Assembly: GCA_029979565.1 (NCBI GenBank)
Contig: JAPOHG010000001.1
Location: forward strand, 1-64,000
Reading direction: 5' to 3'
From: a bacterium
GTDB lineage: Bacteria; Bacteroidota; Bacteroidia; Flavobacteriales_D; Sanyastnellaceae
DNA length: 64,000 nt
The position numbers and the translations under genes were made by a program. Under the pieces are notes generated by a model. The model did no database searches, was not told where the DNA came from, and saw only the letters and a list, made by a program, of their open reading frames with translations. This document shows positions 1 to 64,000 of the stretch, in pieces (position 1 is the first letter of the stretch; every line of letters begins with the position of its first letter).

Positions 1-2
1 AA

Positions 3-98
3 CTGTCCCTTCATCAACGCGGTGTGATAGCCCTCCATCAACGCCCTGTTCAGGCTTTTGTTCTCCACCGGTCGTCGGTTGACAAACAAGTGCTGATT
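3..98 (-). CDS. MutL-like internal fragment, partial
   Basis: Thirty-two codons are open on the minus strand and run off the left edge. The segment [19 protein letters not shown] resembles the stretch of DNA mismatch repair protein MutL near the end of its N-terminal ATPase/transducer half (family pattern: QYxFVNxRxV followed by a helix and AY...L..G). The roughly 240 residues that should precede it are absent, because plus-strand acyl-CoA dehydrogenase sequence begins at about 100. It is therefore a remnant or one side of a chimeric join, not a working gene here. The match is from memory of the family and the segment is short, so the assignment is only moderately secure. Confidence 0.45.
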
Positions 99-105
99 GG
101 CCCGG

Positions 106-693
106 GTGGAGCGGGATATGCCCGGTTTCATCGTTGGAGCCAAGGAAGACAAAATGGGCATCCGAGGGTCGGATACGCACACCTTGATGTTCCAAGACGT
201 GAAAGTGCCCAAGGAGAACCGCATCGGTGAAGATGGCTTTGGATTCAAGTTTGCCATGAAGACTTTGGCCGGCGGGCGCATGGGCATCGCAGCTCAAGCT
301 TTGGGGATCGCCTCCGGGGCATACGAACTCGCGTTGGCCTACTCCAAAGAGCGGAAGGCGTTTGGCAAAACCATCAACCAGCACCAGGCCATCGCATTCA
401 AACTAGCCGATATGGCCACTCAAATTGAGGCCGCACGCTTAATGGTGATGAAAGCCGCCGCCTTGAAGGACGCCGGTGAAGACTACGATCTCGCTTCCAG
501 CATGGCCAAGCTCTACGCTTCTGAGGTGGCCATGACCCAAACGGTAGAAGCGGTACAGGTGCACGGCGGATATGGTTTTGTGAAAGAATACCACGTCGAG
601 CGCCTGATGCGCGATGCCAAGATTACCCAGATCTACGAAGGCACCAGCGAGGTCCAGAAGATCGTCATCAGCCGTTCGATCCTGAACGACTAG
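106..693 (+). CDS. Acyl-CoA dehydrogenase, C-terminal part (5' truncated)
   Basis: This is the C-terminal half of a flavin-dependent acyl-CoA dehydrogenase (fatty acid beta-oxidation, first step). It contains the end of the middle beta domain ([27 protein letters not shown]) and the whole C-terminal four-helix domain. [20 protein letters not shown] and [20 protein letters not shown] are family signatures. The glutamate in [10 protein letters not shown] is the catalytic base position of the short- and medium-chain enzymes. The family is about 380 residues; roughly 180 N-terminal residues are missing. Recognisable sequence starts near VERDMPGF at 106, and in-frame stops lie upstream at 25, 28 and 94, so no intact start exists. 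The gene converges with the next one and overlaps it by 4 bases. Confidence 0.85.
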
Positions 694-2462
694 TTCGCGA
701 GGCGCTGATTGCCTGCGTCCCACAGTTCTTCGCCAGCGGCAGTGGTCACAACCACTTCTGGAATTCCATCTCCCGTTCGGTCCTCCACGAGAACGCTCAA
801 ACCCCTTGTCATCCGGCTCATCCCGACCGGTTCATCCGACCCAATGGTCCGCTCCTGGACCCATCCCTCGTCATCCACGTACAACACCGTGGAGGAGGCG
901 AGGTCTCGGCCCAGGCGGAACTCCGGATGTTGGCCAACGGGGACCCGCACCGGCGAGCGGAATCGGTCTTCTCCGGTCCGACTGAGGATGCGCACTGAAC
1001 CGTCATCCTGGCCTGCAAAAATGTAATCGCGCGGTCCAATGCGGAGGTGCGCCAAGTTCACGATGTACCGGCCGGACTCCGCCTTGAATTTCCAACCTGG
1101 GGTGCGTTCGCCTTCTTTCCTGAAGTTGAACACTTCCCCATTGGGCGCAGCAAGCAGGAAACGGAACTGCCGATTCTTATCGTAATCAAACACCGCAAAC
1201 GCGGAGAAACCATTGGACCAGCGCTTGGGAAACCCTTGCACCTCACGACCGAGCACATCGATGACATGGAACCGCTTGCCCGCACCAATCGCCACCTGGT
1301 ATTTTCCGTTTCGGTAGAGGTCAACTTCCCACACCTCCGGTACTACGCCCGGTTCGATTTCAATCGCCCACACCTCGCTACCATTTTCCAAGGCCACCAC
1401 GCGATTTTCTTCTCCGATCACCTCCATGCGTTGATTGGATCGGTGGTTCCGCGCATACCCCAATAACCCCAATGACTTCGTTGCCGTTGAGGGCGCTGTT
1501 TCAATCGATGAGACATCCGTTGCAGCCGCAACAGCACCTCCAGCAGCATGTCGGCGATGGACCGTCCACACCAATCGACCATCACTCAGCGCTCGGCCGG
1601 TTCGCGATTCGACTTCGTTCTTGCGCGCAAATTCAAAAGCAGCTGGCGCCTCGCTTCCATTGGAATCGTATTCGGGTACGCGGGACCACGAGGATTCCCC
1701 ACTCCTCGCGGGAATGTACCATACACCGTTCTCCCAAGAACCCCGACGCTGTACCGCTGCCATGGAGTCTACACCTGCATATGCCCTCAGACGATTGCCC
1801 TCCACCTTACATGTCAACCACGCTGCTTCCACCAACCAGGCCAGCGAATCAGGCACCTCAGCAGATGCTGTGGGATAGGCTCCGACTGCTGCTGACTGGA
1901 CAGCTGCGTCAGCTGCAACCCGTTCAAACCACCCCGCCCACGATTGAGGCAAGACCGGGTCTCCCAATGGCGATACCCCTGCCACCTGAGTTACCAGTTC
2001 TCCGTCGTTTCCCGCCTGTCCATTGCGGTTGAATGAAGACTCGATCGTTCCATCGCTGAGTAGAAGCTGCACCGTCCTTCCACCGGAGCGCGGTTGCCAA
2101 TGGGCAGCCATCAAGCCCGGCTCGACCTTCCAATCCTCCAATGCGGTACCGAGGATCCAACCGCCTTGCCAAGGGTCACTGATCCAACCGGCGGGCAATG
2201 CTGTGGGTGCCGATGTCGCATGGTACACCCGAGAGGAGTCGGCACTTCGCGTAAAGGCAGTCAACGTGCAGGCTACAGAGTCCTGAACTTCCAGCCCTTC
2301 CGGCCACATCGCCGGCTGCTCCCATCGGTCAAAGGCGTCGCTCACCACATCAGTAGGATCGACGCACTGCTGCTGCTCCGCTCGCTGCAACAGCACCCAG
2401 GCGGCACTTGTCGACACGGCCACAACCACTCCGCCAATGGTAAGCCCCTGCTGCCAATTCAT
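690..2462 (-). CDS. Membrane-anchored propeller-like protein of unknown function
   Basis: About 590 residues. One N-terminal hydrophobic segment ([19 protein letters not shown]) suggests an inner-membrane anchor with the rest in the periplasm. The C-terminal 200 residues contain short blade-like repeats: [60 protein letters not shown] and a calcium-loop-like [12 protein letters not shown]. That pattern fits a PQQ/FG-GAP-type beta-propeller seen in conserved hypothetical proteins of Flavobacteria. I chose the start at 2462 because it lies 10 bases after the recG stop. A start at 2513 would add 17 residues before the anchor and overlap recG by 41 bases. It probably forms an operon with recG. 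Function unknown. Confidence 0.75.
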
Positions 2463-2472
2463 GGGAACAAGT

Positions 2473-4578
2473 TCAGGAGATCCGGCTCCAATTCGTGCGG
2501 CCTTTTTGTGCATGTATCAACGCAGCCTTGAGGATAGCGTAGGCAGGTGACTCGAGGCGTGGATCTTCCTCGAGGATTCTGTTTCCGATGTACCGCGCAG
2601 TGGTCAGCAATTCCCGGTCACGCAGCAAGTCAGCCATTTTTAAATCCGGAATCCCCGATTGCTGCGTGCCCATCAGGTCGCCAGGTCCGCGCAGCTCCAT
2701 GTCCACTTCCGCCAACTCAAACCCGTCGTTCGTTCGGCACATGGTTTCGAGCCTGCGCCGGCCGTCTTTGGACAATTCGTTTCCCGTCAGGAGAATGCAG
2801 TAACTCTGTTCTCCTCCTCGGCCCACACGCCCGCGCAGTTGGTGCAATTGCGCGAGGCCAAAGCGCTCGGCACTTTCGATGACCATGACCGAGGCGTTGG
2901 GGACGTTCACCCCGACTTCGATGACCGTTGTCGCCACCATGATGTGGCTTGTCCCGTTGACGAACCGCTCCATTTCCATGTCTTTGGCTTCAGGTTTCAT
3001 CCGACCGTGAACGATACCAATGCGGAAATCCGGAAGTGGAAATCGCCTTGAAAGGCTTTCGTAGCCGTCCATCAAGTCCTTGTGATCCAGAGTAGCGCTT
3101 TCCTCAATAAGCGGATAGACGACATAGACCTGACGCCCGCGCTTGATCTCGTCTTCCATGAATTGAAACACGGAGAGCCTCGCCTCATCGGTCCGGTGTA
3201 CAGTTTTGATCGGTTTACGGCCGGGCGGCATTTCGTCGATTACGCTTACATCCAAGTCGCCATATGCCGTCATGGCCAAGGTGCGCGGGATGGGCGTGGC
3301 GGTCATCACCAACACGTGCGGTGCCGGGTTGGCCTTGGCCCAAAGCTTACTCCGTTGCGCCACGCCAAACCGGTGTTGTTCGTCTATAATGGCCAGCCCC
3401 AAGCGGTTGAATTGAACCGCCGGCTCGATCAGCGCGTGCGTCCCGATCAAAATCTGCACCTCACCGCTCTCGAGACCGGCGAGTATGGGCTTCCGCTCGG
3501 ACGCCTTGACACTGCCCGTCAACAGTTCCACCCGCACGGGCAAATCGGCTAAAGCCTCTTGAAATGAAACGCAATGCTGGTTGGCCAAGATCTCCGTGGG
3601 CGCCATGACACACGCCTGGTACCCATTATCCAAGGCCAACAGCGCTGTCAGCAATGCGACCATGGTTTTGCCACTGCCCACGTCGCCCTGCAGCAGCCGG
3701 TTCATATGCCATCCCGTGTTCAGATCCGCCCGAATCTCACGCATGACGCGTTTTTGAGCATCGGTGAGTTCAAATGGAATGTGCTGGCTGTAATAAGCGT
3801 TGAACAAGTCTCCTACCTCACCAAACCGGACGCCCGGGACGTCCTGGGTTTGGGCTTGTTTCTGTCGAAGCAGCTTGATCTGCAGCAAGAGGAGTTCTTC
3901 AAATTTCAGGCTGCGGCGTCCAAGCTCGGCTTCCTCGGCATTTTGCGGGGCGTGCACCCGCCGGAACGCTTCGGCGCGGGAAGGAAACTTCAATTCCGTT
4001 CGAATGGACTCGGGCAAACGCTCTGCCGCACTGAATTGAGGATGCGCCAGCAGCGTTCGAACCGCCTTGGCCAGTCCGGCCGATGACAAGCCTCGCTGTG
4101 TCAGTTTTTCAGTGGTCCGGTAAACCGGCTGTAAACCGGCGCCTTTTCGCTGCTCAAATTGCTCCTCCAGCTCAATTTCAGGGTGCGGCATGTTCCAGCG
4201 GTTCTGGTATTTGGTGGGCTTTCCGTACACCACCACCTTTTGTTGAACTGGAATTTGAGAAGCCATCCAACGCGCGCCTTTGAACCAGACCAAATCAATG
4301 GCTCCCGATTCATCTTGGAACTTCGCGACCAACCGAGACCCTCGTTTACCGGGCACTTGATTGATGCCGGTGATTACACCACGAAGCTGCACAGCCACGG
4401 CATCGGAGGCTAGGCTCTCGATACGCGCAAATTGAGTGCGATCTTCATAGCGAAAAGGCAAGTGCTCCAATAAGTCCCCTGCGGAGTCAATCCCCAATTC
4501 CGAACGCAACCACTCTGCGCGCTTCGGGCCAATGCCCTTGACGTATTCGATGGGGATATCAATGAAATCTGGTGCCAT
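2473..4578 (-). CDS. recG: ATP-dependent DNA helicase RecG
   Basis: RecG is a superfamily 2 helicase that regresses stalled replication forks and processes branched DNA. The 701-residue product has the usual length. An N-terminal wedge/OB domain (about residues 1-240) includes VKGIGPKRAEWL and LLEHLPFRYEDRTQF. The helicase core shows Walker A GDVGSGKT (about 298-305), the DEQHRFG motif II (about 399-405), TATPIPRTLAM, and the C-terminal RGRVGRG arginine-finger region, followed by the TRG-type tail. I chose MAPDF at 4578; an upstream in-frame ATG at 4635 would add 19 unlikely residues that reach toward the terminator. It is the first gene of a likely two-gene minus-strand operon. Confidence 0.97.
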   Translation of the reverse strand: MAPDFIDIPIEYVKGIGPKRAEWLRSELGIDSAGDLLEHLPFRYEDRTQFARIESLASDAVAVQLRGVITGINQVPGKRGSRLVAKFQDESGAIDLVWFKGARWMASQIPVQQKVVVYGKPTKYQNRWNMPHPEIELEEQFEQRKGAGLQPVYRTTEKLTQRGLSSAGLAKAVRTLLAHPQFSAAERLPESIRTELKFPSRAEAFRRVHAPQNAEEAELGRRSLKFEELLLLQIKLLRQKQAQTQDVPGVRFGEVGDLFNAYYSQHIPFELTDAQKRVMREIRADLNTGWHMNRLLQGDVGSGKTMVALLTALLALDNGYQACVMAPTEILANQHCVSFQEALADLPVRVELLTGSVKASERKPILAGLESGEVQILIGTHALIEPAVQFNRLGLAIIDEQHRFGVAQRSKLWAKANPAPHVLVMTATPIPRTLAMTAYGDLDVSVIDEMPPGRKPIKTVHRTDEARLSVFQFMEDEIKRGRQVYVVYPLIEESATLDHKDLMDGYESLSRRFPLPDFRIGIVHGRMKPEAKDMEMERFVNGTSHIMVATTVIEVGVNVPNASVMVIESAERFGLAQLHQLRGRVGRGGEQSYCILLTGNELSKDGRRRLETMCRTNDGFELAEVDMELRGPGDLMGTQQSGIPDLKMADLLRDRELLTTARYIGNRILEEDPRLESPAYAILKAALIHAQKGRTNWSRIS

Positions 4579-4643
4579 GGGACGTTGCAGTGCGCGTCCT
4601 TCGAAGGTCGGCGTGAACACCTTCAAATGCAACACCCACCAAC

Positions 4644-4676
4644 GAAAAGAGCCAACCCAAGGGCCGGCTCTTTTTC
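4644..4676. terminator. Bidirectional hairpin terminator after the E2 gene
   Basis: Inverted repeat GAAAAGAGCC / GGCTCTTTTTC around a 12-base loop, with a T run on either strand. It lies between the stop of the E2 gene (4696) and the start of recG (4578), so on the minus strand it would end the pyruvate dehydrogenase transcript before recG. Confidence 0.75.
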
Positions 4677-4695
4677 GAATGGAAAAACGATTGAA

Positions 4696-5973
4696 TCAGT
4701 AGCCGTTGGCCAGCATTCGAACCGGATTTTCCAGGTAATTCTTGAAGTCTTGCAAGAAGGCTGCGCCAGACGCGCCGTCTACCGAACGGTGGTCGCAGCT
4801 CAAGGTGACCTTCATGACATGCCCCGGTACCACGGCGCCGTCCTTCACGACAGGTACGGCATTGATGCCACCTACGGCCAAGATGCACGAATCCGGCGCA
4901 TTGATGATCGCCGTGAACTCGTCGATGCCAAACATGCCGAGGTTGGAGATGGTGAAGGTGTTTCCTTCCCAATCGCTGGGCTGCAATTTCTTATCGCGTG
5001 CCTTGCCGGCGTAATCTTTCACCTCAGCACCGATCTGGGACATGCGTTTCAAGTCGGCGTGCCGGACGACGGGGACCAAAAGTCCTTCGTCCACTGAAAC
5101 CGCAACACCAATGTGCACGTGCTCATTGAACCGAATGCGGTCACCCAGCCAGCTGCTGTTGACGACCGGATGCTTTTTCAATGCAAGCGCCGCTGCTTTC
5201 ACCACCATGTCGTTGAAGCTGATTTTGACTTCGCCTCCGTCGTTGATGGCTTTGCGCGCAGTCATCGCAGCGCCCATGTCCACACTTACTGTCAAGTAGA
5301 AATGGGGCGCGGAGAATTTGCTTTCGGAAAGGCGACGCGCAATGGTCTTGCGCATTTGGCTGATGCCCACTTCTGTGTAGCGCTCCACGCCTTGAACCGG
5401 TGCACCGGCTCCTTGGGCTTGGTATGCCTCCACATCACGCTTCACCACTCGCCCACCATCACCAGAACCGGGAATCATGGAAACGTTCAACCCACGTTCT
5501 TCGGCCAGCTTGCGCGCCAATGGAGAGGCTTTCAAGCGCCCATTGGTTAAAGGCACCACTGGGGCCGGAGCAGGTGCTGCAGCTACCGGAGCAGGAGCAG
5601 GAGCAGGCGCGGGGGTCGGAGTGGCGACAGGTGCAGGCGCAGGAGCAGGAGCAGGAGCAGGGGCTTCGCTTTCAACGGGTGCTTCTGCCGATGGAGCATT
5701 GGCCGCTTCTTCCAAAACCGCGGAAATGTCTTCTCCTTTCTCACCCAGAATGCACAGGAGGCTGTCAACCGGTGCAGTCGAACCCTGTTCCACGCCGATG
5801 TGCAGAAGCACGCCGTCGAAGAACGACTCGAATTCCATGGTGGCTTTGTCGGTCTCGATTTCTGCGAGAATTTCACCGCTTTCCACCTCGTCCCCCACTT
5901 GTTTGAGCCAGGATGCTACCACGCCTTCCGTCATGGTATCGCTCAACTTGGGCATGCGAACAATTTCTGCCAT
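4696..5973 (-). CDS. pdhC: Pyruvate dehydrogenase E2, dihydrolipoamide acetyltransferase
   Basis: E2 transfers the acetyl group from lipoamide to CoA and forms the core of the pyruvate dehydrogenase complex. The 425 residues contain one lipoyl domain (1-80) with the lipoylated lysine at K43 in ETDKATMEFE, and a long Ala/Pro linker (about 95-140). A peripheral-subunit-binding domain follows (about 148-185, KASPLARKLAEERGLNVS ... GGRVVKRDVEAY), then the chloramphenicol-acetyltransferase-like catalytic domain, which ends in DHRSVDGA with the catalytic His at about 395. It lies 34 bases downstream of the E1-alpha gene, so the two are an operon. No E1-beta gene is nearby, which is common in Bacteroidota. 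Confidence 0.95.
   Translation of the reverse strand: MAEIVRMPKLSDTMTEGVVASWLKQVGDEVESGEILAEIETDKATMEFESFFDGVLLHIGVEQGSTAPVDSLLCILGEKGEDISAVLEEAANAPSAEAPVESEAPAPAPAPAPAPVATPTPAPAPAPAPVAAAPAPAPVVPLTNGRLKASPLARKLAEERGLNVSMIPGSGDGGRVVKRDVEAYQAQGAGAPVQGVERYTEVGISQMRKTIARRLSESKFSAPHFYLTVSVDMGAAMTARKAINDGGEVKISFNDMVVKAAALALKKHPVVNSSWLGDRIRFNEHVHIGVAVSVDEGLLVPVVRHADLKRMSQIGAEVKDYAGKARDKKLQPSDWEGNTFTISNLGMFGIDEFTAIINAPDSCILAVGGINAVPVVKDGAVVPGHVMKVTLSCDHRSVDGASGAAFLQDFKNYLENPVRMLANGY
5585..5662. repeat. GCAGGA hexamer tract in the E2 linker
   Basis: Two runs of near-perfect GGAGCA/GCAGGA hexamers are separated by a diverged stretch. On the minus strand they encode alternating Ala-Pro, the flexible linker between the lipoyl and subunit-binding domains of E2. 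Such tracts can change length by replication slippage, which would alter linker length without a frameshift. Confidence 0.6.
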
Positions 5974-6007
5974 TGTCTATGTATGTCGTGTTCTACTCGT
6001 CGTTAAA

Positions 6008-7072
6008 TCAATCGCGAACGAAGGGGTAGTCTGGCGTCACGTAGACGTCCTCATACAATTCGCTAGCATCTGGGTAAGGGCTTTCTTCCGCGAATGCAAT
6101 GGATTCTTCTACCTGGGCCTTGACTTCCTTTTCCACGGCTTTCAATTCTTCAGCTGTATTCCACCCTTGGTCGATGAGAACCTTGCGCACGTGTTCAATG
6201 GGATCCTGCTCTTGGTATTCGCTGAGCTCCTCTTTGGTCCTGTACTTCTGAGGGTCGGACATGGAGTGTCCCTTGTAGCGATAGGTTTGAATATCGAGCA
6301 AGGTGGGGCCTTCGCCTTTTCGCCCGCGTTCAGCAGCTTCTTTGATGGCGTCGTGCACCGCCTCTGGGCTCATGCCGTCCACCGTCGCTGCTGGCATGCG
6401 GTAGCTCGCTCCCAATCGCTCCAAGTCGGTTACGTTGGACGTACGCTCGACGGAGGTCCCCATGGCGTATTTGTTGTTCTCGACGATGAAAATGACCGGC
6501 AATTTCCAGGTCATGGCCATGTTAAACGTCTCGTGCAAAATCCCTTGCCGTGCCGCACCGTCACCGAAGAAACACAGGGTAACGTGGTCCTCGTTGCGGT
6601 ATTTGTCGGCGAAGGCAATTCCCGCACCCAAACCAATCTGTCCGCCAACAATTCCGTGGCCTCCGAAAAGGTTTCGTTCCTTGTCGAACATGTGCATGGA
6701 GCCCCCCTTTCCTTTGCTCGTACCCGTTCGGCGTCCGTACAACTCGGCCATAACAAACTTGGGGTCCGTGCCCAGCACCAATGGATGCGCGTGGTCGCGG
6801 TAAGCAGTGATCATGCGATCCGTGGGGCGGATGGCCTCCGAAATGCCCGCGAGGACGGCCTCTTGTCCAATGTACAAGTGGCAAAAACCACCGAATTTTT
6901 GTTGGATGTAGAGCTGACCGCAACGCTCCTCAAACTTCCGCATGAGGTACATGTCGCGGAACCACCGCTGGTAAACCTTCTTGGAATGCGGTACAGACGC
7001 GGCTTTTTTGGCCGCTTTCTTTGGCGCCTTTGCCTTGGCTTTTGCCGGGGTTGTCGGTGTGCTTGTCGACAT
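6008..7072 (-). CDS. pdhA: Pyruvate dehydrogenase E1 component, alpha subunit
   Basis: E1-alpha carries the thiamine diphosphate site that decarboxylates pyruvate and reductively acetylates E2. The 354-residue product has the ThDP motif GDGAARQG (from about 170) ending with NN at 199-200, and GHGIVGGQIGLGAG and YRYKGHSMSDP, all typical of E1-alpha. E1-beta must be encoded elsewhere. The first 28 residues are an unusual Lys/Ala/Thr/Pro-rich tail (TPAKAKAKAPKKAAKKAAS) that precedes the normal start of homology at KKVYQRWFRDMYLMRKFEER. It is the first gene of the E1-alpha/E2 operon, with a clear minus-7 box upstream. Confidence 0.95.
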   Translation of the reverse strand: MSTSTPTTPAKAKAKAPKKAAKKAASVPHSKKVYQRWFRDMYLMRKFEERCGQLYIQQKFGGFCHLYIGQEAVLAGISEAIRPTDRMITAYRDHAHPLVLGTDPKFVMAELYGRRTGTSKGKGGSMHMFDKERNLFGGHGIVGGQIGLGAGIAFADKYRNEDHVTLCFFGDGAARQGILHETFNMAMTWKLPVIFIVENNKYAMGTSVERTSNVTDLERLGASYRMPAATVDGMSPEAVHDAIKEAAERGRKGEGPTLLDIQTYRYKGHSMSDPQKYRTKEELSEYQEQDPIEHVRKVLIDQGWNTAEELKAVEKEVKAQVEESIAFAEESPYPDASELYEDVYVTPDYPFVRD

Positions 7073-7093
7073 GGTTTAATAGGTCTAGAAGTG

Positions 7094-7101
7094 CAAATAT
7101 A
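7094..7101 (-). promoter_or_regulatory. Minus-7 promoter box of pdhA
   Basis: On the minus strand the sequence reads TATATTTG, a perfect match to the Bacteroidota minus-7 consensus TAnnTTTG, ending 22 bases before the pdhA ATG. A TTTCG lies 20 bases further upstream as a weak minus-33 candidate. The expected leader is about 16 bases. Confidence 0.55.
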
Positions 7102-7258
7102 GCTTGGAGTTTTCGATGAATCGAAACCCGTATTTCAATTGCATTTGAACGGACCTCAAGTGGTGTAATTCGTACACGAAAATTTACCTGCTGAGGCGAC
7201 GGCATGCCAATGGCCCTCCGGCAGCGTTTTCTAGGCCGATCTCATCGATTTTCGTACC

Positions 7259-8047
7259 TTGCTGACCTTGAACCTGGAAACCACCCTTACTTCTCTTACC
7301 CCTATTTCGCTGACTGAAATCGAGGGCGCGGAACTCATGAGCCGCTTGGATCAGAAGTATCTGATTCACCGCGATTGGGTCCCGCGATTGATTGAAGCCG
7401 TGAAGAGCGACTACACGATTCTCGAAGTAGAAGGCATGCGGCAGACAGAATACCGAAACCGGTTCATTGAGACCGCTGAAAACAACTCACTGTACGCACA
7501 CACCCGAGGTCGGAACATCCGCTTCAAAGCAAGGATTCGCCAATACGGCAGCAACCTTCGAAGTTTCCTCGAGGTCAAGGAGAAAACGGTGCATGGCCGA
7601 ACCATCAAAGCCCGGGTGGAGCGCGACGCTTCAGCTGGAATCGAACACAACTTGACGCCAGAGGAACGGGAATTTCTGAAGGTCCATTACCGCCACGGCG
7701 ATGCTGAACTTTCCGGAGTGACCTGCCATTTCAGTCGATTTACCTTGGTTTCCAATGACCAAGCCGAGCGCATCACCATTGACAGCAACATCGTGTTTCG
7801 TTCCGGCAAGCAAGAAGAAGGCCTTGGAGGCCTTTGCATCATGGAAATCAAGCAGAAACGCATCAATCGCAATTCACCCCTTTTGCAGGCACTTGGGCGT
7901 TTCAAATTCGAGTGCACGCCCCTCGGGAGAAGGACAAGCATGTCCAAGTATGTCGTTGGTATGTTACTTTTGAACCCTAACCTGCCCCCTCGAACCTACC
8001 GTTCGGTGATGAAACGCGTTCGGCGCCTGAGGGAAAACTTACATTGA
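7259..8047 (+). CDS. VTC-domain polyphosphate polymerase-like protein
   Basis: A 262-residue soluble protein of the VTC family, whose yeast member Vtc4 makes inorganic polyphosphate from ATP inside a beta tunnel. Family features are SRLDQKYLIHRDWV, TEYRNRFIETAENNSLY, the basic strands RGRNIRFKARIRQYGSNL and FLEVKEKTVHGRTIKAR, RFTLVSNDQAERITIDSNI and the late acidic MEIKQKRINRNSP. These supply tunnel-lining Arg/Lys residues and the metal-binding Glu. The start is a TTG, chosen because homology begins before the first ATG (7337) at LTPISLTEIEGAELMSRLDQ and a stop lies at 7232-7234. The DUF4956 gene follows 4 bases later, so the two are co-transcribed. Enzymatic activity is inferred from the family. 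Confidence 0.85.
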   Translation: MLTLNLETTLTSLTPISLTEIEGAELMSRLDQKYLIHRDWVPRLIEAVKSDYTILEVEGMRQTEYRNRFIETAENNSLYAHTRGRNIRFKARIRQYGSNLRSFLEVKEKTVHGRTIKARVERDASAGIEHNLTPEEREFLKVHYRHGDAELSGVTCHFSRFTLVSNDQAERITIDSNIVFRSGKQEEGLGGLCIMEIKQKRINRNSPLLQALGRFKFECTPLGRRTSMSKYVVGMLLLNPNLPPRTYRSVMKRVRRLRENLH

Positions 8048-8051
8048 AGCG

Positions 8052-8660
8052 ATGGATAACGTGTTGAATCTGCTCATCCCATTTGTCGGGAACCTGGTTT
8101 CGTGCCTTGTGCTCGTCCTCGGCATCTACCATATGATATCAAAGCGCAGAGATTACGTTTTCTCTTTCATACTTGTCTCCTCCGCCGTCTACCTGCTGTG
8201 CAACTTGCTCATGGCTGTGGAGATTGACCTCGCTTTCGCGCTCGGACTCTTCGCCATTTTTGGCATCATCCGCTACCGAACGGATGCGATTCCAATTCGC
8301 GAGATGACCTACCTCTTCATTGTAATTGCGCTGTCCGTACTGAATGCCCTCGCTCCTGCAGCGACGGGATGGATCACTGTAGGTGCGGCCAACTTGGCGG
8401 TTTGGGTCATTACGTTCGTATTGGACCGTTTGTGGGCGATTCGCCACTTGGCAACCAAGGTCGTCATCTACGACCGTGTCGACCTCCTAGCTGAAGGTCG
8501 TCGGGAAGAATTGGTTCGGGATTTGGAGCAACGAACAGGCGTATCCATCATTCGCATCGAGATTGGCAAGGTGGATTTGTTGCGCGATACCGCGGTGATC
8601 AAGGTGCACTTTGATGGAGACGCCCAACCGGGACATTTCGAAAGCCAAGCAGGCCGCTAG
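8052..8660 (+). CDS. DUF4956 family membrane protein
   Basis: 202 residues. Four or five hydrophobic segments lie in the first 135 residues (about 5-25, 33-55, 60-75, 85-103, 108-130) and a soluble C-terminal domain of about 65 residues has a ferredoxin-like pattern (VVIYDRVDLLAEGRREELVRDLEQRTG). FAIFGIIRYRTDAIPIREMTYLFI is the most conserved-looking stretch and matches DUF4956 proteins, which commonly follow VTC-domain genes. By context it may move or organise polyphosphate at the membrane, but no activity can be read from the sequence. It overlaps the convergent ispF by 4 bases (CTAG). Confidence 0.85.
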   Translation: MDNVLNLLIPFVGNLVSCLVLVLGIYHMISKRRDYVFSFILVSSAVYLLCNLLMAVEIDLAFALGLFAIFGIIRYRTDAIPIREMTYLFIVIALSVLNALAPAATGWITVGAANLAVWVITFVLDRLWAIRHLATKVVIYDRVDLLAEGRREELVRDLEQRTGVSIIRIEIGKVDLLRDTAVIKVHFDGDAQPGHFESQAGR

Positions 8661-9136
8661 GCTTTTTCCAACAGCACCACGGCGTGTGCGCTCACGCCTT
8701 CTTCACGGCCGACAAATCCCAACTTTTCGGTGGTGGTGGCCTTGATGCTCACCTGATGCAATTCAACCCCCATGAGACCGGCGATGCATTGGCGCATGGC
8801 ATCCACATGCGGACCTACTTTCGGGCGTTGCAGGCAAATCGTACAATCCACATTGCCCAATGCCCAACCGGCTTGCGTCACCAGATCGTACGTATGCTGC
8901 AAAAGTTTTTTGGAATCAATGCCTTTGTACTTCGGGTCCGTATCGGGGAAATGATAGCCGATATCCCGCATCGACAAAGCGCCGAGAAGTGCGTCGCAGA
9001 TTACGTGCAGTACTACATCTGCATCGCTGTGACCAACTGCCCCGTGCGTATGAGGCACCTCAATACCTCCCAACCAAAAGGATTCTCCTTCTGCCAGTTG
9101 GTGCACATCGTAGCCGTAGCCGATTCTAAAGGCCAT
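8657..9136 (-). CDS. ispF: 2-C-methyl-D-erythritol 2,4-cyclodiphosphate synthase
   Basis: IspF catalyses the fifth step of the MEP isoprenoid pathway, cyclising CDP-methylerythritol 2-phosphate with release of CMP. The 159-residue length is standard. Metal ligands are visible in YDVHQL (D10, H12) and VVLHVICDALLGA (H44). The family signature GHSDADVVLH and the C-terminal ATTTEKLGFVGREEGVSAHA are intact. The enzyme is a cytosolic trimer. The gene is 4 bases downstream of the porV stop, so it may be read from the same transcript, although it is a housekeeping enzyme. Confidence 0.97.
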   Translation of the reverse strand: MAFRIGYGYDVHQLAEGESFWLGGIEVPHTHGAVGHSDADVVLHVICDALLGALSMRDIGYHFPDTDPKYKGIDSKKLLQHTYDLVTQAGWALGNVDCTICLQRPKVGPHVDAMRQCIAGLMGVELHQVSIKATTTEKLGFVGREEGVSAHAVVLLEKA

Positions 9137-9140
9137 GAGC

Positions 9141-10397
9141 TCAGTCTTCGATCTCTGTGGCTTGTGCCAAATCGGAGAACTGCAACCGCAAGGTGAAGCG
9201 GAGGGTATTCGCCAGCGGATTCTGCTGACGTGTGGAGATGAGGTAGCTCAAATCAACCGTAAAGACGGTGTACTTGATGCCTGCTCCCAAGGTGATGAAT
9301 TGGCGCGCACCTTTCGAGTAGTGCTCATTAAAAAAGCCGGTGCGGAAGGCGAACGCATCGTTGAAGAGGTACTCAACACCCCCTCCTATGTTGAATTCGC
9401 GCAATTCCTCTCTGAAAATGCTGCCTTCTTCAATCGCGTAGGTTCCGTCTTCATTGAAATTCACAACGCCAGGAGCATCATAGAAGCTTTGGATCATGCC
9501 GGTCGCAACCCCCACGTTGGGATCGTATCCGCTGACAATGGACGTTCCGCTTTCTTGGTCATAGATGGGGGTCGTAGGCACCAAAAGTTTGTTCACATCA
9601 GCCGTGAAGGTCAGGCTGTTGTAATCATCCACTAAGACCTTCAGCGCGGCGCCCGTTTTCAAATTGGTCGGGATAAAGTCACGTTCTGCGGATTCACTGT
9701 AACTCATCTTCGCACCGATGTTCGAAATGCAAAGGCCCCAATTGAATTCTGCGTCTTTGCCGCGGAACTTAGCATTGGGATTGGTGTAGAATGTGCTGAC
9801 ATCTACGGCTACAGATCGACCAGGCTTGGAATTTGCACCCAATACGTTGGTGCCTCCTGTCAAGTTTGAATTGATGAAACGTCCCGCGATGCCACCACTG
9901 AAACGGTCGCTCAATTTCTGGCTGTACCCCACATCCAAGCTGAACTCAGCCGGTTGAAAATCGCGGATGGTTGTGCCGGTTTCGTCCGTGAAGGTGATGT
10001 TTCCCAGGCTGAAGTACCGGAGCGCTCCTCCCCAAGCTGAACGCTTATCAATGCGTCGAACCGCAGAGAGGTAAGCCAGGTTCATGTCGTCTACGAGTGC
10101 ACGCAACCAGGGAGCGTAGGCAAGGCTGAATTCGACCTCGTCAGTAACGAAGGCCATCTTGGCCGGATTCCAATGCAGGCTATTTCCGTCTGGAGAGAGC
10201 GCAACCCCTGCATCGCCAAGGGCTCCCGACCGGGAGTCCGGAGCGATCATCAAAAACGGCACGGCCGTCGTAATGGTGTTTAGCTGCACCTGCTGAGAAA
10301 CCTCTCCAGGCGTCAACTGGGCGCTTGCAGAACCAACCGTCAGCATCAGGACTGCAATGGCGGTCATTTTACACACAAAAGCTTTCATCTCTTTCAT
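9141..10397 (-). CDS. porV: Type IX secretion system outer-membrane protein PorV (LptO)
   Basis: PorV is a 14-strand FadL-like outer-membrane barrel that accepts cargo from the T9SS translocon and shuttles it to the PorU sortase. The 418-residue product starts with a signal peptide (MKAFVCKMTAIAVLMLTVGS, cleavage near ASA-Q). The N-terminal motif LNTITTAVPFLMIAPDSRSG, followed by ALGDAGVALSPDGNSLHWNP, is diagnostic of PorV. Alternating aromatic beta strands fill the rest, to a C-terminal FTLRLQF strand. I chose 10397 (MKEMKAF); 10388 is also possible. An upstream GTG/TTG-type extension has no signal-peptide logic. It lies 45 bases after the porU stop, so porU-porV is an operon. Confidence 0.93.
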   Translation of the reverse strand: MKEMKAFVCKMTAIAVLMLTVGSASAQLTPGEVSQQVQLNTITTAVPFLMIAPDSRSGALGDAGVALSPDGNSLHWNPAKMAFVTDEVEFSLAYAPWLRALVDDMNLAYLSAVRRIDKRSAWGGALRYFSLGNITFTDETGTTIRDFQPAEFSLDVGYSQKLSDRFSGGIAGRFINSNLTGGTNVLGANSKPGRSVAVDVSTFYTNPNAKFRGKDAEFNWGLCISNIGAKMSYSESAERDFIPTNLKTGAALKVLVDDYNSLTFTADVNKLLVPTTPIYDQESGTSIVSGYDPNVGVATGMIQSFYDAPGVVNFNEDGTYAIEEGSIFREELREFNIGGGVEYLFNDAFAFRTGFFNEHYSKGARQFITLGAGIKYTVFTVDLSYLISTRQQNPLANTLRFTLRLQFSDLAQATEIED

Positions 10398-10442
10398 CGT
10401 TGTCGGGGTAGCGCAAAGTAAACGCAAAAAGACATCATTTGG

Positions 10443-13400
10443 TTACGGACGGATAACGACCAACTGGTCAGAATATTGTGCTGGAGCGCCCGATTCAGGC
10501 ACCAATGTCAAACGGAAGACGTACAAGCCGGCGGAAACAGCTGCACCGGTCGCGTCATTCCGTTGGTCCCAGCGGACCGAGCCGTCCCTAAATCCGTCAA
10601 CATGCCATGTCGCTTCTCGGCGGTGCACCAATGAGCCCGAGGTCGAAAACACTTCTAGCACATAACTAGCATCTGAACACGCAAGGTTGTGCTCTATTTC
10701 AAAATTGAATCCCGTAGCCGACGGGTTGGGATAGGCCATCACAGAGCCAATGGCTGCGTCCACGCTTGAGGCGACAATGAAGTCCACCTCAGCACTTCCT
10801 TTGTTGTTTTGCACATCCCAAACAACCAATTCCAAGGTGTGAATGCCCTCCTCAAGTCCCTCAAAAGGATAACGGACCGTACCGCTTTGGTAGGTATTTA
10901 AATCGGTTGTGTAGTGGTCATTCAACACAATGCTTTCGTCGGATTTTCCATCCAAGGTCGCTTTGATGTCATGACCAATGCCAACACCGGAAGCATTGAT
11001 TCCTCCCTCATCAAACACCCGCGCCAGGAGCCACGGATTCTCATCGGTCATGCCTCCGGATTGGAACAATGTATCGTTCAAAAAGAGGTTGACTTCCGGT
11101 GGGGTCTCGTCAACCGCATAGGACGTACTGACCCCGCCCACGATGAAATTCTCGTTCGAGCCGTGTGCATCGGTCGAATCCGAAACGGCGTAGGCACTGA
11201 TGCGCCCTGGGCCGTAACTGTAATCAATGTCGCGCGGTACCACGAATTCAAAGTCGAAGGCACCGTTCGTAACACTCACCACACCCCTGAAAAGTACATT
11301 TCGAAACACTTGAAACGTGTGGGGGTTGGGAGCTCCGTCGTTATTCAAGGTGGTAATATGGGAGCGCTTATCGAAGATTTGCACATGCACAATGCCATTG
11401 AATTCGTACAAGGTGTCACCGGCCACATTCGCGACATGGCCAGCAACTGAAGCCAAATCCAAGGCACGCAACGTATCCGGAAATGATGTGATGTGAATCC
11501 GGTGTTCCGGGTAATTCAACTGCAGCGCCGGGTCGCCCAACAGCGAGAAGTTTCGCTTGTTGCTGCTATTTGAGACTTGCGGGTCGTTTTTGGTCACCTT
11601 GACAATATCCCCCAGACGCAGCGGTACGGAACCCGTGTCTTGCAGGGCGATGGCATAAAAAGCCCGGTTGAGCTGTTGGTTCGACCCACTGAACACCACG
11701 CGGGTGGTTGTCAGCATCGCAATGGCACCGCCATCGGGATTGCGCACCATCATTTCGCCCGCCGAATCCACTTCAGGATCATCGAAACGCGCCAACTCGC
11801 ACGTGGCCGTCATGAACAAGGGCATCCGCGCGAGGTTTTCCCAATTCTGGATGGTGGTCGTATTCAAAATGCGTTCGTGCGACCAGCCGCGTTCTCCGCC
11901 GTGTCCGATGTAGTTCACGATGAGTGCCCCGTCTTGAACCTGTCGGTCAATGGCCAACTGCGCGTCCGGGTACCGCTCCCCGCCTGGCGTGGATTCTTGC
12001 GGGTAGGCGTCCAGGTAAATCTTGGTCACATCGTACTCCGGATGTTCTTGCGCAAGCTTGGTGGCGTGCTCGTCCGAGTTGACCATGTGCTCGATTTCGG
12101 TGGGGCCGCCGTTCCCGTCCATGTCATCACTGACAAAACAAATGCGGTTGCGCCATCGGCCGTCATCAGCTCCGACTTCACCCACACAGCCTCCTTCCAT
12201 GACTTCCGCACTGGGGTGGCGCATGTACGCGACAATTTTATCGACCATGGCGTTCGCCTCGGTTTCGGTTTCGCACGCGATTCGCCCCACACCAATGGCC
12301 AACTTATCGCCAATGCCTTCCCCGTATTGGTCCTCTAAGAAGCCGAAGTAATCATCGCTTACATAGCTACCGTTCGGGCTCACGGAATTTTCGCTTTGGT
12401 AGGTGATGACGTAAGGGGAGGCCTCCAAGTTGACGCGGTTGGCATAGGTGCCATCTCCAAAAAGTTGCAGGTACTTGGGGGGCTCCCAACCGCCATCCAA
12501 GGCACGGTCGCGGAGCATCATCATCAACATCTTGATGGCTGTTGGGTCAATGCTGCCACTCGAAAATTCATCAAACACCGTTCGCTGCGTCGTCACCAAT
12601 ACTTCCAAACCGTCATCCGCGTGGAGTGCAGCAAGGCGTTGAGCAGCTTCAAGGAAAATGGGCCGGGTCACGATCACGAGGTCGGCTCGTTCGACGGCAT
12701 GTAGGTTGGAAGGCGCAACGAGGCCCTCAAATCCCGGTTTTGGCAATGAGGTCGAAGCGAAAGCCACATAAGCGCGGGTCGTATCCGACGCGAGCATCCA
12801 TTTGACCCCGCCGTCCATGGGTTCGAGGGCAACTTCCCGGGGCTGCGGACCATCGGTTACGTCCCAAACGCGCACCCCATCGACCTCGCTGAGCAGTTGA
12901 GATTCGGCCAATTCGCCCATGGAAGGGGGGAAAGCAACGGCCACAGGAGCACCGTCAAACTTCAAATGGCAGGGCTGCTCAACGAGCAGATAATCCAACC
13001 AACCCACGGCGGTACTGACGCCCTTGTTGAATGCAACTTGGACAGAGACCAAGGCATCGTCCGCATCCAATCCGGTCTGCGATGCTGCTGAGCCTTCTCC
13101 TGAGGCACTCGCAAAGTTGGCTACGTTGCTGGTTGACGTCGAACTGGTGTAAGAAGGAGCGGCATCAAACGCGATGTCCCCGCTCGTCACCGAGAACGAG
13201 CTTTGCACCCCCATCGATTGGGCGGCAAATCGCCCGGATACCTTGGCCGCCTCGGCTGTAGGATAAGGGGTAGTGAAGGTAAATGTCCGCTGGTTAATGG
13301 ACCCGAATGATTCGCCAAACCACTCGCGTCCCGAGCGGTTGGGACTCTCCAGCTCTTGTTCGTGAAATTGTACGTTCTGATAGCGGGTGTAAACCGTATC

Positions 13401-14315
13401 CGGCGTTCCGGAAACCACTGTGGCTGGGGAAACGCGTCCTTCGTCAAGTTCTTGATCAATGGCCAAGAAATACCAAGCTTTGTCCTCGTACGGGTGGCGG
13501 AGGTGTTCCCACTCGGAGATACTCGTGTTCCAACCAATCCAATCGGGACCTTCGCCCCAAAAAACCAACTCATCACCATCGTCCCACGCCCCGTCTTCAC
13601 TGCCCGGAAAATCAACGGCGACAGTTCGCAAACCCAACGGGCGATCTTCCGCATTGTCCATGGGGAGCAATGCGCCCCCGTTGCCGAACAGTTGCACCTT
13701 TCGTGGATCAATCGTGTCGGGGTCAAAACCGGCATCGACCATCCAAGCGCGATCGATGCGGTACAGCCCTGATTTTGGAATGGACAACCGCACGGAGGTG
13801 CTTTCGGAAAGCGGATGCTCATCCGGCCATTCTCTGGTGCGGTTGCCGGCAGCATGGGAAATACTGGCCCAGCCTCGCCCAAAGGCCCCCGAAACTTCGA
13901 TCAATCGTTCAAAAACCTGCTTGCTGGAATTCCAACGCAGGAGCGGACCTTTCCATTGGGCAGCGCCGGTGATCGCGGATGTGCTCCATTCACCGTCAGG
14001 CCGGCCAGCCGTGAGAATTTGCCGTTGTCGGGAAGTGAGCGAGGCTTCAGGAGTTTCAACCCAGGACTCCGATTCAGTCAAGCTTTGACCGGATTCCCAA
14101 TCCTCGGGCCAAGGCGTTTCAAAAACACCCCACGGAATTTCATCCAACCAAAACCCGTCCCGAACACCCCAGTGCCCCACGGGTGCGCTTCCTTCCTCCC
14201 ATTGCACGGAGTGAACCGACTCAACGACTTCTACCCCCTTATTTTCCTGGGCATGCAGCGGCATTGAAACCCGAATCAACGCGGCTAAAACAACGGGGAA
14301 AAAGTGGCGAATCAT
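10443..14315 (-). CDS. porU: Type IX secretion sortase PorU, C25 gingipain-like peptidase
   Basis: PorU removes the C-terminal signal of T9SS cargo at the cell surface and attaches the protein to A-LPS. The 1290-residue product begins with a signal peptide (MIRHFFPVVLAALIRVS, cleavage near HAQ). A large N-terminal Ig-like region precedes the C25 caspase-fold domain. The catalytic His is at about 805 in YIGHGGERGWSHE and the catalytic Cys at about 839 in MTATCELARFDD. The C terminus is an Ig-like T9SS sorting domain with the usual MAYPNPSATGFNF start and GLYVFRLTL motif, which PorU keeps uncleaved. I chose the ATG at 14315 because it begins the signal peptide; 14366 would add 17 residues. It is transcribed away from porP/sprF. 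Confidence 0.93.
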   Translation of the reverse strand: MIRHFFPVVLAALIRVSMPLHAQENKGVEVVESVHSVQWEEGSAPVGHWGVRDGFWLDEIPWGVFETPWPEDWESGQSLTESESWVETPEASLTSRQRQILTAGRPDGEWSTSAITGAAQWKGPLLRWNSSKQVFERLIEVSGAFGRGWASISHAAGNRTREWPDEHPLSESTSVRLSIPKSGLYRIDRAWMVDAGFDPDTIDPRKVQLFGNGGALLPMDNAEDRPLGLRTVAVDFPGSEDGAWDDGDELVFWGEGPDWIGWNTSISEWEHLRHPYEDKAWYFLAIDQELDEGRVSPATVVSGTPDTVYTRYQNVQFHEQELESPNRSGREWFGESFGSINQRTFTFTTPYPTAEAAKVSGRFAAQSMGVQSSFSVTSGDIAFDAAPSYTSSTSTSNVANFASASGEGSAASQTGLDADDALVSVQVAFNKGVSTAVGWLDYLLVEQPCHLKFDGAPVAVAFPPSMGELAESQLLSEVDGVRVWDVTDGPQPREVALEPMDGGVKWMLASDTTRAYVAFASTSLPKPGFEGLVAPSNLHAVERADLVIVTRPIFLEAAQRLAALHADDGLEVLVTTQRTVFDEFSSGSIDPTAIKMLMMMLRDRALDGGWEPPKYLQLFGDGTYANRVNLEASPYVITYQSENSVSPNGSYVSDDYFGFLEDQYGEGIGDKLAIGVGRIACETETEANAMVDKIVAYMRHPSAEVMEGGCVGEVGADDGRWRNRICFVSDDMDGNGGPTEIEHMVNSDEHATKLAQEHPEYDVTKIYLDAYPQESTPGGERYPDAQLAIDRQVQDGALIVNYIGHGGERGWSHERILNTTTIQNWENLARMPLFMTATCELARFDDPEVDSAGEMMVRNPDGGAIAMLTTTRVVFSGSNQQLNRAFYAIALQDTGSVPLRLGDIVKVTKNDPQVSNSSNKRNFSLLGDPALQLNYPEHRIHITSFPDTLRALDLASVAGHVANVAGDTLYEFNGIVHVQIFDKRSHITTLNNDGAPNPHTFQVFRNVLFRGVVSVTNGAFDFEFVVPRDIDYSYGPGRISAYAVSDSTDAHGSNENFIVGGVSTSYAVDETPPEVNLFLNDTLFQSGGMTDENPWLLARVFDEGGINASGVGIGHDIKATLDGKSDESIVLNDHYTTDLNTYQSGTVRYPFEGLEEGIHTLELVVWDVQNNKGSAEVDFIVASSVDAAIGSVMAYPNPSATGFNFEIEHNLACSDASYVLEVFSTSGSLVHRREATWHVDGFRDGSVRWDQRNDATGAAVSAGLYVFRLTLVPESGAPAQYSDQLVVIRP

Positions 14316-14411
14316 GAACGGTAAACTCAAGGTACGAAGGTGGTGAAAAAACAGAATGCAACGCAAAGGGCAAAACGCTCGTTAACTACAATTAGTATGG
14401 CATTCGAAAAG

Positions 14412-14427
14412 TTCCCGTGCACGGGAA
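14412..14427. promoter_or_regulatory. Perfect 16-bp palindrome between porU and porP/sprF
   Basis: TTCCCGTGCACGGGAA is its own reverse complement over all 16 bases. It lies in the divergent intergenic region, immediately upstream of the TTTG (14428-14431) that could be the minus-33 element of the porP-like gene. It is flanked by two copies of the 8-mer GCATTCGA (14400-14407 and 14438-14445). The position and symmetry suit an operator for a dimeric regulator, but the regulator is unknown. Confidence 0.5.
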
Positions 14428-14461
14428 TTTGAGAGTAGCATTCGATTTTTTCTTATTCTTG
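14428..14461 (+). promoter_or_regulatory. Candidate promoter of the PorP/SprF-like gene
   Basis: TTTG at 14428-14431 and TATTCTTG at 14454-14461 (one mismatch to TAnnTTTG) are 22 bases apart, slightly wide of the usual Bacteroidota spacing. The minus-7 box ends 23 bases before the ATG at 14485. The 16-bp palindrome abuts the upstream element. Confidence 0.4.
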
Positions 14462-14484
14462 TAAATTCATTGGGAATCATCTTT

Positions 14485-15483
14485 ATGAAGCACCTCCTAG
14501 CAATCCCCGCTGCGGCCCTTATTTTGACCGCTGCATTTGTGAGTTGGACCGGAACCACAGCAAAGGCTCAAGACCCTGAGTTTACGCAGTATTTCGCCAA
14601 CCCACTCTACTTGAACCCCGCATTCGCAGGGTCTGCGCGTTGCCCGCGCTTGACCATGTCGTACCGCAACCAATGGCCAGCCATGAGCGGTTCGTTTGTC
14701 ACCACAGCGGCGGCATATGACCAGCACGTGGAGACGCTTTCCGGAGGATTGGGCTTCATTGTTATGAATGACCAGGCCGGTCGTGGAACGCTATCTACCA
14801 CCACGGCCAGCGGGATCTACAGCTACCAACAAGCCGTGACGCGAAAGCTATCCCTGAAGGCCGCCATGCAGGTCACCTACATGCAAAAGGCCTTGGATTG
14901 GGGGCGCTTGACATTCGGCGATATGATCGACCCACGTCGGGGCTTCATTTACGAAACCCAAGACATCCCTCGTGGCGGCATGGTCCAGGCGGTTGACTTC
15001 AGTACCGGAATTCTCGGCTTTACCGACAAATATTACTTCGGGGCGGCTGTCCATCACTTGAATGAACCCAATGAGTCGTTGGTTGTCGGCACCAGCCGTT
15101 TGCCGATGAAGTACACCTTCCACGCTGGAGCGGTGCTTCCTTTGCAACGGTCCGTAACCGGAATCGAATCAACGATTTCTCCGAATGTCTTTTACCGACG
15201 CCAAGGCGAGTTCCAGCAATTGAACTTGGGCTTGTACGTCAACAAAGGCCCACTCGTTGGTGGCATTTGGTACCGCGGCATCATGTTCACGGATTACCGC
15301 GACGCCTTCATCGTCACCTTGGGCATTAAGTCGGACGTCGTTCAATTCGGCTACAGCTATGATTTGACCGTCTCCGAATTGACCCCTGCTACCGGTGGCG
15401 CCCATGAAATCAGCATGACCATTCAATTCGATTGCCGCGGCAAACGTTCGAAGTTCCGGACAATAAACTGCCCGTCCTTCTAG
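14485..15483 (+). CDS. PorP/SprF family type IX secretion membrane protein
   Basis: 332 residues with a signal peptide (MKHLLAIPAAALILTAAFVS, cleavage near AKA-Q). The mature N terminus QDPEFTQYFANPLYLNPAFA followed by GSARCPRL is the hallmark of the PorP/SprF family of outer-membrane barrels. These act with T9SS cargo, or in P. gingivalis form a cell-surface anchor with PorE. Alternating beta strands follow, with YRNQWPAMSGSFVTTAAAYD near the N terminus and SYDLTVSEL near the C terminus. The start is the ATG at 14485; the in-frame TTG at 14470 is less likely. gldJ follows after a short gap. Bacteroidota carry many paralogues, so the exact one cannot be named. Confidence 0.9.
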   Translation: MKHLLAIPAAALILTAAFVSWTGTTAKAQDPEFTQYFANPLYLNPAFAGSARCPRLTMSYRNQWPAMSGSFVTTAAAYDQHVETLSGGLGFIVMNDQAGRGTLSTTTASGIYSYQQAVTRKLSLKAAMQVTYMQKALDWGRLTFGDMIDPRRGFIYETQDIPRGGMVQAVDFSTGILGFTDKYYFGAAVHHLNEPNESLVVGTSRLPMKYTFHAGAVLPLQRSVTGIESTISPNVFYRRQGEFQQLNLGLYVNKGPLVGGIWYRGIMFTDYRDAFIVTLGIKSDVVQFGYSYDLTVSELTPATGGAHEISMTIQFDCRGKRSKFRTINCPSF

Positions 15484-15524
15484 TTGAATTAAAGCGATTT
15501 AACCTGTCGCACCCTACAATCTGC

Positions 15525-17297
15525 ATGAAACCCACACGAACCTACATTACCATGAATTGGAAGTACTTCGCCCTCGGACTCGCTGCCTCTGCAATGGTCC
15601 TGTCCAGTTGTACCCCCGAGCGCTCTGGTGCCACAGGATGGGCGTACAACGACACCTCTAACGGTGGCTTTGAAAAGCGTTTCTACGCGGGCCAAGAAAC
15701 CGCCCCAGGCCTTGTCTTCATCGAAGGTGGAACCTTTACCATGGGCCAGGTAGAGGACGATTTGACCATGAATTGGGACAACATACCTCGCAGTGTAACG
15801 GTCCCTTCCTTTTACATGGACGAAGCGGAGGTTACCAACTCTTTTTGGCTCGAATACCTCTTCTGGTTGAACCGCGTCTACGGAGATTCATACCGAGAGG
15901 TGGTCCAGCGTGCACTTCCCGACACCTTGGTGTGGCGTGAAAAGCTGGCATACAATGAGCCCTACGTCAATTACTACCTGCGGCACCCAGCTTACCAGAA
16001 TTATCCCGTAGTTGGCGTTTCATGGAACCAAGCCAATGACTTTTGCAAATGGCGCACGGACCGGGTGAACGAACAACTCTTGGTTCGCGAAGGACTGATT
16101 GCGCACAACCCCGAAGCGCAGCTGGACGAAGAGTTCTTCACCACAGAAGCATACCTCACTGGCCAATACACCCCCGAAACGGTGACCGAAGGGTTAACCG
16201 ATTTCCGTCCGGGTTCTTCCGGTGCACGAAACGTTCGATTTGAAGACGGACTGTTTCAACCTGCTTACCGCCTGCCCACCGAAGCGGAGTGGGAATTCGC
16301 TGCCTTGGGATTGATCGGCAACAGTTATGCAGAATTGATTTCGGATCGCCGCACCTATCCCTGGGACGGTCACTACACCCGGAATGACAACTCCCGTTCG
16401 CGTGAATATGGCGGCATGAATGCCAACTTCGCCCGCGGACGAGGCGATTACATGGGTGTCGCCGGCTCCTTGAATGACGGTGCAGCAGCTACGGCATCCG
16501 TTTATGAATACGCCCCCAACGATTACGGTTTGTACAACATGGCCGGAAATGTCAATGAGTGGGTTATGGACGTGTACCGCCCCTACAATGCTGTTGACAT
16601 GGAGGAATTCCGTCCGTTCCGCGGCAATGTTTACCAAACCACGCAGCGCAACGCAGAGGGGATCGTAGCTGACAAGTACGATTTTGTCGTTTACAACGTC
16701 GAGGGGTTGGAGACGGATCTGAAGGCATACGAAAAGGCCGCAATGAAAAACTTCACCGACGAAGAGCAGAACTTGGTCGCCAATATTTTCAATGCAGTTG
16801 AAGCTGCCAAAGAGGAAATCAAGGCCAAGCGCATCGAAGAAGGCCAGGAACAAATTGCAGAGGCGAAGGAGTTGGTTTTGGAAAGCGAAGAAATGGTTGC
16901 CCCGGACCTTTTGGACCTGTTTGTCCAAAACGTTGATGCTGCTCCGGGCGAATTGCGCTACCGTGACGTAACCGTTGAAGAGAGCTTAGGCCGAGACAAT
17001 TATCGGCAAGCGGACAACATCGATTACCTCGATGGCGACTTCCAGTCAAGCATTAAGTATAGCGATGAAGAATTCAATTCGCCGAGCAAGAAAAATGAGA
17101 CGATGTACGGATATGCCAAGACAAGTCTAATCAACAACCGCTCCCGTGTTTACAAGGGCGGTGGCTGGAATGACCGGAGCTACTGGCTCAGCCCGGGAAC
17201 ACGTCGATTCTTGGACGAAGACAAGTCCTCAGCATCCATCGGCTTCCGATGCGCGATGGACCGAATGGGTTCACAAACGTTGAACAGCCCGCGTTAA
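15525..17297 (+). CDS. gldJ: Gliding motility / T9SS lipoprotein GldJ
   Basis: GldJ is a formylglycine-generating-enzyme-like lipoprotein, related to PorK/GldK, that forms part of the T9SS ring and is needed for gliding. The roughly 590-residue product has a lipoprotein signal with lipobox LSSC (ASAMVLSSCTPERSG). The FGE-sulfatase fold follows: FIEGGTFTMGQ, YPVVGVSWNQANDFCKWRT, RLPTEAEWEFAALG, YNMAGNVNEWVMDVYRP and, at the C terminus, RVYKGGGWNDRSYWLSPGTR and GFRCAMD. A charged helical insertion of about 90 residues splits the domain near its C-terminal third. Start is 15525; an ATG at 15552 (MNWKYFALG) also gives a good lipoprotein signal. The gldJ-murF order is conserved in Flavobacteriales. 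Confidence 0.93.
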   Translation: MKPTRTYITMNWKYFALGLAASAMVLSSCTPERSGATGWAYNDTSNGGFEKRFYAGQETAPGLVFIEGGTFTMGQVEDDLTMNWDNIPRSVTVPSFYMDEAEVTNSFWLEYLFWLNRVYGDSYREVVQRALPDTLVWREKLAYNEPYVNYYLRHPAYQNYPVVGVSWNQANDFCKWRTDRVNEQLLVREGLIAHNPEAQLDEEFFTTEAYLTGQYTPETVTEGLTDFRPGSSGARNVRFEDGLFQPAYRLPTEAEWEFAALGLIGNSYAELISDRRTYPWDGHYTRNDNSRSREYGGMNANFARGRGDYMGVAGSLNDGAAATASVYEYAPNDYGLYNMAGNVNEWVMDVYRPYNAVDMEEFRPFRGNVYQTTQRNAEGIVADKYDFVVYNVEGLETDLKAYEKAAMKNFTDEEQNLVANIFNAVEAAKEEIKAKRIEEGQEQIAEAKELVLESEEMVAPDLLDLFVQNVDAAPGELRYRDVTVEESLGRDNYRQADNIDYLDGDFQSSIKYSDEEFNSPSKKNETMYGYAKTSLINNRSRVYKGGGWNDRSYWLSPGTRRFLDEDKSSASIGFRCAMDRMGSQTLNSPR

Positions 17298-17326
17298 TGG
17301 GTCATGAACATCCCGTATTGAATTAC

Positions 17327-17357
17327 AAAGAGCCCTGCATGCTGCAGGGCTTTTTTG
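17327..17357 (+). terminator. Hairpin terminator after gldJ
   Basis: Nine-base perfect stem AGCCCTGCA / TGCAGGGCT with a 3-base TGC loop, followed by six T. It lies between the gldJ stop and the murF ATG at 17388, so it should end gldJ transcription and separates it from murF. Confidence 0.9.
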
Positions 17358-17387
17358 TTTTCTGAACTTGACCCTGAAGCCTGCGCC

Positions 17388-18725
17388 ATGTTTCTATCCG
17401 ACTCCAGTCCCCAATTCGAGGCCATTCAGGCGCACTTTGATGCGTCCACCGGTGTCACCACGGATACGCGCGCTGCCGGAGCTGGCCAATTGTTTTTCGC
17501 CTTGAAAGGCGAGAATTTCAACGGCAATGCTTACGCGCAACAGGCCATCGATACCGGCTGCATCGCTGCTGTCGTGGACGAAAGCGAACACGTACCGGTT
17601 GATGATGCACGTTTTATTCTCGTGCCCAACGCATTGGAGGCGTTGCAGTCCTTGGCCCGCTGGCACCGCCGCCGGTGGTCCTGCCCCGTCATCGGCTTAA
17701 CGGGAAGCAACGGTAAGACCACGACCAAGGAATTGATGAAGTGCGTATTGGAAGCCGCTCACTCCCACGTTCATGCCACCGTTGGAAACTTCAACAACCA
17801 CATCGGCGTCCCGCTGACCCTGCTCGCCGCGCGAACGGAACCCGACATCGCCATCATTGAAATGGGGGCCAACGCTCAAAAAGAAATTGCCCTGCTGGCC
17901 CGAATCGCCGAGCCCAACGCGGCCGTGATCACCAACATTGGCCGGGCGCATTTGGAGGGGTTTGGTGGAGAAGATGGGGTCATGATGGGCAAGGGGGAGC
18001 TGTTCGATTTCATCCGCAATGAGAAGCCCGAGAGTCCGGTATTCGTCAACAGCAACCACCCCAAACTCTTGAAACTCTCCGAAGGCTTGAATCGCCGCGA
18101 ATACGGGGCTCCATCATCGGCTCCATTCGTCAGCGAAGTACATGCTGAAGATGCCTTTGCATGGGTAGGACCTTCGGGCGCCTCGCATGGATCGCTGAAG
18201 GTGCACGTTCAAGGCGAGCACAACCGTGAAAACATCATGACAGCCATCGCCATTGGGCTTCACTATGGTGTCCCCGAATCAGCCTGTTCGCAAGCCGTCG
18301 CTGCGTACCAGCCAAACAATAACCGGTCGCAGTGGACCTCAACCCAGCACAACCGCATTTTGCTCGATGCATACAACGCCAATCCCTCCAGCATGCGCGC
18401 CGCACTCACCTCGTTCAAGCGCATGGTCGATGAGACTCCTGGAGCGGGAAAGCCGCTTTGCATCTTGGGAGACATGGCCGAGTTGGGTGAACATACAGCG
18501 GCCGCGCATGAGGAAATCTTGGCGTTCGCCCTCGGGTTGGGCCTGCAAACCTGGGCAGTAGGCCCCGGTTTCGACCACGCGGCAAAGGCCTACAAAAACG
18601 TCGTGGCCTTTGCAAATACAGAAGACGCCGCTGCCCATTGCAGAGCGACCGAGCTTGCCGACCACCGCATCCTTTTGAAAGGATCGCGATCCATCGCACT
18701 CGAGGCGCTCGTCGAAGTGCTGTAA
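17388..18725 (+). CDS. murF: UDP-N-acetylmuramoyl-tripeptide--D-Ala-D-Ala ligase
   Basis: MurF adds D-Ala-D-Ala to the UDP-MurNAc-tripeptide in the last cytoplasmic step of peptidoglycan precursor synthesis. The 445-residue product shows the Mur ligase domains in order. An N-terminal domain comes first (TDTRAAGAGQLFFALKGENF). The central ATPase has the P-loop GLTGSNGKTTTKELM, TVGNFNNHIGVPLTLL, EMGANAQKEI and TNIGRAHLEGFG. The C-terminal domain contains LLDAYNANPSSMRAAL and LGDMAELGEHTAAAHEEI. The start is the ATG at 17388; earlier in-frame codons fall inside the preceding terminator hairpin. tyrS follows after 27 bases. Confidence 0.96.
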   Translation: MFLSDSSPQFEAIQAHFDASTGVTTDTRAAGAGQLFFALKGENFNGNAYAQQAIDTGCIAAVVDESEHVPVDDARFILVPNALEALQSLARWHRRRWSCPVIGLTGSNGKTTTKELMKCVLEAAHSHVHATVGNFNNHIGVPLTLLAARTEPDIAIIEMGANAQKEIALLARIAEPNAAVITNIGRAHLEGFGGEDGVMMGKGELFDFIRNEKPESPVFVNSNHPKLLKLSEGLNRREYGAPSSAPFVSEVHAEDAFAWVGPSGASHGSLKVHVQGEHNRENIMTAIAIGLHYGVPESACSQAVAAYQPNNNRSQWTSTQHNRILLDAYNANPSSMRAALTSFKRMVDETPGAGKPLCILGDMAELGEHTAAAHEEILAFALGLGLQTWAVGPGFDHAAKAYKNVVAFANTEDAAAHCRATELADHRILLKGSRSIALEALVEVL

Positions 18726-18752
18726 CCCTTCCACAAGTTATCTTTACAACCG

Positions 18753-20024
18753 ATGGATTTTATCAGTGAATTGAAGTGGCGCGGCATGTTGCACGACATG
18801 ACGCCCGGGTTAGAAGAGCTGCTCGCAAAGGGCAACGCAACCGGCTACGTTGGTTTTGACCCCACGGCTGATTCCCTGCACATCGGCAACCTTGTCCCTG
18901 TGATGATGTTGGTGCATTGGCAACGGTGTGGCCACAACCCAATCGCACTGGTTGGGGGAGCGACGGGCATGGTGGGAGATCCCAGCGGCAAGACCGCCGA
19001 GCGGCAACTGCTCGACGTGGAGCGCATCCAACACAACCTCGCCTGCCAAAAGGCCCAGCTTGAGCAATTCCTGGATTTCGACGGAGCGCATGCCGCTCGC
19101 GTGGTCAATAACGCCGATTGGTTCAAAGATTTCCGCTTCCTTGATTTCATCCGCGACGTCGGGAAACACATCACGGTGAATTACATGACCTCGAAAGACA
19201 GCGTCAAAAAGCGCTTGGAGACCGGTATGTCGTTCACAGAGTTCAGCTACCAATTGGTCCAAGGATATGATTTCTATCACTTGTGGAAAAACGAAAACTG
19301 CATGGTTCAGTTTGGCGGTTCCGACCAATGGGGCAACATCACGACCGGCACGGAATTGATTCGCCGCATGGGAAGCGGGCAAGCGTTCGCGGTAACCGCT
19401 CCGCTGATCACGAAGGCCGACGGCAGCAAATTTGGAAAGTCCGAAGGCGGCAACGTATGGATTGACAAATCGAAAACATCGGCCTACAAGTTCTACCAAT
19501 ACTGGATCAACGCAGCGGATGAAGATGTGTCCAAGTACATCCGCATCTTCACCTTGAAGAACCAAGAAGAAATCGAATCGCTCGAGGCCGAGCATGCACA
19601 AGACCCCGGTCGCCGCATTTTGCAAAGGGCCCTGGCCGAGGACATTACGACACGCATCCACAGCGCAGCGGATCTGGAAACCGCCATCGCGGCCTCTGCG
19701 CTGCTGTTCGGAAAAGCGAGCAAAGAAGCCATTGAAGCGCTGCCTGAAGCGGAATTTCTGAGCGTCTTCGAAGGTGTGCCGAAGGCCACACTGGGTGTTG
19801 ATCAAATCCAATCCGGCCTCCCCATCATCGATTTTCTCTCAGAACACACGGGATTCCTAGCTTCAAAAGGCGAAGCGCGTCGGGCCTTGAAGGAAAATTC
19901 GATCTCCATTAACAAGGTCAAGGTGAACGAGAACACCACCATTACCGGCGAAAACCTCATCAGCGGGAAACACATCCTGTTGCAGCGGGGCAAGAAGAAC
20001 TACTTCCTTGTCAGCTGCAGCTGA
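18753..20024 (+). CDS. tyrS: Tyrosyl-tRNA synthetase
   Basis: Class I aminoacyl-tRNA synthetase that charges tRNA-Tyr. The 423 residues show the HIGH-type motif in ADSLHIGNLVP (about 40-50) and the tyrosine-site sequences GGATGMVGDPSGK and SYQLVQGYDFYHLW. QFGGSDQWGNITTG and the KMSKS-type loop KFGKSEGG follow at about 230. The C-terminal S4 RNA-binding domain carries SKGEARRALKENSISINKVK. All features are complete. It ends exactly where the convergent LuxE-like gene ends, with no base between the two stops. Confidence 0.97.
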   Translation: MDFISELKWRGMLHDMTPGLEELLAKGNATGYVGFDPTADSLHIGNLVPVMMLVHWQRCGHNPIALVGGATGMVGDPSGKTAERQLLDVERIQHNLACQKAQLEQFLDFDGAHAARVVNNADWFKDFRFLDFIRDVGKHITVNYMTSKDSVKKRLETGMSFTEFSYQLVQGYDFYHLWKNENCMVQFGGSDQWGNITTGTELIRRMGSGQAFAVTAPLITKADGSKFGKSEGGNVWIDKSKTSAYKFYQYWINAADEDVSKYIRIFTLKNQEEIESLEAEHAQDPGRRILQRALAEDITTRIHSAADLETAIAASALLFGKASKEAIEALPEAEFLSVFEGVPKATLGVDQIQSGLPIIDFLSEHTGFLASKGEARRALKENSISINKVKVNENTTITGENLISGKHILLQRGKKNYFLVSCS

Positions 20025-21062
20025 TCATTCTTCTACCGTCAACAGATTGCACCCGCGTATTTCGGAGTGGTCAAACCGTCCCAGAACTTCAAACATACCG
20101 TCCGGGTGCATGCGGCCAATATCGCTGGTTTCCAGAAATGCACAACTCGACAAATTGGCCAGATCCATGATGCGAATCCGGCCTTGTTTGCCATCGGGTG
20201 CCCACGCTCCAGGATCATTCAGGGCACCGAGTCGCACACACATCCAAGGGGGTGTGGCAAACCGTCCTTGGCCCAAGGACCAGGCCTGTGATAACAGTTC
20301 CGTCATGCCGTATTCGCTACCGATGGCCGTCGAGGCCACCAACGGCCGAAGGGCAGCATGCACCTCTTCGCGAATGCGTTCGGCACCGTGCCCCTTCATC
20401 CCGCCCGTTTCGAGCAACTGCACCTGCTGATATGGTTGGTCCAGCTTCGCCTCTGCGGCCCATTTGAGCAATGCGTGCGTCACCCCCATGACGAGCACCT
20501 GGTGCCCCTCCTCCACCGCGGCATCAAGCTTTTGTTCAAGGGCCGTCCAATCCTCCATAAAGAACCAGTCCGCCTCTGCTGATTGACCGCAGCGCCGCAT
20601 GAATGCGCGCACCATGTGAATCAACGAAGACTCAGGCCGGTACCCTGGGAGCAGCGCAACGAGCTTTTTGCCGGCGAAGGGACCTACGCACCGTTCAAAC
20701 CCGGCCATGGCCACTTCATCGTACCAGTCCAGGTCGTCCACAGGATGTCGGGATCGGATTTGTCCCGTGGTTCCTGAACTCTCGAAGACGCGGTCAATGG
20801 GCGTCCCTTCCTCAAATACGGATACCCAATGCGATTGAAAGAACGTCACGGGCAAGTATGGAACTTCGCGCGTTGAAGTGACCTCTTCCGGATCCACACC
20901 GCGCAGCCGAACGAACTCGCCGTAAACGGGGTTGTGTGCACATTGAAATCGAAATACCTTCAAGCCAAACGCTTCCCAGTCGCCTCCGCTGGCGATCAAT
21001 TGCCGCATTTCTCCACGCAACTTGGCCAGCAAATCAGCAGTATGGTCGGCACGGTTTTGCAT
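20025..21062 (-). CDS. LuxE/acyl-protein synthetase-like adenylating enzyme
   Basis: The 345-residue product belongs to the LuxE branch of the ANL adenylating superfamily, which activates a carboxylic acid with ATP. The P-loop-like ESSGTTGQIRSRH (from about residue 92) and VASTAIGSEYGMTELLSQAW (motif around 240) with ETSDIGRMHPDG near the C terminus support this. The length matches LuxE, shorter than full acyl-CoA synthetases because the mobile C-terminal domain is small. No luxC reductase or acyl carrier protein gene lies beside it, so the substrate is unknown. Proteins of this type are common single genes in Bacteroidota. It diverges from the lipoprotein gene at 21129. Confidence 0.8.
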   Translation of the reverse strand: MQNRADHTADLLAKLRGEMRQLIASGGDWEAFGLKVFRFQCAHNPVYGEFVRLRGVDPEEVTSTREVPYLPVTFFQSHWVSVFEEGTPIDRVFESSGTTGQIRSRHPVDDLDWYDEVAMAGFERCVGPFAGKKLVALLPGYRPESSLIHMVRAFMRRCGQSAEADWFFMEDWTALEQKLDAAVEEGHQVLVMGVTHALLKWAAEAKLDQPYQQVQLLETGGMKGHGAERIREEVHAALRPLVASTAIGSEYGMTELLSQAWSLGQGRFATPPWMCVRLGALNDPGAWAPDGKQGRIRIMDLANLSSCAFLETSDIGRMHPDGMFEVLGRFDHSEIRGCNLLTVEE

Positions 21063-21105
21063 CTTTTCGCGGGGTCAGCTTCGGTACGCGAAGTTGCAGA
21101 TTCCT

Positions 21106-21113
21106 TAGCTTTG
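21106..21113 (+). promoter_or_regulatory. Minus-7 box of the small lipoprotein gene
   Basis: TAGCTTTG matches TAnnTTTG exactly. It ends right before an in-frame ATG at 21114, so a transcript from it would start near 21120. That favours the ATG at 21129 as the true start. Confidence 0.4.
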
Positions 21114-21128
21114 ATGCCAATCAAAACG

Positions 21129-21647
21129 ATGAAAATCGCACGTCACTTCCCCAAGTCTCCCTTGCCCGTTGCTTTGATCGGTGCACTATTGCCGCTCAGC
21201 GGCTGCTTGCCCGAACCCAATTTTCCGGATGAACCGGCCATCGAATTCCAATCGTTTGATCTCAGCGCAGGAGGAGGACGGGAATTGGTGATCGGATTTT
21301 CGGATGGCGACGGCAATGTAGGGTTGGCACAGGCAGATACTTTGGCACCCTTTTGCCCGACGTGCGAATTCCACCAAAACTTGAAGTGTGAATACCAAGA
21401 ATGGCGGGACACCGCGTGGGTAGAGATCGAACTCAATCCCGACGCGGGCCAAATCCCGTTTTACTACCGCGTCCCGCCTGCCGCACCCACGGGCCAGAAT
21501 CCGGCGCAGAACGGCACCATCAGCATCGACATGAATTCGTGGTACCTCAACAGCTCCTACGACTCCATGCGATTCAGGATTACCCTGTATGACCGGGACC
21601 TCAACGCCTCGAACGAAGCGTTTACGCCTGCCACGCCCAAGCCTTAA
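21129..21647 (+). CDS. Small lipoprotein of a conserved Bacteroidota family
   Basis: A 172-residue predicted lipoprotein: a basic start (MKIARHFPKSPLP), a hydrophobic core and lipobox LSGC with the lipidated Cys at about 26. The mature protein has an Ig-like beta pattern and the segment LVIGFSDGDGNVGL, followed late by MRFRITLYDRDLNASNEAFT. That combination is typical of an uncharacterised Bacteroidota lipoprotein family. Function unknown. An earlier ATG at 21114 is in frame, but a minus-7 box lies directly before it. A bidirectional terminator follows at 21668. Confidence 0.75.
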   Translation: MKIARHFPKSPLPVALIGALLPLSGCLPEPNFPDEPAIEFQSFDLSAGGGRELVIGFSDGDGNVGLAQADTLAPFCPTCEFHQNLKCEYQEWRDTAWVEIELNPDAGQIPFYYRVPPAAPTGQNPAQNGTISIDMNSWYLNSSYDSMRFRITLYDRDLNASNEAFTPATPKP

Positions 21648-21667
21648 AGCAAGGTCCTGAAAAGGAA

Positions 21668-21693
21668 AAAGGCGCCCCATTTGGAGCGCCTTT
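21668..21693. terminator. Bidirectional terminator between convergent genes
   Basis: Stem AAAGGCGC / GCGCCTTT around a 10-base loop, with A and T runs on both sides. It can serve the plus-strand lipoprotein gene ending at 21647 and the minus-strand mosaic gene ending at 21716. Confidence 0.8.
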
Positions 21694-21715
21694 CTCGTTC
21701 AATGCGGTTATGCGA

Positions 21716-24700
21716 TTACTCTGGGCAATCCGAACCGAATTGAGACAGGAAGAAGAGCAAGTCAGGGGTACCGACTTGGCCGTCTTCGTTAACATCTGCT
21801 GGGCATGGGTCGGTGAAGTCGAACTCACACGTCCCGTTTTCCATGGTCGCCGAAGCGTCATAATTCGAAGCATCCGCGTACGTGCAGCCGTAGCAGTCGT
21901 ACGTGCAAGAGCCGTCGTCAAAGAACGCTCCACCGTTGAAGTTGCATGCGCTCGCATCCACACAGCCGAAGGCCGATGAGTTTGGTGCACCCGGGGTGCC
22001 GTTGTCCACCCAGCTCGCTTGCCAGTTGTCCGGATCCTCGTTGTTCAGATCGGTTTGGATCAATTCCAGGCTTGAGCAACCGCCGTCAGGGCTCTGGACC
22101 AAAACGTTGCCCAAAACCGCAACTGTTTGCGCTGGCCATGGATCGGCGTCGTCATAAGTGACGGCGTTGACCACATTGCCGAAGCCGTCTTCAATGCTCA
22201 CGCCTTCACCGGAGTTGGAGAAGTTGCCCAAGTCCAATTGGAAAACCTGAACACCCAATCCGCTGTAGTTGGCCGTACCGGCATCGGAAACGGTCATCAG
22301 GACGTATTCACCCGCGGCAATCGACGTGCCTTCTGGGAAGACGTAGCCGAGCTGTGGGGCGCCGCTGGCGGAGTTGTAGAACTCGAAACCACTGATGTCA
22401 GCAGCCATGTCGCCACCGTTGTAGATCTCGACAAACTCGTAGTCGAAGTCATTGCCCTGTGCACTGCACGGGTTGTAGTGGATTTCATTGATGACCAAGT
22501 TGGGCAACGTGTAGTAACAATCCTCGTTGGTTGGGTTGTTGACGCCCTCTTGGTAGTTGAATGCTGCAGGATCATCGCAACCGCTGATGATGCAAGAGCC
22601 ATCGTCCAAGGTCGCTGCTGGATCGTAGTTGTCTGCCGCAGGGTCTGTGCAACCGGGCGCATCCACACACGAACCATCGTCTTCTTGTGCATACGGATCG
22701 TAGTTGCTGAACGAAGCCGTTGTGCAACCCAATCGGACAACATCCGCGGAGTCACGTGGCAACAACTTCCAGGCGCCGTACGCGTAGAAGTTCGGGCCAA
22801 CAACACGGTACGAACGGCCTTCTTCCAAGAGCGGTGCGTACGTTGCTCCGCCGTCAGCGGTCAATGAATCGCCGATGGCGTCGTAGCCCACATCATCGAT
22901 GACGCCGATTCCGGAACCGTCGTTCAGGTGCCATTCGCCGTAACCGGCATCTGCGTTGACGCATTCACCGGTCATGCTGATCAATACGCACTCCCACTGC
23001 TCATCGTTGATGGCTGCAGTCGCGAGCATTTCTGCTTCCGGCAAAGCGTTGCCTGATGACAAGACTTCAGGTGTCGCCGCTTGGATCTGGCGCAAGCCAT
23101 ATACTTCGGTCACGTTGCCCAAGATGGACACTTCGTCGCCGAGGGCGACTCCATCACCGATGACCCAGATGGCCGAGTTGGGTCCTGTGCCGTCTTGGAT
23201 GACGTACGAGGCTTGGCCGGCCAATCCACCCGTTGGAGGGTAGGTCGCCGTTACGATGCCTTGCGTTTGCATTTGACCGCTCAACCCACCAGACTGGATT
23301 TCCTGGATGGTGAAGTTGTCTATGTAGATGCATGAACCGTCATCCGAGGTTGCATTTTCATCGTAGTTGATCGCGAATGGATCGGTGCAACCACTGGTCG
23401 AAGCTGCACAAGAACCCGAGAACGTGTGCATGCCCAAATCCGTGAAGTCATCTTGATCGAGTACGATCCACTCGGAATCCAATTCATTGGTTCCCGCTGA
23501 CATGGCCCAATCACCACCGTTGCCCGTGAAGACGAATTCGTTTCGCACCAACGTGTGGTTTTGGGTGGCATTGGTGGTACCCGCGACCTCCCATCCTGAA
23601 CCCGGGTCTGGGCCGATGGTTCCGATGATGTCCACCAATAAGGTGTCCTCACCGGCCAATTCAAACAAACCGTACGTATCGTCACCGTTGGAGAGGTATT
23701 GGTATGTAACGTTCGCTACGTCCAAAATCTCCTGAGCAGCCGAGGGGTGCGCAACGATGTACGTGCCGCCTGGAGCAAGTTCCGCATCGAAGGGGAAGTT
23801 GAACGTGAAGTAATCGAATTGGTCGGATACGTTTGGCGCATCGGGCGTATCGCATCCGTTGCTGCAGTTGCCCAAAATGTACTGGCTCAAGAACACCGTT
23901 GAAGCGGTTGGGTTGTACAGCTCGAGGTACTTGTTGTTGCTGCTGCCCTCAGAATATTCCGAGAAGAAAATGCCGCATGACTCGCCGGAAAATTCACATG
24001 AGCCGTCGTCGATGCCTGCACCTGGATTGTAGTTGGCCGCATCTGCGCTTGTGCAACCGTACAACAAAGCGTCGGCTTCAGAGCGCGGTTGAATTTTGAA
24101 ATTACTGAACGAGTAGTCCAGTGGACCTGTCACCTGCCACGTGCTTCCTGCCGTCACGTATCCTGTGCCAATAGCATCGTAACCACGGTCGTCCACACGG
24201 CATTCACCCGAGGTATCGTCCAAGCCCCACTCACCATAACCAAGGCTTGGCGAACTCACATCACCTGTGACTTGGACCAATACCCCTTCCCACTGCTCGT
24301 CGGAAGCCACCGTAGCGGTGCTCAGCACCTCAGGGGTTGGCATGTCCGCATTTTGAGCGTTGATCACAACTGAAACGTCGGTCAACTGGGTCAATCCATA
24401 GTACTCAGAAACCGTACCGGTGACTTCAATGTCGTCACCGACCGCTACCGGCACATTCGGTCCGAACATCCAAATCCCACTGTAAGCCCCTTGGCCATCT
24501 TGCAAACTCACGAGGGAGCCGTAGACACCCGTGACCACACCGTTCGTCACCACCGTGGTGCCCGTGTAGGCATCCGTCAACTGGCCTTCTTGAATGGCAG
24601 CAATTGCCGTCGTGGTAACTTCCAAGCAAGAACCGTCGTCGAAATCAGCTGCTTCGTTGTAGTTGGGCGCTGCAGGGTTGGTGCAACCACCGGTACCGAC

Positions 24701-25711
24701 CGTAACCGTTCCGACCATGCCCAAAGCAGCGTGCGTGCCGACCGAGCAATCGTACGTGTAAACACCTGGAACGGTGAACGTGAAGCTGCCGATGCATACC
24801 GGACTTCCGCCCGAGCTCACGGGTGAGAAGTAGAAGTCTTCTGGGTTACCGAAAGATTCTCCAGTCTGTGTATCAGTCGTGCCATTCGCATTGTGAGAAC
24901 CACCTACGTTTTCCCAAACAACTGTTGTACCTGGCTCAATGGCCAAATCAGTGGGGCTGAAGTAGTATGATCCTGCTGCGACTACAACGCCGTCGACGTT
25001 GCATGCATTGTCAAAGGTGCATGAGCCATCGTCTTCGGTAGCTGCTGGGTCATAGTTTGTAGCGTTTTCGTTGGTGCATCCGGGAACAGCTGCACCGCAA
25101 CTTCCAGTAAATTCATGAGCTCCGAGGTAGTCCCAAGTGTTTTGCGGGTATACAATCCATTGGCTGTCATCGGCATTCGTACCGGCCGAAGAAGCCCAAT
25201 CGTATCCAATTCCCGTGGTTACATCAGACTTTCGAACCAATGTGTGGTCTTTCGTCCCATCGGTTACGCCTGCAACAGCCCAACCTGAACCCGGGTCGCC
25301 TTCAAAATTGCCGATGATGTCCACGAAGGTGTAGTCGCTTTCTGTCCCGAATACGAGGGCGTAGCCGTCATCTCCATTGAAGTAGGCATTACCAGTTTGA
25401 TCCGTTTCCGCAATGATCGCCGGATCGCTGGATGGATTGGCCCAAACAAATACGTCGCCCGGAGCAATGGTAGCACCAGCTGAGAACGTATTCCAGTATT
25501 CATGAACACCAACTGTGGTAGGCGCATTCCCTACTGATGCGATGGCATACTGGGTAAGGTCAACCGTTTCCGATGTTGGATTGTAAATTTCGAGGTACTT
25601 ATTGCTGCTACTTCCTTCTGAATACTCAGAGAAAAACAGCCCGCATTGAGCGGTACCAGCTAGGCTTGCTCCGAAAAACAAGGCTGCCAGCAACAGGTTT
25701 AGTGAACGCAT
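21716..25711 (-). CDS. Secreted mosaic protein: lamin-tail, cupredoxin, OB-like and calcium-loop domains
   Basis: 1331 residues with a signal peptide (MRSLNLLLAALFFGASLAG, cleavage near TAQ-C). Three lamin-tail domains lie at about 24-205, 579-770 and 1070-1235; the first two open with almost the same sequence (FFSEYSEGSSSNKYLE / FFSEYSEGSSNNKYLE). A cupredoxin domain (about 236-342) has all four type-1 copper ligands: H273, C322, H327 and M332. Two OB-like modules follow lamin-tail 1 and 2. Eight copies of a cysteine motif, GCTxxxAxNYDPxAxxDDGSC, plus one degenerate copy, link the modules. The C terminus is DVNEDGQVGTPDLLFFLSQF, a single EF-hand/dockerin-like loop; no classical T9SS sorting domain is seen. 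It is probably an extracellular or surface protein; the function is unknown. Confidence 0.85.
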   Translation of the reverse strand: MRSLNLLLAALFFGASLAGTAQCGLFFSEYSEGSSSNKYLEIYNPTSETVDLTQYAIASVGNAPTTVGVHEYWNTFSAGATIAPGDVFVWANPSSDPAIIAETDQTGNAYFNGDDGYALVFGTESDYTFVDIIGNFEGDPGSGWAVAGVTDGTKDHTLVRKSDVTTGIGYDWASSAGTNADDSQWIVYPQNTWDYLGAHEFTGSCGAAVPGCTNENATNYDPAATEDDGSCTFDNACNVDGVVVAAGSYYFSPTDLAIEPGTTVVWENVGGSHNANGTTDTQTGESFGNPEDFYFSPVSSGGSPVCIGSFTFTVPGVYTYDCSVGTHAALGMVGTVTVGTGGCTNPAAPNYNEAADFDDGSCLEVTTTAIAAIQEGQLTDAYTGTTVVTNGVVTGVYGSLVSLQDGQGAYSGIWMFGPNVPVAVGDDIEVTGTVSEYYGLTQLTDVSVVINAQNADMPTPEVLSTATVASDEQWEGVLVQVTGDVSSPSLGYGEWGLDDTSGECRVDDRGYDAIGTGYVTAGSTWQVTGPLDYSFSNFKIQPRSEADALLYGCTSADAANYNPGAGIDDGSCEFSGESCGIFFSEYSEGSSNNKYLELYNPTASTVFLSQYILGNCSNGCDTPDAPNVSDQFDYFTFNFPFDAELAPGGTYIVAHPSAAQEILDVANVTYQYLSNGDDTYGLFELAGEDTLLVDIIGTIGPDPGSGWEVAGTTNATQNHTLVRNEFVFTGNGGDWAMSAGTNELDSEWIVLDQDDFTDLGMHTFSGSCAASTSGCTDPFAINYDENATSDDGSCIYIDNFTIQEIQSGGLSGQMQTQGIVTATYPPTGGLAGQASYVIQDGTGPNSAIWVIGDGVALGDEVSILGNVTEVYGLRQIQAATPEVLSSGNALPEAEMLATAAINDEQWECVLISMTGECVNADAGYGEWHLNDGSGIGVIDDVGYDAIGDSLTADGGATYAPLLEEGRSYRVVGPNFYAYGAWKLLPRDSADVVRLGCTTASFSNYDPYAQEDDGSCVDAPGCTDPAADNYDPAATLDDGSCIISGCDDPAAFNYQEGVNNPTNEDCYYTLPNLVINEIHYNPCSAQGNDFDYEFVEIYNGGDMAADISGFEFYNSASGAPQLGYVFPEGTSIAAGEYVLMTVSDAGTANYSGLGVQVFQLDLGNFSNSGEGVSIEDGFGNVVNAVTYDDADPWPAQTVAVLGNVLVQSPDGGCSSLELIQTDLNNEDPDNWQASWVDNGTPGAPNSSAFGCVDASACNFNGGAFFDDGSCTYDCYGCTYADASNYDASATMENGTCEFDFTDPCPADVNEDGQVGTPDLLFFLSQFGSDCPE

Positions 25712-25779
25712 GTCGTGAGTTTTGGTTAAAATGGTGATGCAAACTACTGAAAACTCGACAAATCAACGCATTGTGTGGA

Positions 25780-25835
25780 TAAAAACAACGTTTCGTTAAC
25801 TTAACGGTTGCCAGCGACTTGCAAGGTTAACCACC
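25780..25835. other. Cluster of short inverted repeats
   Basis: The gap between the mosaic gene and rnhB holds CGTTAACTTAACG (25794-25806, palindromic around the central C), GGTTAACC (25825-25832) and the small AACGTTTCGTT repeat. Read on the minus strand they could fold into an imperfect stem followed by TTGTTTTTATC, a possible terminator of rnhB. They could equally be binding sites. Confidence 0.3.
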
Positions 25836-25851
25836 ACACAACCCTCCTTGT

Positions 25852-26469
25852 TCAGCCGAACAGCCTCATTTGCTCGGGCAACTGCCGAAACGTCGCTCGG
25901 TGATGTGGAGTGGTGCCGAGTTCCCTGATGGCTGAACGGTGCTGTTTCGTTGGGTAACCGGCATTGGAATTCCATCCATAGCCTGGGAATGCCGCGTGCA
26001 ACTCAAGCATGTAAGCGTCCCGGTGGGTTTTAGCCAACACACTCGCCGCTGCAATGGATGCAAACCGAGCATCTCCCTTGACATAACACGCATATTCCGG
26101 AAGTCCCTCGGCCGTTCGAAACCGGTTGCCATCGATGAGCATAAAATCCGGCTGAATGGCCAAAGCCCGAACCGACCTTCGCATGGCAGCGAACGATGCA
26201 TTCAAAATATTGATCTGATCAATTTCTTCGGGCGAAACGTGCGTTACTGCCCAAGCCAGCGCCTTGGCCTCAATCTCAACGCGCAATGCATCACGCTTCG
26301 CCTTGGTCATTTTCTTCGAATCATTCAGGTGTCCTTCCCGCACGAGCTGTTCCGCAAATTCAGGCTCAAGGACCACTGCCGCGGCTGTAACGGGGCCCGC
26401 CAAGCAACCTCGACCTGCTTCATCGCAGCCGGATTCCAAGCGGTTTCGTTCGACCCAAGGTTCAAGCAT
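25852..26469 (-). CDS. rnhB: Ribonuclease HII
   Basis: RNase HII cleaves the RNA strand of RNA/DNA hybrids and starts removal of misincorporated ribonucleotides. The 205-residue product has the catalytic start GCDEAGRGCLAGPVTAAAV (Asp and Glu of the DEDD set) and LNDSKKMTKAKRDALR. LIDGNRFR and AAASVLAKTHRDAYM contribute the remaining acidic residues. I chose the ATG at 26469, which overlaps the glycosyltransferase stop by 8 bases (ATGCTTGA) and suggests translational coupling. An ATG at 26490 would add seven residues and a larger overlap. Confidence 0.95.
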   Translation of the reverse strand: MLEPWVERNRLESGCDEAGRGCLAGPVTAAAVVLEPEFAEQLVREGHLNDSKKMTKAKRDALRVEIEAKALAWAVTHVSPEEIDQINILNASFAAMRRSVRALAIQPDFMLIDGNRFRTAEGLPEYACYVKGDARFASIAAASVLAKTHRDAYMLELHAAFPGYGWNSNAGYPTKQHRSAIRELGTTPHHRATFRQLPEQMRLFG

Positions 26470-27571
26470 GGTTGGCCAATATCTTTTCAATGGATGCCAT
26501 CAGTCTTCTGGCGGAGGTGTCCCACGAAAAGTCTTGCGCGCGTTTCAAACCCGCCTTGACAGCGTTTGCTCGAAATTCACCGTCAGATTCCAGACGATTC
26601 ATGGCCTCTGCAATTTCCTTGGCATTGGACGGGTCTACCAAAGCGGCCGCTGCCCCACCGCAGACCTCTGGCATCGCGGTTGCATTGCTTGCTATCACTG
26701 GGACACCCGAGGCAAAAGCCTCGACAATCGGTACACCGAAGCCCTCGAACCAAGGCACAAAGACCAGCCCCGCTGCCCCACGCATCACTTCCGCCAAAGC
26801 ATCGCGACCCAGGCGTCCCGCGTAGTGGACGCCCGCTTGAGGCACTTCACTCGAGGTCCACATCCCCGCTCCAACAATCAAAAGTTCATATGCCCCGCCT
26901 CGAGCCCGATACAATGCATACGCCTCCAGCAACCCCTTCATGTTTTTCCGCGGATGCAAGCTTCCTACAAACAGAAAGTATGGGCGGTTGGCGGTGTAAC
27001 GCTTTTCGGACGGGGCACCTTCATCGGTGTTCGGGGCATAGATTGTATCCGGGGCATTGTATACCACATCAATTGCCTCAGATGTCACCCCAAACTGCTG
27101 AACGATATCTGCCTTGGAAAATTCACTCACCGTCACCACCCGTTCGGCAATCCGGGCAAATTCTGGGAAACGGCTTCGGTAATACGCCGCCTCCTGCTTC
27201 GGCATCCACTCGGGGTGGTGCATGAAATTCAAATCGTGAAAAACGGCCAATTGCGGCACCCCTGTTTTGCGGCTGAGCATGCCGTCAGTGGAGACGAAAA
27301 CGTCCGCCTTCCACCTGCGCAGGGCACGGGGTACGCTGTAATCGTACCACACATCGTACAGGAATGGCCGGCGTGCTGGAGGCCACAAGTGCATGGAGTT
27401 CGCATTGGGGCCATAGCGAAATGCCGCATTCGGAGGGCGGTCGAAAAGCAGCAAAAACTCATGCTCAGGATGGGACGCGATGATCCTCCGGTAACACGCA
27501 TCCGTAAACCACCCAATACCTTCCAGGCGATCGGGAATCAAGAGCCGTGCGTTGAGCGCGATGCGAGCCAT
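26462..27571 (-). CDS. GT4-family glycosyltransferase
   Basis: A 369-residue retaining glycosyltransferase with the GT-B fold. The N-terminal acceptor domain opens with MARIALNARLLIPDRLEGIG. The C-terminal donor domain has PYFLFVGSLHPRKNMKGLLE and the E-x7-E sugar-nucleotide signature in PWFEGFGVPIVEAFASGVPV. VVTVSEFSKADIVQQFGV is the usual inter-domain segment. It acts in the cytoplasm, probably adding mannose or a related sugar to a lipid-linked glycan, which fits the flippase and polymerase genes next door. The start at 27571 leaves a 34-base divergent gap to the flippase; longer in-frame extensions run into that gene. Confidence 0.9.
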   Translation of the reverse strand: MARIALNARLLIPDRLEGIGWFTDACYRRIIASHPEHEFLLLFDRPPNAAFRYGPNANSMHLWPPARRPFLYDVWYDYSVPRALRRWKADVFVSTDGMLSRKTGVPQLAVFHDLNFMHHPEWMPKQEAAYYRSRFPEFARIAERVVTVSEFSKADIVQQFGVTSEAIDVVYNAPDTIYAPNTDEGAPSEKRYTANRPYFLFVGSLHPRKNMKGLLEAYALYRARGGAYELLIVGAGMWTSSEVPQAGVHYAGRLGRDALAEVMRGAAGLVFVPWFEGFGVPIVEAFASGVPVIASNATAMPEVCGGAAAALVDPSNAKEIAEAMNRLESDGEFRANAVKAGLKRAQDFSWDTSARRLMASIEKILANHA

Positions 27572-27605
27572 TCCTGCGAAGATAGCAGACAATTCTGCGG
27601 TGCAT

Positions 27606-29105
27606 ATGCCGTTATTTGCACTACCAAGCGATTTGCGCGTTTTGAAGAAATTCCTCTCCCACCTCTCCTGGCTCATGGTCCTGAATTTGACCATAAAGCC
27701 AGCATACTTGTTGGTGGTTGATGCAAAAATCCAAGACGTATTGGGACCGGAGGCCTGGGGGAATTTCTTTCCGCTGCTGAGTTTAAGCGTGCTGCTCAAT
27801 ATCCTCTTGGATGCAGGTTTGGCCAATCACACTACCCGGTCCATTGCACAGAATCCCGCCGAATTGAAGGGCCATTTTCAATCGGGGTGGAAGGCCAAAG
27901 CCGTCTTGTTGCCGCTCTACCTCGTCACCTTGCTCGCCGCCGGCTACCTCCTCGGTTACCGAGGCATCTCCCTGCAATGGTTGGCCTGGTTAGGCGTCAA
28001 CCAGGCATTGATGAGTGCCGTCCTGTTCGTACGGGCAGGTCTTCAGGGTGCTGGTGAACACATCACCGATGCTTGGGTATCCATCGCCGATCGGGCGCTC
28101 TTGTTGGTTGGCCTTGGGGGGCTGCTCATTGCAACGGAGGGTTTTCAACTGGAATGGCTGCTGGGTGGAACGACCGTGGCACTATCCTGCAGCTTGATCC
28201 TCGGCTGGCTGCGGATTGAAGCGTTGCGTCCAGAATCGTCCACTGCAGCCGCTTCCGCTTCAAATATTTGGCATCACTTCCGAGAAAGCTGGCCCTACGC
28301 CCTGCTCTTTTTGCTCATGATGACGTATCACCGTGTCGATGCCATCATGCTCGAGCGCATGGCGCCCAATGGTGCCGTGCAAGCCGGATGGTATGCGATG
28401 GGATACCGCCTGTTTGAAGCGGCCAACATGATCGGCTTTCTGTTCGCGACCCTTTTGCTCCCTTATTTCACGCGAATGCTGCGGGCAGGCGACGACGTTC
28501 GGCCGCTCGCCGCAGGGGTAAGCCGCTTGCTCCTTGTGGGTGGAGGCAGTGTTGCGTGGGTCGCGGCTTTTTTCGCGCCCGCCTTTCTCGGCTTGTTCTA
28601 TGGATCCTTTCTGGTTGAAGCTGCACCGGTTTTACCGTGGTTGATGCTTTCGTTTGCCGTCTTTGCCCAAGGCTACGTGTTCAGCACCTTGTTGACGGCG
28701 CGAGGGGACCTCAAACTGCTGAACCGACTGGCGGCATTGGGTGCTGTTGCCAATATTGGAGGCAATGCCTGGTGGCTGAGTCAGGCCGACGATTCCAATG
28801 CGGCATGGGGGTGCGCAATCATAAGTGCTGGCACGCAGATCTTGGTTGTCGGATTGCAAACAGCAGCTGCCATGCGTTTCCACCCGGGTCGGATTTGGTG
28901 GAAGGTGGGGCAAGCAGCCCTCCTCCATTCGCTCGCTTGCCTCGCAATATGCGGGGTGTTTTCGCGTTGGTCAGACACGTCCGCATGGTCCGTGCTGGCT
29001 TGCCTCCTTTGTTGCATTGCAGCCGGTGCCCTCCCGGGTATCGCCCAAACCAATCCCCTCCGGCAATTGCTATCGGATAAGATGAATACCTTTGCCGATT
29101 CCTAG
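27606..29105 (+). CDS. Wzx-like polysaccharide flippase (MOP superfamily)
   Basis: A 499-residue integral membrane protein with about 12-14 hydrophobic helices and little soluble sequence. It resembles O-antigen or exopolysaccharide flippases of the multidrug/oligosaccharidyl-lipid/polysaccharide superfamily, which move lipid-linked sugar units to the periplasmic side. Supporting features are LGPEAWGNFFPLLSLSVLLN near the N terminus, YHRVDAIMLERMAPNGAVQA and AGWYAMGYRLFEAANMIGFL mid-protein, typical of this family. The start is the ATG at 27606. The Wzz-like and Wzy-like genes follow within 20 bases each, so the three form an operon. Confidence 0.88.
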   Translation: MPLFALPSDLRVLKKFLSHLSWLMVLNLTIKPAYLLVVDAKIQDVLGPEAWGNFFPLLSLSVLLNILLDAGLANHTTRSIAQNPAELKGHFQSGWKAKAVLLPLYLVTLLAAGYLLGYRGISLQWLAWLGVNQALMSAVLFVRAGLQGAGEHITDAWVSIADRALLLVGLGGLLIATEGFQLEWLLGGTTVALSCSLILGWLRIEALRPESSTAAASASNIWHHFRESWPYALLFLLMMTYHRVDAIMLERMAPNGAVQAGWYAMGYRLFEAANMIGFLFATLLLPYFTRMLRAGDDVRPLAAGVSRLLLVGGGSVAWVAAFFAPAFLGLFYGSFLVEAAPVLPWLMLSFAVFAQGYVFSTLLTARGDLKLLNRLAALGAVANIGGNAWWLSQADDSNAAWGCAIISAGTQILVVGLQTAAAMRFHPGRIWWKVGQAALLHSLACLAICGVFSRWSDTSAWSVLACLLCCIAAGALPGIAQTNPLRQLLSDKMNTFADS

Positions 29106-29119
29106 TCCAGATTCACTCC

Positions 29120-30121
29120 ATGAGCACTTCTGATTCTCAACTTAATTCCACGCACCTGCTCCGATTCATATTCGATCGTTTGAGGACGTTCTTGGCCATC
29201 GGTGTCGGTGCCGCGGTGCTGTCTTCCATTGTCGCATTGATGATGGAGGAACAATTCAAATCGACGGTGGTCATGTTTGCGACGCCGCAGCATTCGATTG
29301 GAGAACAATTCTATGAGGAAGTCAAGCGCAACGACCTCCTGGAATACGGTGAGACCGAGGATGCCGAACGGTTGCTTCAAATCCTCAACTCAGATCGAAT
29401 CCGAACACGGATTATCCAGAAGTATGACCTATGGTCACACTACGACATCGATCAAAGCCAGCCCGGGGCCCAGGCCTTGCTTGGAAAAGAGTACAACTCC
29501 AATGTCGACGCTCGCCTCACCCGGTATGGCTCCATTGAAGTGAGTGTTTTGGACCGCGACCCCGAACGCGCTGCCGGTATGGCAAATGACATCGCGTTTT
29601 TAGCGGACTCAGTCGCTAACCGACTGCGCAACGACCGCGCCGGTGAGGCACTGGGGTATGCGAAAAGTTCACTGGAACAGGTTCAGCAAGAAATCACCGC
29701 CATGGAAGACGAATTGGGGCAGCTATACGGCTTGGGGGTGTATGACTTTGCCACTCAAATTGAAGGTTTGAATGAGCAATATGCCACGGCAATTGCCAAA
29801 GGCCTGCCAGGCAATGCGGAGAAAATCCGAAAGCAGATGGCGGAGATTTCAAACTATGCGAACCAATTCAACAAGCTCTCCAACCTCATAGAGGCTGCGT
29901 ACGAACGAGAGGCCATCCTCAAAAAGCGATTCGAGTTGATGAAACTCGATGCGGAGACCCAGATGCCTTCTGCCTTCGTTGTAGACTATGCGGCCCCTGC
30001 TGACAAAAAATCCAAACCCATCCGATGGCTTATCGTCGTGATGAGCGTTGCAAGCACCTTGGTGTTCGCCCTGCTTGCTCTGCTCGCAGCAGAAAACCTC
30101 AAGGACTCTTCCGCGGCTTAA
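29120..30121 (+). CDS. Wzz-like chain-length determinant protein
   Basis: 333 residues with one membrane helix near the N terminus (about 23-43, FLAIGVGAAVLSSIVALMM) and a second at about 303-325. The periplasmic part between is rich in predicted coiled coil (about 170-285). This is the topology of Wzz/PCP co-polymerases, which set polysaccharide chain length. The early extracytoplasmic stretch EQFKSTVVMFATPQ matches the usual Wzz beta strand. No tyrosine-kinase domain is fused. It lies between the flippase and polymerase genes, spaced 14 and 3 bases, which supports the role. Confidence 0.82.
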   Translation: MSTSDSQLNSTHLLRFIFDRLRTFLAIGVGAAVLSSIVALMMEEQFKSTVVMFATPQHSIGEQFYEEVKRNDLLEYGETEDAERLLQILNSDRIRTRIIQKYDLWSHYDIDQSQPGAQALLGKEYNSNVDARLTRYGSIEVSVLDRDPERAAGMANDIAFLADSVANRLRNDRAGEALGYAKSSLEQVQQEITAMEDELGQLYGLGVYDFATQIEGLNEQYATAIAKGLPGNAEKIRKQMAEISNYANQFNKLSNLIEAAYEREAILKKRFELMKLDAETQMPSAFVVDYAAPADKKSKPIRWLIVVMSVASTLVFALLALLAAENLKDSSAA

Positions 30122-30124
30122 CCC

Positions 30125-31570
30125 GTGTCTGCCTTACGAACACATTGGCCTTTGATTTTGACTGGAGCGTTTGCGGCTGCAGTCATGTTGGGTGTGTACT
30201 TTGATTTTCCCTGGCTCGCTCTATTGCCCTTAGCGGTGGGCGGGATCTGGATGGCGTTCACGCGGTTGGATGCCTTGCTCCTTTTTCTTGTCGCCGCGGT
30301 GCCGTTGAGCCTCAACCTCGAGGACATGGAATTGGGTGGCCTTGGGGTCTACTTGCCAACCGAACCCTTGTTGGCGGGGCTCCTGTTGCTCTTCATCTTG
30401 CGAGCCATGCGCGGTTTTCCCGTGGACCAACGGCTGCTCCGCCATCCGTTGACCTTCTGGATTGCCGCTTCCCTGCTTTGGATCGCATTGACAGCCATTG
30501 TGAGTGAGCATCCGGTGGTTTCATTCAAATTTCTGACCGCGCGGCTCTGGTTCGTTGTTGGTTTTTTCTTTTTTCTGGGCCATCTGTTCTTGCATGCTCC
30601 AGAACGCCGGCATCAGTTCATTTTAGCCTATGCCTTCCCCCTGTGTATCGTCATCGTTTACACCTTGATTCGGCATGCCGGATTTGGCTTTGAAAAAGAT
30701 GCCGGACACTGGGTAATGAAGCCCTTTTACAAGGACCATACATCGTATGGTGCAGCCTTGGCCATGGTCATCCCGCCGGTACTCGCCTTGCTTTCTTGGA
30801 GGCGATTCTCAGCCTTCAATCGTTTGATTTTACTCGGCGTACTGGGCGTATTGGTCACAGGAATGATTTTCTCCTACACGCGGGCTGCTTGGGTCTCATT
30901 GGCGGCGGTCGCTGCTTTGTTTGCCGTGATGAAACTGGGGGTTCGGTTGCGGACCTTGATCGGAACAACCGTGCTGGTTCTCGGCTTTCTTTGGGTGGCT
31001 CAAGACGCGTTGTTGATTCAGCTTCAGCGCAACGAACAAGACTCTTCCGACGACCTCGCTGAGCACGTGGAATCAATCTCCAATGTGTCGAGTGACGCGT
31101 CAAACTTGGAGCGCCTCAACCGCTGGAATGCCGCTGTTGCCTTGTTTCAAGAACGCCCACTGCACGGCTGGGGACCGGGAACGTACCAGTTTGTATACGC
31201 GCCGTTTCAACGCTCCGAAGACCGAACCATCATCAGCACCAACAACGCTGATGGAGGCAATGCCCACAGTGAATACCTCGGGCCACTTGCCGAGCAAGGC
31301 GTCCTCGGTATGGCCTTCGCTCTGGGGTTACTGGGGTTTTGCTTGCACTTGGGATTCCGGGTGCAAACCCAGTTGCGCGACCGGGACCAGCGTAACCTTG
31401 CCATGGGCGTTTTCCTGGGCCTGATGACGTATTTCGTGCACGGGGTACTGAACAATTACCTGGACACCGATAAAGCAAGCGCGTTGTTTTGGGGGTTTTT
31501 TGCCTTGCTCGTGGCATGGAACCTCACCGGCGATGCGAGCGCGGAAGATCAACCTGCGGCCATCACTTGA
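30125..31570 (+). CDS. O-antigen polymerase/ligase family protein (Wzy_C)
   Basis: 481 residues with 11-12 hydrophobic helices and one large periplasmic loop (about 285-375). The loop contains RWNAAVALFQERPLHGWGPG and NAHSEYLGPLAEQGVLGM, the Wzy_C signature shared by O-antigen polymerases and the WaaL ligase. The pattern alone cannot tell polymerase from ligase; the flippase-Wzz context favours polymerase. The start is a GTG at 30125, 3 bases after the Wzz-like stop. The next ATG (30185) would cut into the first helix. The 3' end overlaps the convergent phosphatase gene by 8 bases. Confidence 0.87.
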   Translation: MSALRTHWPLILTGAFAAAVMLGVYFDFPWLALLPLAVGGIWMAFTRLDALLLFLVAAVPLSLNLEDMELGGLGVYLPTEPLLAGLLLLFILRAMRGFPVDQRLLRHPLTFWIAASLLWIALTAIVSEHPVVSFKFLTARLWFVVGFFFFLGHLFLHAPERRHQFILAYAFPLCIVIVYTLIRHAGFGFEKDAGHWVMKPFYKDHTSYGAALAMVIPPVLALLSWRRFSAFNRLILLGVLGVLVTGMIFSYTRAAWVSLAAVAALFAVMKLGVRLRTLIGTTVLVLGFLWVAQDALLIQLQRNEQDSSDDLAEHVESISNVSSDASNLERLNRWNAAVALFQERPLHGWGPGTYQFVYAPFQRSEDRTIISTNNADGGNAHSEYLGPLAEQGVLGMAFALGLLGFCLHLGFRVQTQLRDRDQRNLAMGVFLGLMTYFVHGVLNNYLDTDKASALFWGFFALLVAWNLTGDASAEDQPAAIT

Positions 31571-32783
31571 AGCGAACCACCATCAGTGCGGTGTCATCGA
31601 AACTGGGCTCTGCACCCTTGAACGTTCGAACCGCCTCAATTAACGCCTCTTGAACCGCATCTACGGGCATGCCGCGTCGTTCGCGCACCACTTCTTCCAT
31701 GCGTTGCATGCCAAAGGGTACATCGTCTGAATTTTCCTGTTCCACAAGCCCGTCCGTGTAGCACAGCAAGGTTGCTCCAGGCCGAATGTTCACCGTTCCC
31801 GATTCAATGGAGGGAATGTCCCGAAACATCCCCAGCCCACAGCACCCCAGTTCAAGTTGCTGGGTCGTGCCATCTGCTGACATCAACACCGGCGGGTTGT
31901 GACCGCAATTGATGTATTGCAGGGTCTGACCCCTGCGGTTGTATACCGCAGCAAACAGGGTGATGTACTTTTCGCCTTTGGCATTGTCCATCACACGTTT
32001 GTTCAATTGAGAAACCACCTTGGACAGGTCGCTTGGCTCGTACTGGAAAATCGCTCGAAGGTTGGCTTGGAAATTCGACATGAGAAAGGCGGCCGCGATG
32101 CCCTTTCCACTGACGTCGGCCATGCAAAACACCAACCGATCCTCATCCACCGAAAAGACATCGTAATAATCTCCGCCCACTTCCAAGTGGGGTTTGTAAA
32201 ATGCCGCCACGTCAACATCCCGATCCCGGGGCCAGTCCGCCGGCACCAGCATGGACTGAAGGTCCGCGGCCAACTCCAGCTCGCGGCGTGTCGCCTCTTG
32301 CCGAACCCGCTCGATTTCCAACCGTTTGTTCTGCAGGGCCACAATCAACACATTGGTCAACAACTCGATGAAGCGCAAGTGCTTCACCACGGGACTCACA
32401 CCCGTTCCTTCCTCGGTATCCCCGGCGAGCACGTAGGCCAAAGGCTCTTCGTTGTGCAACACCGGAATAACCACGTCAAAATCTTCGTTCCCTTGCGATG
32501 AATGCAATCGAACTTGGCCTCCCTGGTCAAAAAAGGAGGCCTCCAACACAGCGGGAATTTCACCGGCAACGCCGTTCGTCAACAAGCACCTCCAGCCCTC
32601 ATCGTTTGCGTACAACACCAACCGGTGAATGCCAAGGTTTTCAGCCAAGGTGACACGGTACTGTTCCAGCAATTCTTCCTCGGATGCGCGCGCGTTGATG
32701 CCCTGCGTCACATCAAGCAACGCATTCAGCTTGTAATCTTGGACCTCGAGCCGTTGCTCAAGCCGTTCGACGCTGTGGGCCAT
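31563..32783 (-). CDS. GAF-SpoIIE serine/threonine phosphatase (PP2C-like)
   Basis: 406 residues. A short coiled coil is followed by a GAF-like sensor domain (about 20-160) and a linker helix. The SpoIIE-type PP2C domain (about 190-405) has metal-binding aspartates in GGDYYDVFSVDEDRLVFCMA, DVSGKGIAAAFLMS, YTDGLVEQEN and the final DDTALMVV. Such proteins (RsbU-like) usually dephosphorylate an anti-anti-sigma factor in a partner-switching pathway. No STAS or anti-sigma kinase gene lies beside it, so the partner is unknown. It is 4 bases downstream of efp on the same strand. Confidence 0.9.
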   Translation of the reverse strand: MAHSVERLEQRLEVQDYKLNALLDVTQGINARASEEELLEQYRVTLAENLGIHRLVLYANDEGWRCLLTNGVAGEIPAVLEASFFDQGGQVRLHSSQGNEDFDVVIPVLHNEEPLAYVLAGDTEEGTGVSPVVKHLRFIELLTNVLIVALQNKRLEIERVRQEATRRELELAADLQSMLVPADWPRDRDVDVAAFYKPHLEVGGDYYDVFSVDEDRLVFCMADVSGKGIAAAFLMSNFQANLRAIFQYEPSDLSKVVSQLNKRVMDNAKGEKYITLFAAVYNRRGQTLQYINCGHNPPVLMSADGTTQQLELGCCGLGMFRDIPSIESGTVNIRPGATLLCYTDGLVEQENSDDVPFGMQRMEEVVRERRGMPVDAVQEALIEAVRTFKGAEPSFDDTALMVVRFK

Positions 32784-32787
32784 GGTG

Positions 32788-33354
32788 TTACTTTTTAACG
32801 CGCTCTACGTATTCTTTGTTCCGGGTATCCACCTTCACAGAATCGCCAATGTCGATGAACAATGGCACGCGAATCTCCACGCCGGTATCCGTGGTCGCTG
32901 GCTTCAGCGTATTGGTTGCTGTATCCCCTTTGATTCCAGGCTCGGTGTAGGTGATCTCTGCTTCGACATGGGTAGGCAGGTCACAGCTCAACACACGCTC
33001 CTCATCCGCATGGAACTGCAGCTGGCAAATCAGTCCGTCCTTCAAAAATTCTGGCGCATTGATGACATGACGCTCAATTGGAATCTGCTCAAACGACTCC
33101 AGGTTCATGAAGAAAAATCGCTCATCATCGTTGTACAAGAATTGATACTCGCGTGTCTCAATTCGCACCGGGTCAATCTTTACACCTGCGTTGAACGTGT
33201 GGTCCACCACTTTTCCTGTTTGGAGGTTCTTCAGTTTTGTGCGGACAAATGCCGCTCCCTTTCCAGGCTTGACATGCAGAAACTCGATGATCTGCCAGAG
33301 GCCGTTGTTGTGATTCAACACAAGGCCGTTTTTGATGTCAGAAGTTGTTGCCAT
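32788..33354 (-). CDS. efp: Translation elongation factor P
   Basis: EF-P binds stalled ribosomes at polyproline stretches and stimulates peptide bond formation. The 188-residue product is standard in length and has three OB-like beta domains. The tip of domain I is VKPGKGAAFVRTKLKN, with a lysine at position 32 where E. coli EF-P carries modified K34, so this is the lysine type. The C-terminal signature GDTATNTLKPATTDTGVEIR is intact. I see no modification enzyme gene in the window. A TATCTTAG box lies about 20 bases upstream of the start on the minus strand. Confidence 0.97.
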   Translation of the reverse strand: MATTSDIKNGLVLNHNNGLWQIIEFLHVKPGKGAAFVRTKLKNLQTGKVVDHTFNAGVKIDPVRIETREYQFLYNDDERFFFMNLESFEQIPIERHVINAPEFLKDGLICQLQFHADEERVLSCDLPTHVEAEITYTEPGIKGDTATNTLKPATTDTGVEIRVPLFIDIGDSVKVDTRNKEYVERVKK

Positions 33355-33383
33355 AAGTCACTCGTCTTTGGGCTAAGATAGCG

Positions 33384-34886
33384 TCACAAGCTCATGCGCA
33401 TGGAGATGTTGAATTCAGTTTGTGCAGAGGTCAGTGTCAACATATTCCCGTTGCCTTCCACATCGGCCGGACGGTTGGAACGGGAAACGGCCAACAGCCA
33501 TGTCCATCCAGAAGGTCGCTTGCATTGCAAAACCGAGGCCCATCGATGCCCCGAAGCCGCAATCATTCGGTAGGTGGTGCCGGTCCATGTCGGTTCGGGG
33601 ATGTAGGCACCACGGCCGGCATCAAATGTCCAGACCGTGAAGCTTTGCTTGAGCTTCCATGCCTTGAATTGATGCGAGACAAACGCACTTACCGCACCCG
33701 GCGCCTGGGCATCGGCGCTCGGAATCAAGGTGAAGCGAATGACCGATGGATTGACTTTCCACTGCCAGCGAAACTCCAACCTTTCCCTCTCCTTTGCATC
33801 GTGGCCCTTCGATTGGGCCGAGCGCCAATGTACTTCCAATGCGTGCCCCCCGCTCCATTCCTTCTTGACCTTAACCCATAAAGGGTGTACCTCGGTGCGG
33901 TTTCCCCACTCGATGAGCCATCGAAAAATGCACCGAGACACCCGCCATTCCCCTCCTGTTGACGCTTCCCATTGCAACACTTTCCCACCATCTGGGTAGA
34001 ATGCATTCAACTTCAACCGCGCCTCATTGTGACGAAGGCGAATCCATTGACTCGCACCACTCCATGCCCATCCATCCGGCAAGCGCCCGGCTTCGGTCAC
34101 CCAGTGACAATTGCCCCAAAGTCCTTGCGCAAATAAGGTAGCGGAGGGTGTACCGTCTTCGATCCGTGCAAAAATTCCTTGCCTTCCATTACGGTCAAAG
34201 CCCAAGGCAACGTCTCCATGGCGGATGTCCATGCTCAGCGTTGAAGCTACAGGGCCTTGCCGATGCAACACGAATCCGCGCCTTCCCCCCTGTCCCGTTG
34301 GGCCCCACATCGGCGCGAACCCATATTGAACAGGCAATGCAAAAGACGGGGCATCCAATCCGGCGAACAACATCCCTTCCCCAACCAAAGTTCGATTGCC
34401 CCAACCCAACCGATGTCCACCAGCCAGTGCACTCCAACGTCCACCCGGTCCAAGCGGTGCAAGCACATATCCCGAAACATCGGCCTCCGCTCGATCGAAC
34501 CGAACACCCCATTTACCGGGATTGCGAAAACGAACGGAGTGCAGCCCCGAACCAACTGCATAACGCGCTTCAACCGACGGACCCTTTCCTCCTGCATCGC
34601 GGTTTGCCCGATTGACCAAATGCTGCCACTCAACACAACTCATTAACGTGCGTGCAGCACCGTGCGAAAGGCCATCGATGGCCCAAGCTTCGCACACATC
34701 GATGGGCAGGCCGCTGCGTTCAAGATGATTCAAAATGCTCAGACGCTCTTGGGCACTGAGCCATCCTGAATTCACTTGATCCGTCAATTCAGCATCGAGC
34801 TCCAACCATTGCGCCGCGAATTGCTCAACCACACTCAAACTCAGCGTGAGTAACCCCCACCGGAAAAGCGTCACATTCCAATCCAT
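33384..34886 (-). CDS. Secreted protein with helix-hairpin-helix-like region, unknown function
   Basis: 500 residues starting with MDWNVTLFRWGLLTLSLSVV, a probable signal segment. Residues about 30-75 (AELTDQVNSGWLSAQERLSI ... VCEAWAIDGL) fit the helix-hairpin-helix repeats found at the start of a large Bacteroidota family of ComEA-like outer-membrane proteins. The rest is rich in Trp, Gly and aromatic beta strands (GHRLGWGNRTLVGEGMLF), like a barrel. The start ATG overlaps the stop of the upstream gene by one base (TGATG), so translation is coupled. The frame stays open upstream, but that stretch is occupied by the other gene in another frame. Function unknown. Confidence 0.65.
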   Translation of the reverse strand: MDWNVTLFRWGLLTLSLSVVEQFAAQWLELDAELTDQVNSGWLSAQERLSILNHLERSGLPIDVCEAWAIDGLSHGAARTLMSCVEWQHLVNRANRDAGGKGPSVEARYAVGSGLHSVRFRNPGKWGVRFDRAEADVSGYVLAPLGPGGRWSALAGGHRLGWGNRTLVGEGMLFAGLDAPSFALPVQYGFAPMWGPTGQGGRRGFVLHRQGPVASTLSMDIRHGDVALGFDRNGRQGIFARIEDGTPSATLFAQGLWGNCHWVTEAGRLPDGWAWSGASQWIRLRHNEARLKLNAFYPDGGKVLQWEASTGGEWRVSRCIFRWLIEWGNRTEVHPLWVKVKKEWSGGHALEVHWRSAQSKGHDAKERERLEFRWQWKVNPSVIRFTLIPSADAQAPGAVSAFVSHQFKAWKLKQSFTVWTFDAGRGAYIPEPTWTGTTYRMIAASGHRWASVLQCKRPSGWTWLLAVSRSNRPADVEGNGNMLTLTSAQTEFNISMRMSL

Positions 34887-35602
34887 CAACACACCTGCAT
34901 TCCAAGGGCCAAACAATACCCCTGATGGCCAAGCCCACGGAGCAAGCCAAAAGTCCACCGGTGCGACCGGGATTCGTGACTGCCATGAATCCCCAAGTAT
35001 CCTGGCAACATTCGCCAACTCAATCCCATCTTCGACAGGGAATTGATGCGAACAGTCCATTGCCAATTCACCGCCAGTCCAGCGGATGTCCATGTGGCCC
35101 TTGCCCGCAATTGTTGGCCGTTCCTTTGTGCGAATCCAGTCAATTGAATCACCAGTTCTTCCCTCGATTGCATGCGCGGCAAGCGCCCTTCTGGAACAAG
35201 GGCAATGGCCAAGGTTGCGGACTCCCCATCGCTCCCGATTCCCTGGAACAGCAAGTGCACGTTGGGACGCCATAATCCTCTGCTCCCAGTGCTTGTCGAC
35301 CATCGACGCGCCAAGCAACCCACTCGGAATTGAGCGGATACTTCCGGGGAAAGTGGAATGCTCGGACCCGTACACATTTCAAAACGGGTATGGGTGCCAA
35401 TTCGAACAATCCCTGAAGACAACGACCAAGCCGATGGCAAAAGCAACCGCTGATTTACGGCCACTGTTTCTCCAGCGCTCCACGATTGAAATTGCCAGGC
35501 ATTCGCTCGGATCCAAGGCAACTCTTGAACCCATCCCGGATGTTGCCCCAGTCCGGATACCGGCCCAATCAATCCCGTCAAAATCACCCAAATCCTCCAC
35601 AT
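34886..35602 (-). CDS. Short secreted protein, possible eroded LamG-like domain
   Basis: 238 residues starting MWRIWVILTGLIGPVSGLGQ, a plausible signal peptide. I do not recognise it with confidence. The later stretch YLGIHGSHESRSHRWTFGLL resembles the end of a lectin-like N-terminal domain found in Bacteroidota proteins that carry lamin-tail domains, and NVHLLFQGIGSDGESATLAI fits an earlier strand. It could be a diverged, stand-alone copy. In-frame ATGs at 35614 and 35626 are alternative starts. The TGATG junction couples it to the next gene, and the OstA-like gene ends 68 bases upstream. Confidence 0.55.
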   Translation of the reverse strand: MWRIWVILTGLIGPVSGLGQHPGWVQELPWIRANAWQFQSWSAGETVAVNQRLLLPSAWSLSSGIVRIGTHTRFEMCTGPSIPLSPEVSAQFRVGCLARRWSTSTGSRGLWRPNVHLLFQGIGSDGESATLAIALVPEGRLPRMQSREELVIQLTGFAQRNGQQLRARATWTSAGLAVNWQWTVRINSLSKMGLSWRMLPGYLGIHGSHESRSHRWTFGLLRGLGHQGYCLALGMQVC

Positions 35603-35670
35603 TGCTTGAACCATCCGCTCGTGCAAGGTTCAACCCCACATCGCTCATGGAACTTCCAATGTGCAGCCGT

Positions 35671-37206
35671 TCACTCGCGCTTAACTTCCGGCGCGTTCAC
35701 CCAATTCAATCCCTCCAACACAGGCGCAGCGGCATCGCCTGATTTCCATTGCCCCTCTGGTCGATCCAACAAGACAATTCGTTTCACCTCACCTTCATCA
35801 AAGTCCATGCGCATTTTGCTGCACAAGGCACGGTTGAATTCAGCGCAAGGGGCGTCGGCCTCGGAATCAAAATACACCGATTGCGCATTCCCATTGACCC
35901 AAATGGCCTCCAAGGTGCCCGATTCAAAACGGCCCGTGATTTCCCGTCCAGCAATTTGTTGGAAACACGATGCGCTGTCAACGGGCATCATCAAACTGGC
36001 ATGACCCGCCGCGCGCAAGGACTCCGGGCGGTTTTCAAACACAGTCCATTCCAAGGAATCGGATTGAAGCAACCAGCCTTCCATCCACATCTTCGGTGCG
36101 CGCTTGAGGTGAACACGGTCTGCATCGGTGTCCCATGTAAGGGTATCGCACGTGGCCGATGCGTCACCCTGGCTCAACGCAACGGCGGGCCAAACGGTCG
36201 TTAACCCACCAACCATTGAAATGGTGTCTGCAATCAACTTCAACGTGTCCTCTTCCGCTGCATCAACCCAACTGGCGCGGCGTTCGGGCTTACCGGCCAC
36301 CCAAACATCATATGCTCCTTCCCCGCGAATCAACCGCTCCGCATAATTCCCAGACAAGGTCCATTGCTCGGCCGTATCTGTGATCTCCACCTCCCCGACC
36401 GCAGTCGCAGGGAGCAGGCTATCCGGGGGGAGGTGAACGCTGTCCGCCTCGAGCCACACCTCCTCATTGCGCAACTTTACCCCGGGGATTCCGGCCCCAC
36501 CAAACCAACCTGATTCGGTCACCACATCGAATTCGCCGCTGCTGCAACGCAATTCAAACTGACCATCCGTAGTGCGCAAATGAGAAGGACCGTGAAACGA
36601 GAACTGGTCCATCGCTTCACGCCAATGAACGCTGTCGGAATCCAGGGTGTAGTCGGCATTGTCCATGTGCACGGCACCGCCGAGCAGCAAGAGAGCCGAC
36701 TTCGCTTGGTACTTACCGTATTGGAAATCCACAGACCGGCCGGCATCTTCCAACCGACCTCCGGACGGGAGCATGGCCACTTCGCGTTTCAAATGATAGC
36801 GCAGCAAGGTGCATGTCAGCTCGCCGGCGTCCGCATCGAGTTGAACCCGGTGTTCGTCGAAGGAACGAGCACGAACCCATTGGGTCTCTGGATTCAATTC
36901 CATCTCGTCGGCACGCAACGTTTGAGGTCCATCCGTCAGCAATACATTGCCCATGGTCCGGAAGGTGCCATCGTCATACCGCCACGCACTGTCGCAGCGC
37001 AGGCGGCTCTCCTCCATTCCCAAAACCACGTCGCCAATCAACCGTTGCACGTCCAGCTGAGATCGATCGCGGAGAATGGCATCGGCCTGGAGGATTTGGA
37101 TGCGAATGGGTTCGTTTTCTTGCCCAAAAGCCAGCGTCGGAATCGCTCCCACAAACCCCAAACAAAGGGCGGACAACCAGATTTGAAAGCGACTTCCGAA
37201 ATACAT
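35671..37206 (-). CDS. OstA/LptA-like lipopolysaccharide transport protein
   Basis: 511 residues with a signal peptide (MYFGSRFQIWLSALCLGFVG, cleavage near AFG-Q). The mature protein carries repeated beta-jellyroll strands of the OstA/LptA type: ILQADAILRDRSQLDVQRLI, then GDVVLGMEESRLRCDSAW, GNVLLTDGPQTLRADEMEL, GGAVHMDNADYTLDSDSVHW and GEVEITDTAEQWTLSGNYAE. These proteins bridge the periplasm in lipopolysaccharide export. It is longer than E. coli LptA (about 185), as is usual for the Bacteroidota OstA-like form. I chose the start at 37206; the open frame continues to 37395 but runs through the tRNA-Leu gene on the other strand. An lptC gene lies at 57954. Confidence 0.85.
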   Translation of the reverse strand: MYFGSRFQIWLSALCLGFVGAIPTLAFGQENEPIRIQILQADAILRDRSQLDVQRLIGDVVLGMEESRLRCDSAWRYDDGTFRTMGNVLLTDGPQTLRADEMELNPETQWVRARSFDEHRVQLDADAGELTCTLLRYHLKREVAMLPSGGRLEDAGRSVDFQYGKYQAKSALLLLGGAVHMDNADYTLDSDSVHWREAMDQFSFHGPSHLRTTDGQFELRCSSGEFDVVTESGWFGGAGIPGVKLRNEEVWLEADSVHLPPDSLLPATAVGEVEITDTAEQWTLSGNYAERLIRGEGAYDVWVAGKPERRASWVDAAEEDTLKLIADTISMVGGLTTVWPAVALSQGDASATCDTLTWDTDADRVHLKRAPKMWMEGWLLQSDSLEWTVFENRPESLRAAGHASLMMPVDSASCFQQIAGREITGRFESGTLEAIWVNGNAQSVYFDSEADAPCAEFNRALCSKMRMDFDEGEVKRIVLLDRPEGQWKSGDAAAPVLEGLNWVNAPEVKRE

Positions 37207-37239
37207 CGCCTGCAAGTTCCATCGAAATATTCGTATTCC

Positions 37240-37247
37240 TACCTTTG
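37240..37247 (+). promoter_or_regulatory. Minus-7 promoter box of tRNA-Leu
   Basis: TACCTTTG matches TAnnTTTG. It ends 17 bases before the first base of the mature tRNA, giving a leader of about 12 bases. Confidence 0.55.
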
Positions 37248-37264
37248 CACCCCTTTCTGACTGG

Positions 37265-37349
37265 GCGGGTGTGGTGAAATTGGTAGACACGCTGGATTTA
37301 GGATCCAGTGCCGCGAGGCGTGTGGGTTCGAGTCCCTCCACCCGCACCA
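37265..37349 (+). tRNA. tRNA-Leu (anticodon UAG)
   Basis: The acceptor stem GCGGGTG pairs with CACCCGC and is followed by discriminator A and an encoded CCA. The anticodon arm is CTGGA-TTTAGGA-TCCAG, giving anticodon TAG (UAG), which reads CUA and other CUN leucine codons. A long variable arm (GCCGCGAGGCGT region) confirms class II leucine. The T arm contains GGTTCGAGTCC. With CCA the gene is 85 bases. It is transcribed divergently from the OstA-like gene and upstream of tig. Confidence 0.97.
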
Positions 37350-37432
37350 TTCGGAAAGCATGAACCAAAAACGCTTGAACAAAGGCCATCAGCAAACGCT
37401 AACGTCATTCTCCAAGCTTTCTTACATCGCCT

Positions 37433-38788
37433 ATGCAAATCGATCGCAACCCCATCGACGAGCTCACTGCTCGACTGACCGTAACCGTTGAACCTGCGGA
37501 CTACGAATCCCGCGTTGAGAAAATCCTCAACGACTACCGCAAGAACTCCACCTACCCTGGATTCCGCAAAGGAAAAGCGCCTATGGCCTTGATCCGAAAG
37601 CAGTATGCAGCACCGGTCCTCGCCGATGAAATGAATAAGATCATTTCGGAAGAATTGAGCGCCTACATCACCAAGGAAAAGCTCGATATACTCGGCAATC
37701 CCATCCCGGAAACCAGTACCGAAGCGTCGGGAAATTGGGAAAAGCCTGAAAACTTCACCTTCGCCTACGAAATCGGCCTCGCTCCTGAAATCAACTTGAG
37801 TTTTGGACGCAGCGCCAAATTCACACGGCACGTCATCAAAGTGGATAAAAAGGCCATCGAAGCCGCTGTCACCGATCACATGCGCCGCCACGGCAGCATC
37901 AGCGAACAAGAAGTCGCGTCCGATACGGATTTGCTCATCGGCCACTTCACGCAATTGAATGATGCGGGCGAAGTGTTCGAAGGGGGCGTCGAAAGCGATT
38001 CCAACATCGCACTCGAGCACCTCGACGACAAAAAAACCCGAAAAGCCCTCACCGGCGCCAAAGTGGGCGATGCTTTTGAGGTGGATCCACATAAGGTTTC
38101 GCACGGACACGATGATCTGGGTAAAATGCTCGGCATCAGCCACGAACAAGTCCATGATTTGAAGGGGAATTTTCGCTTCGAAGTCAAAGAAATCAAGCGC
38201 CTCACGCCGGCGGAGAATGACCAAAGCCTGTGGGACAAGGTCCTCGGTAAAGACGTCGTCAGCACCGAAAAGGACTTCCGTGCGAAGGTCGCTGATGAAT
38301 TGACCGCACAATTCGACCGCGATGCAGAGCACATCTTCCGCCGACGGTTTGTCGTTGACCTCATCGAGCACATGAAAATTCAGATGCCCGACGCCTTCTT
38401 GAAGCGTTGGATCCAGATGAACAACGAAAAACCACTGACCGACGAACAGCTGGAGAAAGAATATCCCAGTTACGCGGATTCCATGCGTTGGCAGTTGCTG
38501 CAGCAAGCGGTCATGAAGGACGCTGACATGCGGGTGACCGGTGAGGAACTCGAAGAAGAGGCGAAAAAAGTCATCGGAGCGCAATACGCCCAGTACGGCA
38601 TGCCATTGGAAGGTGAAATGCTGGACAACTTTGCGAAGAATGCATTGGCCAATGACGATGAACGACGCCGAATTGCCGACATCATCATCGAGCGTAAAGT
38701 GGTGGATAATTTGAAACCGCGGGTCAACATCAAAGACAAAAACGTCTCCTTCGAAGATTTCGCTAAAGTAGCAGCAGAGGTCCGCTGA
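37433..38788 (+). CDS. tig: Trigger factor, ribosome-associated chaperone
   Basis: Trigger factor binds uL23 at the ribosomal exit tunnel and shields nascent chains. The 451-residue product has the N-terminal ribosome-binding domain with the signature YPGFRKGKAP (about 41-50). The middle region holds the FKBP-like domain (about 150-240) and the rest the helical C-terminal arms. Active-site aromatics of the prolyl isomerase domain are poorly kept (LLIGHFTQLNDAGEVFEGGV), so isomerase activity is doubtful, as in other Bacteroidota. It leads the tig-clpP-clpX-mutS run. Confidence 0.95.
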   Translation: MQIDRNPIDELTARLTVTVEPADYESRVEKILNDYRKNSTYPGFRKGKAPMALIRKQYAAPVLADEMNKIISEELSAYITKEKLDILGNPIPETSTEASGNWEKPENFTFAYEIGLAPEINLSFGRSAKFTRHVIKVDKKAIEAAVTDHMRRHGSISEQEVASDTDLLIGHFTQLNDAGEVFEGGVESDSNIALEHLDDKKTRKALTGAKVGDAFEVDPHKVSHGHDDLGKMLGISHEQVHDLKGNFRFEVKEIKRLTPAENDQSLWDKVLGKDVVSTEKDFRAKVADELTAQFDRDAEHIFRRRFVVDLIEHMKIQMPDAFLKRWIQMNNEKPLTDEQLEKEYPSYADSMRWQLLQQAVMKDADMRVTGEELEEEAKKVIGAQYAQYGMPLEGEMLDNFAKNALANDDERRRIADIIIERKVVDNLKPRVNIKDKNVSFEDFAKVAAEVR

Positions 38789-38900
38789 AGGCAGCCGGGT
38801 CGAGTCGGCTCGGATTTATCAAGAAGACCCGTTCACAAAAGATTCCTAATCGGCAGCAAATGCGCGCGCCGAAAAGGGGAATCGTCCGTACTTTTATAAC

Positions 38901-39578
38901 ATGACCGATCGCAACGACTTTCTCAAGTATGCCGTCAAAGACCGCGGCATGAGCAGCCAAACTGTCCGGGATTATATCTCGCACGCATACGGCCCTGAAA
39001 ACCTGACCCGTACCGTCATCGAAGAACGCCAGATGCCCTTCCGCGAAGTGGATGTGTTCTCGCGTTTGATGGCTGACCGCATCATCTTCTTGGGCACAGG
39101 TATCGACGATTACATCGCCAACATCATTCAGGCGCAACTGCTTTTCCTCGAGTCAACCGACGCGACCAAGGACATCCAGATTTACATCAACAGCCCCGGC
39201 GGCTCCGTGTATGCTGGACTCGGGATTTACGACACCATGCAGTACATCCGCCCGGATGTCGCCACCATCTGCACCGGCATGGCTGCGTCCATGGGGGCCG
39301 TACTGCTTTGTGCAGGTGCCACCGGAAAACGCACCGGCTTGAAGCACAGCCGAGTCATGATACACCAGCCCTTGGGTGGCGCAAGCGGCCAGGCCTCAGA
39401 CATTGAGATCACGGCCCGCGAAATCCAGAAGCTCAAGAAGGAACTCTACGCCATCATTTCTCACCACAGCGGTCAAACCGAAAAGAAGGTCTGGAATGAC
39501 TCCGACCGCGACTACTGGATGATTGCATCCGAAGCCAAGGAGTACGGCATGATTGACGAAGTCCTCGAACGCAAGTAA
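38901..39578 (+). CDS. clpP: ATP-dependent Clp protease proteolytic subunit
   Basis: ClpP forms the double heptameric protease chamber that works with ClpX. The 225 residues contain the catalytic Ser130 in [16 protein letters not shown] and His155 in [11 protein letters not shown], and the usual acidic residue later in the chain. The N-terminal segment of about 35 residues before [19 protein letters not shown] is longer than in E. coli and may be processed. clpX follows after 11 bases. The gap of 112 bases to tig holds no gene that I can see. Confidence 0.97.
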
Positions 39579-39589
39579 ATTTCACCTCG

Positions 39590-40804
39590 ATGAGTGACAC
39601 CCCCATCCACTGCTCGTTTTGTGGGCGCAGCAAGGAGGACGTTGAAGTCCTGATTGCCGGCGTTACCGGACACATCTGCGACCATTGCATTGAGCAGGCT
39701 GAGGGGATTTTGCGCGAGGAGAAAAAAGCAGCACCGGCCGGAGCGGCCTTTTCCTTGAAGCTCCCGAAAGAGATCAAGGAGCACTTGGACACCTATGTCA
39801 TTGGGCAAGAGGAAGCGAAGAAAACGGTCAGTGTTGCCGTGTACAATCACTACAAACGCATCCTCAATCCCTCACACGACAACGAAGTCGAAATCGACAA
39901 GTCCAATGTCATCCTCCTCGGAGAAACGGGAACGGGCAAAACCCTGTTGGCGCGGACCATCGCGCGCATGCTTGACGTGCCGTTCTGCATTGCTGACGCC
40001 ACGGTATTAACCGAAGCGGGTTATGTGGGCGAAGACGTAGAAAGCGTGCTCTCGCGTTTGCTCCAAGCGGCAGATTACAACGTTGAGCAGACAGAGCGCG
40101 GCATTGTCTTCATTGACGAGGTCGACAAAATTGCGCGCAAAAGCGATAACCCTTCCATCACGCGTGACGTGAGTGGTGAAGGGGTCCAACAAGCATTGCT
40201 CAAATTGCTGGAAGGTGCAGAAGTTAGTGTACCCCCACAAGGCGGTCGCAAACACCCTGAGCAAAAGCTCGTCACCATAAACACAAAGAACATCCTCTTC
40301 ATCTGTGGAGGAGCATTTTCCGGCATCGAGAAAATCATCGAGCGAAGGGTCAACCGTTCTTCCATAGGCTACCAAACCGATGAAGAACATGTCAACGACG
40401 AAAACCTTCTGCAGTATGCGGCACCAGCCGACTTAAAGAGCTTTGGGCTGATTCCTGAACTCATCGGTAGATTCCCTGTATTTACCTACCTCAATCCCCT
40501 CGATGCGTCTGCCCTCAGGCAAATCCTGACCGAACCCAAAAACGCCTTGTGCAAGCAATACGTTGAGTTGTTCAAAATGGACGGCATCGCGCTCAAATTT
40601 GATGCCTCCGGATTGGACTACATGGTCGAAAAAGCCGTGGAATTCAAACTCGGTGCACGGGGACTTCGCAGCATCATGGAAGCCGTGTTGAACGATGCGA
40701 TGTTCGAATTGCCGGGAACCAAGGAAAAAGAATTGACCGTTACCCGCACTTTTGCCGAAAAACAATTCACCGATAACCACCAGTCTGGGTTGCGTGTGGC
40801 CTGA
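39590..40804 (+). CDS. clpX: ATP-dependent Clp protease ATP-binding subunit ClpX
   Basis: ClpX is the AAA+ unfoldase that feeds substrates to ClpP. The 404-residue product starts with the zinc-binding domain [12 protein letters not shown] ... GHICDHC (four cysteines), which recognises adaptors. The AAA+ core follows: Walker A GETGTGKT, Walker [32 protein letters not shown]-like pore-region segments (GYVGEDVES), [19 protein letters not shown] and the sensor-2 region [15 protein letters not shown]. It lies 11 bases after clpP and 6 bases before mutS. Confidence 0.98.
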
Positions 40805-40810
40805 CCCCCC

Positions 40811-43453
40811 ATGGCCAAGAAAGCGACACCCCTTATGCAGCAATACAATCGGGTTAAAGCCGATTATCCCGAGGCGCTGCTTCTATTTCGGGTAGGTGAT
40901 TTCTATGAAACCTTTGGAGACGATGCCGTCAAAGCAGCGGATGTCTTGGACATCGTGTTGACCAAACGGGGCAATGGCAGTGCAAGCGAAGTGGAGCTTG
41001 CAGGGTTTCCGCACCATTCACTCGACACCTATCTTCCCAGGTTGGTTCGAGCGGGCCACCGCGTTGCGGTATGCGACCAACTCGAGGATCCAAAAAAAGC
41101 GGTGGGCATCGTCAAACGCGGTGTCACGGAGCTGGTCACGCCGGGGGTCGCTTTTCATGACCAAGTGCTCAACGCTCGGACCGACAATTACCTCGCGGCC
41201 GTACACGGCGATAAGACGGGTTACGGACTCGCCCTTCTGGACATTTCAACTGGCGACTTTGCCACAGCTCAAGGGGATGAAGCGCTCATCGACCGCTTGC
41301 TCCGCGCGCACCAACCCGCCGAGGTTTTGGTGTTGAAGGGCCATACATCAGCATTCACAGAAGCATTTGGCAGCGACTGGCATCTGAGCCGGTTGGACGA
41401 CTGGGTCTTCAAATCCGATTACGCCCAAGAGCGAATCCAAAAGCAATTCGAAAACAAATCCCTCAAAGGTTTCCAACTCGATGCTCGACCGCTGGCTTTG
41501 CTCGCGGCAGGAGCCGTATTGCACTACCTCGACCACGCCAAACACGACCGGCCGAAACACGTTCGCACCATCCGCACGCTTCGCGAAGACGGCACATTGT
41601 GGATGGATCGTTTTACCATCCGCAACCTCGAACTCGTTCAACCCAACCACAACGACGGCACATCACTTGCCCAGACCATCGACCGAACCGGATCACCCAT
41701 GGGAGCTCGGATGCTCCGCCGGTGGCTCATCATGCCGTTAACCGACGTCGATGCCATCAACCAACGCCTGGACGCGGTAGAATGCCTCAATGGCAAGGAG
41801 GATTTGCGCATGGGGTTCCAGGCGCTATTCAAATCTACAGGTGACCTTGAGCGGCTCGCATCAAAAGCCAGTACCGGGCGGATCAATCCGCGGGAACTGG
41901 GGCAACTCCGACAGGGGTTGGAAGCTGTACAATCCATTGCGGCACTGTCAGCCGGTGAAGCACCTCTCCTTCCCTACCTCGAACGGCTGACCCCATGTGA
42001 CCACCTTCTTGAGCGCTTGCGTTTGGAATTGGTCGAGGAACCCCCGGTCAACCCCGCGAAGGGCCAAGTCATCCAACAGGGTGTGAGCGCTGAATTGGAT
42101 GAACTGCGGACGTTGAAAAGCAATGCGCAAGCTGCGCTCGACGCCATCTGCGCACGGGAGACGGAGCGCACGGGCATTTCATCACTCAAAATTGCGTACA
42201 ACCAGGTGTTTGGCTATTACCTCGAAGTCCGCAACACGCACAAAGACAAGGTGCCGGCGGAATGGATCCGCAAGCAGACCTTGACCCAAGCCGAACGGTA
42301 CATCACCGAAGAGCTCAAAGAACTCGAAGCCAAGATCCTCGATGCGCAAGAGCGCACTGCTTCATTGGAACTCGCCTGCTTTCAGAACCTCGTTCAAGCC
42401 GCTGCAGAGCACATCGGGGGCCTGCAGCAAAACGCACACGTCATTGGAGCGTTGGACGCCCTCACCGGTCTCGCCCAAGTAGCGATTGATAACGATTACG
42501 TGCGACCCCGGCTAAACGATGAACAAGGCATTCAAATCAAAAACGGACGACATCCGGTCATTGAACGTGCGCTCAAACCCGGCGAAACGTACATCGCCAA
42601 CGACGTCGCGCTCCACCCCGATAGCAACCAAATCCTGATGATAACCGGGCCGAACATGGCCGGTAAATCGGCTTTGCTTCGGCAAACGGCACTCATCTGC
42701 CTCATGGCGCAAATGGGCGGGTATGTGCCAGCAGCATCTGCGGATCTGGGTGTCCTCGACCGCATCTTCACACGGGTTGGTGCATCGGACAACATCTCCT
42801 CCGGAGAATCGACGTTTATGGTAGAAATGAACGAGACCGCTGCCATCCTGAACAATCTGACATCGAGGAGTTTGGTGCTTTTGGATGAAATTGGAAGGGG
42901 TACCAGCACGTACGACGGCGTGAGCATTGCTTGGTCGATTGCGGAATACTTGCACGAACACGTCCACAAAGCGCTGACCCTTTTTGCGACCCACTACCAC
43001 GAACTGAATGCCATGCAGGAGCGGTTTCACCGCGTTGTCAACCTGAATGTCACGGTTCGTGAAGTGGACGGTAAAATCATTTTTCTCCGCAAACTTGCCC
43101 CAGGTGGCAGCAACCACTCGTTTGGCATCAACGTCGCCCAATTGGCAGGAATGCCAACGCCTATTTTGCGTCGGGCCAAGGAGGTGCTGAAGCAATTGGA
43201 ATCGAGTCGCAAAAAGTTGGACCAACAGGACGACGGGACCACACCGACACCCGACGCCTTTCAGGTCCCGATGGCCTCAGACGTTCAACTCAGTTTTTTC
43301 CAATTGGATGATCCGGTGTTGGAACAAGTGCGTGAGCAAATCCTCGACCTGGACATCGATAACCTCACGCCCGTCGAGGCATTGATGAAACTGAATGAAA
43401 TCAAAAAAGTGGTTTCGGGAAGCGCTGCGGCAACTAACTCAGAACGTAGCTAA
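40811..43453 (+). CDS. mutS: DNA mismatch repair protein MutS
   Basis: MutS recognises mismatches and recruits MutL. The 880 residues include the mismatch-wedge motif in GDFYETFGDDA (Phe and Glu of F-x-E) near residue 32 and the connector and lever domains. The C-terminal ATPase has P-loop TGPNMAGKSALLRQTALI, DNISSGESTFMVEMNETA, Walker B LVLLDEIGRGTSTYDG and the ATHYHEL motif. The C-terminal 100 residues form the dimerisation region. The 3' end overlaps the convergent ald gene by 15 bases. The position after clpX is unusual enough to note, but the frame is complete. Confidence 0.97.
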   Translation: MAKKATPLMQQYNRVKADYPEALLLFRVGDFYETFGDDAVKAADVLDIVLTKRGNGSASEVELAGFPHHSLDTYLPRLVRAGHRVAVCDQLEDPKKAVGIVKRGVTELVTPGVAFHDQVLNARTDNYLAAVHGDKTGYGLALLDISTGDFATAQGDEALIDRLLRAHQPAEVLVLKGHTSAFTEAFGSDWHLSRLDDWVFKSDYAQERIQKQFENKSLKGFQLDARPLALLAAGAVLHYLDHAKHDRPKHVRTIRTLREDGTLWMDRFTIRNLELVQPNHNDGTSLAQTIDRTGSPMGARMLRRWLIMPLTDVDAINQRLDAVECLNGKEDLRMGFQALFKSTGDLERLASKASTGRINPRELGQLRQGLEAVQSIAALSAGEAPLLPYLERLTPCDHLLERLRLELVEEPPVNPAKGQVIQQGVSAELDELRTLKSNAQAALDAICARETERTGISSLKIAYNQVFGYYLEVRNTHKDKVPAEWIRKQTLTQAERYITEELKELEAKILDAQERTASLELACFQNLVQAAAEHIGGLQQNAHVIGALDALTGLAQVAIDNDYVRPRLNDEQGIQIKNGRHPVIERALKPGETYIANDVALHPDSNQILMITGPNMAGKSALLRQTALICLMAQMGGYVPAASADLGVLDRIFTRVGASDNISSGESTFMVEMNETAAILNNLTSRSLVLLDEIGRGTSTYDGVSIAWSIAEYLHEHVHKALTLFATHYHELNAMQERFHRVVNLNVTVREVDGKIIFLRKLAPGGSNHSFGINVAQLAGMPTPILRRAKEVLKQLESSRKKLDQQDDGTTPTPDAFQVPMASDVQLSFFQLDDPVLEQVREQILDLDIDNLTPVEALMKLNEIKKVVSGSAAATNSERS

Positions 43454-44656
43454 GAGCAGGTCCAAGTCTTTGTGCGCCAAGCCCGATTCCTCCGCCAAGC
43501 CCGCGTGCGTGACATTGCCTTGAAACATGTAAATGCCCGACCGTGCAAAGGGGTTCTTGCGGATCGCTCCATCCACGCCGCCGTCGGCTGCAAATTCCAG
43601 CAACAACGGGGCCATGATGTTGCTCAGGGCTTTGGAGGCCGTGCGGCTTACCCGTGAAGGAATGTTCGGCACGCAGTAGTGAATGACATCCAGTTCAGTA
43701 AAAGTTGGTCGTTCGTGTGAGGTCACTCGGCTGGTTTCGAAGCAGCCTCCTCGATCGATGGTAACATCGACGATTACCGTACCTCGGCGCATACCCGCAA
43801 CCATCGGCTCCGAAACAATTAGCGGGGCCCGCTGTCCAGAGCCGCGAATGGCTCCGATGGCAACGTCTGCGGTCTTGAGGGCCTCCTGCAACACAGAAGG
43901 CTGGACCGTACTGGTCCACAGCCGCTGTCCCAGGTCATTCTGCAGGCGAATAAGCCGGTGCGGGCTGTTGTCGAACACCTTCACAGTCGCGCCCAGACCT
44001 ATGGCTGCTCGCGCCGCAAATTCACCCACGGTGCCGGCTCCGATGATGACCACCTCGGTCGGGCGCACGCCGGATACCCCACCGAACAACGTTCCTCTTC
44101 CCTCCGGACCTGCAAGCAATTCGCCCGCAATGAGCACCGAAGAGTTCCCTGCAATTTCGCCCATGGCCCGCACCAGTGGGAATATCCCGTTGGCGTTTTG
44201 GAGAAAGTCCCAAGCAATCGCCGTGGTTTTCTTCTGGGCGAGCGCCGAAAGCACTCCTTCGGACTGAACAGTCCACTGCAAGGCACTGATCAGGGTTTGC
44301 CCAAGGCCCATCAGGTCCACCTCCTCAAGGGTGGGCGGCTCAACTTTGATGACCATGCCCGTTTGGAAAACCTGCCGGCGGTCGTAGACAATGCGCGCGC
44401 CGGACTCACTGTAGTCGGAATCTTGGTAATGTGCCTGTTCCCCTGCACCCGATTCGACGAGCACTTGGTGGCCTCGAGCCACAAGCAAAGCAACGGCTTC
44501 GGGAACCAAGGCCACGCGCTTTTCCTGGAAACTCTCTTCCTTGGGGATGCCGATGACCAGTTCACTTGTGCGCTCGGAGATCTGAAGGACCTCCTCTTGA
44601 GGCAACAACGCTGCCTCACGTGCCAGTGACTGAATCCGTTTCTTATTGTCGCTCAT
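43439..44656 (-). CDS. ald: Alanine dehydrogenase family protein
   Basis: NAD-dependent alanine dehydrogenase, converting L-alanine to pyruvate and ammonia or the reverse. The 405 residues contain the N-terminal substrate motif IGIPKEESFQEKRVALVPEA and the Rossmann nucleotide-binding segment VVIIGAGTVGEFAARAAIGL. VDVTIDRGGCFETSR and VPNIPSRVSRTASKALSN are family signatures. The N terminus is about 30 residues longer than in typical Ald, as in the Bacteroidota form. It is the last gene of porX-tsaE-ald, 14 bases after tsaE. Confidence 0.93.
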   Translation of the reverse strand: MSDNKKRIQSLAREAALLPQEEVLQISERTSELVIGIPKEESFQEKRVALVPEAVALLVARGHQVLVESGAGEQAHYQDSDYSESGARIVYDRRQVFQTGMVIKVEPPTLEEVDLMGLGQTLISALQWTVQSEGVLSALAQKKTTAIAWDFLQNANGIFPLVRAMGEIAGNSSVLIAGELLAGPEGRGTLFGGVSGVRPTEVVIIGAGTVGEFAARAAIGLGATVKVFDNSPHRLIRLQNDLGQRLWTSTVQPSVLQEALKTADVAIGAIRGSGQRAPLIVSEPMVAGMRRGTVIVDVTIDRGGCFETSRVTSHERPTFTELDVIHYCVPNIPSRVSRTASKALSNIMAPLLLEFAADGGVDGAIRKNPFARSGIYMFQGNVTHAGLAEESGLAHKDLDLLLATF

Positions 44657-44670
44657 CGCAGCACAAATTA

Positions 44671-45174
44671 CTACATCCCGCGTTGATGTGGAACGGAGAG
44701 GAAAAGCTCACGCGTTCCATCGTGTTGTTGGCCGTTGACACGGACTTGAAGTAACACGGCGTCCGCGGGAAGAACACCCGGTGCCTGCTCCGGCCATTCC
44801 ACAAAATTCAAACCGTCTCCATCAAAGTATTCAGTCAATCCCAAGTCCCACGCTTCTTCTTCGTCCTTCAACCGGTACAAGTCGAGGTGGTAGATCGCTC
44901 GGCCTTGGCCTTTGTAGCATTGAACCAGCCCGAAGGTTGGGCTGACAGCGTCCTCTTCAACCTTCCATGCCGCGCACAAAGCCTTGACCAGTGTAGTCTT
45001 TCCGGCTCCCATTTCGCCTTGAAGCGCGACCACACCGGCAGGAATCTCCCCGCCTTCGACGGGCCGAAGAACGTCCGTCAAGGCTGGAATCAACCGTTCT
45101 GCTGCCGCGGGCAAGCCTTCCAAATCGAACGGCCCGGAGGCCCACACGCGTCGCAACGGTTGCATCTGTGACAT
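44671..45174 (-). CDS. tsaE: tRNA threonylcarbamoyladenosine biosynthesis ATPase TsaE
   Basis: TsaE works with TsaB and TsaD to make t6A at position 37 of ANN-decoding tRNAs. The 167-residue product has the P-loop GEMGAGKTTLVKALC (about 54-68), the switch-like SPTFGLVQCYKGQG segment and IYHLDLYRLKDEEE, followed by NFVEWPEQAPGVLP. It is a little longer than E. coli TsaE because of an N-terminal extension of about 25 residues. The gene is 9 bases after porX. Confidence 0.96.
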   Translation of the reverse strand: MSQMQPLRRVWASGPFDLEGLPAAAERLIPALTDVLRPVEGGEIPAGVVALQGEMGAGKTTLVKALCAAWKVEEDAVSPTFGLVQCYKGQGRAIYHLDLYRLKDEEEAWDLGLTEYFDGDGLNFVEWPEQAPGVLPADAVLLQVRVNGQQHDGTRELFLSVPHQRGM

Positions 45175-45183
45175 GGCAAATCG

Positions 45184-46752
45184 CTAGGAAATCGGATCCA
45201 ATTCTACCCAAGGTATGATGACTTCTTCCAAGGAAATTCCTCCGTGCTGGAAGGTATCGCGGAAGTTCTGTGCAAAGTGGTTGTAGTTGTTGGGGTAGAC
45301 CAGAAAATCATCTTCGCGTGCGAAAATGTAGGCACTGCTAACATTGGGGCGCGGCAGCCCGGCTTCCTCCGGCTGGCGAATTTCGAATACCTCCCCGCCA
45401 TCGTAGCCCAAATTCCGTCCCACCTTGTACCGCAGGTTGGTATTCGTACTGCGCTCTCCTTTCACTTTCAGCGGATTGGCGACGCGCACCGTACCGTGGT
45501 CGGTGGTAATGATGACGCGAGCCCCTCGTTCGGCCATCAGGTTTAACAGGTCTTTCAAGGCGCTGTGCTCGAACCACGATAAGGTCAACGAACGGTACGC
45601 CGCTTCATCTTCGGCCAACTCTTTGAGCACCTCCATCTCCGTGCGGGCATGCGAAAGCATATCCACAAAGTTGTATACGACGGCCGTCAATTGATTGCCG
45701 TGCGTTTGGTGGAATTGATCCACCATTTTCTTGCCCGCTGAGAGGTTGGTGATCTTGTGATAAGATGATTTACCCGAGAAATCCATGCGCTTCAGGAGCG
45801 CTTGGAACAACTCGCCTTCAAATTTATTCTTGCTCCCCTCCACGTCCTCGCCAATCCAATACTGGGGGAAGACCCGCGCGATTTCTGCTGGAGAAAGCCC
45901 CGCGAAAAGCGCGTTGCGCGCGTATTGCGTGGCGGTTGGTAGCATCGAGAAGTAGGTCTCGTTGTGCGCCACGCGGAACCGGTTCAATAGCAACGGCTCA
46001 ATCATTTTCCATTGGTCCAAGCGCAAGTTGTCAATCACGACGAGGTAGACGGGACGGTCATCGCCCGCCTCGGACCAAACCCGCGGCAACTTGGCGGGCA
46101 ACAACCGGTGTGAAAGGACCGGGGTGTCTTCGCCAGGACCGGCCATCCACTCAGTGTAGTTGGACTCATAGAACTTGGCGAACTGGCGGTTGGCATCCTT
46201 GAACTGCATGTCCAAAACGTCCGACATACCGGCATCTTCCGACTGTTCCAATTCGAGCTTCCAGTGCACCAGGCGCTGAAAGATGGACGTCCAATCCGAA
46301 GCATCCAACCGATCCATCAGCTGCATCGAGATTTCACGGAATTCACGCTGGTAATCCGACATCGCCTTCTCACTTACCAACCGGCGCTCGTCGAGGTTTT
46401 TCTTAATGGCAAGCAAAATCTGATTGGGGTTGACCGGCTTAATCAGGTAATCGTTGATTTTGGAGCCGATGGCTTCCTCCATGATGTGCTCCTCCTCGCT
46501 CTTGGTGATCATGATGACCGGCAGATGAGGACGTTGGTCCTTGATGCGGGCGAGCGTTTCCAATCCATTCAATCCCGGCATCTGCTCATCCAAAAAGACC
46601 AGGTCAAACACTTCGGCTCCCAGCTTCTCTAATGCCTCCACGCCGCTGTTCACAGCCGTCACATGAAACCCTTTGCCCTCCAAGAACAACAGATGTGGTT
46701 TCAGCAAATCAATTTCGTCGTCTGCCCAAAGGATGCGTGGAGTTCTCTGCAT
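45184..46752 (-). CDS. porX: T9SS response regulator PorX (receiver plus PglZ domain)
   Basis: PorX is the T9SS response regulator, partner of histidine kinase PorY and of sigma factor SigP in P. gingivalis. The 522-residue product opens with a receiver domain: acidic pair D11-D12, phospho-acceptor D55 in LVFLDEQMPGL and K105 in YLIKPVNP. A helical linker follows. The C-terminal PglZ/alkaline-phosphatase-like domain shows metal sites in VVIDNLRLDQW (D241), MLPTATQYARN (Thr272 region) and IITTDHGTVRV. The start at 46752 is supported by a TATTTTTG box upstream; 46827 would add 25 residues. It is the first gene of porX-tsaE-ald, divergent from the HD gene. Confidence 0.92.
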   Translation of the reverse strand: MQRTPRILWADDEIDLLKPHLLFLEGKGFHVTAVNSGVEALEKLGAEVFDLVFLDEQMPGLNGLETLARIKDQRPHLPVIMITKSEEEHIMEEAIGSKINDYLIKPVNPNQILLAIKKNLDERRLVSEKAMSDYQREFREISMQLMDRLDASDWTSIFQRLVHWKLELEQSEDAGMSDVLDMQFKDANRQFAKFYESNYTEWMAGPGEDTPVLSHRLLPAKLPRVWSEAGDDRPVYLVVIDNLRLDQWKMIEPLLLNRFRVAHNETYFSMLPTATQYARNALFAGLSPAEIARVFPQYWIGEDVEGSKNKFEGELFQALLKRMDFSGKSSYHKITNLSAGKKMVDQFHQTHGNQLTAVVYNFVDMLSHARTEMEVLKELAEDEAAYRSLTLSWFEHSALKDLLNLMAERGARVIITTDHGTVRVANPLKVKGERSTNTNLRYKVGRNLGYDGGEVFEIRQPEEAGLPRPNVSSAYIFAREDDFLVYPNNYNHFAQNFRDTFQHGGISLEEVIIPWVELDPIS

Positions 46753-46769
46753 GAATGAAATCGTCTCTT

Positions 46770-46777
46770 CAAAAATA
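46770..46777 (-). promoter_or_regulatory. Minus-7 promoter box of porX
   Basis: The minus strand reads TATTTTTG, a perfect TAnnTTTG, ending 17 bases before the porX ATG at 46752. A transcript would have a leader of about 11 bases. Confidence 0.5.
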
Positions 46778-46853
46778 CGCGCTACCGCTTTTGACAGGTT
46801 AACTTGCGCGGGGAATAAACGCACCAACGCGGCAATTCATATGCCGGTAGTTC

Positions 46854-48086
46854 ATGTCGAATCACAACAAACATAAAATCCTGAACGATCCGGTTTACGG
46901 GTTCATCACCATTCAGCACGCGCTGAGTTTTGACCTTATGGACCACCCGTACGTTCAGCGTTTGCGACGGATCAGCCAACTCGGGCTCTCCCACCTCGTC
47001 TACCCCGGGGCTGTCCACAACCGATTTCACCATGCCATTGGCGCACTGCACCTGATGCAAGAGGCCATTGCGGTCCTGCGGGCCAAGGGAGCCGAAATCA
47101 GCGATTCCGAAGCCGAGGGGGCATGTGCAGCCATCCTGCTCCACGACATTGGGCACGGCCCGTTCAGCCATGCCCTCGAACACAGCATTGTCAAAGGAGT
47201 GCACCACGAGGACATAAGCACCCTGATCATGGCCCGCTTGAACGAAGAATTCAACGGTGCGCTGGATACAGCCATTGCGATCTTCAATGACCACCATCCG
47301 AAGAAATTCCTGCACCAACTGGTCTCTTCCCAATTGGACATGGACCGCATGGATTACCTCGCGCGGGACAGTTTTTACAGCGGGGTCGCGGAAGGGAAAA
47401 TTGGCAGCGAACGCATCATCAAAATGTTGGCTGTGGTGGACAATGAATTGGTGGTGGAGGAAAAGGGCATCTACTCCATCGAAAAATTCCTGATGGCCCG
47501 GCGATTGATGTACTGGCAAGTCTATCTGCACCGCACAGTGCTCTGCGCCGAGTTCATGCTTATGATTGCCCTCAAACGGGCCAAAGATCTGGCACAACAA
47601 GGGGCGGAAATACATGCCTCCCCTGCCCTGCGCACGTTCATTTATGAATCATTGGACCGCACCCGGTTTTTTGCAGATGAAGGCATCCTGGACCAATTCT
47701 GCCTGCTCGATGACAGCGACATCCTTGCCGCATTGAAAGTGTGGCAGTTTCACGAAGACTTTGTACTCAGTGAGGTGAGTCGCCGCATCATCCACCGCGA
47801 TCTCTTTCGCATTGATCTCCGTCCTCAGGCTTTTGATGAGGAGGAGGTACAATCGCTTATCGACCGCACCGCTCGGCATTACGGCATCACCGACACGGAA
47901 GCGAATTACCTGGTCATCAACGACCGCATCGACAACAAACTGTATGAATCAGGTGGGATCACCATCCGATTCAAAAACGGAACCAAGGCTGACTTCGCAG
48001 ACGCCTCGGATCAATTGAGCCGAGAGATTCTGATGCGCACCGTAGCGAAATCGTTTGTCTGTTATCCGAAAGAACTGGGCACCTGA
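46854..48086 (+). CDS. HD-domain phosphohydrolase, dNTPase-like
   Basis: 410 residues of the HD superfamily. The metal site is visible: HNRFHHAIGALHLM (first His), AAILLHDIGHGPFSHALEH (His-Asp pair and more) and the later LDMDRMDYLARDSFYSGV (Asp). This arrangement is that of dGTPase/SAMHD1-like triphosphohydrolases, and the opening KILNDPVYGFITI is typical of the Bacteroidota subgroup. Substrate unknown: it may be a dNTP or another nucleotide. It is transcribed divergently from porX with 101 bases between. A small hairpin (CGGCA / TGCCG at 46830-46846) sits just before the start. Confidence 0.88.
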   Translation: MSNHNKHKILNDPVYGFITIQHALSFDLMDHPYVQRLRRISQLGLSHLVYPGAVHNRFHHAIGALHLMQEAIAVLRAKGAEISDSEAEGACAAILLHDIGHGPFSHALEHSIVKGVHHEDISTLIMARLNEEFNGALDTAIAIFNDHHPKKFLHQLVSSQLDMDRMDYLARDSFYSGVAEGKIGSERIIKMLAVVDNELVVEEKGIYSIEKFLMARRLMYWQVYLHRTVLCAEFMLMIALKRAKDLAQQGAEIHASPALRTFIYESLDRTRFFADEGILDQFCLLDDSDILAALKVWQFHEDFVLSEVSRRIIHRDLFRIDLRPQAFDEEEVQSLIDRTARHYGITDTEANYLVINDRIDNKLYESGGITIRFKNGTKADFADASDQLSREILMRTVAKSFVCYPKELGT

Positions 48087-48089
48087 CGT

Positions 48090-49637
48090 CTATTCCAACT
48101 CAACGCCCTCAGCGTCATAGAGGTGGAATTCCAAGATTTCCATGGACGAGTTGGACTCGACGTGAATTTTGATGCCATGAGAACGCTGCCATTGGCGGAG
48201 GATGCTGTTGAACCAACCCTGCTTGATGTAGGCCTCAATGATGGGGTGCATCATTACGGTCAACCGCTTGTGTGCCTCTTTCTCAATGGCCTGGTGAATG
48301 GCAGATTCGATGGTATCCGTGATGAGAATGGATGCTTGCACGGCTCCGGTTCCCTGGCACGTTGGACAGGCTTCTGAAGTCTTCACATCCGCCACAGGCC
48401 GGACGCGCTGCCTCGTCATCTCGACGACACCGAAGCGGCTAGGTGCTAGGATGTTGTGCTTGGCCTTGTCGCCCTTCATCGCCTCCTTCATCGCCGTCGT
48501 GAGTTCCTTGTTGTGCTCGCGCTTGGCCATGTCGATGAAATCGACGCAGATGATGCCACCCATGTCCCGCAATCGCAAGATGCGGGCAATTTCTTTGCAG
48601 CACTCCAAGTTGGTTTGCAGGGCGTTTTCTTCCTGGTCTTTGGCACCCGCCTTTCTTCCACCGCTGTTGACGTCGATGACGTGCATCGCCTCGGTTTGTT
48701 CAACGATTAGATATGCTCCACTGCGCAGGTTGACTTGTTTGCCAAACGTCGCCTTGATCTGGCGGTGAATGGACAATGTATTGAACAGATCCTTGTCTCG
48801 GGTGACCTTGACCATGTCCGTCTTTTTGGAGCCGATGCTTTGCAAATAGGTTTTGACTTCATCGCCCAACTTGGCGTCGTTGACCCGAATGCCTGTGCAA
48901 TCCGGCGTCAGCACATCCCGCAAAACGGCATTGGTCTTGTTCAACTCGCCCAAAACCCGCTTTCCGGGCTTCGCATTGCGGAGCTTCTTGTGCATGATGC
49001 CCCACCGCGTTACCAAGTCTTCCAAGTCCGCGTGCAAATCCGCCGCGCCTTTGTTTTCAGCCACTGTGCGAATGATGATGCCAAAACCCGGAGGGCGGAT
49101 GCTTTGCATAAGGCGCTTCAAGCGTTTCCGCTCTTCTTCGCTTTTGATTCTGCCGGACAAGGATACTTTATCGCTGAACGGCACCAGAACGATGTACCGT
49201 CCGGGCAGGGTCACTTCAGCCGTCAAACGCGGACCCTTGGAGCTGATTGGCTCTTTGGCAACTTGTACAAGCACCACTTGAGAAGCCGAGACCTCGTCCT
49301 TGATTTTCCCTTTCTTATCGATTTCGGTCTCCTTCTTGAAGTTGCCCAAATCCGGGATCGGCTGCTTGCCCTGCATGACCCGCTTCATGTACTTCTGCTG
49401 CGTTCGGTAATGCGGACCCAAATCGAGGTAATGCAAAAAGGCATCGCGCTCGTGTCCTACGTCGACAAAGGCAGCGTTGAGACTGGGCAATACCTTCCTG
49501 ACTCGGCCCAAGAATATATCTCCGACCGCGTATGCTTTGTCTCCCTGATCGCGGTGCAACTCAACGAGCTGACCGTCCTCTAACAAAGCTATTTCCACCT
49601 TTCCTGAGGTGGAATTGATGACCAATTCTTTGCTCAC
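48090..49637 (-). CDS. rng: Ribonuclease G/E family endoribonuclease
   Basis: RNase G/E cleaves single-stranded A/U-rich RNA and processes rRNA. The 515 residues include an N-terminal S1 domain (about 40-125), the 5'-sensor region, and the DNase I-like catalytic domain with MHVIDVNSGG and GGIICVDFIDMAKREHNKEL (magnesium-binding aspartates). The zinc-link CPTCQGTG is also present. There is no long disordered C-terminal scaffold, so it is RNase G-sized. It is downstream of the HU, TPR and tiny basic-protein genes on the same strand and converges with the HD gene with a 3-base gap. Confidence 0.95.
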   Translation of the reverse strand: MSKELVINSTSGKVEIALLEDGQLVELHRDQGDKAYAVGDIFLGRVRKVLPSLNAAFVDVGHERDAFLHYLDLGPHYRTQQKYMKRVMQGKQPIPDLGNFKKETEIDKKGKIKDEVSASQVVLVQVAKEPISSKGPRLTAEVTLPGRYIVLVPFSDKVSLSGRIKSEEERKRLKRLMQSIRPPGFGIIIRTVAENKGAADLHADLEDLVTRWGIMHKKLRNAKPGKRVLGELNKTNAVLRDVLTPDCTGIRVNDAKLGDEVKTYLQSIGSKKTDMVKVTRDKDLFNTLSIHRQIKATFGKQVNLRSGAYLIVEQTEAMHVIDVNSGGRKAGAKDQEENALQTNLECCKEIARILRLRDMGGIICVDFIDMAKREHNKELTTAMKEAMKGDKAKHNILAPSRFGVVEMTRQRVRPVADVKTSEACPTCQGTGAVQASILITDTIESAIHQAIEKEAHKRLTVMMHPIIEAYIKQGWFNSILRQWQRSHGIKIHVESNSSMEILEFHLYDAEGVELE

Positions 49638-49697
49638 GCAGGAATCGGATTAGCGCATAGAAGCAAGCATTCACCGAGGAAATTCCCCAGCGAACCC

Positions 49698-49787
49698 TTA
49701 CTTCTTCTTGTGACGATTTTTGCGCAATCGCTTCTTCCGCTTGTGGGTCGCCATCTTATGTCGCTTGCGTTTTTTACCGCTGGGCAT
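49698..49787 (-). CDS. 29-residue basic protein of the AURKAIP1/COX24 (mS38/bS22) type
   Basis: A complete 30-codon frame on the minus strand, start ATG at 49787 and stop TAA at 49698. It encodes MPSGKKRKRHKMATHKRKKR followed by LRKNRHKKK: 17 Lys/Arg among 29 residues, with histidines between. This matches, from memory, the tiny proteins annotated as AURKAIP1/COX24 domain in Bacteroidota, related to mitochondrial ribosomal protein mS38 and actinobacterial bS22, which sit at the decoding region of the small subunit. It is between rng and the TPR gene, 12 bases after the TPR stop. The extreme composition and good match support a real gene. Confidence 0.8.
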   Translation of the reverse strand: MPSGKKRKRHKMATHKRKKRLRKNRHKKK

Positions 49788-49799
49788 GATAAAGGGGTT

Positions 49800-50408
49800 T
49801 TATTCGTTTGTTCCGGCAAGTGTGCCGAATTCTAGTCGTGTAATGAAATCCTGAACGCGATTGGCCACAACCGTGTCCGGTGCGTAAGGTAGGTATTCGT
49901 TGTACCGGATGAGCGCAGCTTCCGTCTTGCCCATGGCTTCGTAACAACGCGCCGTAAAGAACAGCCCATTGGCATAGGTTGAATCCTCGCCCATGACGGT
50001 TTCAAAACCGACAACGGCACGATCGTAAGCGCCTTCCTCCATATCAAGCATCGCCAATTGCCATGTGGCTTCGAGATGCCCTGGCTCCAAGGTGAGTGCC
50101 TCGGAAAAGCGTTCGCGCGCTTTGTCCATTTGGCCACTTTGGATGCCAAAAATGCCGAGCCAAACTACGGCATCTACATTCGGTGGTTCTGCTTCTGCAA
50201 GGGCTCGAAGAGCGAGGATTCCCTCCATGGGATTTGCTCCCGAAACTTTTTGCACTGCAGCTTCTACGGGGTCCTCCGACGCAAGGGCTTCCGTGGGCAG
50301 CGCTGAAAGCTGCTCCGCATCAGCGGATTTGCGCGGCAACCAGAGCACCGTGGCCACCAAGGCCACACCCACTGCAATGGTCACACCGATACCCGTTTGT
50401 CGATTCAT
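49800..50408 (-). CDS. Membrane-anchored tetratricopeptide-repeat protein
   Basis: 202 residues with an N-terminal membrane helix (GIGVTIAVGVALVATVLWLP) and three to four TPR-like helix pairs after about residue 55: ALRALAEAEPPNVDAVVWLG, MDKARERFSEALTLEPGHLE, YDRAVVGFETVMGEDSTYAN and TEAALIRYNEYLPYAPDT. TPR arrays bind other proteins; the partner is unknown. It lies 4 bases after the HU gene and before the 29-residue basic protein gene and rng. The role is likely periplasmic because of the anchor. Confidence 0.8.
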   Translation of the reverse strand: MNRQTGIGVTIAVGVALVATVLWLPRKSADAEQLSALPTEALASEDPVEAAVQKVSGANPMEGILALRALAEAEPPNVDAVVWLGIFGIQSGQMDKARERFSEALTLEPGHLEATWQLAMLDMEEGAYDRAVVGFETVMGEDSTYANGLFFTARCYEAMGKTEAALIRYNEYLPYAPDTVVANRVQDFITRLEFGTLAGTNE

Positions 50409-50412
50409 GGAA

Positions 50413-50703
50413 TTAGTCGACTTTGACTTGCGTCTTTACATTCTCCACGAAGTCCTTCGCAGGCTTGAAGGAAGGAATGTTGTGAGCAGGAATCTGAATC
50501 GACTTCTTCGCCAAAATGTTCCGACCGGTTTTGGCCGCTCGTGTCTTGATGACGAAGCTTCCAAAGCCACGCAAGTAGACATTTTCTCCGCCTTCTAAAC
50601 TGTCTCGAACAGAGCGCATAAACGCCTCGACCGTTGATTGAACGTCATGTTTTTCCATACCGGTCTCCTCTGCAATCCGGTTTACGATATCCGCTTTGGT
50701 CAT
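50413..50703 (-). CDS. HU/IHF-family DNA-binding protein
   Basis: A 96-residue nucleoid protein that bends and compacts DNA. The start MTKADIVNRIAEETGMEKHD and the helical N-terminal half are typical. The beta-arm region holds LRGFGSFVIKTRAAKTGRNI with IPAHNIPSFKPAKDFVENV, where the Pro at the arm tip can intercalate. The start is the ATG at 50703; the open frame continues upstream but through the promoter. A TATTTTTG box lies 57 bases upstream on the minus strand. It is divergent from mutY and first in the HU-TPR-small-protein-rng order. Confidence 0.93.
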   Translation of the reverse strand: MTKADIVNRIAEETGMEKHDVQSTVEAFMRSVRDSLEGGENVYLRGFGSFVIKTRAAKTGRNILAKKSIQIPAHNIPSFKPAKDFVENVKTQVKVD

Positions 50704-50760
50704 CTTACTTCCTAGGTTTGTCTTGCTATTACTACTGTGGTTATCCCTGAAAAAGGGGTG

Positions 50761-50768
50761 CAAAAATA
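50761..50768 (-). promoter_or_regulatory. Minus-7 promoter box of the HU gene
   Basis: Minus-strand TATTTTTG, a perfect TAnnTTTG, identical to the porX and queA boxes. It gives a leader of about 50 bases. It sits within the 94-base divergent gap with mutY. Confidence 0.5.
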
Positions 50769-50797
50769 GGGCTATTCCGCTGAAAACGAAAAAGGTG

Positions 50798-51907
50798 ATG
50801 CAAGAGAAATTGGACAGCATGGACAAAGTCAACTGGGTGGCCGGCCGTCACGCACTCATGGACTGGTACCGTGCAAACCACCGATTGCTGCCTTGGCGAG
50901 AAGCACCAAACCCCTATGCCGTGTGGCTCTGCGAAATCATCATGCAGCAAACCCGCATTGATCAGGGGTTGAAGTACTGGCATGCCTTCGTCAACACGTG
51001 GCCTGACATTCAGGCGCTCGCCCAGGCCCCCTTGGATGATGTATTGAAAGCTTGGCAAGGACTGGGCTATTACAGCCGGGCACGTAACCTGCACAAAGCC
51101 GCTCGGACCATCGCATTTGAGCGAAAAGGCAAATTCCCGCAAACAGCCGCCGAATGGAAAGCCATCCCGGGTGTGGGGCCGTACACAGCTGCGGCGATTG
51201 CCTCCATCTGTTTCAACGAACCAGTCGCTGCGGTCGATGGCAACGTGCTCCGTGTCATCAGCCGGTATATGGACATCCAAGCTCCCATCGACCGGCCCAT
51301 CGGTCGGAAACAAGTGGACGCATTCGCCGCGCATTGGGTCCATCCCAACGAAGCAGGAACGCACAACCAGGCCATCATGGAATTGGGGGCGCTGGTGTGC
51401 AAACCCACAACTCCCTCCTGCTTAGAGTGCCCCCTCGAATCCACCTGCCTGAGTGCTCAGCCCGCATCAGGAGGCACCCCTGCCCCTCCAATCAAGCAGG
51501 GCAAAACAAAAATCAAGACGGTCAACTTGGTTTTCAATGTGGTCACCAACGGTTCGCATGTTTGGATGCGTGAACGCCCCACCAAAGGGATATGGGGCGG
51601 GCTCTGGGAATTCCCTTCGCAAGAGTTTCCGCTTGAATCAGCATTGCCCAAAGGACTTCCAGCCCAAATCAACATCGTTCCGGAAGCCGTTCAAAGCCAG
51701 GCGCTTTGGAGCGAACCCGTGGAGCACGTCCTCTCCCACCGTCGACTGCGCTGCCATTTTGTAATCTGGCATGTCCATGGGGAACCGATCCTTAGCGAAG
51801 GCAGCTGGCTGCGGTGGGAAGAGGCGGAATTGAAAGCGCGTCCGAGGGCAATTGACCGGTGTTGGGAGGGTCTTGAAAAATCCTGCTTGACATTGGGCCA
51901 TCGCTAG
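50798..51907 (+). CDS. mutY: A/G-specific adenine glycosylase MutY
   Basis: MutY removes adenine mispaired with 8-oxoguanine. The 369-residue product contains the helix-hairpin-helix IPGVGPYTAAAIASICFN and the catalytic Asp in VAAVDGNVLRVISR. The Glu in LCEIIMQQTRI is also present. The [4Fe-4S] cluster ligands follow the C-x6-C-x2-C-x5-C pattern CKPTTPSCLECPLESTC. A C-terminal MutT-like domain for 8-oxoG recognition follows (about 230-365, RPTKGIWGGLWEFPS). I chose the ATG at 50798, preceded by AAAGGTG; 50819 (MDKVNW) is a close alternative. ssb follows after 24 bases. Confidence 0.95.
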   Translation: MQEKLDSMDKVNWVAGRHALMDWYRANHRLLPWREAPNPYAVWLCEIIMQQTRIDQGLKYWHAFVNTWPDIQALAQAPLDDVLKAWQGLGYYSRARNLHKAARTIAFERKGKFPQTAAEWKAIPGVGPYTAAAIASICFNEPVAAVDGNVLRVISRYMDIQAPIDRPIGRKQVDAFAAHWVHPNEAGTHNQAIMELGALVCKPTTPSCLECPLESTCLSAQPASGGTPAPPIKQGKTKIKTVNLVFNVVTNGSHVWMRERPTKGIWGGLWEFPSQEFPLESALPKGLPAQINIVPEAVQSQALWSEPVEHVLSHRRLRCHFVIWHVHGEPILSEGSWLRWEEAELKARPRAIDRCWEGLEKSCLTLGHR

Positions 51908-51931
51908 GACAGCGTGCGCTATTTTTGAAGA

Positions 51932-52399
51932 ATGGCAGGAATCAACAAAGCAATCCTTGTGGGCAACCTAGGGAAGGATCCCGAGATGCGCTACACCCCG
52001 AATGGTGTGGCTGTTTGCTCATTCCCGATGGCGACCTCGGAGACGTATAAAGACCGAAACACCGGAGAACGCATTACCCAAACCGAATGGCACAACATCG
52101 TCATTTGGCGCGGGATGGCCGAGACCGCTGAAAAATACCTGCGCAAAGGCTCGCAGGTGTATATAGAAGGCAAGATAAAAACCCGCTCCTGGGAAGACCA
52201 GTCAGGCCAGAAGCGCTACACGACGGAAATCGTAGCGGATGTGATGCAATTGCTCGACCGCCCCAATTCATCCGGCGGAGCTCCGCAGCAAACCCAAGCT
52301 GCGGCCCAGCCTGCGGAACAAACCCAGCCGGCAGCACAAGCACAGCCCGCTGCTCCGGCAGAACGCGGTCCACACAGTGCGGACGACCTGCCCTTCTAA
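51932..52399 (+). CDS. ssb: Single-stranded DNA-binding protein
   Basis: SSB coats single-stranded DNA and recruits repair proteins. The 155-residue product has the N-terminal OB fold ([55 protein letters not shown]) and a Gln/Ala/Pro-rich disordered tail (about 113-145). It ends in DDLPF, the protein-binding tip. It is the second gene after mutY in the conserved mutY-ssb-gldE-gldD order. Confidence 0.96.
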
Positions 52400-52414
52400 T
52401 CGGAAAACGACTTC

Positions 52415-53767
52415 GTGGACCCCGACTTATTTTCCATCCTTCTCGCAGCTGATGCCAGCGGTGCCGTGACGTGGGTGCCCTTCGTCATCATTGCCGGACT
52501 GCTGTTGCTCAGTGCGATGGTCTCCGGATCTGAAGTGGCATTCTTCGGTCTTACGCCAGCGGACATTCAGGAGTTGGAAACCGCTCGCGAGATCGAACAG
52601 TCAGCAGCCGCTGAACGGGTCATTGACCTGCTCAAAAAACCCGACCCTGATCGCGCGCCTCGTCATTTGTTGGCGACTATTTTGGTCTTAAACAACTTGA
52701 CCAACATCATCATCATCCTGATTTCAACGGTGGCGATGGAGCGTCTGTTTCCCGTGAATTCACTGGAGCCTTGGGTATACTGGAGCCTCCACGTAGGCGC
52801 TGTAACCTTTCTAATCGTGTTGTTCGGTGAAGTCGTTCCAAAGGTCTACGCCACCAACAATCGCTTGCAGTTTGCTCGATTCATGTCTGGGCCGCTTATC
52901 GTGGGACGTCAAGTTCTGGCGCCCGTTTGGAAGCCCTTGGTGCGTCTTGGGAATTGGGTGAGTAAAGGCGTGGATGTTCCCAATGCAGACCTTTCGGCCT
53001 CCGACTTGGAGCAGGTGTTGCAATTGACCGCTGATGAAGACCGGACCGATGAGGAGCAGCGGATTCTCGAGGGCATTGCGGCCTTGGGAACGAAAGATGC
53101 TAAACAGGTCATGACCGCTCGCACAGACATGGAATCGGTCAGTTCGGAAGAACGCTGGGAGCAATTACGCGCCCAAATCGTCGAATCCGGCTATTCTCGT
53201 ATCCCAGTGCACAGCGGGTCGCAGGATGAAATCATCGGAATTCTCCACATCAAGGACTTGCTCCCTCATCTGACCGAATCCGACGTCGCTTGGGTGAAGC
53301 TCATCCGCCCTGTATACTTCGTTCCAGAGAACAAAAAAATCGACGACCTGATGCGCGAATTTCAGGAGCGAAAAACACACCTCGCCATTGTCGTGGACGA
53401 ATATGGCGGTACCAGCGGCATCATCACCCTCGAAGACGTCATGGAAGAGATCGTCGGGGAAATCGCCGACGAGTTTGATGCGGAAGAAATTGCGTATTCC
53501 CGATTGGACGAGCGGACATTCATCATTGAAGCCAAAACAGCCCTCATTGACGTCTACCGCATCTTGGGAATCCCCGACGAAGCGTGGGAAGCCGCAAAAG
53601 GAGAAAGCGATACCCTCGGCGGATTCATCACGGAACAAGCGGGGCGCATTATGCGCAACGGTGAAAGCATGACTTTTGAAGGTGTCGAAATGAAAATCGA
53701 TGCCGCAACCCCGCGAAGGCTGCTGCGCATCAAGCTTGTTCTTCCCGAACCAGATTCCAATGAATAA
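52415..53767 (+). CDS. gldE: Gliding protein GldE, CNNM/CorC-type membrane protein
   Basis: GldE supports gliding and T9SS function in F. johnsoniae. The 450-residue product has a DUF21/CNNM membrane domain with about four helices in residues 15-150, then two CBS domains (about 205-330, with MTARTDMESVSSEERWEQLR and IIGILHIKDLLPHL) and a CorC/HlyC C-terminal domain (about 345-445). LAIVVDEYGGTSGIITLEDV and EEIVGEIADEFD are typical. The start is a GTG at 52415 because no ATG precedes the first membrane helix. gldD starts inside its last codons, with an 8-base overlap. Confidence 0.9.
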   Translation: MDPDLFSILLAADASGAVTWVPFVIIAGLLLLSAMVSGSEVAFFGLTPADIQELETAREIEQSAAAERVIDLLKKPDPDRAPRHLLATILVLNNLTNIIIILISTVAMERLFPVNSLEPWVYWSLHVGAVTFLIVLFGEVVPKVYATNNRLQFARFMSGPLIVGRQVLAPVWKPLVRLGNWVSKGVDVPNADLSASDLEQVLQLTADEDRTDEEQRILEGIAALGTKDAKQVMTARTDMESVSSEERWEQLRAQIVESGYSRIPVHSGSQDEIIGILHIKDLLPHLTESDVAWVKLIRPVYFVPENKKIDDLMREFQERKTHLAIVVDEYGGTSGIITLEDVMEEIVGEIADEFDAEEIAYSRLDERTFIIEAKTALIDVYRILGIPDEAWEAAKGESDTLGGFITEQAGRIMRNGESMTFEGVEMKIDAATPRRLLRIKLVLPEPDSNE

Positions 53768-54368
53768 GCGGACTGGATTCGGCCTGACCCTGTTGGTCGC
53801 AATGACTTCATTGCAAGGATGTGACGAGCCGCCGGTGCCCAAACCACGAGGGTACCACCGAATTGAATTCCCCGCTTTTGAGTATGCCTCGTACACGCAT
53901 CCTTGCGGTGTGTCGTTTGAGGTTCCGGTTTACAGTAAGATTGAGCGCATCGAGCGCGGTGCCCCTGAGGCAGGCATCTGTTGGTTTAATTGCGCGGTTC
54001 CGCGTTTTTCGGCCAAACTCCACTGCACGTTGATGCCCCTTGCTGAAGAAGCACAGTTCGTTTCGCTGGTGGAGGATGCGCATCAAATGGTTTTCTCCCA
54101 TGAAATGAAGGCTGCGGGGATTCGCACGCAACAATTTGATTTTCCTGAACGAAACGTGAGCGGCGTCCTCTATACGTTGCAGGGGCCCGTGGCCAGTCCC
54201 ATTCAGTTCTTTGCAACCGACAGTGTGGCACATTTTTTGCGCGGCAGTCTTTACTTCGACCACGCTCCGAACCCCGACAGCCTCAAGCCGTCCCTAGCGC
54301 ACATCGAACAGGACATTGTGCACCTCATCGAAACGCTGGCTTGGACGCAACCGACATCTACGCCATGA
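53760..54368 (+). CDS. gldD: Gliding motility lipoprotein GldD
   Basis: GldD is an essential gliding lipoprotein that works with GldE. The 202-residue product has a lipoprotein signal (MNKRTGFGLTLLVAMTSLQG, lipobox LQGC) and the conserved start of the mature part, PVPKPRGYHRIEFPAFEY. A cysteine-containing segment follows (FNCAVPRFSAKLHCTL), and the late stretch FFATDSVAHFLRGSLYFDHA is the GldD signature. The start overlaps gldE by 8 bases (ATGAATAA) and its stop overlaps coaX by 4 (ATGA), so all three are coupled. Confidence 0.92.
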   Translation: MNKRTGFGLTLLVAMTSLQGCDEPPVPKPRGYHRIEFPAFEYASYTHPCGVSFEVPVYSKIERIERGAPEAGICWFNCAVPRFSAKLHCTLMPLAEEAQFVSLVEDAHQMVFSHEMKAAGIRTQQFDFPERNVSGVLYTLQGPVASPIQFFATDSVAHFLRGSLYFDHAPNPDSLKPSLAHIEQDIVHLIETLAWTQPTSTP

Positions 54369-55117
54369 GCCAAACATGCATTCTTGATTTTGGGAACACC
54401 CAGGTAAAATGGGCTCGATTCGTTAACGGCGAATTCGAAGACTTGTGGCGGGACGAGGAGGCCTGGCAGCGACTGCAACACTGGAATGAAGAAGCCCGCT
54501 GGCTGGTTGCCGCTACCGGCCCCATGGACGACCGTTGGAGTGCATGGGTCGAGGCCTTAAAGACCAAAAACCTCCACGCTGTTGTGCATCTGGAAAGTGC
54601 AGAGGGCGTCCCCTTCCCTACCTCCTATCGATCCATGCACACACTGGGGCTGGATCGAATTGCCAATGCCGCCGCAGCCGCAGCTGAGGACGAACATGCC
54701 GATTGGCTGGTCATCGATGCCGGCACCTGCATCACCGCTGACCTTCTTGAAGGCGGGAAATTTTGTGGAGGGTCCATTTCACCCGGCATCGACTTGCGAC
54801 TGCGGGCGATGTTCGCCGGGACAGCGAGTTTGCCCTATCCCGAAGACTGGAGAGATCAAACCGCCGACGGGATTGGATTGGACGTGGGAAACGATACCGT
54901 ATCGGCGCTTTTGGCGGGTGCAATTGGCGGTGCTCAAGCAGAACTAACAGAGCGCATTCGCCGGTTTAGAAACGAAATCCCCTCCATCCGCGTTGCATTA
55001 ACCGGTGGAGATGCGAAATTCTTGCAACTCCAATCGGACTTAACGACTTTTGCCGACCCAAACCTCACTTGGAAGGGCTACTACCACCTGCTGAACCGCA
55101 TGCTGACTCATGAATAA
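54365..55117 (+). CDS. coaX: Type III pantothenate kinase
   Basis: CoaX phosphorylates pantothenate, the first step to coenzyme A, using the ASKHA fold and needing a monovalent cation. The 250-residue product has the N-terminal phosphate motif LDFGNTQVKWARF and the central TLGLDRIANAAAAAAE with LVIDAGTCITADLL. GGSISPGIDLRLRAMFAGTA and VALTGGDAKFL complete the nucleotide site. The start is the ATG at 54365 in the ATGA overlap with gldD. The downstream outer-membrane gene overlaps its end by 8 bases. Confidence 0.95.
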   Translation: MSQTCILDFGNTQVKWARFVNGEFEDLWRDEEAWQRLQHWNEEARWLVAATGPMDDRWSAWVEALKTKNLHAVVHLESAEGVPFPTSYRSMHTLGLDRIANAAAAAAEDEHADWLVIDAGTCITADLLEGGKFCGGSISPGIDLRLRAMFAGTASLPYPEDWRDQTADGIGLDVGNDTVSALLAGAIGGAQAELTERIRRFRNEIPSIRVALTGGDAKFLQLQSDLTTFADPNLTWKGYYHLLNRMLTHE

Positions 55118-56534
55118 CCACAAACCATCCACAAAATCATTGGTCGGACGGATGGCCTTTGCGGTTGTTTTCGTGTCGCATTTGGTACCGTTCCTAGGAT
55201 GGGCCCAGCAATCCGAGCTCTCCCCCTACTCGCGATATGGATTTGGGTTGATAGGACAGCTGCAAGCACCGGCATATGCTGGCATAGGGGGCATGGAAAC
55301 CACCCTGCTCAGCGGCGCCCAGTTTCAACCCAACAACCCCGCTTCTGCGACATACCTGAACCAGACCACATTTCAAGCCTCTGGCATCGGCAATCAAATG
55401 CAGTTGAAGCAGGGAGACACCTCCGCATCTGCGGCGTTCGGATCTCCGGGACCTTTTGGCATTGTAGTCAAACGCACAAGCGGCAAAAACGCGCTCATCC
55501 TCAACCTTTCGCCCTACAGCAATTCCGGGTATGCGATTTCACGAAGTGATACATACGATGGCATCGGTCTGGCCCAGGAGCGATACGAGGGACAGGGCGG
55601 CTTGAGTGCCTTGAACGTTGGATGGGCCCATGTCTTCAAAGGATCAAAATTTGTTCAAGCGGGAGGGGACAGCATTCGCATCCAAAGCAATGCCCTGCAC
55701 CTCGGCATTCAGTCGCATTACGTTTTCGGTCAAATCAGCCAATCCTCGACCCTCGACATCATTGACCCGACCTTCCTCGACCACCGCAACCGATTCACGG
55801 CACAACACCGCAGCGTAACGGCCACTGCCGGAATGGTCTACGACCAACTCCTGCACGTTCGGTATAACGACCGGGGCGATTTCGAGCAAAGCGTCTCGCT
55901 GCGCATGGGCGGCGTTTTGACGCCTTCGACCAACCTGCATAGCTCACTCGTCAGCATCGACGAAACGACCCAAACTTTGGGGGGCATACCGGTCCCCCTG
56001 GATACGGCATTCTACAGCGAGCGCCTCGACTACCGGGCGCGCATGCCCCGATCGCTCAGCTTAGGGAGCAGCGTCCATTTCGACCGGGGCGACGGCATGC
56101 GCATTGCGGCCGGAGTCGAGTACAAGACTTCCGCTTGGGATGCAGTGGCACTTGATTTTGCACCAGAAATGCAAGCTGATGGTGTCGAATGGATGGCCTC
56201 CGAGTCCATGCACCTCGGGGTTCAATTCAATCCGGGCAATCCAGAACAGCGTCATCCCACATGGGGGAAAGCGACCTACCGACTTGGGCTGAACCGACAG
56301 CTTCAACCTTATGCAATCAATGGCCACCAAGTCCAAACCCAAGCCATCACAGGAGGCTTCACATTGCCACTTGTCGGAAGCCGTTCGCTCAGTCGATTGC
56401 ATTTCGGCACGGAACTTGGGGAGCGTTTTACGGAAGCAGGTGCATTGGAGGAAACGTTTGTTCGGTTCCATTTTGGCGTCTCCTTGATGCCCTTCTTCAA
56501 GAACAATTGGCTGATACCGAGATTATATGATTGA
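55110..56534 (+). CDS. FadL-like outer-membrane beta-barrel protein
   Basis: 474 residues with a signal peptide (FAVVFVSHLVPFLGWAQQ, cleavage near AQQ). The mature start SELSPYSRYGFGLIGQ and NNPASATYLNQTTFQASGIG are typical of a Bacteroidota outer-membrane protein family with FadL/OmpP1-like topology. Many alternating aromatic beta strands follow, to a final FHFGVSLMPFFKNNWL strand. Function unknown; the fixed position after coaX in this phylum suggests an envelope role. Its ATGAATAA start overlaps the coaX stop by 8 bases. Confidence 0.82.
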   Translation: MNNHKPSTKSLVGRMAFAVVFVSHLVPFLGWAQQSELSPYSRYGFGLIGQLQAPAYAGIGGMETTLLSGAQFQPNNPASATYLNQTTFQASGIGNQMQLKQGDTSASAAFGSPGPFGIVVKRTSGKNALILNLSPYSNSGYAISRSDTYDGIGLAQERYEGQGGLSALNVGWAHVFKGSKFVQAGGDSIRIQSNALHLGIQSHYVFGQISQSSTLDIIDPTFLDHRNRFTAQHRSVTATAGMVYDQLLHVRYNDRGDFEQSVSLRMGGVLTPSTNLHSSLVSIDETTQTLGGIPVPLDTAFYSERLDYRARMPRSLSLGSSVHFDRGDGMRIAAGVEYKTSAWDAVALDFAPEMQADGVEWMASESMHLGVQFNPGNPEQRHPTWGKATYRLGLNRQLQPYAINGHQVQTQAITGGFTLPLVGSRSLSRLHFGTELGERFTEAGALEETFVRFHFGVSLMPFFKNNWLIPRLYD

Positions 56535-57933
56535 AAAAACCAACACCATGAAATTGATTGTTCGCGGAACATTAGCGTTGCTGGTCTTGGCGCCCGCTTT
56601 GACAAGCGCGCAAGACCGCTACGGAGATACTGAAGAACAGCAGATCCTGTGCAAGGAGGCCATCAGTGTTTACGTCAGCTACAAAAAGCAGAAAAACTAC
56701 GACGAGGCCTTCATTCAATGGAAAAAGGCCTGTGATGTATGCCCTCCAACAGCGCGCGAGGGCATGTACTCAGACGGGGTACGCTTCTTGAAAAACGAGC
56801 TTAAGAAGACCGAAGATTCAATCCGCACCAAGGCCCTCCAAGACAGCATTTTCTTGCTCTATGACCAGCGCATGGAACGCTTCCCGAGTACGAGCAAAAG
56901 GCCAAACAACCGGTGCAGAATTCTGGCATACAAGGCAACCGATTACTACCGGCTGTACAAAAAGGACGGAGCCGCGGTCGCCAACGCCATGTTCAAAGAA
57001 AGCATCGACTGCCTCGGCGCTGCATCCTCCCCGGCAACGCTGAGTACCTACTATGTGACATCATTTTACGCCATGAAACGCATGGAGGATGACGCAGAAG
57101 CCAAAGCCAAGTTGGGTGAAATGCTAACGGAGTACCTGACCTTGATGGATTATGTGGAGCAGGGCATTGCAGCGGCAACTGAAGCCGGCAAACCGGATGA
57201 TGTCGAGGACTATGAAAAGGCCAAGGGAAATTTGGATGAAGTATTCATTGCCATTGCGCAGTGCGAGGACATGGTTCCGGTATTGAGCGAAAAAGTCGCT
57301 GCGGATTCTTCGAACTTCGAATTGAAGCAGAAAGTCCTTCGCTTGCTGAACCAAAAAGATTGCACCGACAACGACTTGTACTTGCCGGTTGCCATCGATG
57401 TGCACAACGAAACACCGAGTCATCCTTCAGCCTATGCCATTGGAAACGAACAGGCCAAAATCGAAAACTTCAGCGAGGCGTTCGCCTACATGGAGGAAGC
57501 CGTGGAATTGTGCGCCGACTGCGCAGAGTTGGAGACATACCTGTTGAAGGCGGGCAAAATCGCCTCGTTCTTGGGCAAGTCGAGCACAGCGCGTTCATAC
57601 GCACAGAAGGTACTCGCTAACAATTCGGAAAGTGCGGAGGCGTACATGCTGATCGGTGATGCCATCGCCGGTGCAGCCAAGCAGTGTGACGACGGTGCGT
57701 TGGGCAGCCGCTTGGCTTATTTGCGTGCCTGCGATTACTACAATATGGCCATCAGCCGTGGCGATGAAGACATCAAAACCACCGCTAAGAAAAAACTCAA
57801 CGCCAACAGCAAGCAGTTCCCGAGCGTTGATGAAATTTTCGCCGTTGGCAAGTCGACGGGTGACGCCATCACGATTCCTGCTGTAGGCGGATGTCCATGT
57901 GCCGGTGAATCCACCACCATCCGCGTGCGCTGA
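56527..57933 (+). CDS. Secreted repeat protein (TPR-like), unknown function
   Basis: 468 residues with a signal peptide (MKLIVRGTLALLVLAPALTS, cleavage near SAQ). The rest is helical, with TPR-like pairs such as YKKQKNYDEAFIQWKKACDV near residue 60 and ENFSEAFAYMEEAVELCADC near 320. Several cysteine pairs (CADC, CDVC, and a late GGCPCAG) suggest disulphide stabilisation in the periplasm. I keep the ATG at 56527 because it gives the same 8-base overlap (ATGATTGA) as the upstream junctions; 56548 is also plausible and gives a cleaner signal peptide. lptC follows 20 bases later. Function unknown. Confidence 0.78.
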   Translation: MIEKTNTMKLIVRGTLALLVLAPALTSAQDRYGDTEEQQILCKEAISVYVSYKKQKNYDEAFIQWKKACDVCPPTAREGMYSDGVRFLKNELKKTEDSIRTKALQDSIFLLYDQRMERFPSTSKRPNNRCRILAYKATDYYRLYKKDGAAVANAMFKESIDCLGAASSPATLSTYYVTSFYAMKRMEDDAEAKAKLGEMLTEYLTLMDYVEQGIAAATEAGKPDDVEDYEKAKGNLDEVFIAIAQCEDMVPVLSEKVAADSSNFELKQKVLRLLNQKDCTDNDLYLPVAIDVHNETPSHPSAYAIGNEQAKIENFSEAFAYMEEAVELCADCAELETYLLKAGKIASFLGKSSTARSYAQKVLANNSESAEAYMLIGDAIAGAAKQCDDGALGSRLAYLRACDYYNMAISRGDEDIKTTAKKKLNANSKQFPSVDEIFAVGKSTGDAITIPAVGGCPCAGESTTIRVR

Positions 57934-57953
57934 TCACCGCAGACTGAACGGAG

Positions 57954-58550
57954 GTGCTCCGACCAACTACAAATCTTAGCCGCTCAGGACTGAACCCCTT
58001 TTGGGTGGCAGGCTGGGCGGCTTTTCTTTTGCTCGGATGTGCCAACTCCGATGCCGACGTCTCAGACGTTTTGGCCGAGGAGACCCGTCCGGTGCAGACC
58101 GTCACCAACGGCACGTTTCGCTACAGCGAGCGCGGCGTGATCCTGCACGAGCTCCACGCGAGCCATATGCGCCGCGAAGAACACGGCAATGCCGAGGTTT
58201 CGGAGGACGTCGTGGAAGTCCGGAACGGCTTCGAATTGTTCATCGGTGGAGACGCCAGCAACCACGAAGCGCACATGACCGCGGATTGGGCGACCCTGGA
58301 CGAAAAGAACCTCCGGCTCATCGCCAAGCACGCCGTCACCCTTGAAAATGCCGAAGGTGACATATTGGAAACCGAATACCTCGTGTGGTCAGAGGACTCG
58401 AACCGGGTTTGGACCAATCGACCGGTGACCATTCGAACGTCCGATGGAGTGATCTACGGTGAAGGCTTGGAATCGGATGCACGGTTCGAGACCTACCGCA
58501 TCATCAAACCCCGCGGTGAAATGGTGTTGGAAGGGACTGAATTGAATTAG
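57954..58550 (+). CDS. lptC: LptC, lipopolysaccharide export protein (lipoprotein form)
   Basis: LptC links the LptBFG transporter to the periplasmic LptA bridge. The 198-residue product has a hydrophobic N terminus with lipobox LLGC (FLLLGCANSD), so it is likely a lipoprotein, as in other Bacteroidota. The periplasmic beta-jellyroll strands include GTFRYSERGVILHELHASHM, LIAKHAVTLENAEGDILETE and the C-terminal GEGLESDARFETYRIIKPRG, a good match to the family. The start is a GTG at 57954, directly preceded by GGAG. The other member of the pathway here is the OstA-like gene at 35671. Confidence 0.85.
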   Translation: MLRPTTNLSRSGLNPFWVAGWAAFLLLGCANSDADVSDVLAEETRPVQTVTNGTFRYSERGVILHELHASHMRREEHGNAEVSEDVVEVRNGFELFIGGDASNHEAHMTADWATLDEKNLRLIAKHAVTLENAEGDILETEYLVWSEDSNRVWTNRPVTIRTSDGVIYGEGLESDARFETYRIIKPRGEMVLEGTELN

Positions 58551-58572
58551 GTTTGCACCGGAGTCACTACGT

Positions 58573-58794
58573 ATGAATGAGGAACAACTGCGCCGCGTCA
58601 ACCGCATAGCCGAACGCTTCTGGATTGGGATCATCGTTTGCTGCATCGCGGCGTCCGGGTATTTCATTTGGTCAGACGGCTGGGAACAGCAAAAGCAATC
58701 CTTGGTCCTGCCTGCACTGGCTGGAGCATGGTACGGGTTCCGCCGGTTCTTTCGTCAACGCCTCGAACGAGGAAGTAACGCGCGAAATGATTAG
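58573..58794 (+). CDS. Small two-helix membrane protein, unknown function
   Basis: 73 residues with two hydrophobic segments, about 17-33 (FWIGIIVCCIAASGYFIW) and a weaker one at 44-57 (LVLPALAGAWYGFRRF), followed by a basic tail (FRRFFRQRLERGSNARND). It lies 22 bases after lptC and 20 bases before the CNNM gene on the same strand, so it is probably co-transcribed. I do not recognise the family. Its size and regular spacing make it a credible gene. Confidence 0.6.
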   Translation: MNEEQLRRVNRIAERFWIGIIVCCIAASGYFIWSDGWEQQKQSLVLPALAGAWYGFRRFFRQRLERGSNARND

Positions 58795-58814
58795 GTTTGT
58801 TATAGCCTTGCCCC

Positions 58815-60110
58815 ATGGATCCTGACCCCTCGAGTTCGTTTTTGATTATCGGATTGGCCCTTGTAGCCTCAGCCTTCTTTTCCGGAATGGAGATTGCCTT
58901 CGTTTCGGCGAACCGCCTGCAACTCGAACTGGATTCGAAAAGCAGCTGGCAGGGGCGCATCCTCACCCACTTATCGTCGCGCACCAAGCTGTTCATTGCC
59001 ACCATGCTCGTTGGCAACAACCTCGCTTTGGTTTTTTGCGGATTGGAATCAGGGGCGCTCGTGAGTCACGGTATTTTTGGGGTAACTGACTGGACAGAAG
59101 CCGCTCAACCCCTTGTGGTTCTTGCCGCACAGACACTGATTACAACCCTCGTCATTTTGGTAGTGGCCGAGTTCATCCCCAAGGCATTGTTTCACAGCAA
59201 TGCCAACTTTTGGCTCCGGTTTTTTGCCGTCCCCCTAGCGGTCATTCACTACCTACTGCTGCTGCCGGGGTTGCTCGTGGTCGGGTTGAGTAATTTCTCG
59301 ATTCGCCTCGTCGGCAGGCCGACCGGAAAGGACGAAGACGACGAACAGCTCGGTGCCACGGATCTCGATCATTTCATCCGCGAGATGAGCGGTCGCATGG
59401 AACCCGAACAGGAATTGGAGCATGAGTTGCAGATCATGCAAAATGCCCTCGAATTCAACAAGGTGCTCGCCCGAGACTGCTTGATTCCACGCAACGAGGT
59501 TGTCGCCGTCGATTTGGAAACGCCGCTCGACGAGGTGCGCGAGTTGTTCATCTCCAAAGGGCTCAGCAAGATTGTCGTGTTCCGCGGAGACATCGATCAA
59601 ACGATCGGATACGTCCATTCGAGGGATCTCTTCAAGAATCCCACTTCCGTCAAGGCCATCCTTCACCCAACATTTGTTGTCCCGGAGCCCATGCCCGCGG
59701 ATGATGTACTGAAGCGGTTCAAGCAGCGGAAACGCCACTTGGCCATTGTCGTGGACGAATTTGGTGGAACTTCGGGTATCCTGACCATGGAGGACATCAT
59801 GGAACAGCTGGTGGGAGACATTGAAGACGAACACGACAAGGAGGAGCTCATCGAGGAGGCCCTTGAAGCAGGAACATGGCGGTTCTCCGCCCGGCTGGAT
59901 GTGGAAGACTTGAACGAGCGGTTTGACATGCAGTTGCCGCTGAACGATGCATACGAGACATTGGGTGGGCTCGTAATTCACTACACGGAAGACATCCCCG
60001 AAGCCGGATACACACTGGCTCTGGACGGCTTCAACATCGAGGTGGAAGAAGTGAGTGGGAACAAGTTGCAAACCGTCATTTTGCACGTAATCGCAGAAGA
60101 AAACAATTGA
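58815..60110 (+). CDS. CNNM/CorC-family membrane transport protein (hemolysin family)
   Basis: 431 residues: a DUF21/CNNM membrane domain in the first 150 residues, two CBS domains (about 195-310) and a C-terminal CorC/HlyC domain (about 330-428). Conserved points are ASAFFSGMEIAFVSANRLQL, VVVAEFIPKALFHSNANFW, the CBS core RDCLIPRNEVVAVDLETPLD and LAIVVDEFGGTSGILTMEDI. Such proteins are thought to export magnesium or other divalent ions. It is a paralogue of GldE at 52415 but lacks the gldD neighbour, so I do not give it a gliding name. Confidence 0.88.
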   Translation: MDPDPSSSFLIIGLALVASAFFSGMEIAFVSANRLQLELDSKSSWQGRILTHLSSRTKLFIATMLVGNNLALVFCGLESGALVSHGIFGVTDWTEAAQPLVVLAAQTLITTLVILVVAEFIPKALFHSNANFWLRFFAVPLAVIHYLLLLPGLLVVGLSNFSIRLVGRPTGKDEDDEQLGATDLDHFIREMSGRMEPEQELEHELQIMQNALEFNKVLARDCLIPRNEVVAVDLETPLDEVRELFISKGLSKIVVFRGDIDQTIGYVHSRDLFKNPTSVKAILHPTFVVPEPMPADDVLKRFKQRKRHLAIVVDEFGGTSGILTMEDIMEQLVGDIEDEHDKEELIEEALEAGTWRFSARLDVEDLNERFDMQLPLNDAYETLGGLVIHYTEDIPEAGYTLALDGFNIEVEEVSGNKLQTVILHVIAEENN

Positions 60111-60181
60111 AACCTGACCGCGAGGTTTCCCGTTCAAAGAGGCACTGCACGTAAAAACGCCCGGAGATATTGGATTTCCCT

Positions 60182-60189
60182 TATCTTCG
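60182..60189 (+). promoter_or_regulatory. Candidate minus-7 box of the foldase gene
   Basis: TATCTTCG matches TAnnTTTG except for one C, and ends 27 bases before the ATG. The same variant TATCTTCG occurs in front of the glycosyltransferase gene (27577-27584, minus). Confidence 0.35.
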
Positions 60190-60216
60190 CAAACCTTAAA
60201 AAAAGACACGTTTATC

Positions 60217-62271
60217 ATGTCAATGATTCAACAAATTCGAAACCGACAAGGCTTGCTGATTGTGATGATCGGCATTGGCATGCTCGGGTTTTTGGTTCCC
60301 TATGACGCAGTGATGGCCTTGTTCGGTCAAAATGGAAGCCGAGATGTCGGCGAAGTGAATGGGGTGGCCGTATCGGGGGCGCAGTACCAGATGGAAGTTC
60401 AAGAGCGTCGTCGACTGGGATTCAGCGGTGATCAATTGGCCGAGGAAGTGTGGAACGACATCACGTCTGAAATCGTGCTCGGGGATGGCTTCGACGCGTT
60501 GGGATTGACGGTCAGCGACGAGGAGTACGAAGAAATGCTTTTCGGTACGGCATTCTCGCCGTACATGAACCGTGCATTCTACTCCAATGTAGAAACCAAG
60601 GGATTCTGGCAACAGAACTTCGATGCGATGTTGGGCACCGACCGCGGCATCGCCGACTTCATGTCGTACAAACGCCTCATTGTTGCTAAGCGCATTCGCG
60701 AGAAGTACGACAACCTGGTCGTCTCAGGCATTTACTCCAACTCCCTGGAAGGCAAGTACGACCATGCCGGCGCCAACCGCAAGGTGAACTTCAACTACGT
60801 CTTCAAGCCGTTCAATGCGATTGATGAGACCGAAATCAACGTGACGGATAGCGATGTTAAAGCGTACTACAAGGCTCACAAGGATGAAGCCCAGTACAAG
60901 CAAAATGCCGGCCGCAACATCACATTTGCCCGCATTCCGTTGCAGGCATCTGCGGAAGATGCCGCAGCCATCGAGGAAGACTTAGGCACCATCAAGACCG
61001 TGTGGGAGAACACGGAAACAAGCGACAGTTTATTCGTAGCCACGGAAAACGAAGCTCCGTTTACGGCCACTGTTTTGCGCAAAAGCGATGTGGAGACGGA
61101 TGTCAACGAAGCGACCTTCTTCGATGCGAAAGAAGGCGATATCATTGGCCCCTACCTCAAAAAGACCAGCTACCGATTGGCCAAGGTCATGGCGTTTTTC
61201 AGCGAGCCTGACAGCGCCGCATGCCGCCACATCTTGCTCAAGGCCGATAACCCACAGGATGCTGCGGAAATGGCTGTATTGATGGGAAGAGCGGACAGCC
61301 TCAAGCGCGTCTTGCGCCGTGGAGCATCGTTTGATGAACTGGCCGAACGCTTCAGTGAAGACCCGGGATCCAAGTCCAAAGGCGGATTCTATGACCTGTT
61401 CCCGCGTGGGCGTATGGTCAAGCCGTTTGAAGACTTCTGCTTCGAGAACAAACCCGGCAGCATTGGAGCCGTTGAAACGTCCTTTGGCGTGCACTTGATT
61501 GAAGTCATGGAGCACACCGACGCGGTAGAGCAAGTGCGTGTAGCCCTCATTGAGCGAGCCATTGAGCCGTCCACAACCACAGCCCGTGAGTCTTACGGTG
61601 CGGCCAGTGAGTTTGCCATCCAGGCCACGTCACGGGAAGCATTCATGCAAGCTGCTGGAGATGCCGGGTACGCGACCAACACCGCAACGGATGTTTTGCG
61701 CAATGCCACCTCCGTATCGGGACTGCGCAATGCCGCTGAACTCGTTTCTTGGGCATACGGTGCCGAAGCAGGAGAGGTGTCCAACCCCATCCTCGTTGAC
61801 AAGAATTACGTCGTGGGCTACCTCGACCGCATCACCGAAGAAGGCGCTCCCCTATTCGAATATGTCGAAAACGAAATGCGCACCGGCGCCGTGAAAGAAG
61901 CCAAAGGCGAGCTCTACAGTGAGCGCATGGCCACGGGCTCGTTGGAGGAGATCGCCACAGGTGTGGGTTCTACCGTGGCTAGCGCTACGAACATCGCATT
62001 GAAATTCCCCACCATCAGTGGAGCAGGCTCGTTGCCAGAACCCGAGGTGGTAGGCATGGCCTTCGCCATTCCTGTAGGGAACGTATCCGCTCCCATCGTA
62101 GGCAACAACGGTGTGTGGGTAATCGCCCCAACATCCAGCACGGACGCGGCAGCGAAGTCGGACTACCTGACTGAGCAAACGACCCTGTTGGCACGGGCAC
62201 GCGGCGCAGCAACCATACGTATTTCCAATGCGATGATGGACGCAGCTGACCTGGAAGACAACCGCAATTAA
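60217..62271 (+). CDS. PpiD-like peptidyl-prolyl isomerase, SurA/parvulin family
   Basis: 684 residues anchored by one N-terminal helix (GLLIVMIGIGMLGFLVPYDA). A SurA-like chaperone domain follows (ISDEVxxxQY-type start GEVNGVAVSGAQYQMEVQER). The parvulin (rotamase) domain lies at about residues 330-430: CRHILLKADNPQ, FDELAERFSEDPGSKSKGG and FYDLFPRGRMVKPFEDFCFE, ending ETSFGVHLIEVME. Members of this family aid folding of outer-membrane proteins in the periplasm, which fits the barrels and lipoproteins nearby. A long C-terminal helical part has no clear second catalytic domain. Confidence 0.93.
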   Translation: MSMIQQIRNRQGLLIVMIGIGMLGFLVPYDAVMALFGQNGSRDVGEVNGVAVSGAQYQMEVQERRRLGFSGDQLAEEVWNDITSEIVLGDGFDALGLTVSDEEYEEMLFGTAFSPYMNRAFYSNVETKGFWQQNFDAMLGTDRGIADFMSYKRLIVAKRIREKYDNLVVSGIYSNSLEGKYDHAGANRKVNFNYVFKPFNAIDETEINVTDSDVKAYYKAHKDEAQYKQNAGRNITFARIPLQASAEDAAAIEEDLGTIKTVWENTETSDSLFVATENEAPFTATVLRKSDVETDVNEATFFDAKEGDIIGPYLKKTSYRLAKVMAFFSEPDSAACRHILLKADNPQDAAEMAVLMGRADSLKRVLRRGASFDELAERFSEDPGSKSKGGFYDLFPRGRMVKPFEDFCFENKPGSIGAVETSFGVHLIEVMEHTDAVEQVRVALIERAIEPSTTTARESYGAASEFAIQATSREAFMQAAGDAGYATNTATDVLRNATSVSGLRNAAELVSWAYGAEAGEVSNPILVDKNYVVGYLDRITEEGAPLFEYVENEMRTGAVKEAKGELYSERMATGSLEEIATGVGSTVASATNIALKFPTISGAGSLPEPEVVGMAFAIPVGNVSAPIVGNNGVWVIAPTSSTDAAAKSDYLTEQTTLLARARGAATIRISNAMMDAADLEDNRN

Positions 62272-62289
62272 GACCTAAATCCCTTCATC

Positions 62290-62318
62290 AAAAGCCCGCT
62301 CCATTGGCGGGCTTTTTT
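62290..62318. terminator. Bidirectional terminator after the PpiD-like and queA genes
   Basis: Stem AAAAGCCCGC / GCGGGCTTTT with a 7-base loop, continued by T on the plus strand. It is shared by the convergent foldase (ending 62271) and queA (ending 62327) genes. Confidence 0.9.
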
Positions 62319-62326
62319 GTGCCCTG

Positions 62327-63556
62327 TTACTGCTGATTCCATTCCAGGTAACTTCCATCACCGTAGCTCAAGAAGCGAAATCCTTCTCGCAGGGCACGTG
62401 CATAGACCCCTTTCCATTCTCGACCGATTGCCGAAGCCACAAGGCAAAGCAAGGTGCTATTCGGAAGGTGAAAATTCGTGATCAATCCCTGTACCGAGCG
62501 AATGCGGTAAGGCGGTACCATCATGACAGCTGTGCGGAAATGCCAATCGCTTCCGTCGAGGGCGTTGACGCACCACTGCATGGCCGTTTCCATGGTCCAG
62601 CCCAAGCGCTCAGCCGCATCGCCGAGTTCTTGGCGCCATTCCCATTGCTCCAGTTCAAAGGGCTGTTCACCGGTCTTCTTCCACTTGATGGCAAGCCAGA
62701 AAAGACTCTCTAAGGTTCGCAAACTTGTCGTCCCGGTGGCCACTCGATGCACCCCCTCTTCAGCAAGGGCTTGGATGGCATCGAATGAGACGGAGCAATG
62801 TTCACCGTGCATCACGTGATCGGCAATATCACCATCGCCAAGGGGTTTGAAGGTTCCAGCACCCACATGCAAGGTCACTTGATGAACGGAGGTACTTGTG
62901 CTCAATTCGGCCATCAACGGCGCGTCAAAATGCAATCCAGCCGTCGGAGCCGCCACGGAACCCGGGACTTCGGCGTAAACCGTTTGGTAATCTTCCGCAT
63001 CTTGCTCTTCCGCTGGACGACGCATGTAAGGGGGCAACGGCATCTTGCCCATGGCCTCCAACAATTCGGCGAAACTCGCTTCTCGGGCGTTTCCTGTCTC
63101 AGCCGATTGGTGCTTCCATTGCAACTCGATGTAGCGAACCCCTTCGTCCATGCCGACGCGTTTGGCCGCAACCTTCCACTTTCCAGCAGCATCCTCCACC
63201 TGCAGGGATGCTTCACCAGCCGTCCATCGCTTTCCCCCTTTGACCATGCATTTCCATACCACCGATTGGGTCGATGCCAATGCTTGTTCCATGGACTTTT
63301 CATGGGGCTCCAGAAGGAAAACTTCCAACCGCCCGCCCGTGGGTTTTTGCAACAGCAAGCGCGCTCGGATCACACGGGTGTTGTTTACCCACAACTGCGT
63401 GCCTTGGGGCAAAACCGCAGGCAAGTCAGCAAACCGCCGATCGGTGGTGACCTCGCCCTTACGCCATGTGAGCAGCCGCGCACTCGAGCGGGGCGTCACT
63501 GGACGCACAGCGATGGCCGATTCAGGAAGGTCGTAAACGTAATCGGCGGTGTGCAT
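62327..63556 (-). CDS. queA: tRNA preQ1(34) S-adenosylmethionine ribosyltransferase-isomerase
   Basis: QueA builds epoxyqueuosine in tRNA by transferring the ribosyl part of S-adenosylmethionine to preQ1. The 409-residue product opens with DYVYDLPESAIAVRPVTPRS and LWVNNTRVIRARLLL, and has PLPPYMRRPAEEQDAEDYQT and VAAPTAGLHFDAPLMAEL in the middle. TLHVGAGTFKPL and LITNFHLPNSTLLCLVAS close the active site. The start is MHTADYVYDLPE at 63556; the open frame extends to 63583 through a TATTTTTG promoter box. Only this queuosine gene is present in the window. Confidence 0.96.
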   Translation of the reverse strand: MHTADYVYDLPESAIAVRPVTPRSSARLLTWRKGEVTTDRRFADLPAVLPQGTQLWVNNTRVIRARLLLQKPTGGRLEVFLLEPHEKSMEQALASTQSVVWKCMVKGGKRWTAGEASLQVEDAAGKWKVAAKRVGMDEGVRYIELQWKHQSAETGNAREASFAELLEAMGKMPLPPYMRRPAEEQDAEDYQTVYAEVPGSVAAPTAGLHFDAPLMAELSTSTSVHQVTLHVGAGTFKPLGDGDIADHVMHGEHCSVSFDAIQALAEEGVHRVATGTTSLRTLESLFWLAIKWKKTGEQPFELEQWEWRQELGDAAERLGWTMETAMQWCVNALDGSDWHFRTAVMMVPPYRIRSVQGLITNFHLPNSTLLCLVASAIGREWKGVYARALREGFRFLSYGDGSYLEWNQQ

Positions 63557-63580
63557 GCATGGAATTTTTGAACAACGCGG

Positions 63581-63588
63581 CAAAAATA
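63581..63588 (-). promoter_or_regulatory. Minus-7 promoter box of queA
   Basis: Minus-strand TATTTTTG, a perfect TAnnTTTG, ending 24 bases before the queA ATG at 63556. The leader would be about 18 bases. Confidence 0.5.
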
Positions 63589-63649
63589 GCCCGTGAACCC
63601 GCCAATCATTCCTTCAATTTGCAAAGGGGTGCATTACCTTCGTTCCATC

Positions 63650-64000
63650 ATGGCCAAAATCCTCGTCATCGGTGCTGCTGGACAGCTGGGCATTGAATTG
63701 GTGCTTGCGCTCCAAGCCAAGCACGGTGTGGAAGCTGTGGATGTTTCAGACATTCGAGTTCCCAGCAATGAAAGGGTCATGCGAAGCCGCTTTATGCACC
63801 TTGATGCAACCGACGAAGGAGCCGTCCACAAAGTGTTGGAGGAGGGCCGGTACCACGCGGTGTATCACTTAGCTGCCATGCTCAGTGCCACCGGAGAGAA
63901 AAAGCCCATTGCCGCATGGGACTTGAACATGCAGTCCTTGCTGAACGTCCTCGAAGCGGCTAAAGAAGGATGGGTCGACCGGGTCTTTTGGCCGAGTTCC
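63650..64000 (+). CDS. NAD-dependent epimerase-type L-threonine 3-dehydrogenase, 5' part
   Basis: The first 117 residues are in the window and the gene runs off the right edge. The start MAKILVIGAAGQLGIELVLA is a Rossmann fold with a GxxGxxG motif of the extended short-chain dehydrogenase type. YHLAAMLSATGEKKPIAAWD and the following LNMQSLLNVLEAAKEG with RVFWPSS match the epimerase-like threonine dehydrogenases of Bacteroidota, which oxidise L-threonine to 2-amino-3-ketobutyrate. A sugar epimerase is the main alternative. A TACCTTCG lies 8 bases upstream of the ATG. Confidence 0.75.
   Translation, partial: MAKILVIGAAGQLGIELVLALQAKHGVEAVDVSDIRVPSNERVMRSRFMHLDATDEGAVHKVLEEGRYHAVYHLAAMLSATGEKKPIAAWDLNMQSLLNVLEAAKEGWVDRVFWPSS

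Follow-up and report, generated by a model that had tools for sequence, protein, structure and literature searches.

A plastocyanin-like domain inside a probably exported LTD–OB mosaic protein of marine Flavobacteriales

Introduction

The closest described parallel to the core of the protein analysed here is the nuclease ExeM. According to the accessible part of its description, ExeM combines a lamin-tail domain (LTD) and a nuclease domain with a region containing two putative OB folds (PMC6085458). After removal of the LTD, DNA is still cleared on plates while the in vitro activity is lower, and that part of the report establishes no function for the LTD (PMC6085458). DNA-degradation loci of Candidatus Izemoplasmatales encode a related arrangement of LTD, nucleic-acid-binding and nuclease domains. 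The first two resemble those of our protein, which in contrast has no nuclease domain; the accessible part of that account mentions no cupredoxin (PMC8289736).

Two further families bear on the remaining parts. The plastocyanin/azurin family (PF00127) shares with our protein the cupredoxin fold and an H-C-H-M ligand set. The GC-type dockerin-tailed proteins (NF041540) share a C-terminal D-x-N-x-D-G-x5-D loop with a helix; however, they have two such loop-helix units where ours has one.

Here, we examine one gene of the window, the 64,000-nucleotide stretch of DNA that was analysed. It encodes a large, probably exported protein of marine Flavobacteriales which in several genera contains a blue-copper domain. 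The parts are known, but no role was found described in the open-access literature for the combination of LTD and cupredoxin, for the module combination or for the dockerin-like tail.

Architecture of the mosaic

The LTD profile (PF00932, Pfam) matches three stretches of the protein (E 1.8e-36, 125.2 bits against a curated cut-off of 34.3), and no OB module follows the third (Table 1). The three LTDs, two OB modules and single cupredoxin counted in the earlier note are all present, but the first OB module is modelled in the first-half structure as two consecutive OB folds. The second-half model has a mean pLDDT of 49, and its OB module is taken as a pair by homology.

Table 1. Position of the gene, its modules and its neighbour in the window.
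Feature	Coordinates	Strand	Basis
Whole gene, 1331 aa	21716..25711	(-)	ATG-start ORF; orthologs in relatives
Signal-like N-terminus, residues 1-21	25649..25711	(-)	hydrophobic sequence, judged by eye
LTD1, residues 22-205	25097..25648	(-)	Pfam; duplication alignment
Cysteine motif 1 (211-231)	25019..25081	(-)	GC-x18-C pattern
Cupredoxin domain, residues 236-340	24692..25006	(-)	Pfam; predicted structure
H273, first copper ligand (predicted)	24893..24895	(-)	alignment, ortholog rows
C322, H327, M332 (C-x4-H-x4-M), other copper ligands (predicted)	24716..24748	(-)	alignment, ortholog rows
Cysteine motif 2 (342-362)	24626..24688	(-)	GC-x18-C pattern
First tandem OB pair, residues 366-550	24062..24616	(-)	predicted structure
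Cysteine motif 3 (552-572)	23996..24058	(-)	GC-x18-C pattern
LTD2, residues 576-768	23408..23986	(-)	Pfam; duplication alignment
Cysteine motif 4 (774-794)	23330..23392	(-)	GC-x18-C pattern
Second OB module, residues 797-990	22742..23323	(-)	pair by homology, 39% identical to first
Cysteine motif 5 (995-1015)	22667..22729	(-)	GC-x18-C pattern
Cysteine motif 6 (1020-1040)	22592..22654	(-)	GC-x18-C pattern
Ninth, longer cysteine motif variant (1044-1065)	22517..22582	(-)	sequence comparison
LTD3, residues 1062-1246	21974..22528	(-)	Pfam
Cysteine motif 7 (1249-1269)	21905..21967	(-)	GC-x18-C pattern
Cysteine motif 8 (1275-1295)	21827..21889	(-)	GC-x18-C pattern
Dockerin-like tail, residues 1297-1331; loop D1306-N1308-D1310-G1311-D1317	21719..21823	(-)	profile match, ortholog rows
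rnhB, conserved neighbour just upstream, same strand	25852..26490	(-)	locus comparison

Self-comparison of the protein bears out the proposed duplication of LTD and OB modules. Residues 23-233 align with the second half at 49.5% identity (E 3e-56), and residues 330-572 with the second OB module at 39% (E 8e-47). The GC-x18-C motif occurs exactly eight times, as had been counted before, and the ninth variant comes in addition; 2000 shuffles of the protein gave a mean of 0.11 motifs and a maximum of 2. These counts, together with the E-values of the duplication, rule out a chance origin of the motifs and of the repeat. The cysteines are conserved among orthologs and presumably form disulfides. 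A similar motif is found in macrophage-expressed gene 1 protein (perforin-2), with agreement in GCTN, N(F/Y)N, A, DD.SC and the 21-residue spacing (E 0.0015). In our protein, in contrast, the motif is a repeated linker between other domains, and Pfam reports no perforin domain in the 1331 residues. No description of the DDGSC motif was found in the open-access literature, a search in which papers naming the motif alone would be missed.

The extracellular location suggested earlier gains indirect support from the signal-like N-terminus, from the conserved cysteines and from paralogues of the modules, which occur on an Endonuclease I or together with a type IX sorting domain.

Conservation of the locus

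Near-full-length versions of the mosaic occur in 36 of 114 family genomes (one match each), and 33 of these are free of internal stops. The same domain order is present in 24 further distinct loci, and the two halves of 23 aligned orthologs show 60-84% and 60-93% identity. Of 27 loci, 25 have rnhB next to the mosaic, and the remaining two are truncated within the gene by a contig end; the other neighbours are a LuxE-like gene, tyrS and glycosyltransferase or polysaccharide-type genes. A one-off fusion or a misassembly is thus ruled out by the 24 further loci and their common genomic position. The mix of domains had been judged unusual. This is true of the cupredoxin, whereas an LTD with two OB folds is the known front of ExeM as far as its description could be consulted (PMC6085458), and the distribution over 36 genomes shows that the domain order is no isolated case.

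The cupredoxin is lineage-specific, since five versions at the rnhB locus, in genera with larger genomes, do not have it. Seven cupredoxin-less versions cluster with a support of 0.999 in a midpoint-rooted LTD3 tree (27 rows); the five available for a midpoint-rooted RnhB tree (24 rows) do not cluster. As related genera hold one locus with and without the copper domain, the effect of this domain becomes comparable.

The LTD–OB core

In the structure models, the LTD-OB-OB arrangement resembles the non-catalytic front of the ExeM/NucH secreted nucleases. Both our protein and the ExeM/NucH (Xds) family place an LTD before two OB folds, according to the accessible text (PMC6085458). However, ours lacks the nuclease domain, doubles the LTD-OB module and adds a third LTD. 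Furthermore, a cupredoxin separates its LTD1 from the first OB pair, and its C-terminus is a dockerin-like tail where ExeM has a predicted membrane anchor.

The scores against the ExeM/NucH models NF033680 and NF033681, 97.6 and 57.8 bits, stay below the cut-offs of 1300 and 300, and these matches cover LTD and OB only. The reading as an active nuclease is rejected, since Pfam gives no match to an endonuclease/exonuclease/phosphatase domain in the 1331 residues at E values up to 10. Across the 114 family genomes no NucH match exceeds the cut-off, and each of the matches listed covers just one of the two parts, OB or nuclease. In the same genome, an LTD 50% identical to LTD1 is carried by an Endonuclease I.

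OB folds are common, and matches to them do not tell the ligand. The protein is very acidic (pI 4.05, net charge -173, with -20 and -21 in the OB modules), which disfavours plain electrostatic DNA binding; lysines and arginines total 16 in the whole protein. Two exported nuclease-family proteins of the same genome share the pI of 4.05. Basic residues at equivalent positions in both OB modules are kept in our 26 ortholog rows (25 distinct contigs, one present twice): K539 and R543 in 26/26, K982 in 25/26 and R986 in 26/26.

The cupredoxin domain

Residues 244-338 match Copper-bind (PF00127, Pfam) with E 6.5e-9 and 36.6 bits against a curated cut-off of 21.2. The predicted structure has the cupredoxin fold expected in the earlier note and superimposes on plastocyanin 2plt with a Z score of 12.4 and an rmsd of 1.6 A over 87 aligned residues; auracyanins are among the Foldseek matches of the model. 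The pTM is 0.44, the mean pLDDT of the five models ranges from 64 to 85, and the block carrying C322 and H327 has a pLDDT of 77. The four ligands named before (H273, C322, H327 and M332) fall on the H, C, H and M of pseudoazurin and plastocyanin in the alignment. By its sequence, the domain likely binds one type 1 copper ion. The spacing is C-x4-H-x4-M, that of auracyanin and rusticyanin, whereas the plastocyanins and pseudoazurins in the alignment have C-x2-H-x4-M. Unlike those of the plastocyanin/azurin family, this cupredoxin sits inside a 1331-aa mosaic.

All four ligands are kept in 26/26 ortholog rows, in which two extra cysteines (237 and 306) are also invariant. Among 62 distinct homologous domains (median pairwise identity 56%), 60 have the complete set. 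The other two domains have lost the cysteine and the second histidine and retain both flanking cysteines. In one true ortholog (L139) the cysteine and second histidine ligands are gone. When residues 236-342 are shuffled, a loose H..C..H..M pattern arises in 12 of 20000 trials. The genome encodes two cupredoxins, the second on three fasciclin domains, and 117 of 299 genomes of the order have one to six matches each.

Proposed function and alternatives

We propose that the protein is an ExeM-like, non-catalytic surface or matrix scaffold which holds a polymer and carries a redox-competent or copper-holding type 1 site, a reading to which we give a probability of about 0.5. Once secreted, it would act on the cell surface or within the extracellular matrix. 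The core (LTD and OB-OB twice, then the third LTD) would hold the polymer, with extracellular DNA as the first candidate. Holding a polymer seems the most likely role because the core resembles the substrate-handling front of ExeM/NucH without its nuclease domain. The cysteine motifs would link the modules, and the dockerin-like calcium loop at the C-terminus would sort or anchor the protein. In one genus group, the plastocyanin-like domain that separates LTD1 from the first OB pair would bind one type 1 copper and thereby provide the scaffold with a redox-competent (or copper-holding) centre. Points against this proposal are the acidity of the protein, the DNA clearing by ExeM deprived of its LTD, the ligand loss in L139 and the confidence values of the models. 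If the proposal is true, the front part of a secreted nuclease has been reused without the catalytic domain as a conserved scaffold.

The copper site might instead be the purpose of the protein, exchanging electrons with an outside partner while the remainder only positions it. The full type 1 ligand set, the auracyanin-like spacing and Foldseek matches, and cupredoxins from family genomes accompanied only by a type IX sorting domain (L181, L186) speak for such an extracellular electron carrier. However, no redox partner is recognised among the genes beside it, and the same locus also exists without the cupredoxin. We consider this role unlikely. Somewhat less credit still goes to copper buffering or acquisition, in which the domain would trap copper at the marine cell surface. 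The conserved ligands and the number of cupredoxins in this genome and order would suit this function, but inspection by eye of the window ORFs of at least 200 aa revealed no copper transport or resistance gene. Furthermore, type 1 sites in known proteins serve, to our knowledge, electron transfer and not storage. A purely structural role, with the barrel as a spacer and copper irrelevant, would accommodate the two domains that lost ligands while keeping their flanking cysteines; it is improbable in view of the 60 domains that retain all four. That the protein is the persisting remnant of an ExeM deprived of its catalytic domain is very improbable: the sub-cut-off matches confined to LTD and OB and the lack of above-cut-off NucH matches in the family would fit, but the mostly stop-free near-full-length versions and the identity of the orthologs are not a pattern of decay.

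The dockerin-like tail

Beyond the modules of the scaffold, a single dockerin-like loop closes the protein, a part absent from the list in the earlier note. Its D-x-N-x-D-G-x5-D pattern, which we take to be a calcium loop, is conserved: D1306, N1308, D1310 and G1311 are found in 26/26 rows and D1317 in 24/24. The GC-type dockerin model NF041540 yields 15.2 of 29 bits, below its cut-off, with half of the model matched.

Docking of the tail to a cohesin is rejected, as none was found in the genome itself (79.6% complete) and few family genomes have one: 7 of 114 with one match each (5 above cut-off), and 0 of 22 in this genus. Dockerin_GC matches occur in 90 of the 114, and both dockerin_GC and cohesin only in G014, G031, G040 and G043.

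The type IX sorting domain (TIGR04183 / PF18962) has no match in the 1331-aa protein and passes its cut-off at 52 other places of the genome. Among Endonuclease I proteins, the C-terminus was readable in 47 cases, 28 from 30 loci (two being cut off where the sequence ends) and 19 from 19 matched frames. Every one of them closes with one or two dockerin-like units, and inspection by eye showed no type IX domain. The two ends are therefore not swapped in these proteins, which gives no support to the tail as an exchangeable type IX substitute. Tentatively, and with distinctly less confidence than in the scaffold itself, we suggest that a cohesin-independent dockerin-like calcium loop could be a second C-terminal signal beside type IX that sorts or anchors a set of exported polymer-handling proteins in marine Flavobacteriales with a type IX secretion system. 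One of these would be a nuclease-less ExeM-like scaffold bringing a blue-copper redox centre onto a surface-bound polymer. Attention is thereby drawn to a group of proteins, in an organism with type IX secretion, which end in dockerin-like loops though no cohesin was found. In this genome, none of the dockerin-tailed frames is listed with a type IX sorting domain, and a single dockerin-like loop closes 25 of the 26 distinct proteins examined.

Domain architecture

The mosaic is a protein of 1331 amino acids, for which we favour the role of a polymer-binding scaffold: it would be exported, bind a polymer through its lamin-tail (LTD) and OB modules, be held by its tail and carry one type 1 copper. 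At the N-terminus, a signal-like stretch is followed by LTD1, a cysteine motif, the cupredoxin domain, another cysteine motif and a pair of OB folds. The middle comprises a cysteine motif, LTD2, a further cysteine motif and the second OB module. The C-terminal part contains three cysteine motifs, of which the third is a longer variant, then LTD3, a further two motifs and, at the very end, the dockerin-like tail. The Pfam scan assigned three stretches to LTD and one to Copper-bind, which places the protein in both families and bears out the three lamin-tail domains of the earlier note. Its count of eight cysteine motifs is exact for the pattern GC-x18-C (8 occurrences, whereas 2000 shuffles averaged 0.11). 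In open papers, nothing was found on a combination of LTD, OB, cupredoxin and dockerin-like tail.

One cysteine motif (residues 342-362) matches macrophage-expressed gene 1 protein (perforin-2, 6sb1, E 0.0015). The spacing is identical to that in the solved perforin-2 structures, so a solved structure of the motif may already exist in an animal immune protein.

Coordinates of the mosaic gene and of other features discussed in the text
Feature	Sequence	Positions	Strand
Mosaic open reading frame	window	21716-25711	-
Cysteine motif matching perforin-2	window	24626-24688	-
Type IX secretion genes	window	9141-17297	
Endonuclease I with LTD (L096)	C44, same genome	2206-3951	
Second cupredoxin protein (L097)	C2, same genome	1780-3723	
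Giant protein with altered cupredoxin (L178)	relative	3-11300	-

The cupredoxin domain

Five models of the first half (residues 21-576) were built from 24 sequences. The best reached a mean pLDDT of 85.3 (82 to 64 in the others) but a pTM of 0.44, which makes the individual domains believable but not their arrangement relative to one another. The earlier note had named a fold other than cupredoxin, or ligands lying apart in space, as what would refute its reading. On fold the reading stands, as the modelled domain aligns with plastocyanin 2plt in the VIA comparison (Z 12.4, rmsd 1.6, 87 residues); Foldseek matches include amicyanin, plastocyanin, pseudoazurin and auracyanin. In sequence alignments, all four residues of the proposed H-C-H-M set coincide with the ligands of pseudoazurin and plastocyanin. 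Unlike these two proteins, the mosaic has two extra residues between the cysteine and the second histidine. The resulting spacing, C-x4-H-x4-M, is that of auracyanin and rusticyanin.

The four ligands and cysteines 237 and 306 are present in all 26 ortholog rows (25 distinct contigs). Across the loci collected, paralogues counted, 60 of 62 distinct cupredoxin domains keep the ligands, although the median identity between pairs is 56%. Rival readings are that the domain transfers electrons, holds copper or is a mere spacer, the last being disfavoured by the ligand conservation. The cysteine and second histidine are lost in two domains. One belongs to a true ortholog in genus g7 (L139), so at least one lineage can do without copper. 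The other lies in L178, a different, giant protein of a relative, with 89 cysteine motifs by loose matching over the 3766 residues read.

Cupredoxins also occur on other proteins. The second of this genome (L097) sits on a protein that has three fasciclin domains as well as the type IX sorting domain. In relatives, a type IX domain may be its only partner or may be joined by Fib_succ_major; elsewhere the cupredoxin goes with cysteine motifs and a dockerin-like tail.

Relation to secreted nucleases

The NCBIfam scan matched LTD1 to ExeM and the first OB region to NucH, each with a score well short of its cut-off. According to PMC6085458, Shewanella ExeM has three parts: an LTD, a region crucial to its activity that holds two putative OB folds, and a nuclease domain. 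The mosaic shares the first two parts and lacks the third, since Pfam gave no nuclease match; with that domain absent and the cut-off not reached, identity with ExeM was rejected. In the 114 genomes of the family no NucH match exceeds the cut-off, and those listed cover either the OB or the nuclease part.

The predicted first OB region comprises two consecutive folds. One of them superposes on the OB domain region of an Asn-tRNA ligase, 6pqh_C (Z 12.8, rmsd 1.6, 87 residues). The next resembles the small chain of telomeric Stn1-Ten1/CST complexes, taken from its length to be Ten1 (4joi_C: Z 11.8, rmsd 3.3, 98 residues; 6w6w_D: Z 11.4, rmsd 2.1, 89 residues). Foldseek also returned the HIN domains of p204 and IFI16, which superpose poorly (rmsd 8 to 19). 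The OB fold is widespread, and similarity of this sort is no proof of nucleic-acid binding. The strong negative charge of the mosaic (pI 4.05, net charge -173; -20 and -21 for the OB modules) argues against DNA binding, although two nuclease-family proteins of the genome have the same pI. Judged by their conservation, the scarce basic residues are not random: K539, R543 and R986 are kept in 26/26 rows and K982 in 25/26, and the pairs K539/R543 and K982/R986 occupy equivalent sites in the first and second OB module.

One LTD of this genome, 50% identical to LTD1, is part of an Endonuclease I, and an LTD protein with an OB-like region (by eye) is encoded convergently to a nuclease-family protein ending in a dockerin-like tail; LTD modules are thus found alongside nucleases here. 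Other LTD proteins of the genome are without this association (L100). The Endonuclease I of L096 combines LTD, cysteine motifs and dockerin-like tail; as a query it matches 77 of the 114 family genomes (E up to 1e-40, LTD-only matches counted).

The dockerin-like tail

As a query, the tail hits 41 places in its own genome (E up to 10), 30 of which have loci and represent 26 distinct frames. In 25 of these the protein closes with the unit, or with the second copy where two stand in tandem, leaving 0 to 7 residues up to the stop codon; the remaining frame, L052, has an internal unit. One or two units also end Endonuclease I proteins at 47/47 readable C-termini. Tailed proteins of the genome include one with carbohydrate-binding domains, an esterase-like one whose carbohydrate-binding match falls slightly under cut-off and two nuclease-family proteins; the others scanned gave no informative match. 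The tail may serve to sort or anchor its protein.

A cellulosomal dockerin system was rejected, as the cut-off was not reached and no cohesin was found in this genome (79.6% complete); across the family, cohesin gives one match each in 7/114 genomes and dockerin_GC matches 90/114. Type A type IX cargo was rejected because the sorting domain is absent. That domain exceeds its cut-off at 52 places in the genome; compared by eye, the places listed for it include none of the 26 tailed frames. Within the window, a few kb away from the mosaic gene, lie PorV, PorU and PorP-family genes over their cut-offs, and a GldJ-like gene slightly under its own.

Distribution and evolution

The homologue search yielded 26 loci, of which the final three are distant or incomplete. 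Matches with E up to 1e-60 occur in 71 of 114 family genomes, some of them through contig-end pieces; these genomes include 21 of the 22 of this genus (the mosaic's own counted). A near-full-length single match occurs in 36 family genomes, with an internal stop in three. Among 27 loci tested, rnhB adjoins the mosaic gene in 25 and a LuxE-like gene is found in 21.

Seven stretches from larger-genome genera hold long relatives with LTD, OB modules and tail, encoded by a gene that lacks the cupredoxin; rnhB lies within five of them. Three stretches of genus g20 have one further OB module and retain the cupredoxin. What the versions have in common is thus the LTD-OB scaffold with its tail; the copper domain is lineage-specific, through either gain or loss. 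That copper is essential to the scaffold as such is disfavoured, given the relatives without cupredoxin at the same locus.

A contig labelled Rhodopirellula sp. (MED697; L027) has a Flavobacteriales mosaic of ~61% identity, with neighbours of the same order; the label is probably a binning error. Lastly, a match at 37% identity over 27% of the query comes from MT835709.1, a human-gut 'Bacteriophage sp.' record that carries no annotation.
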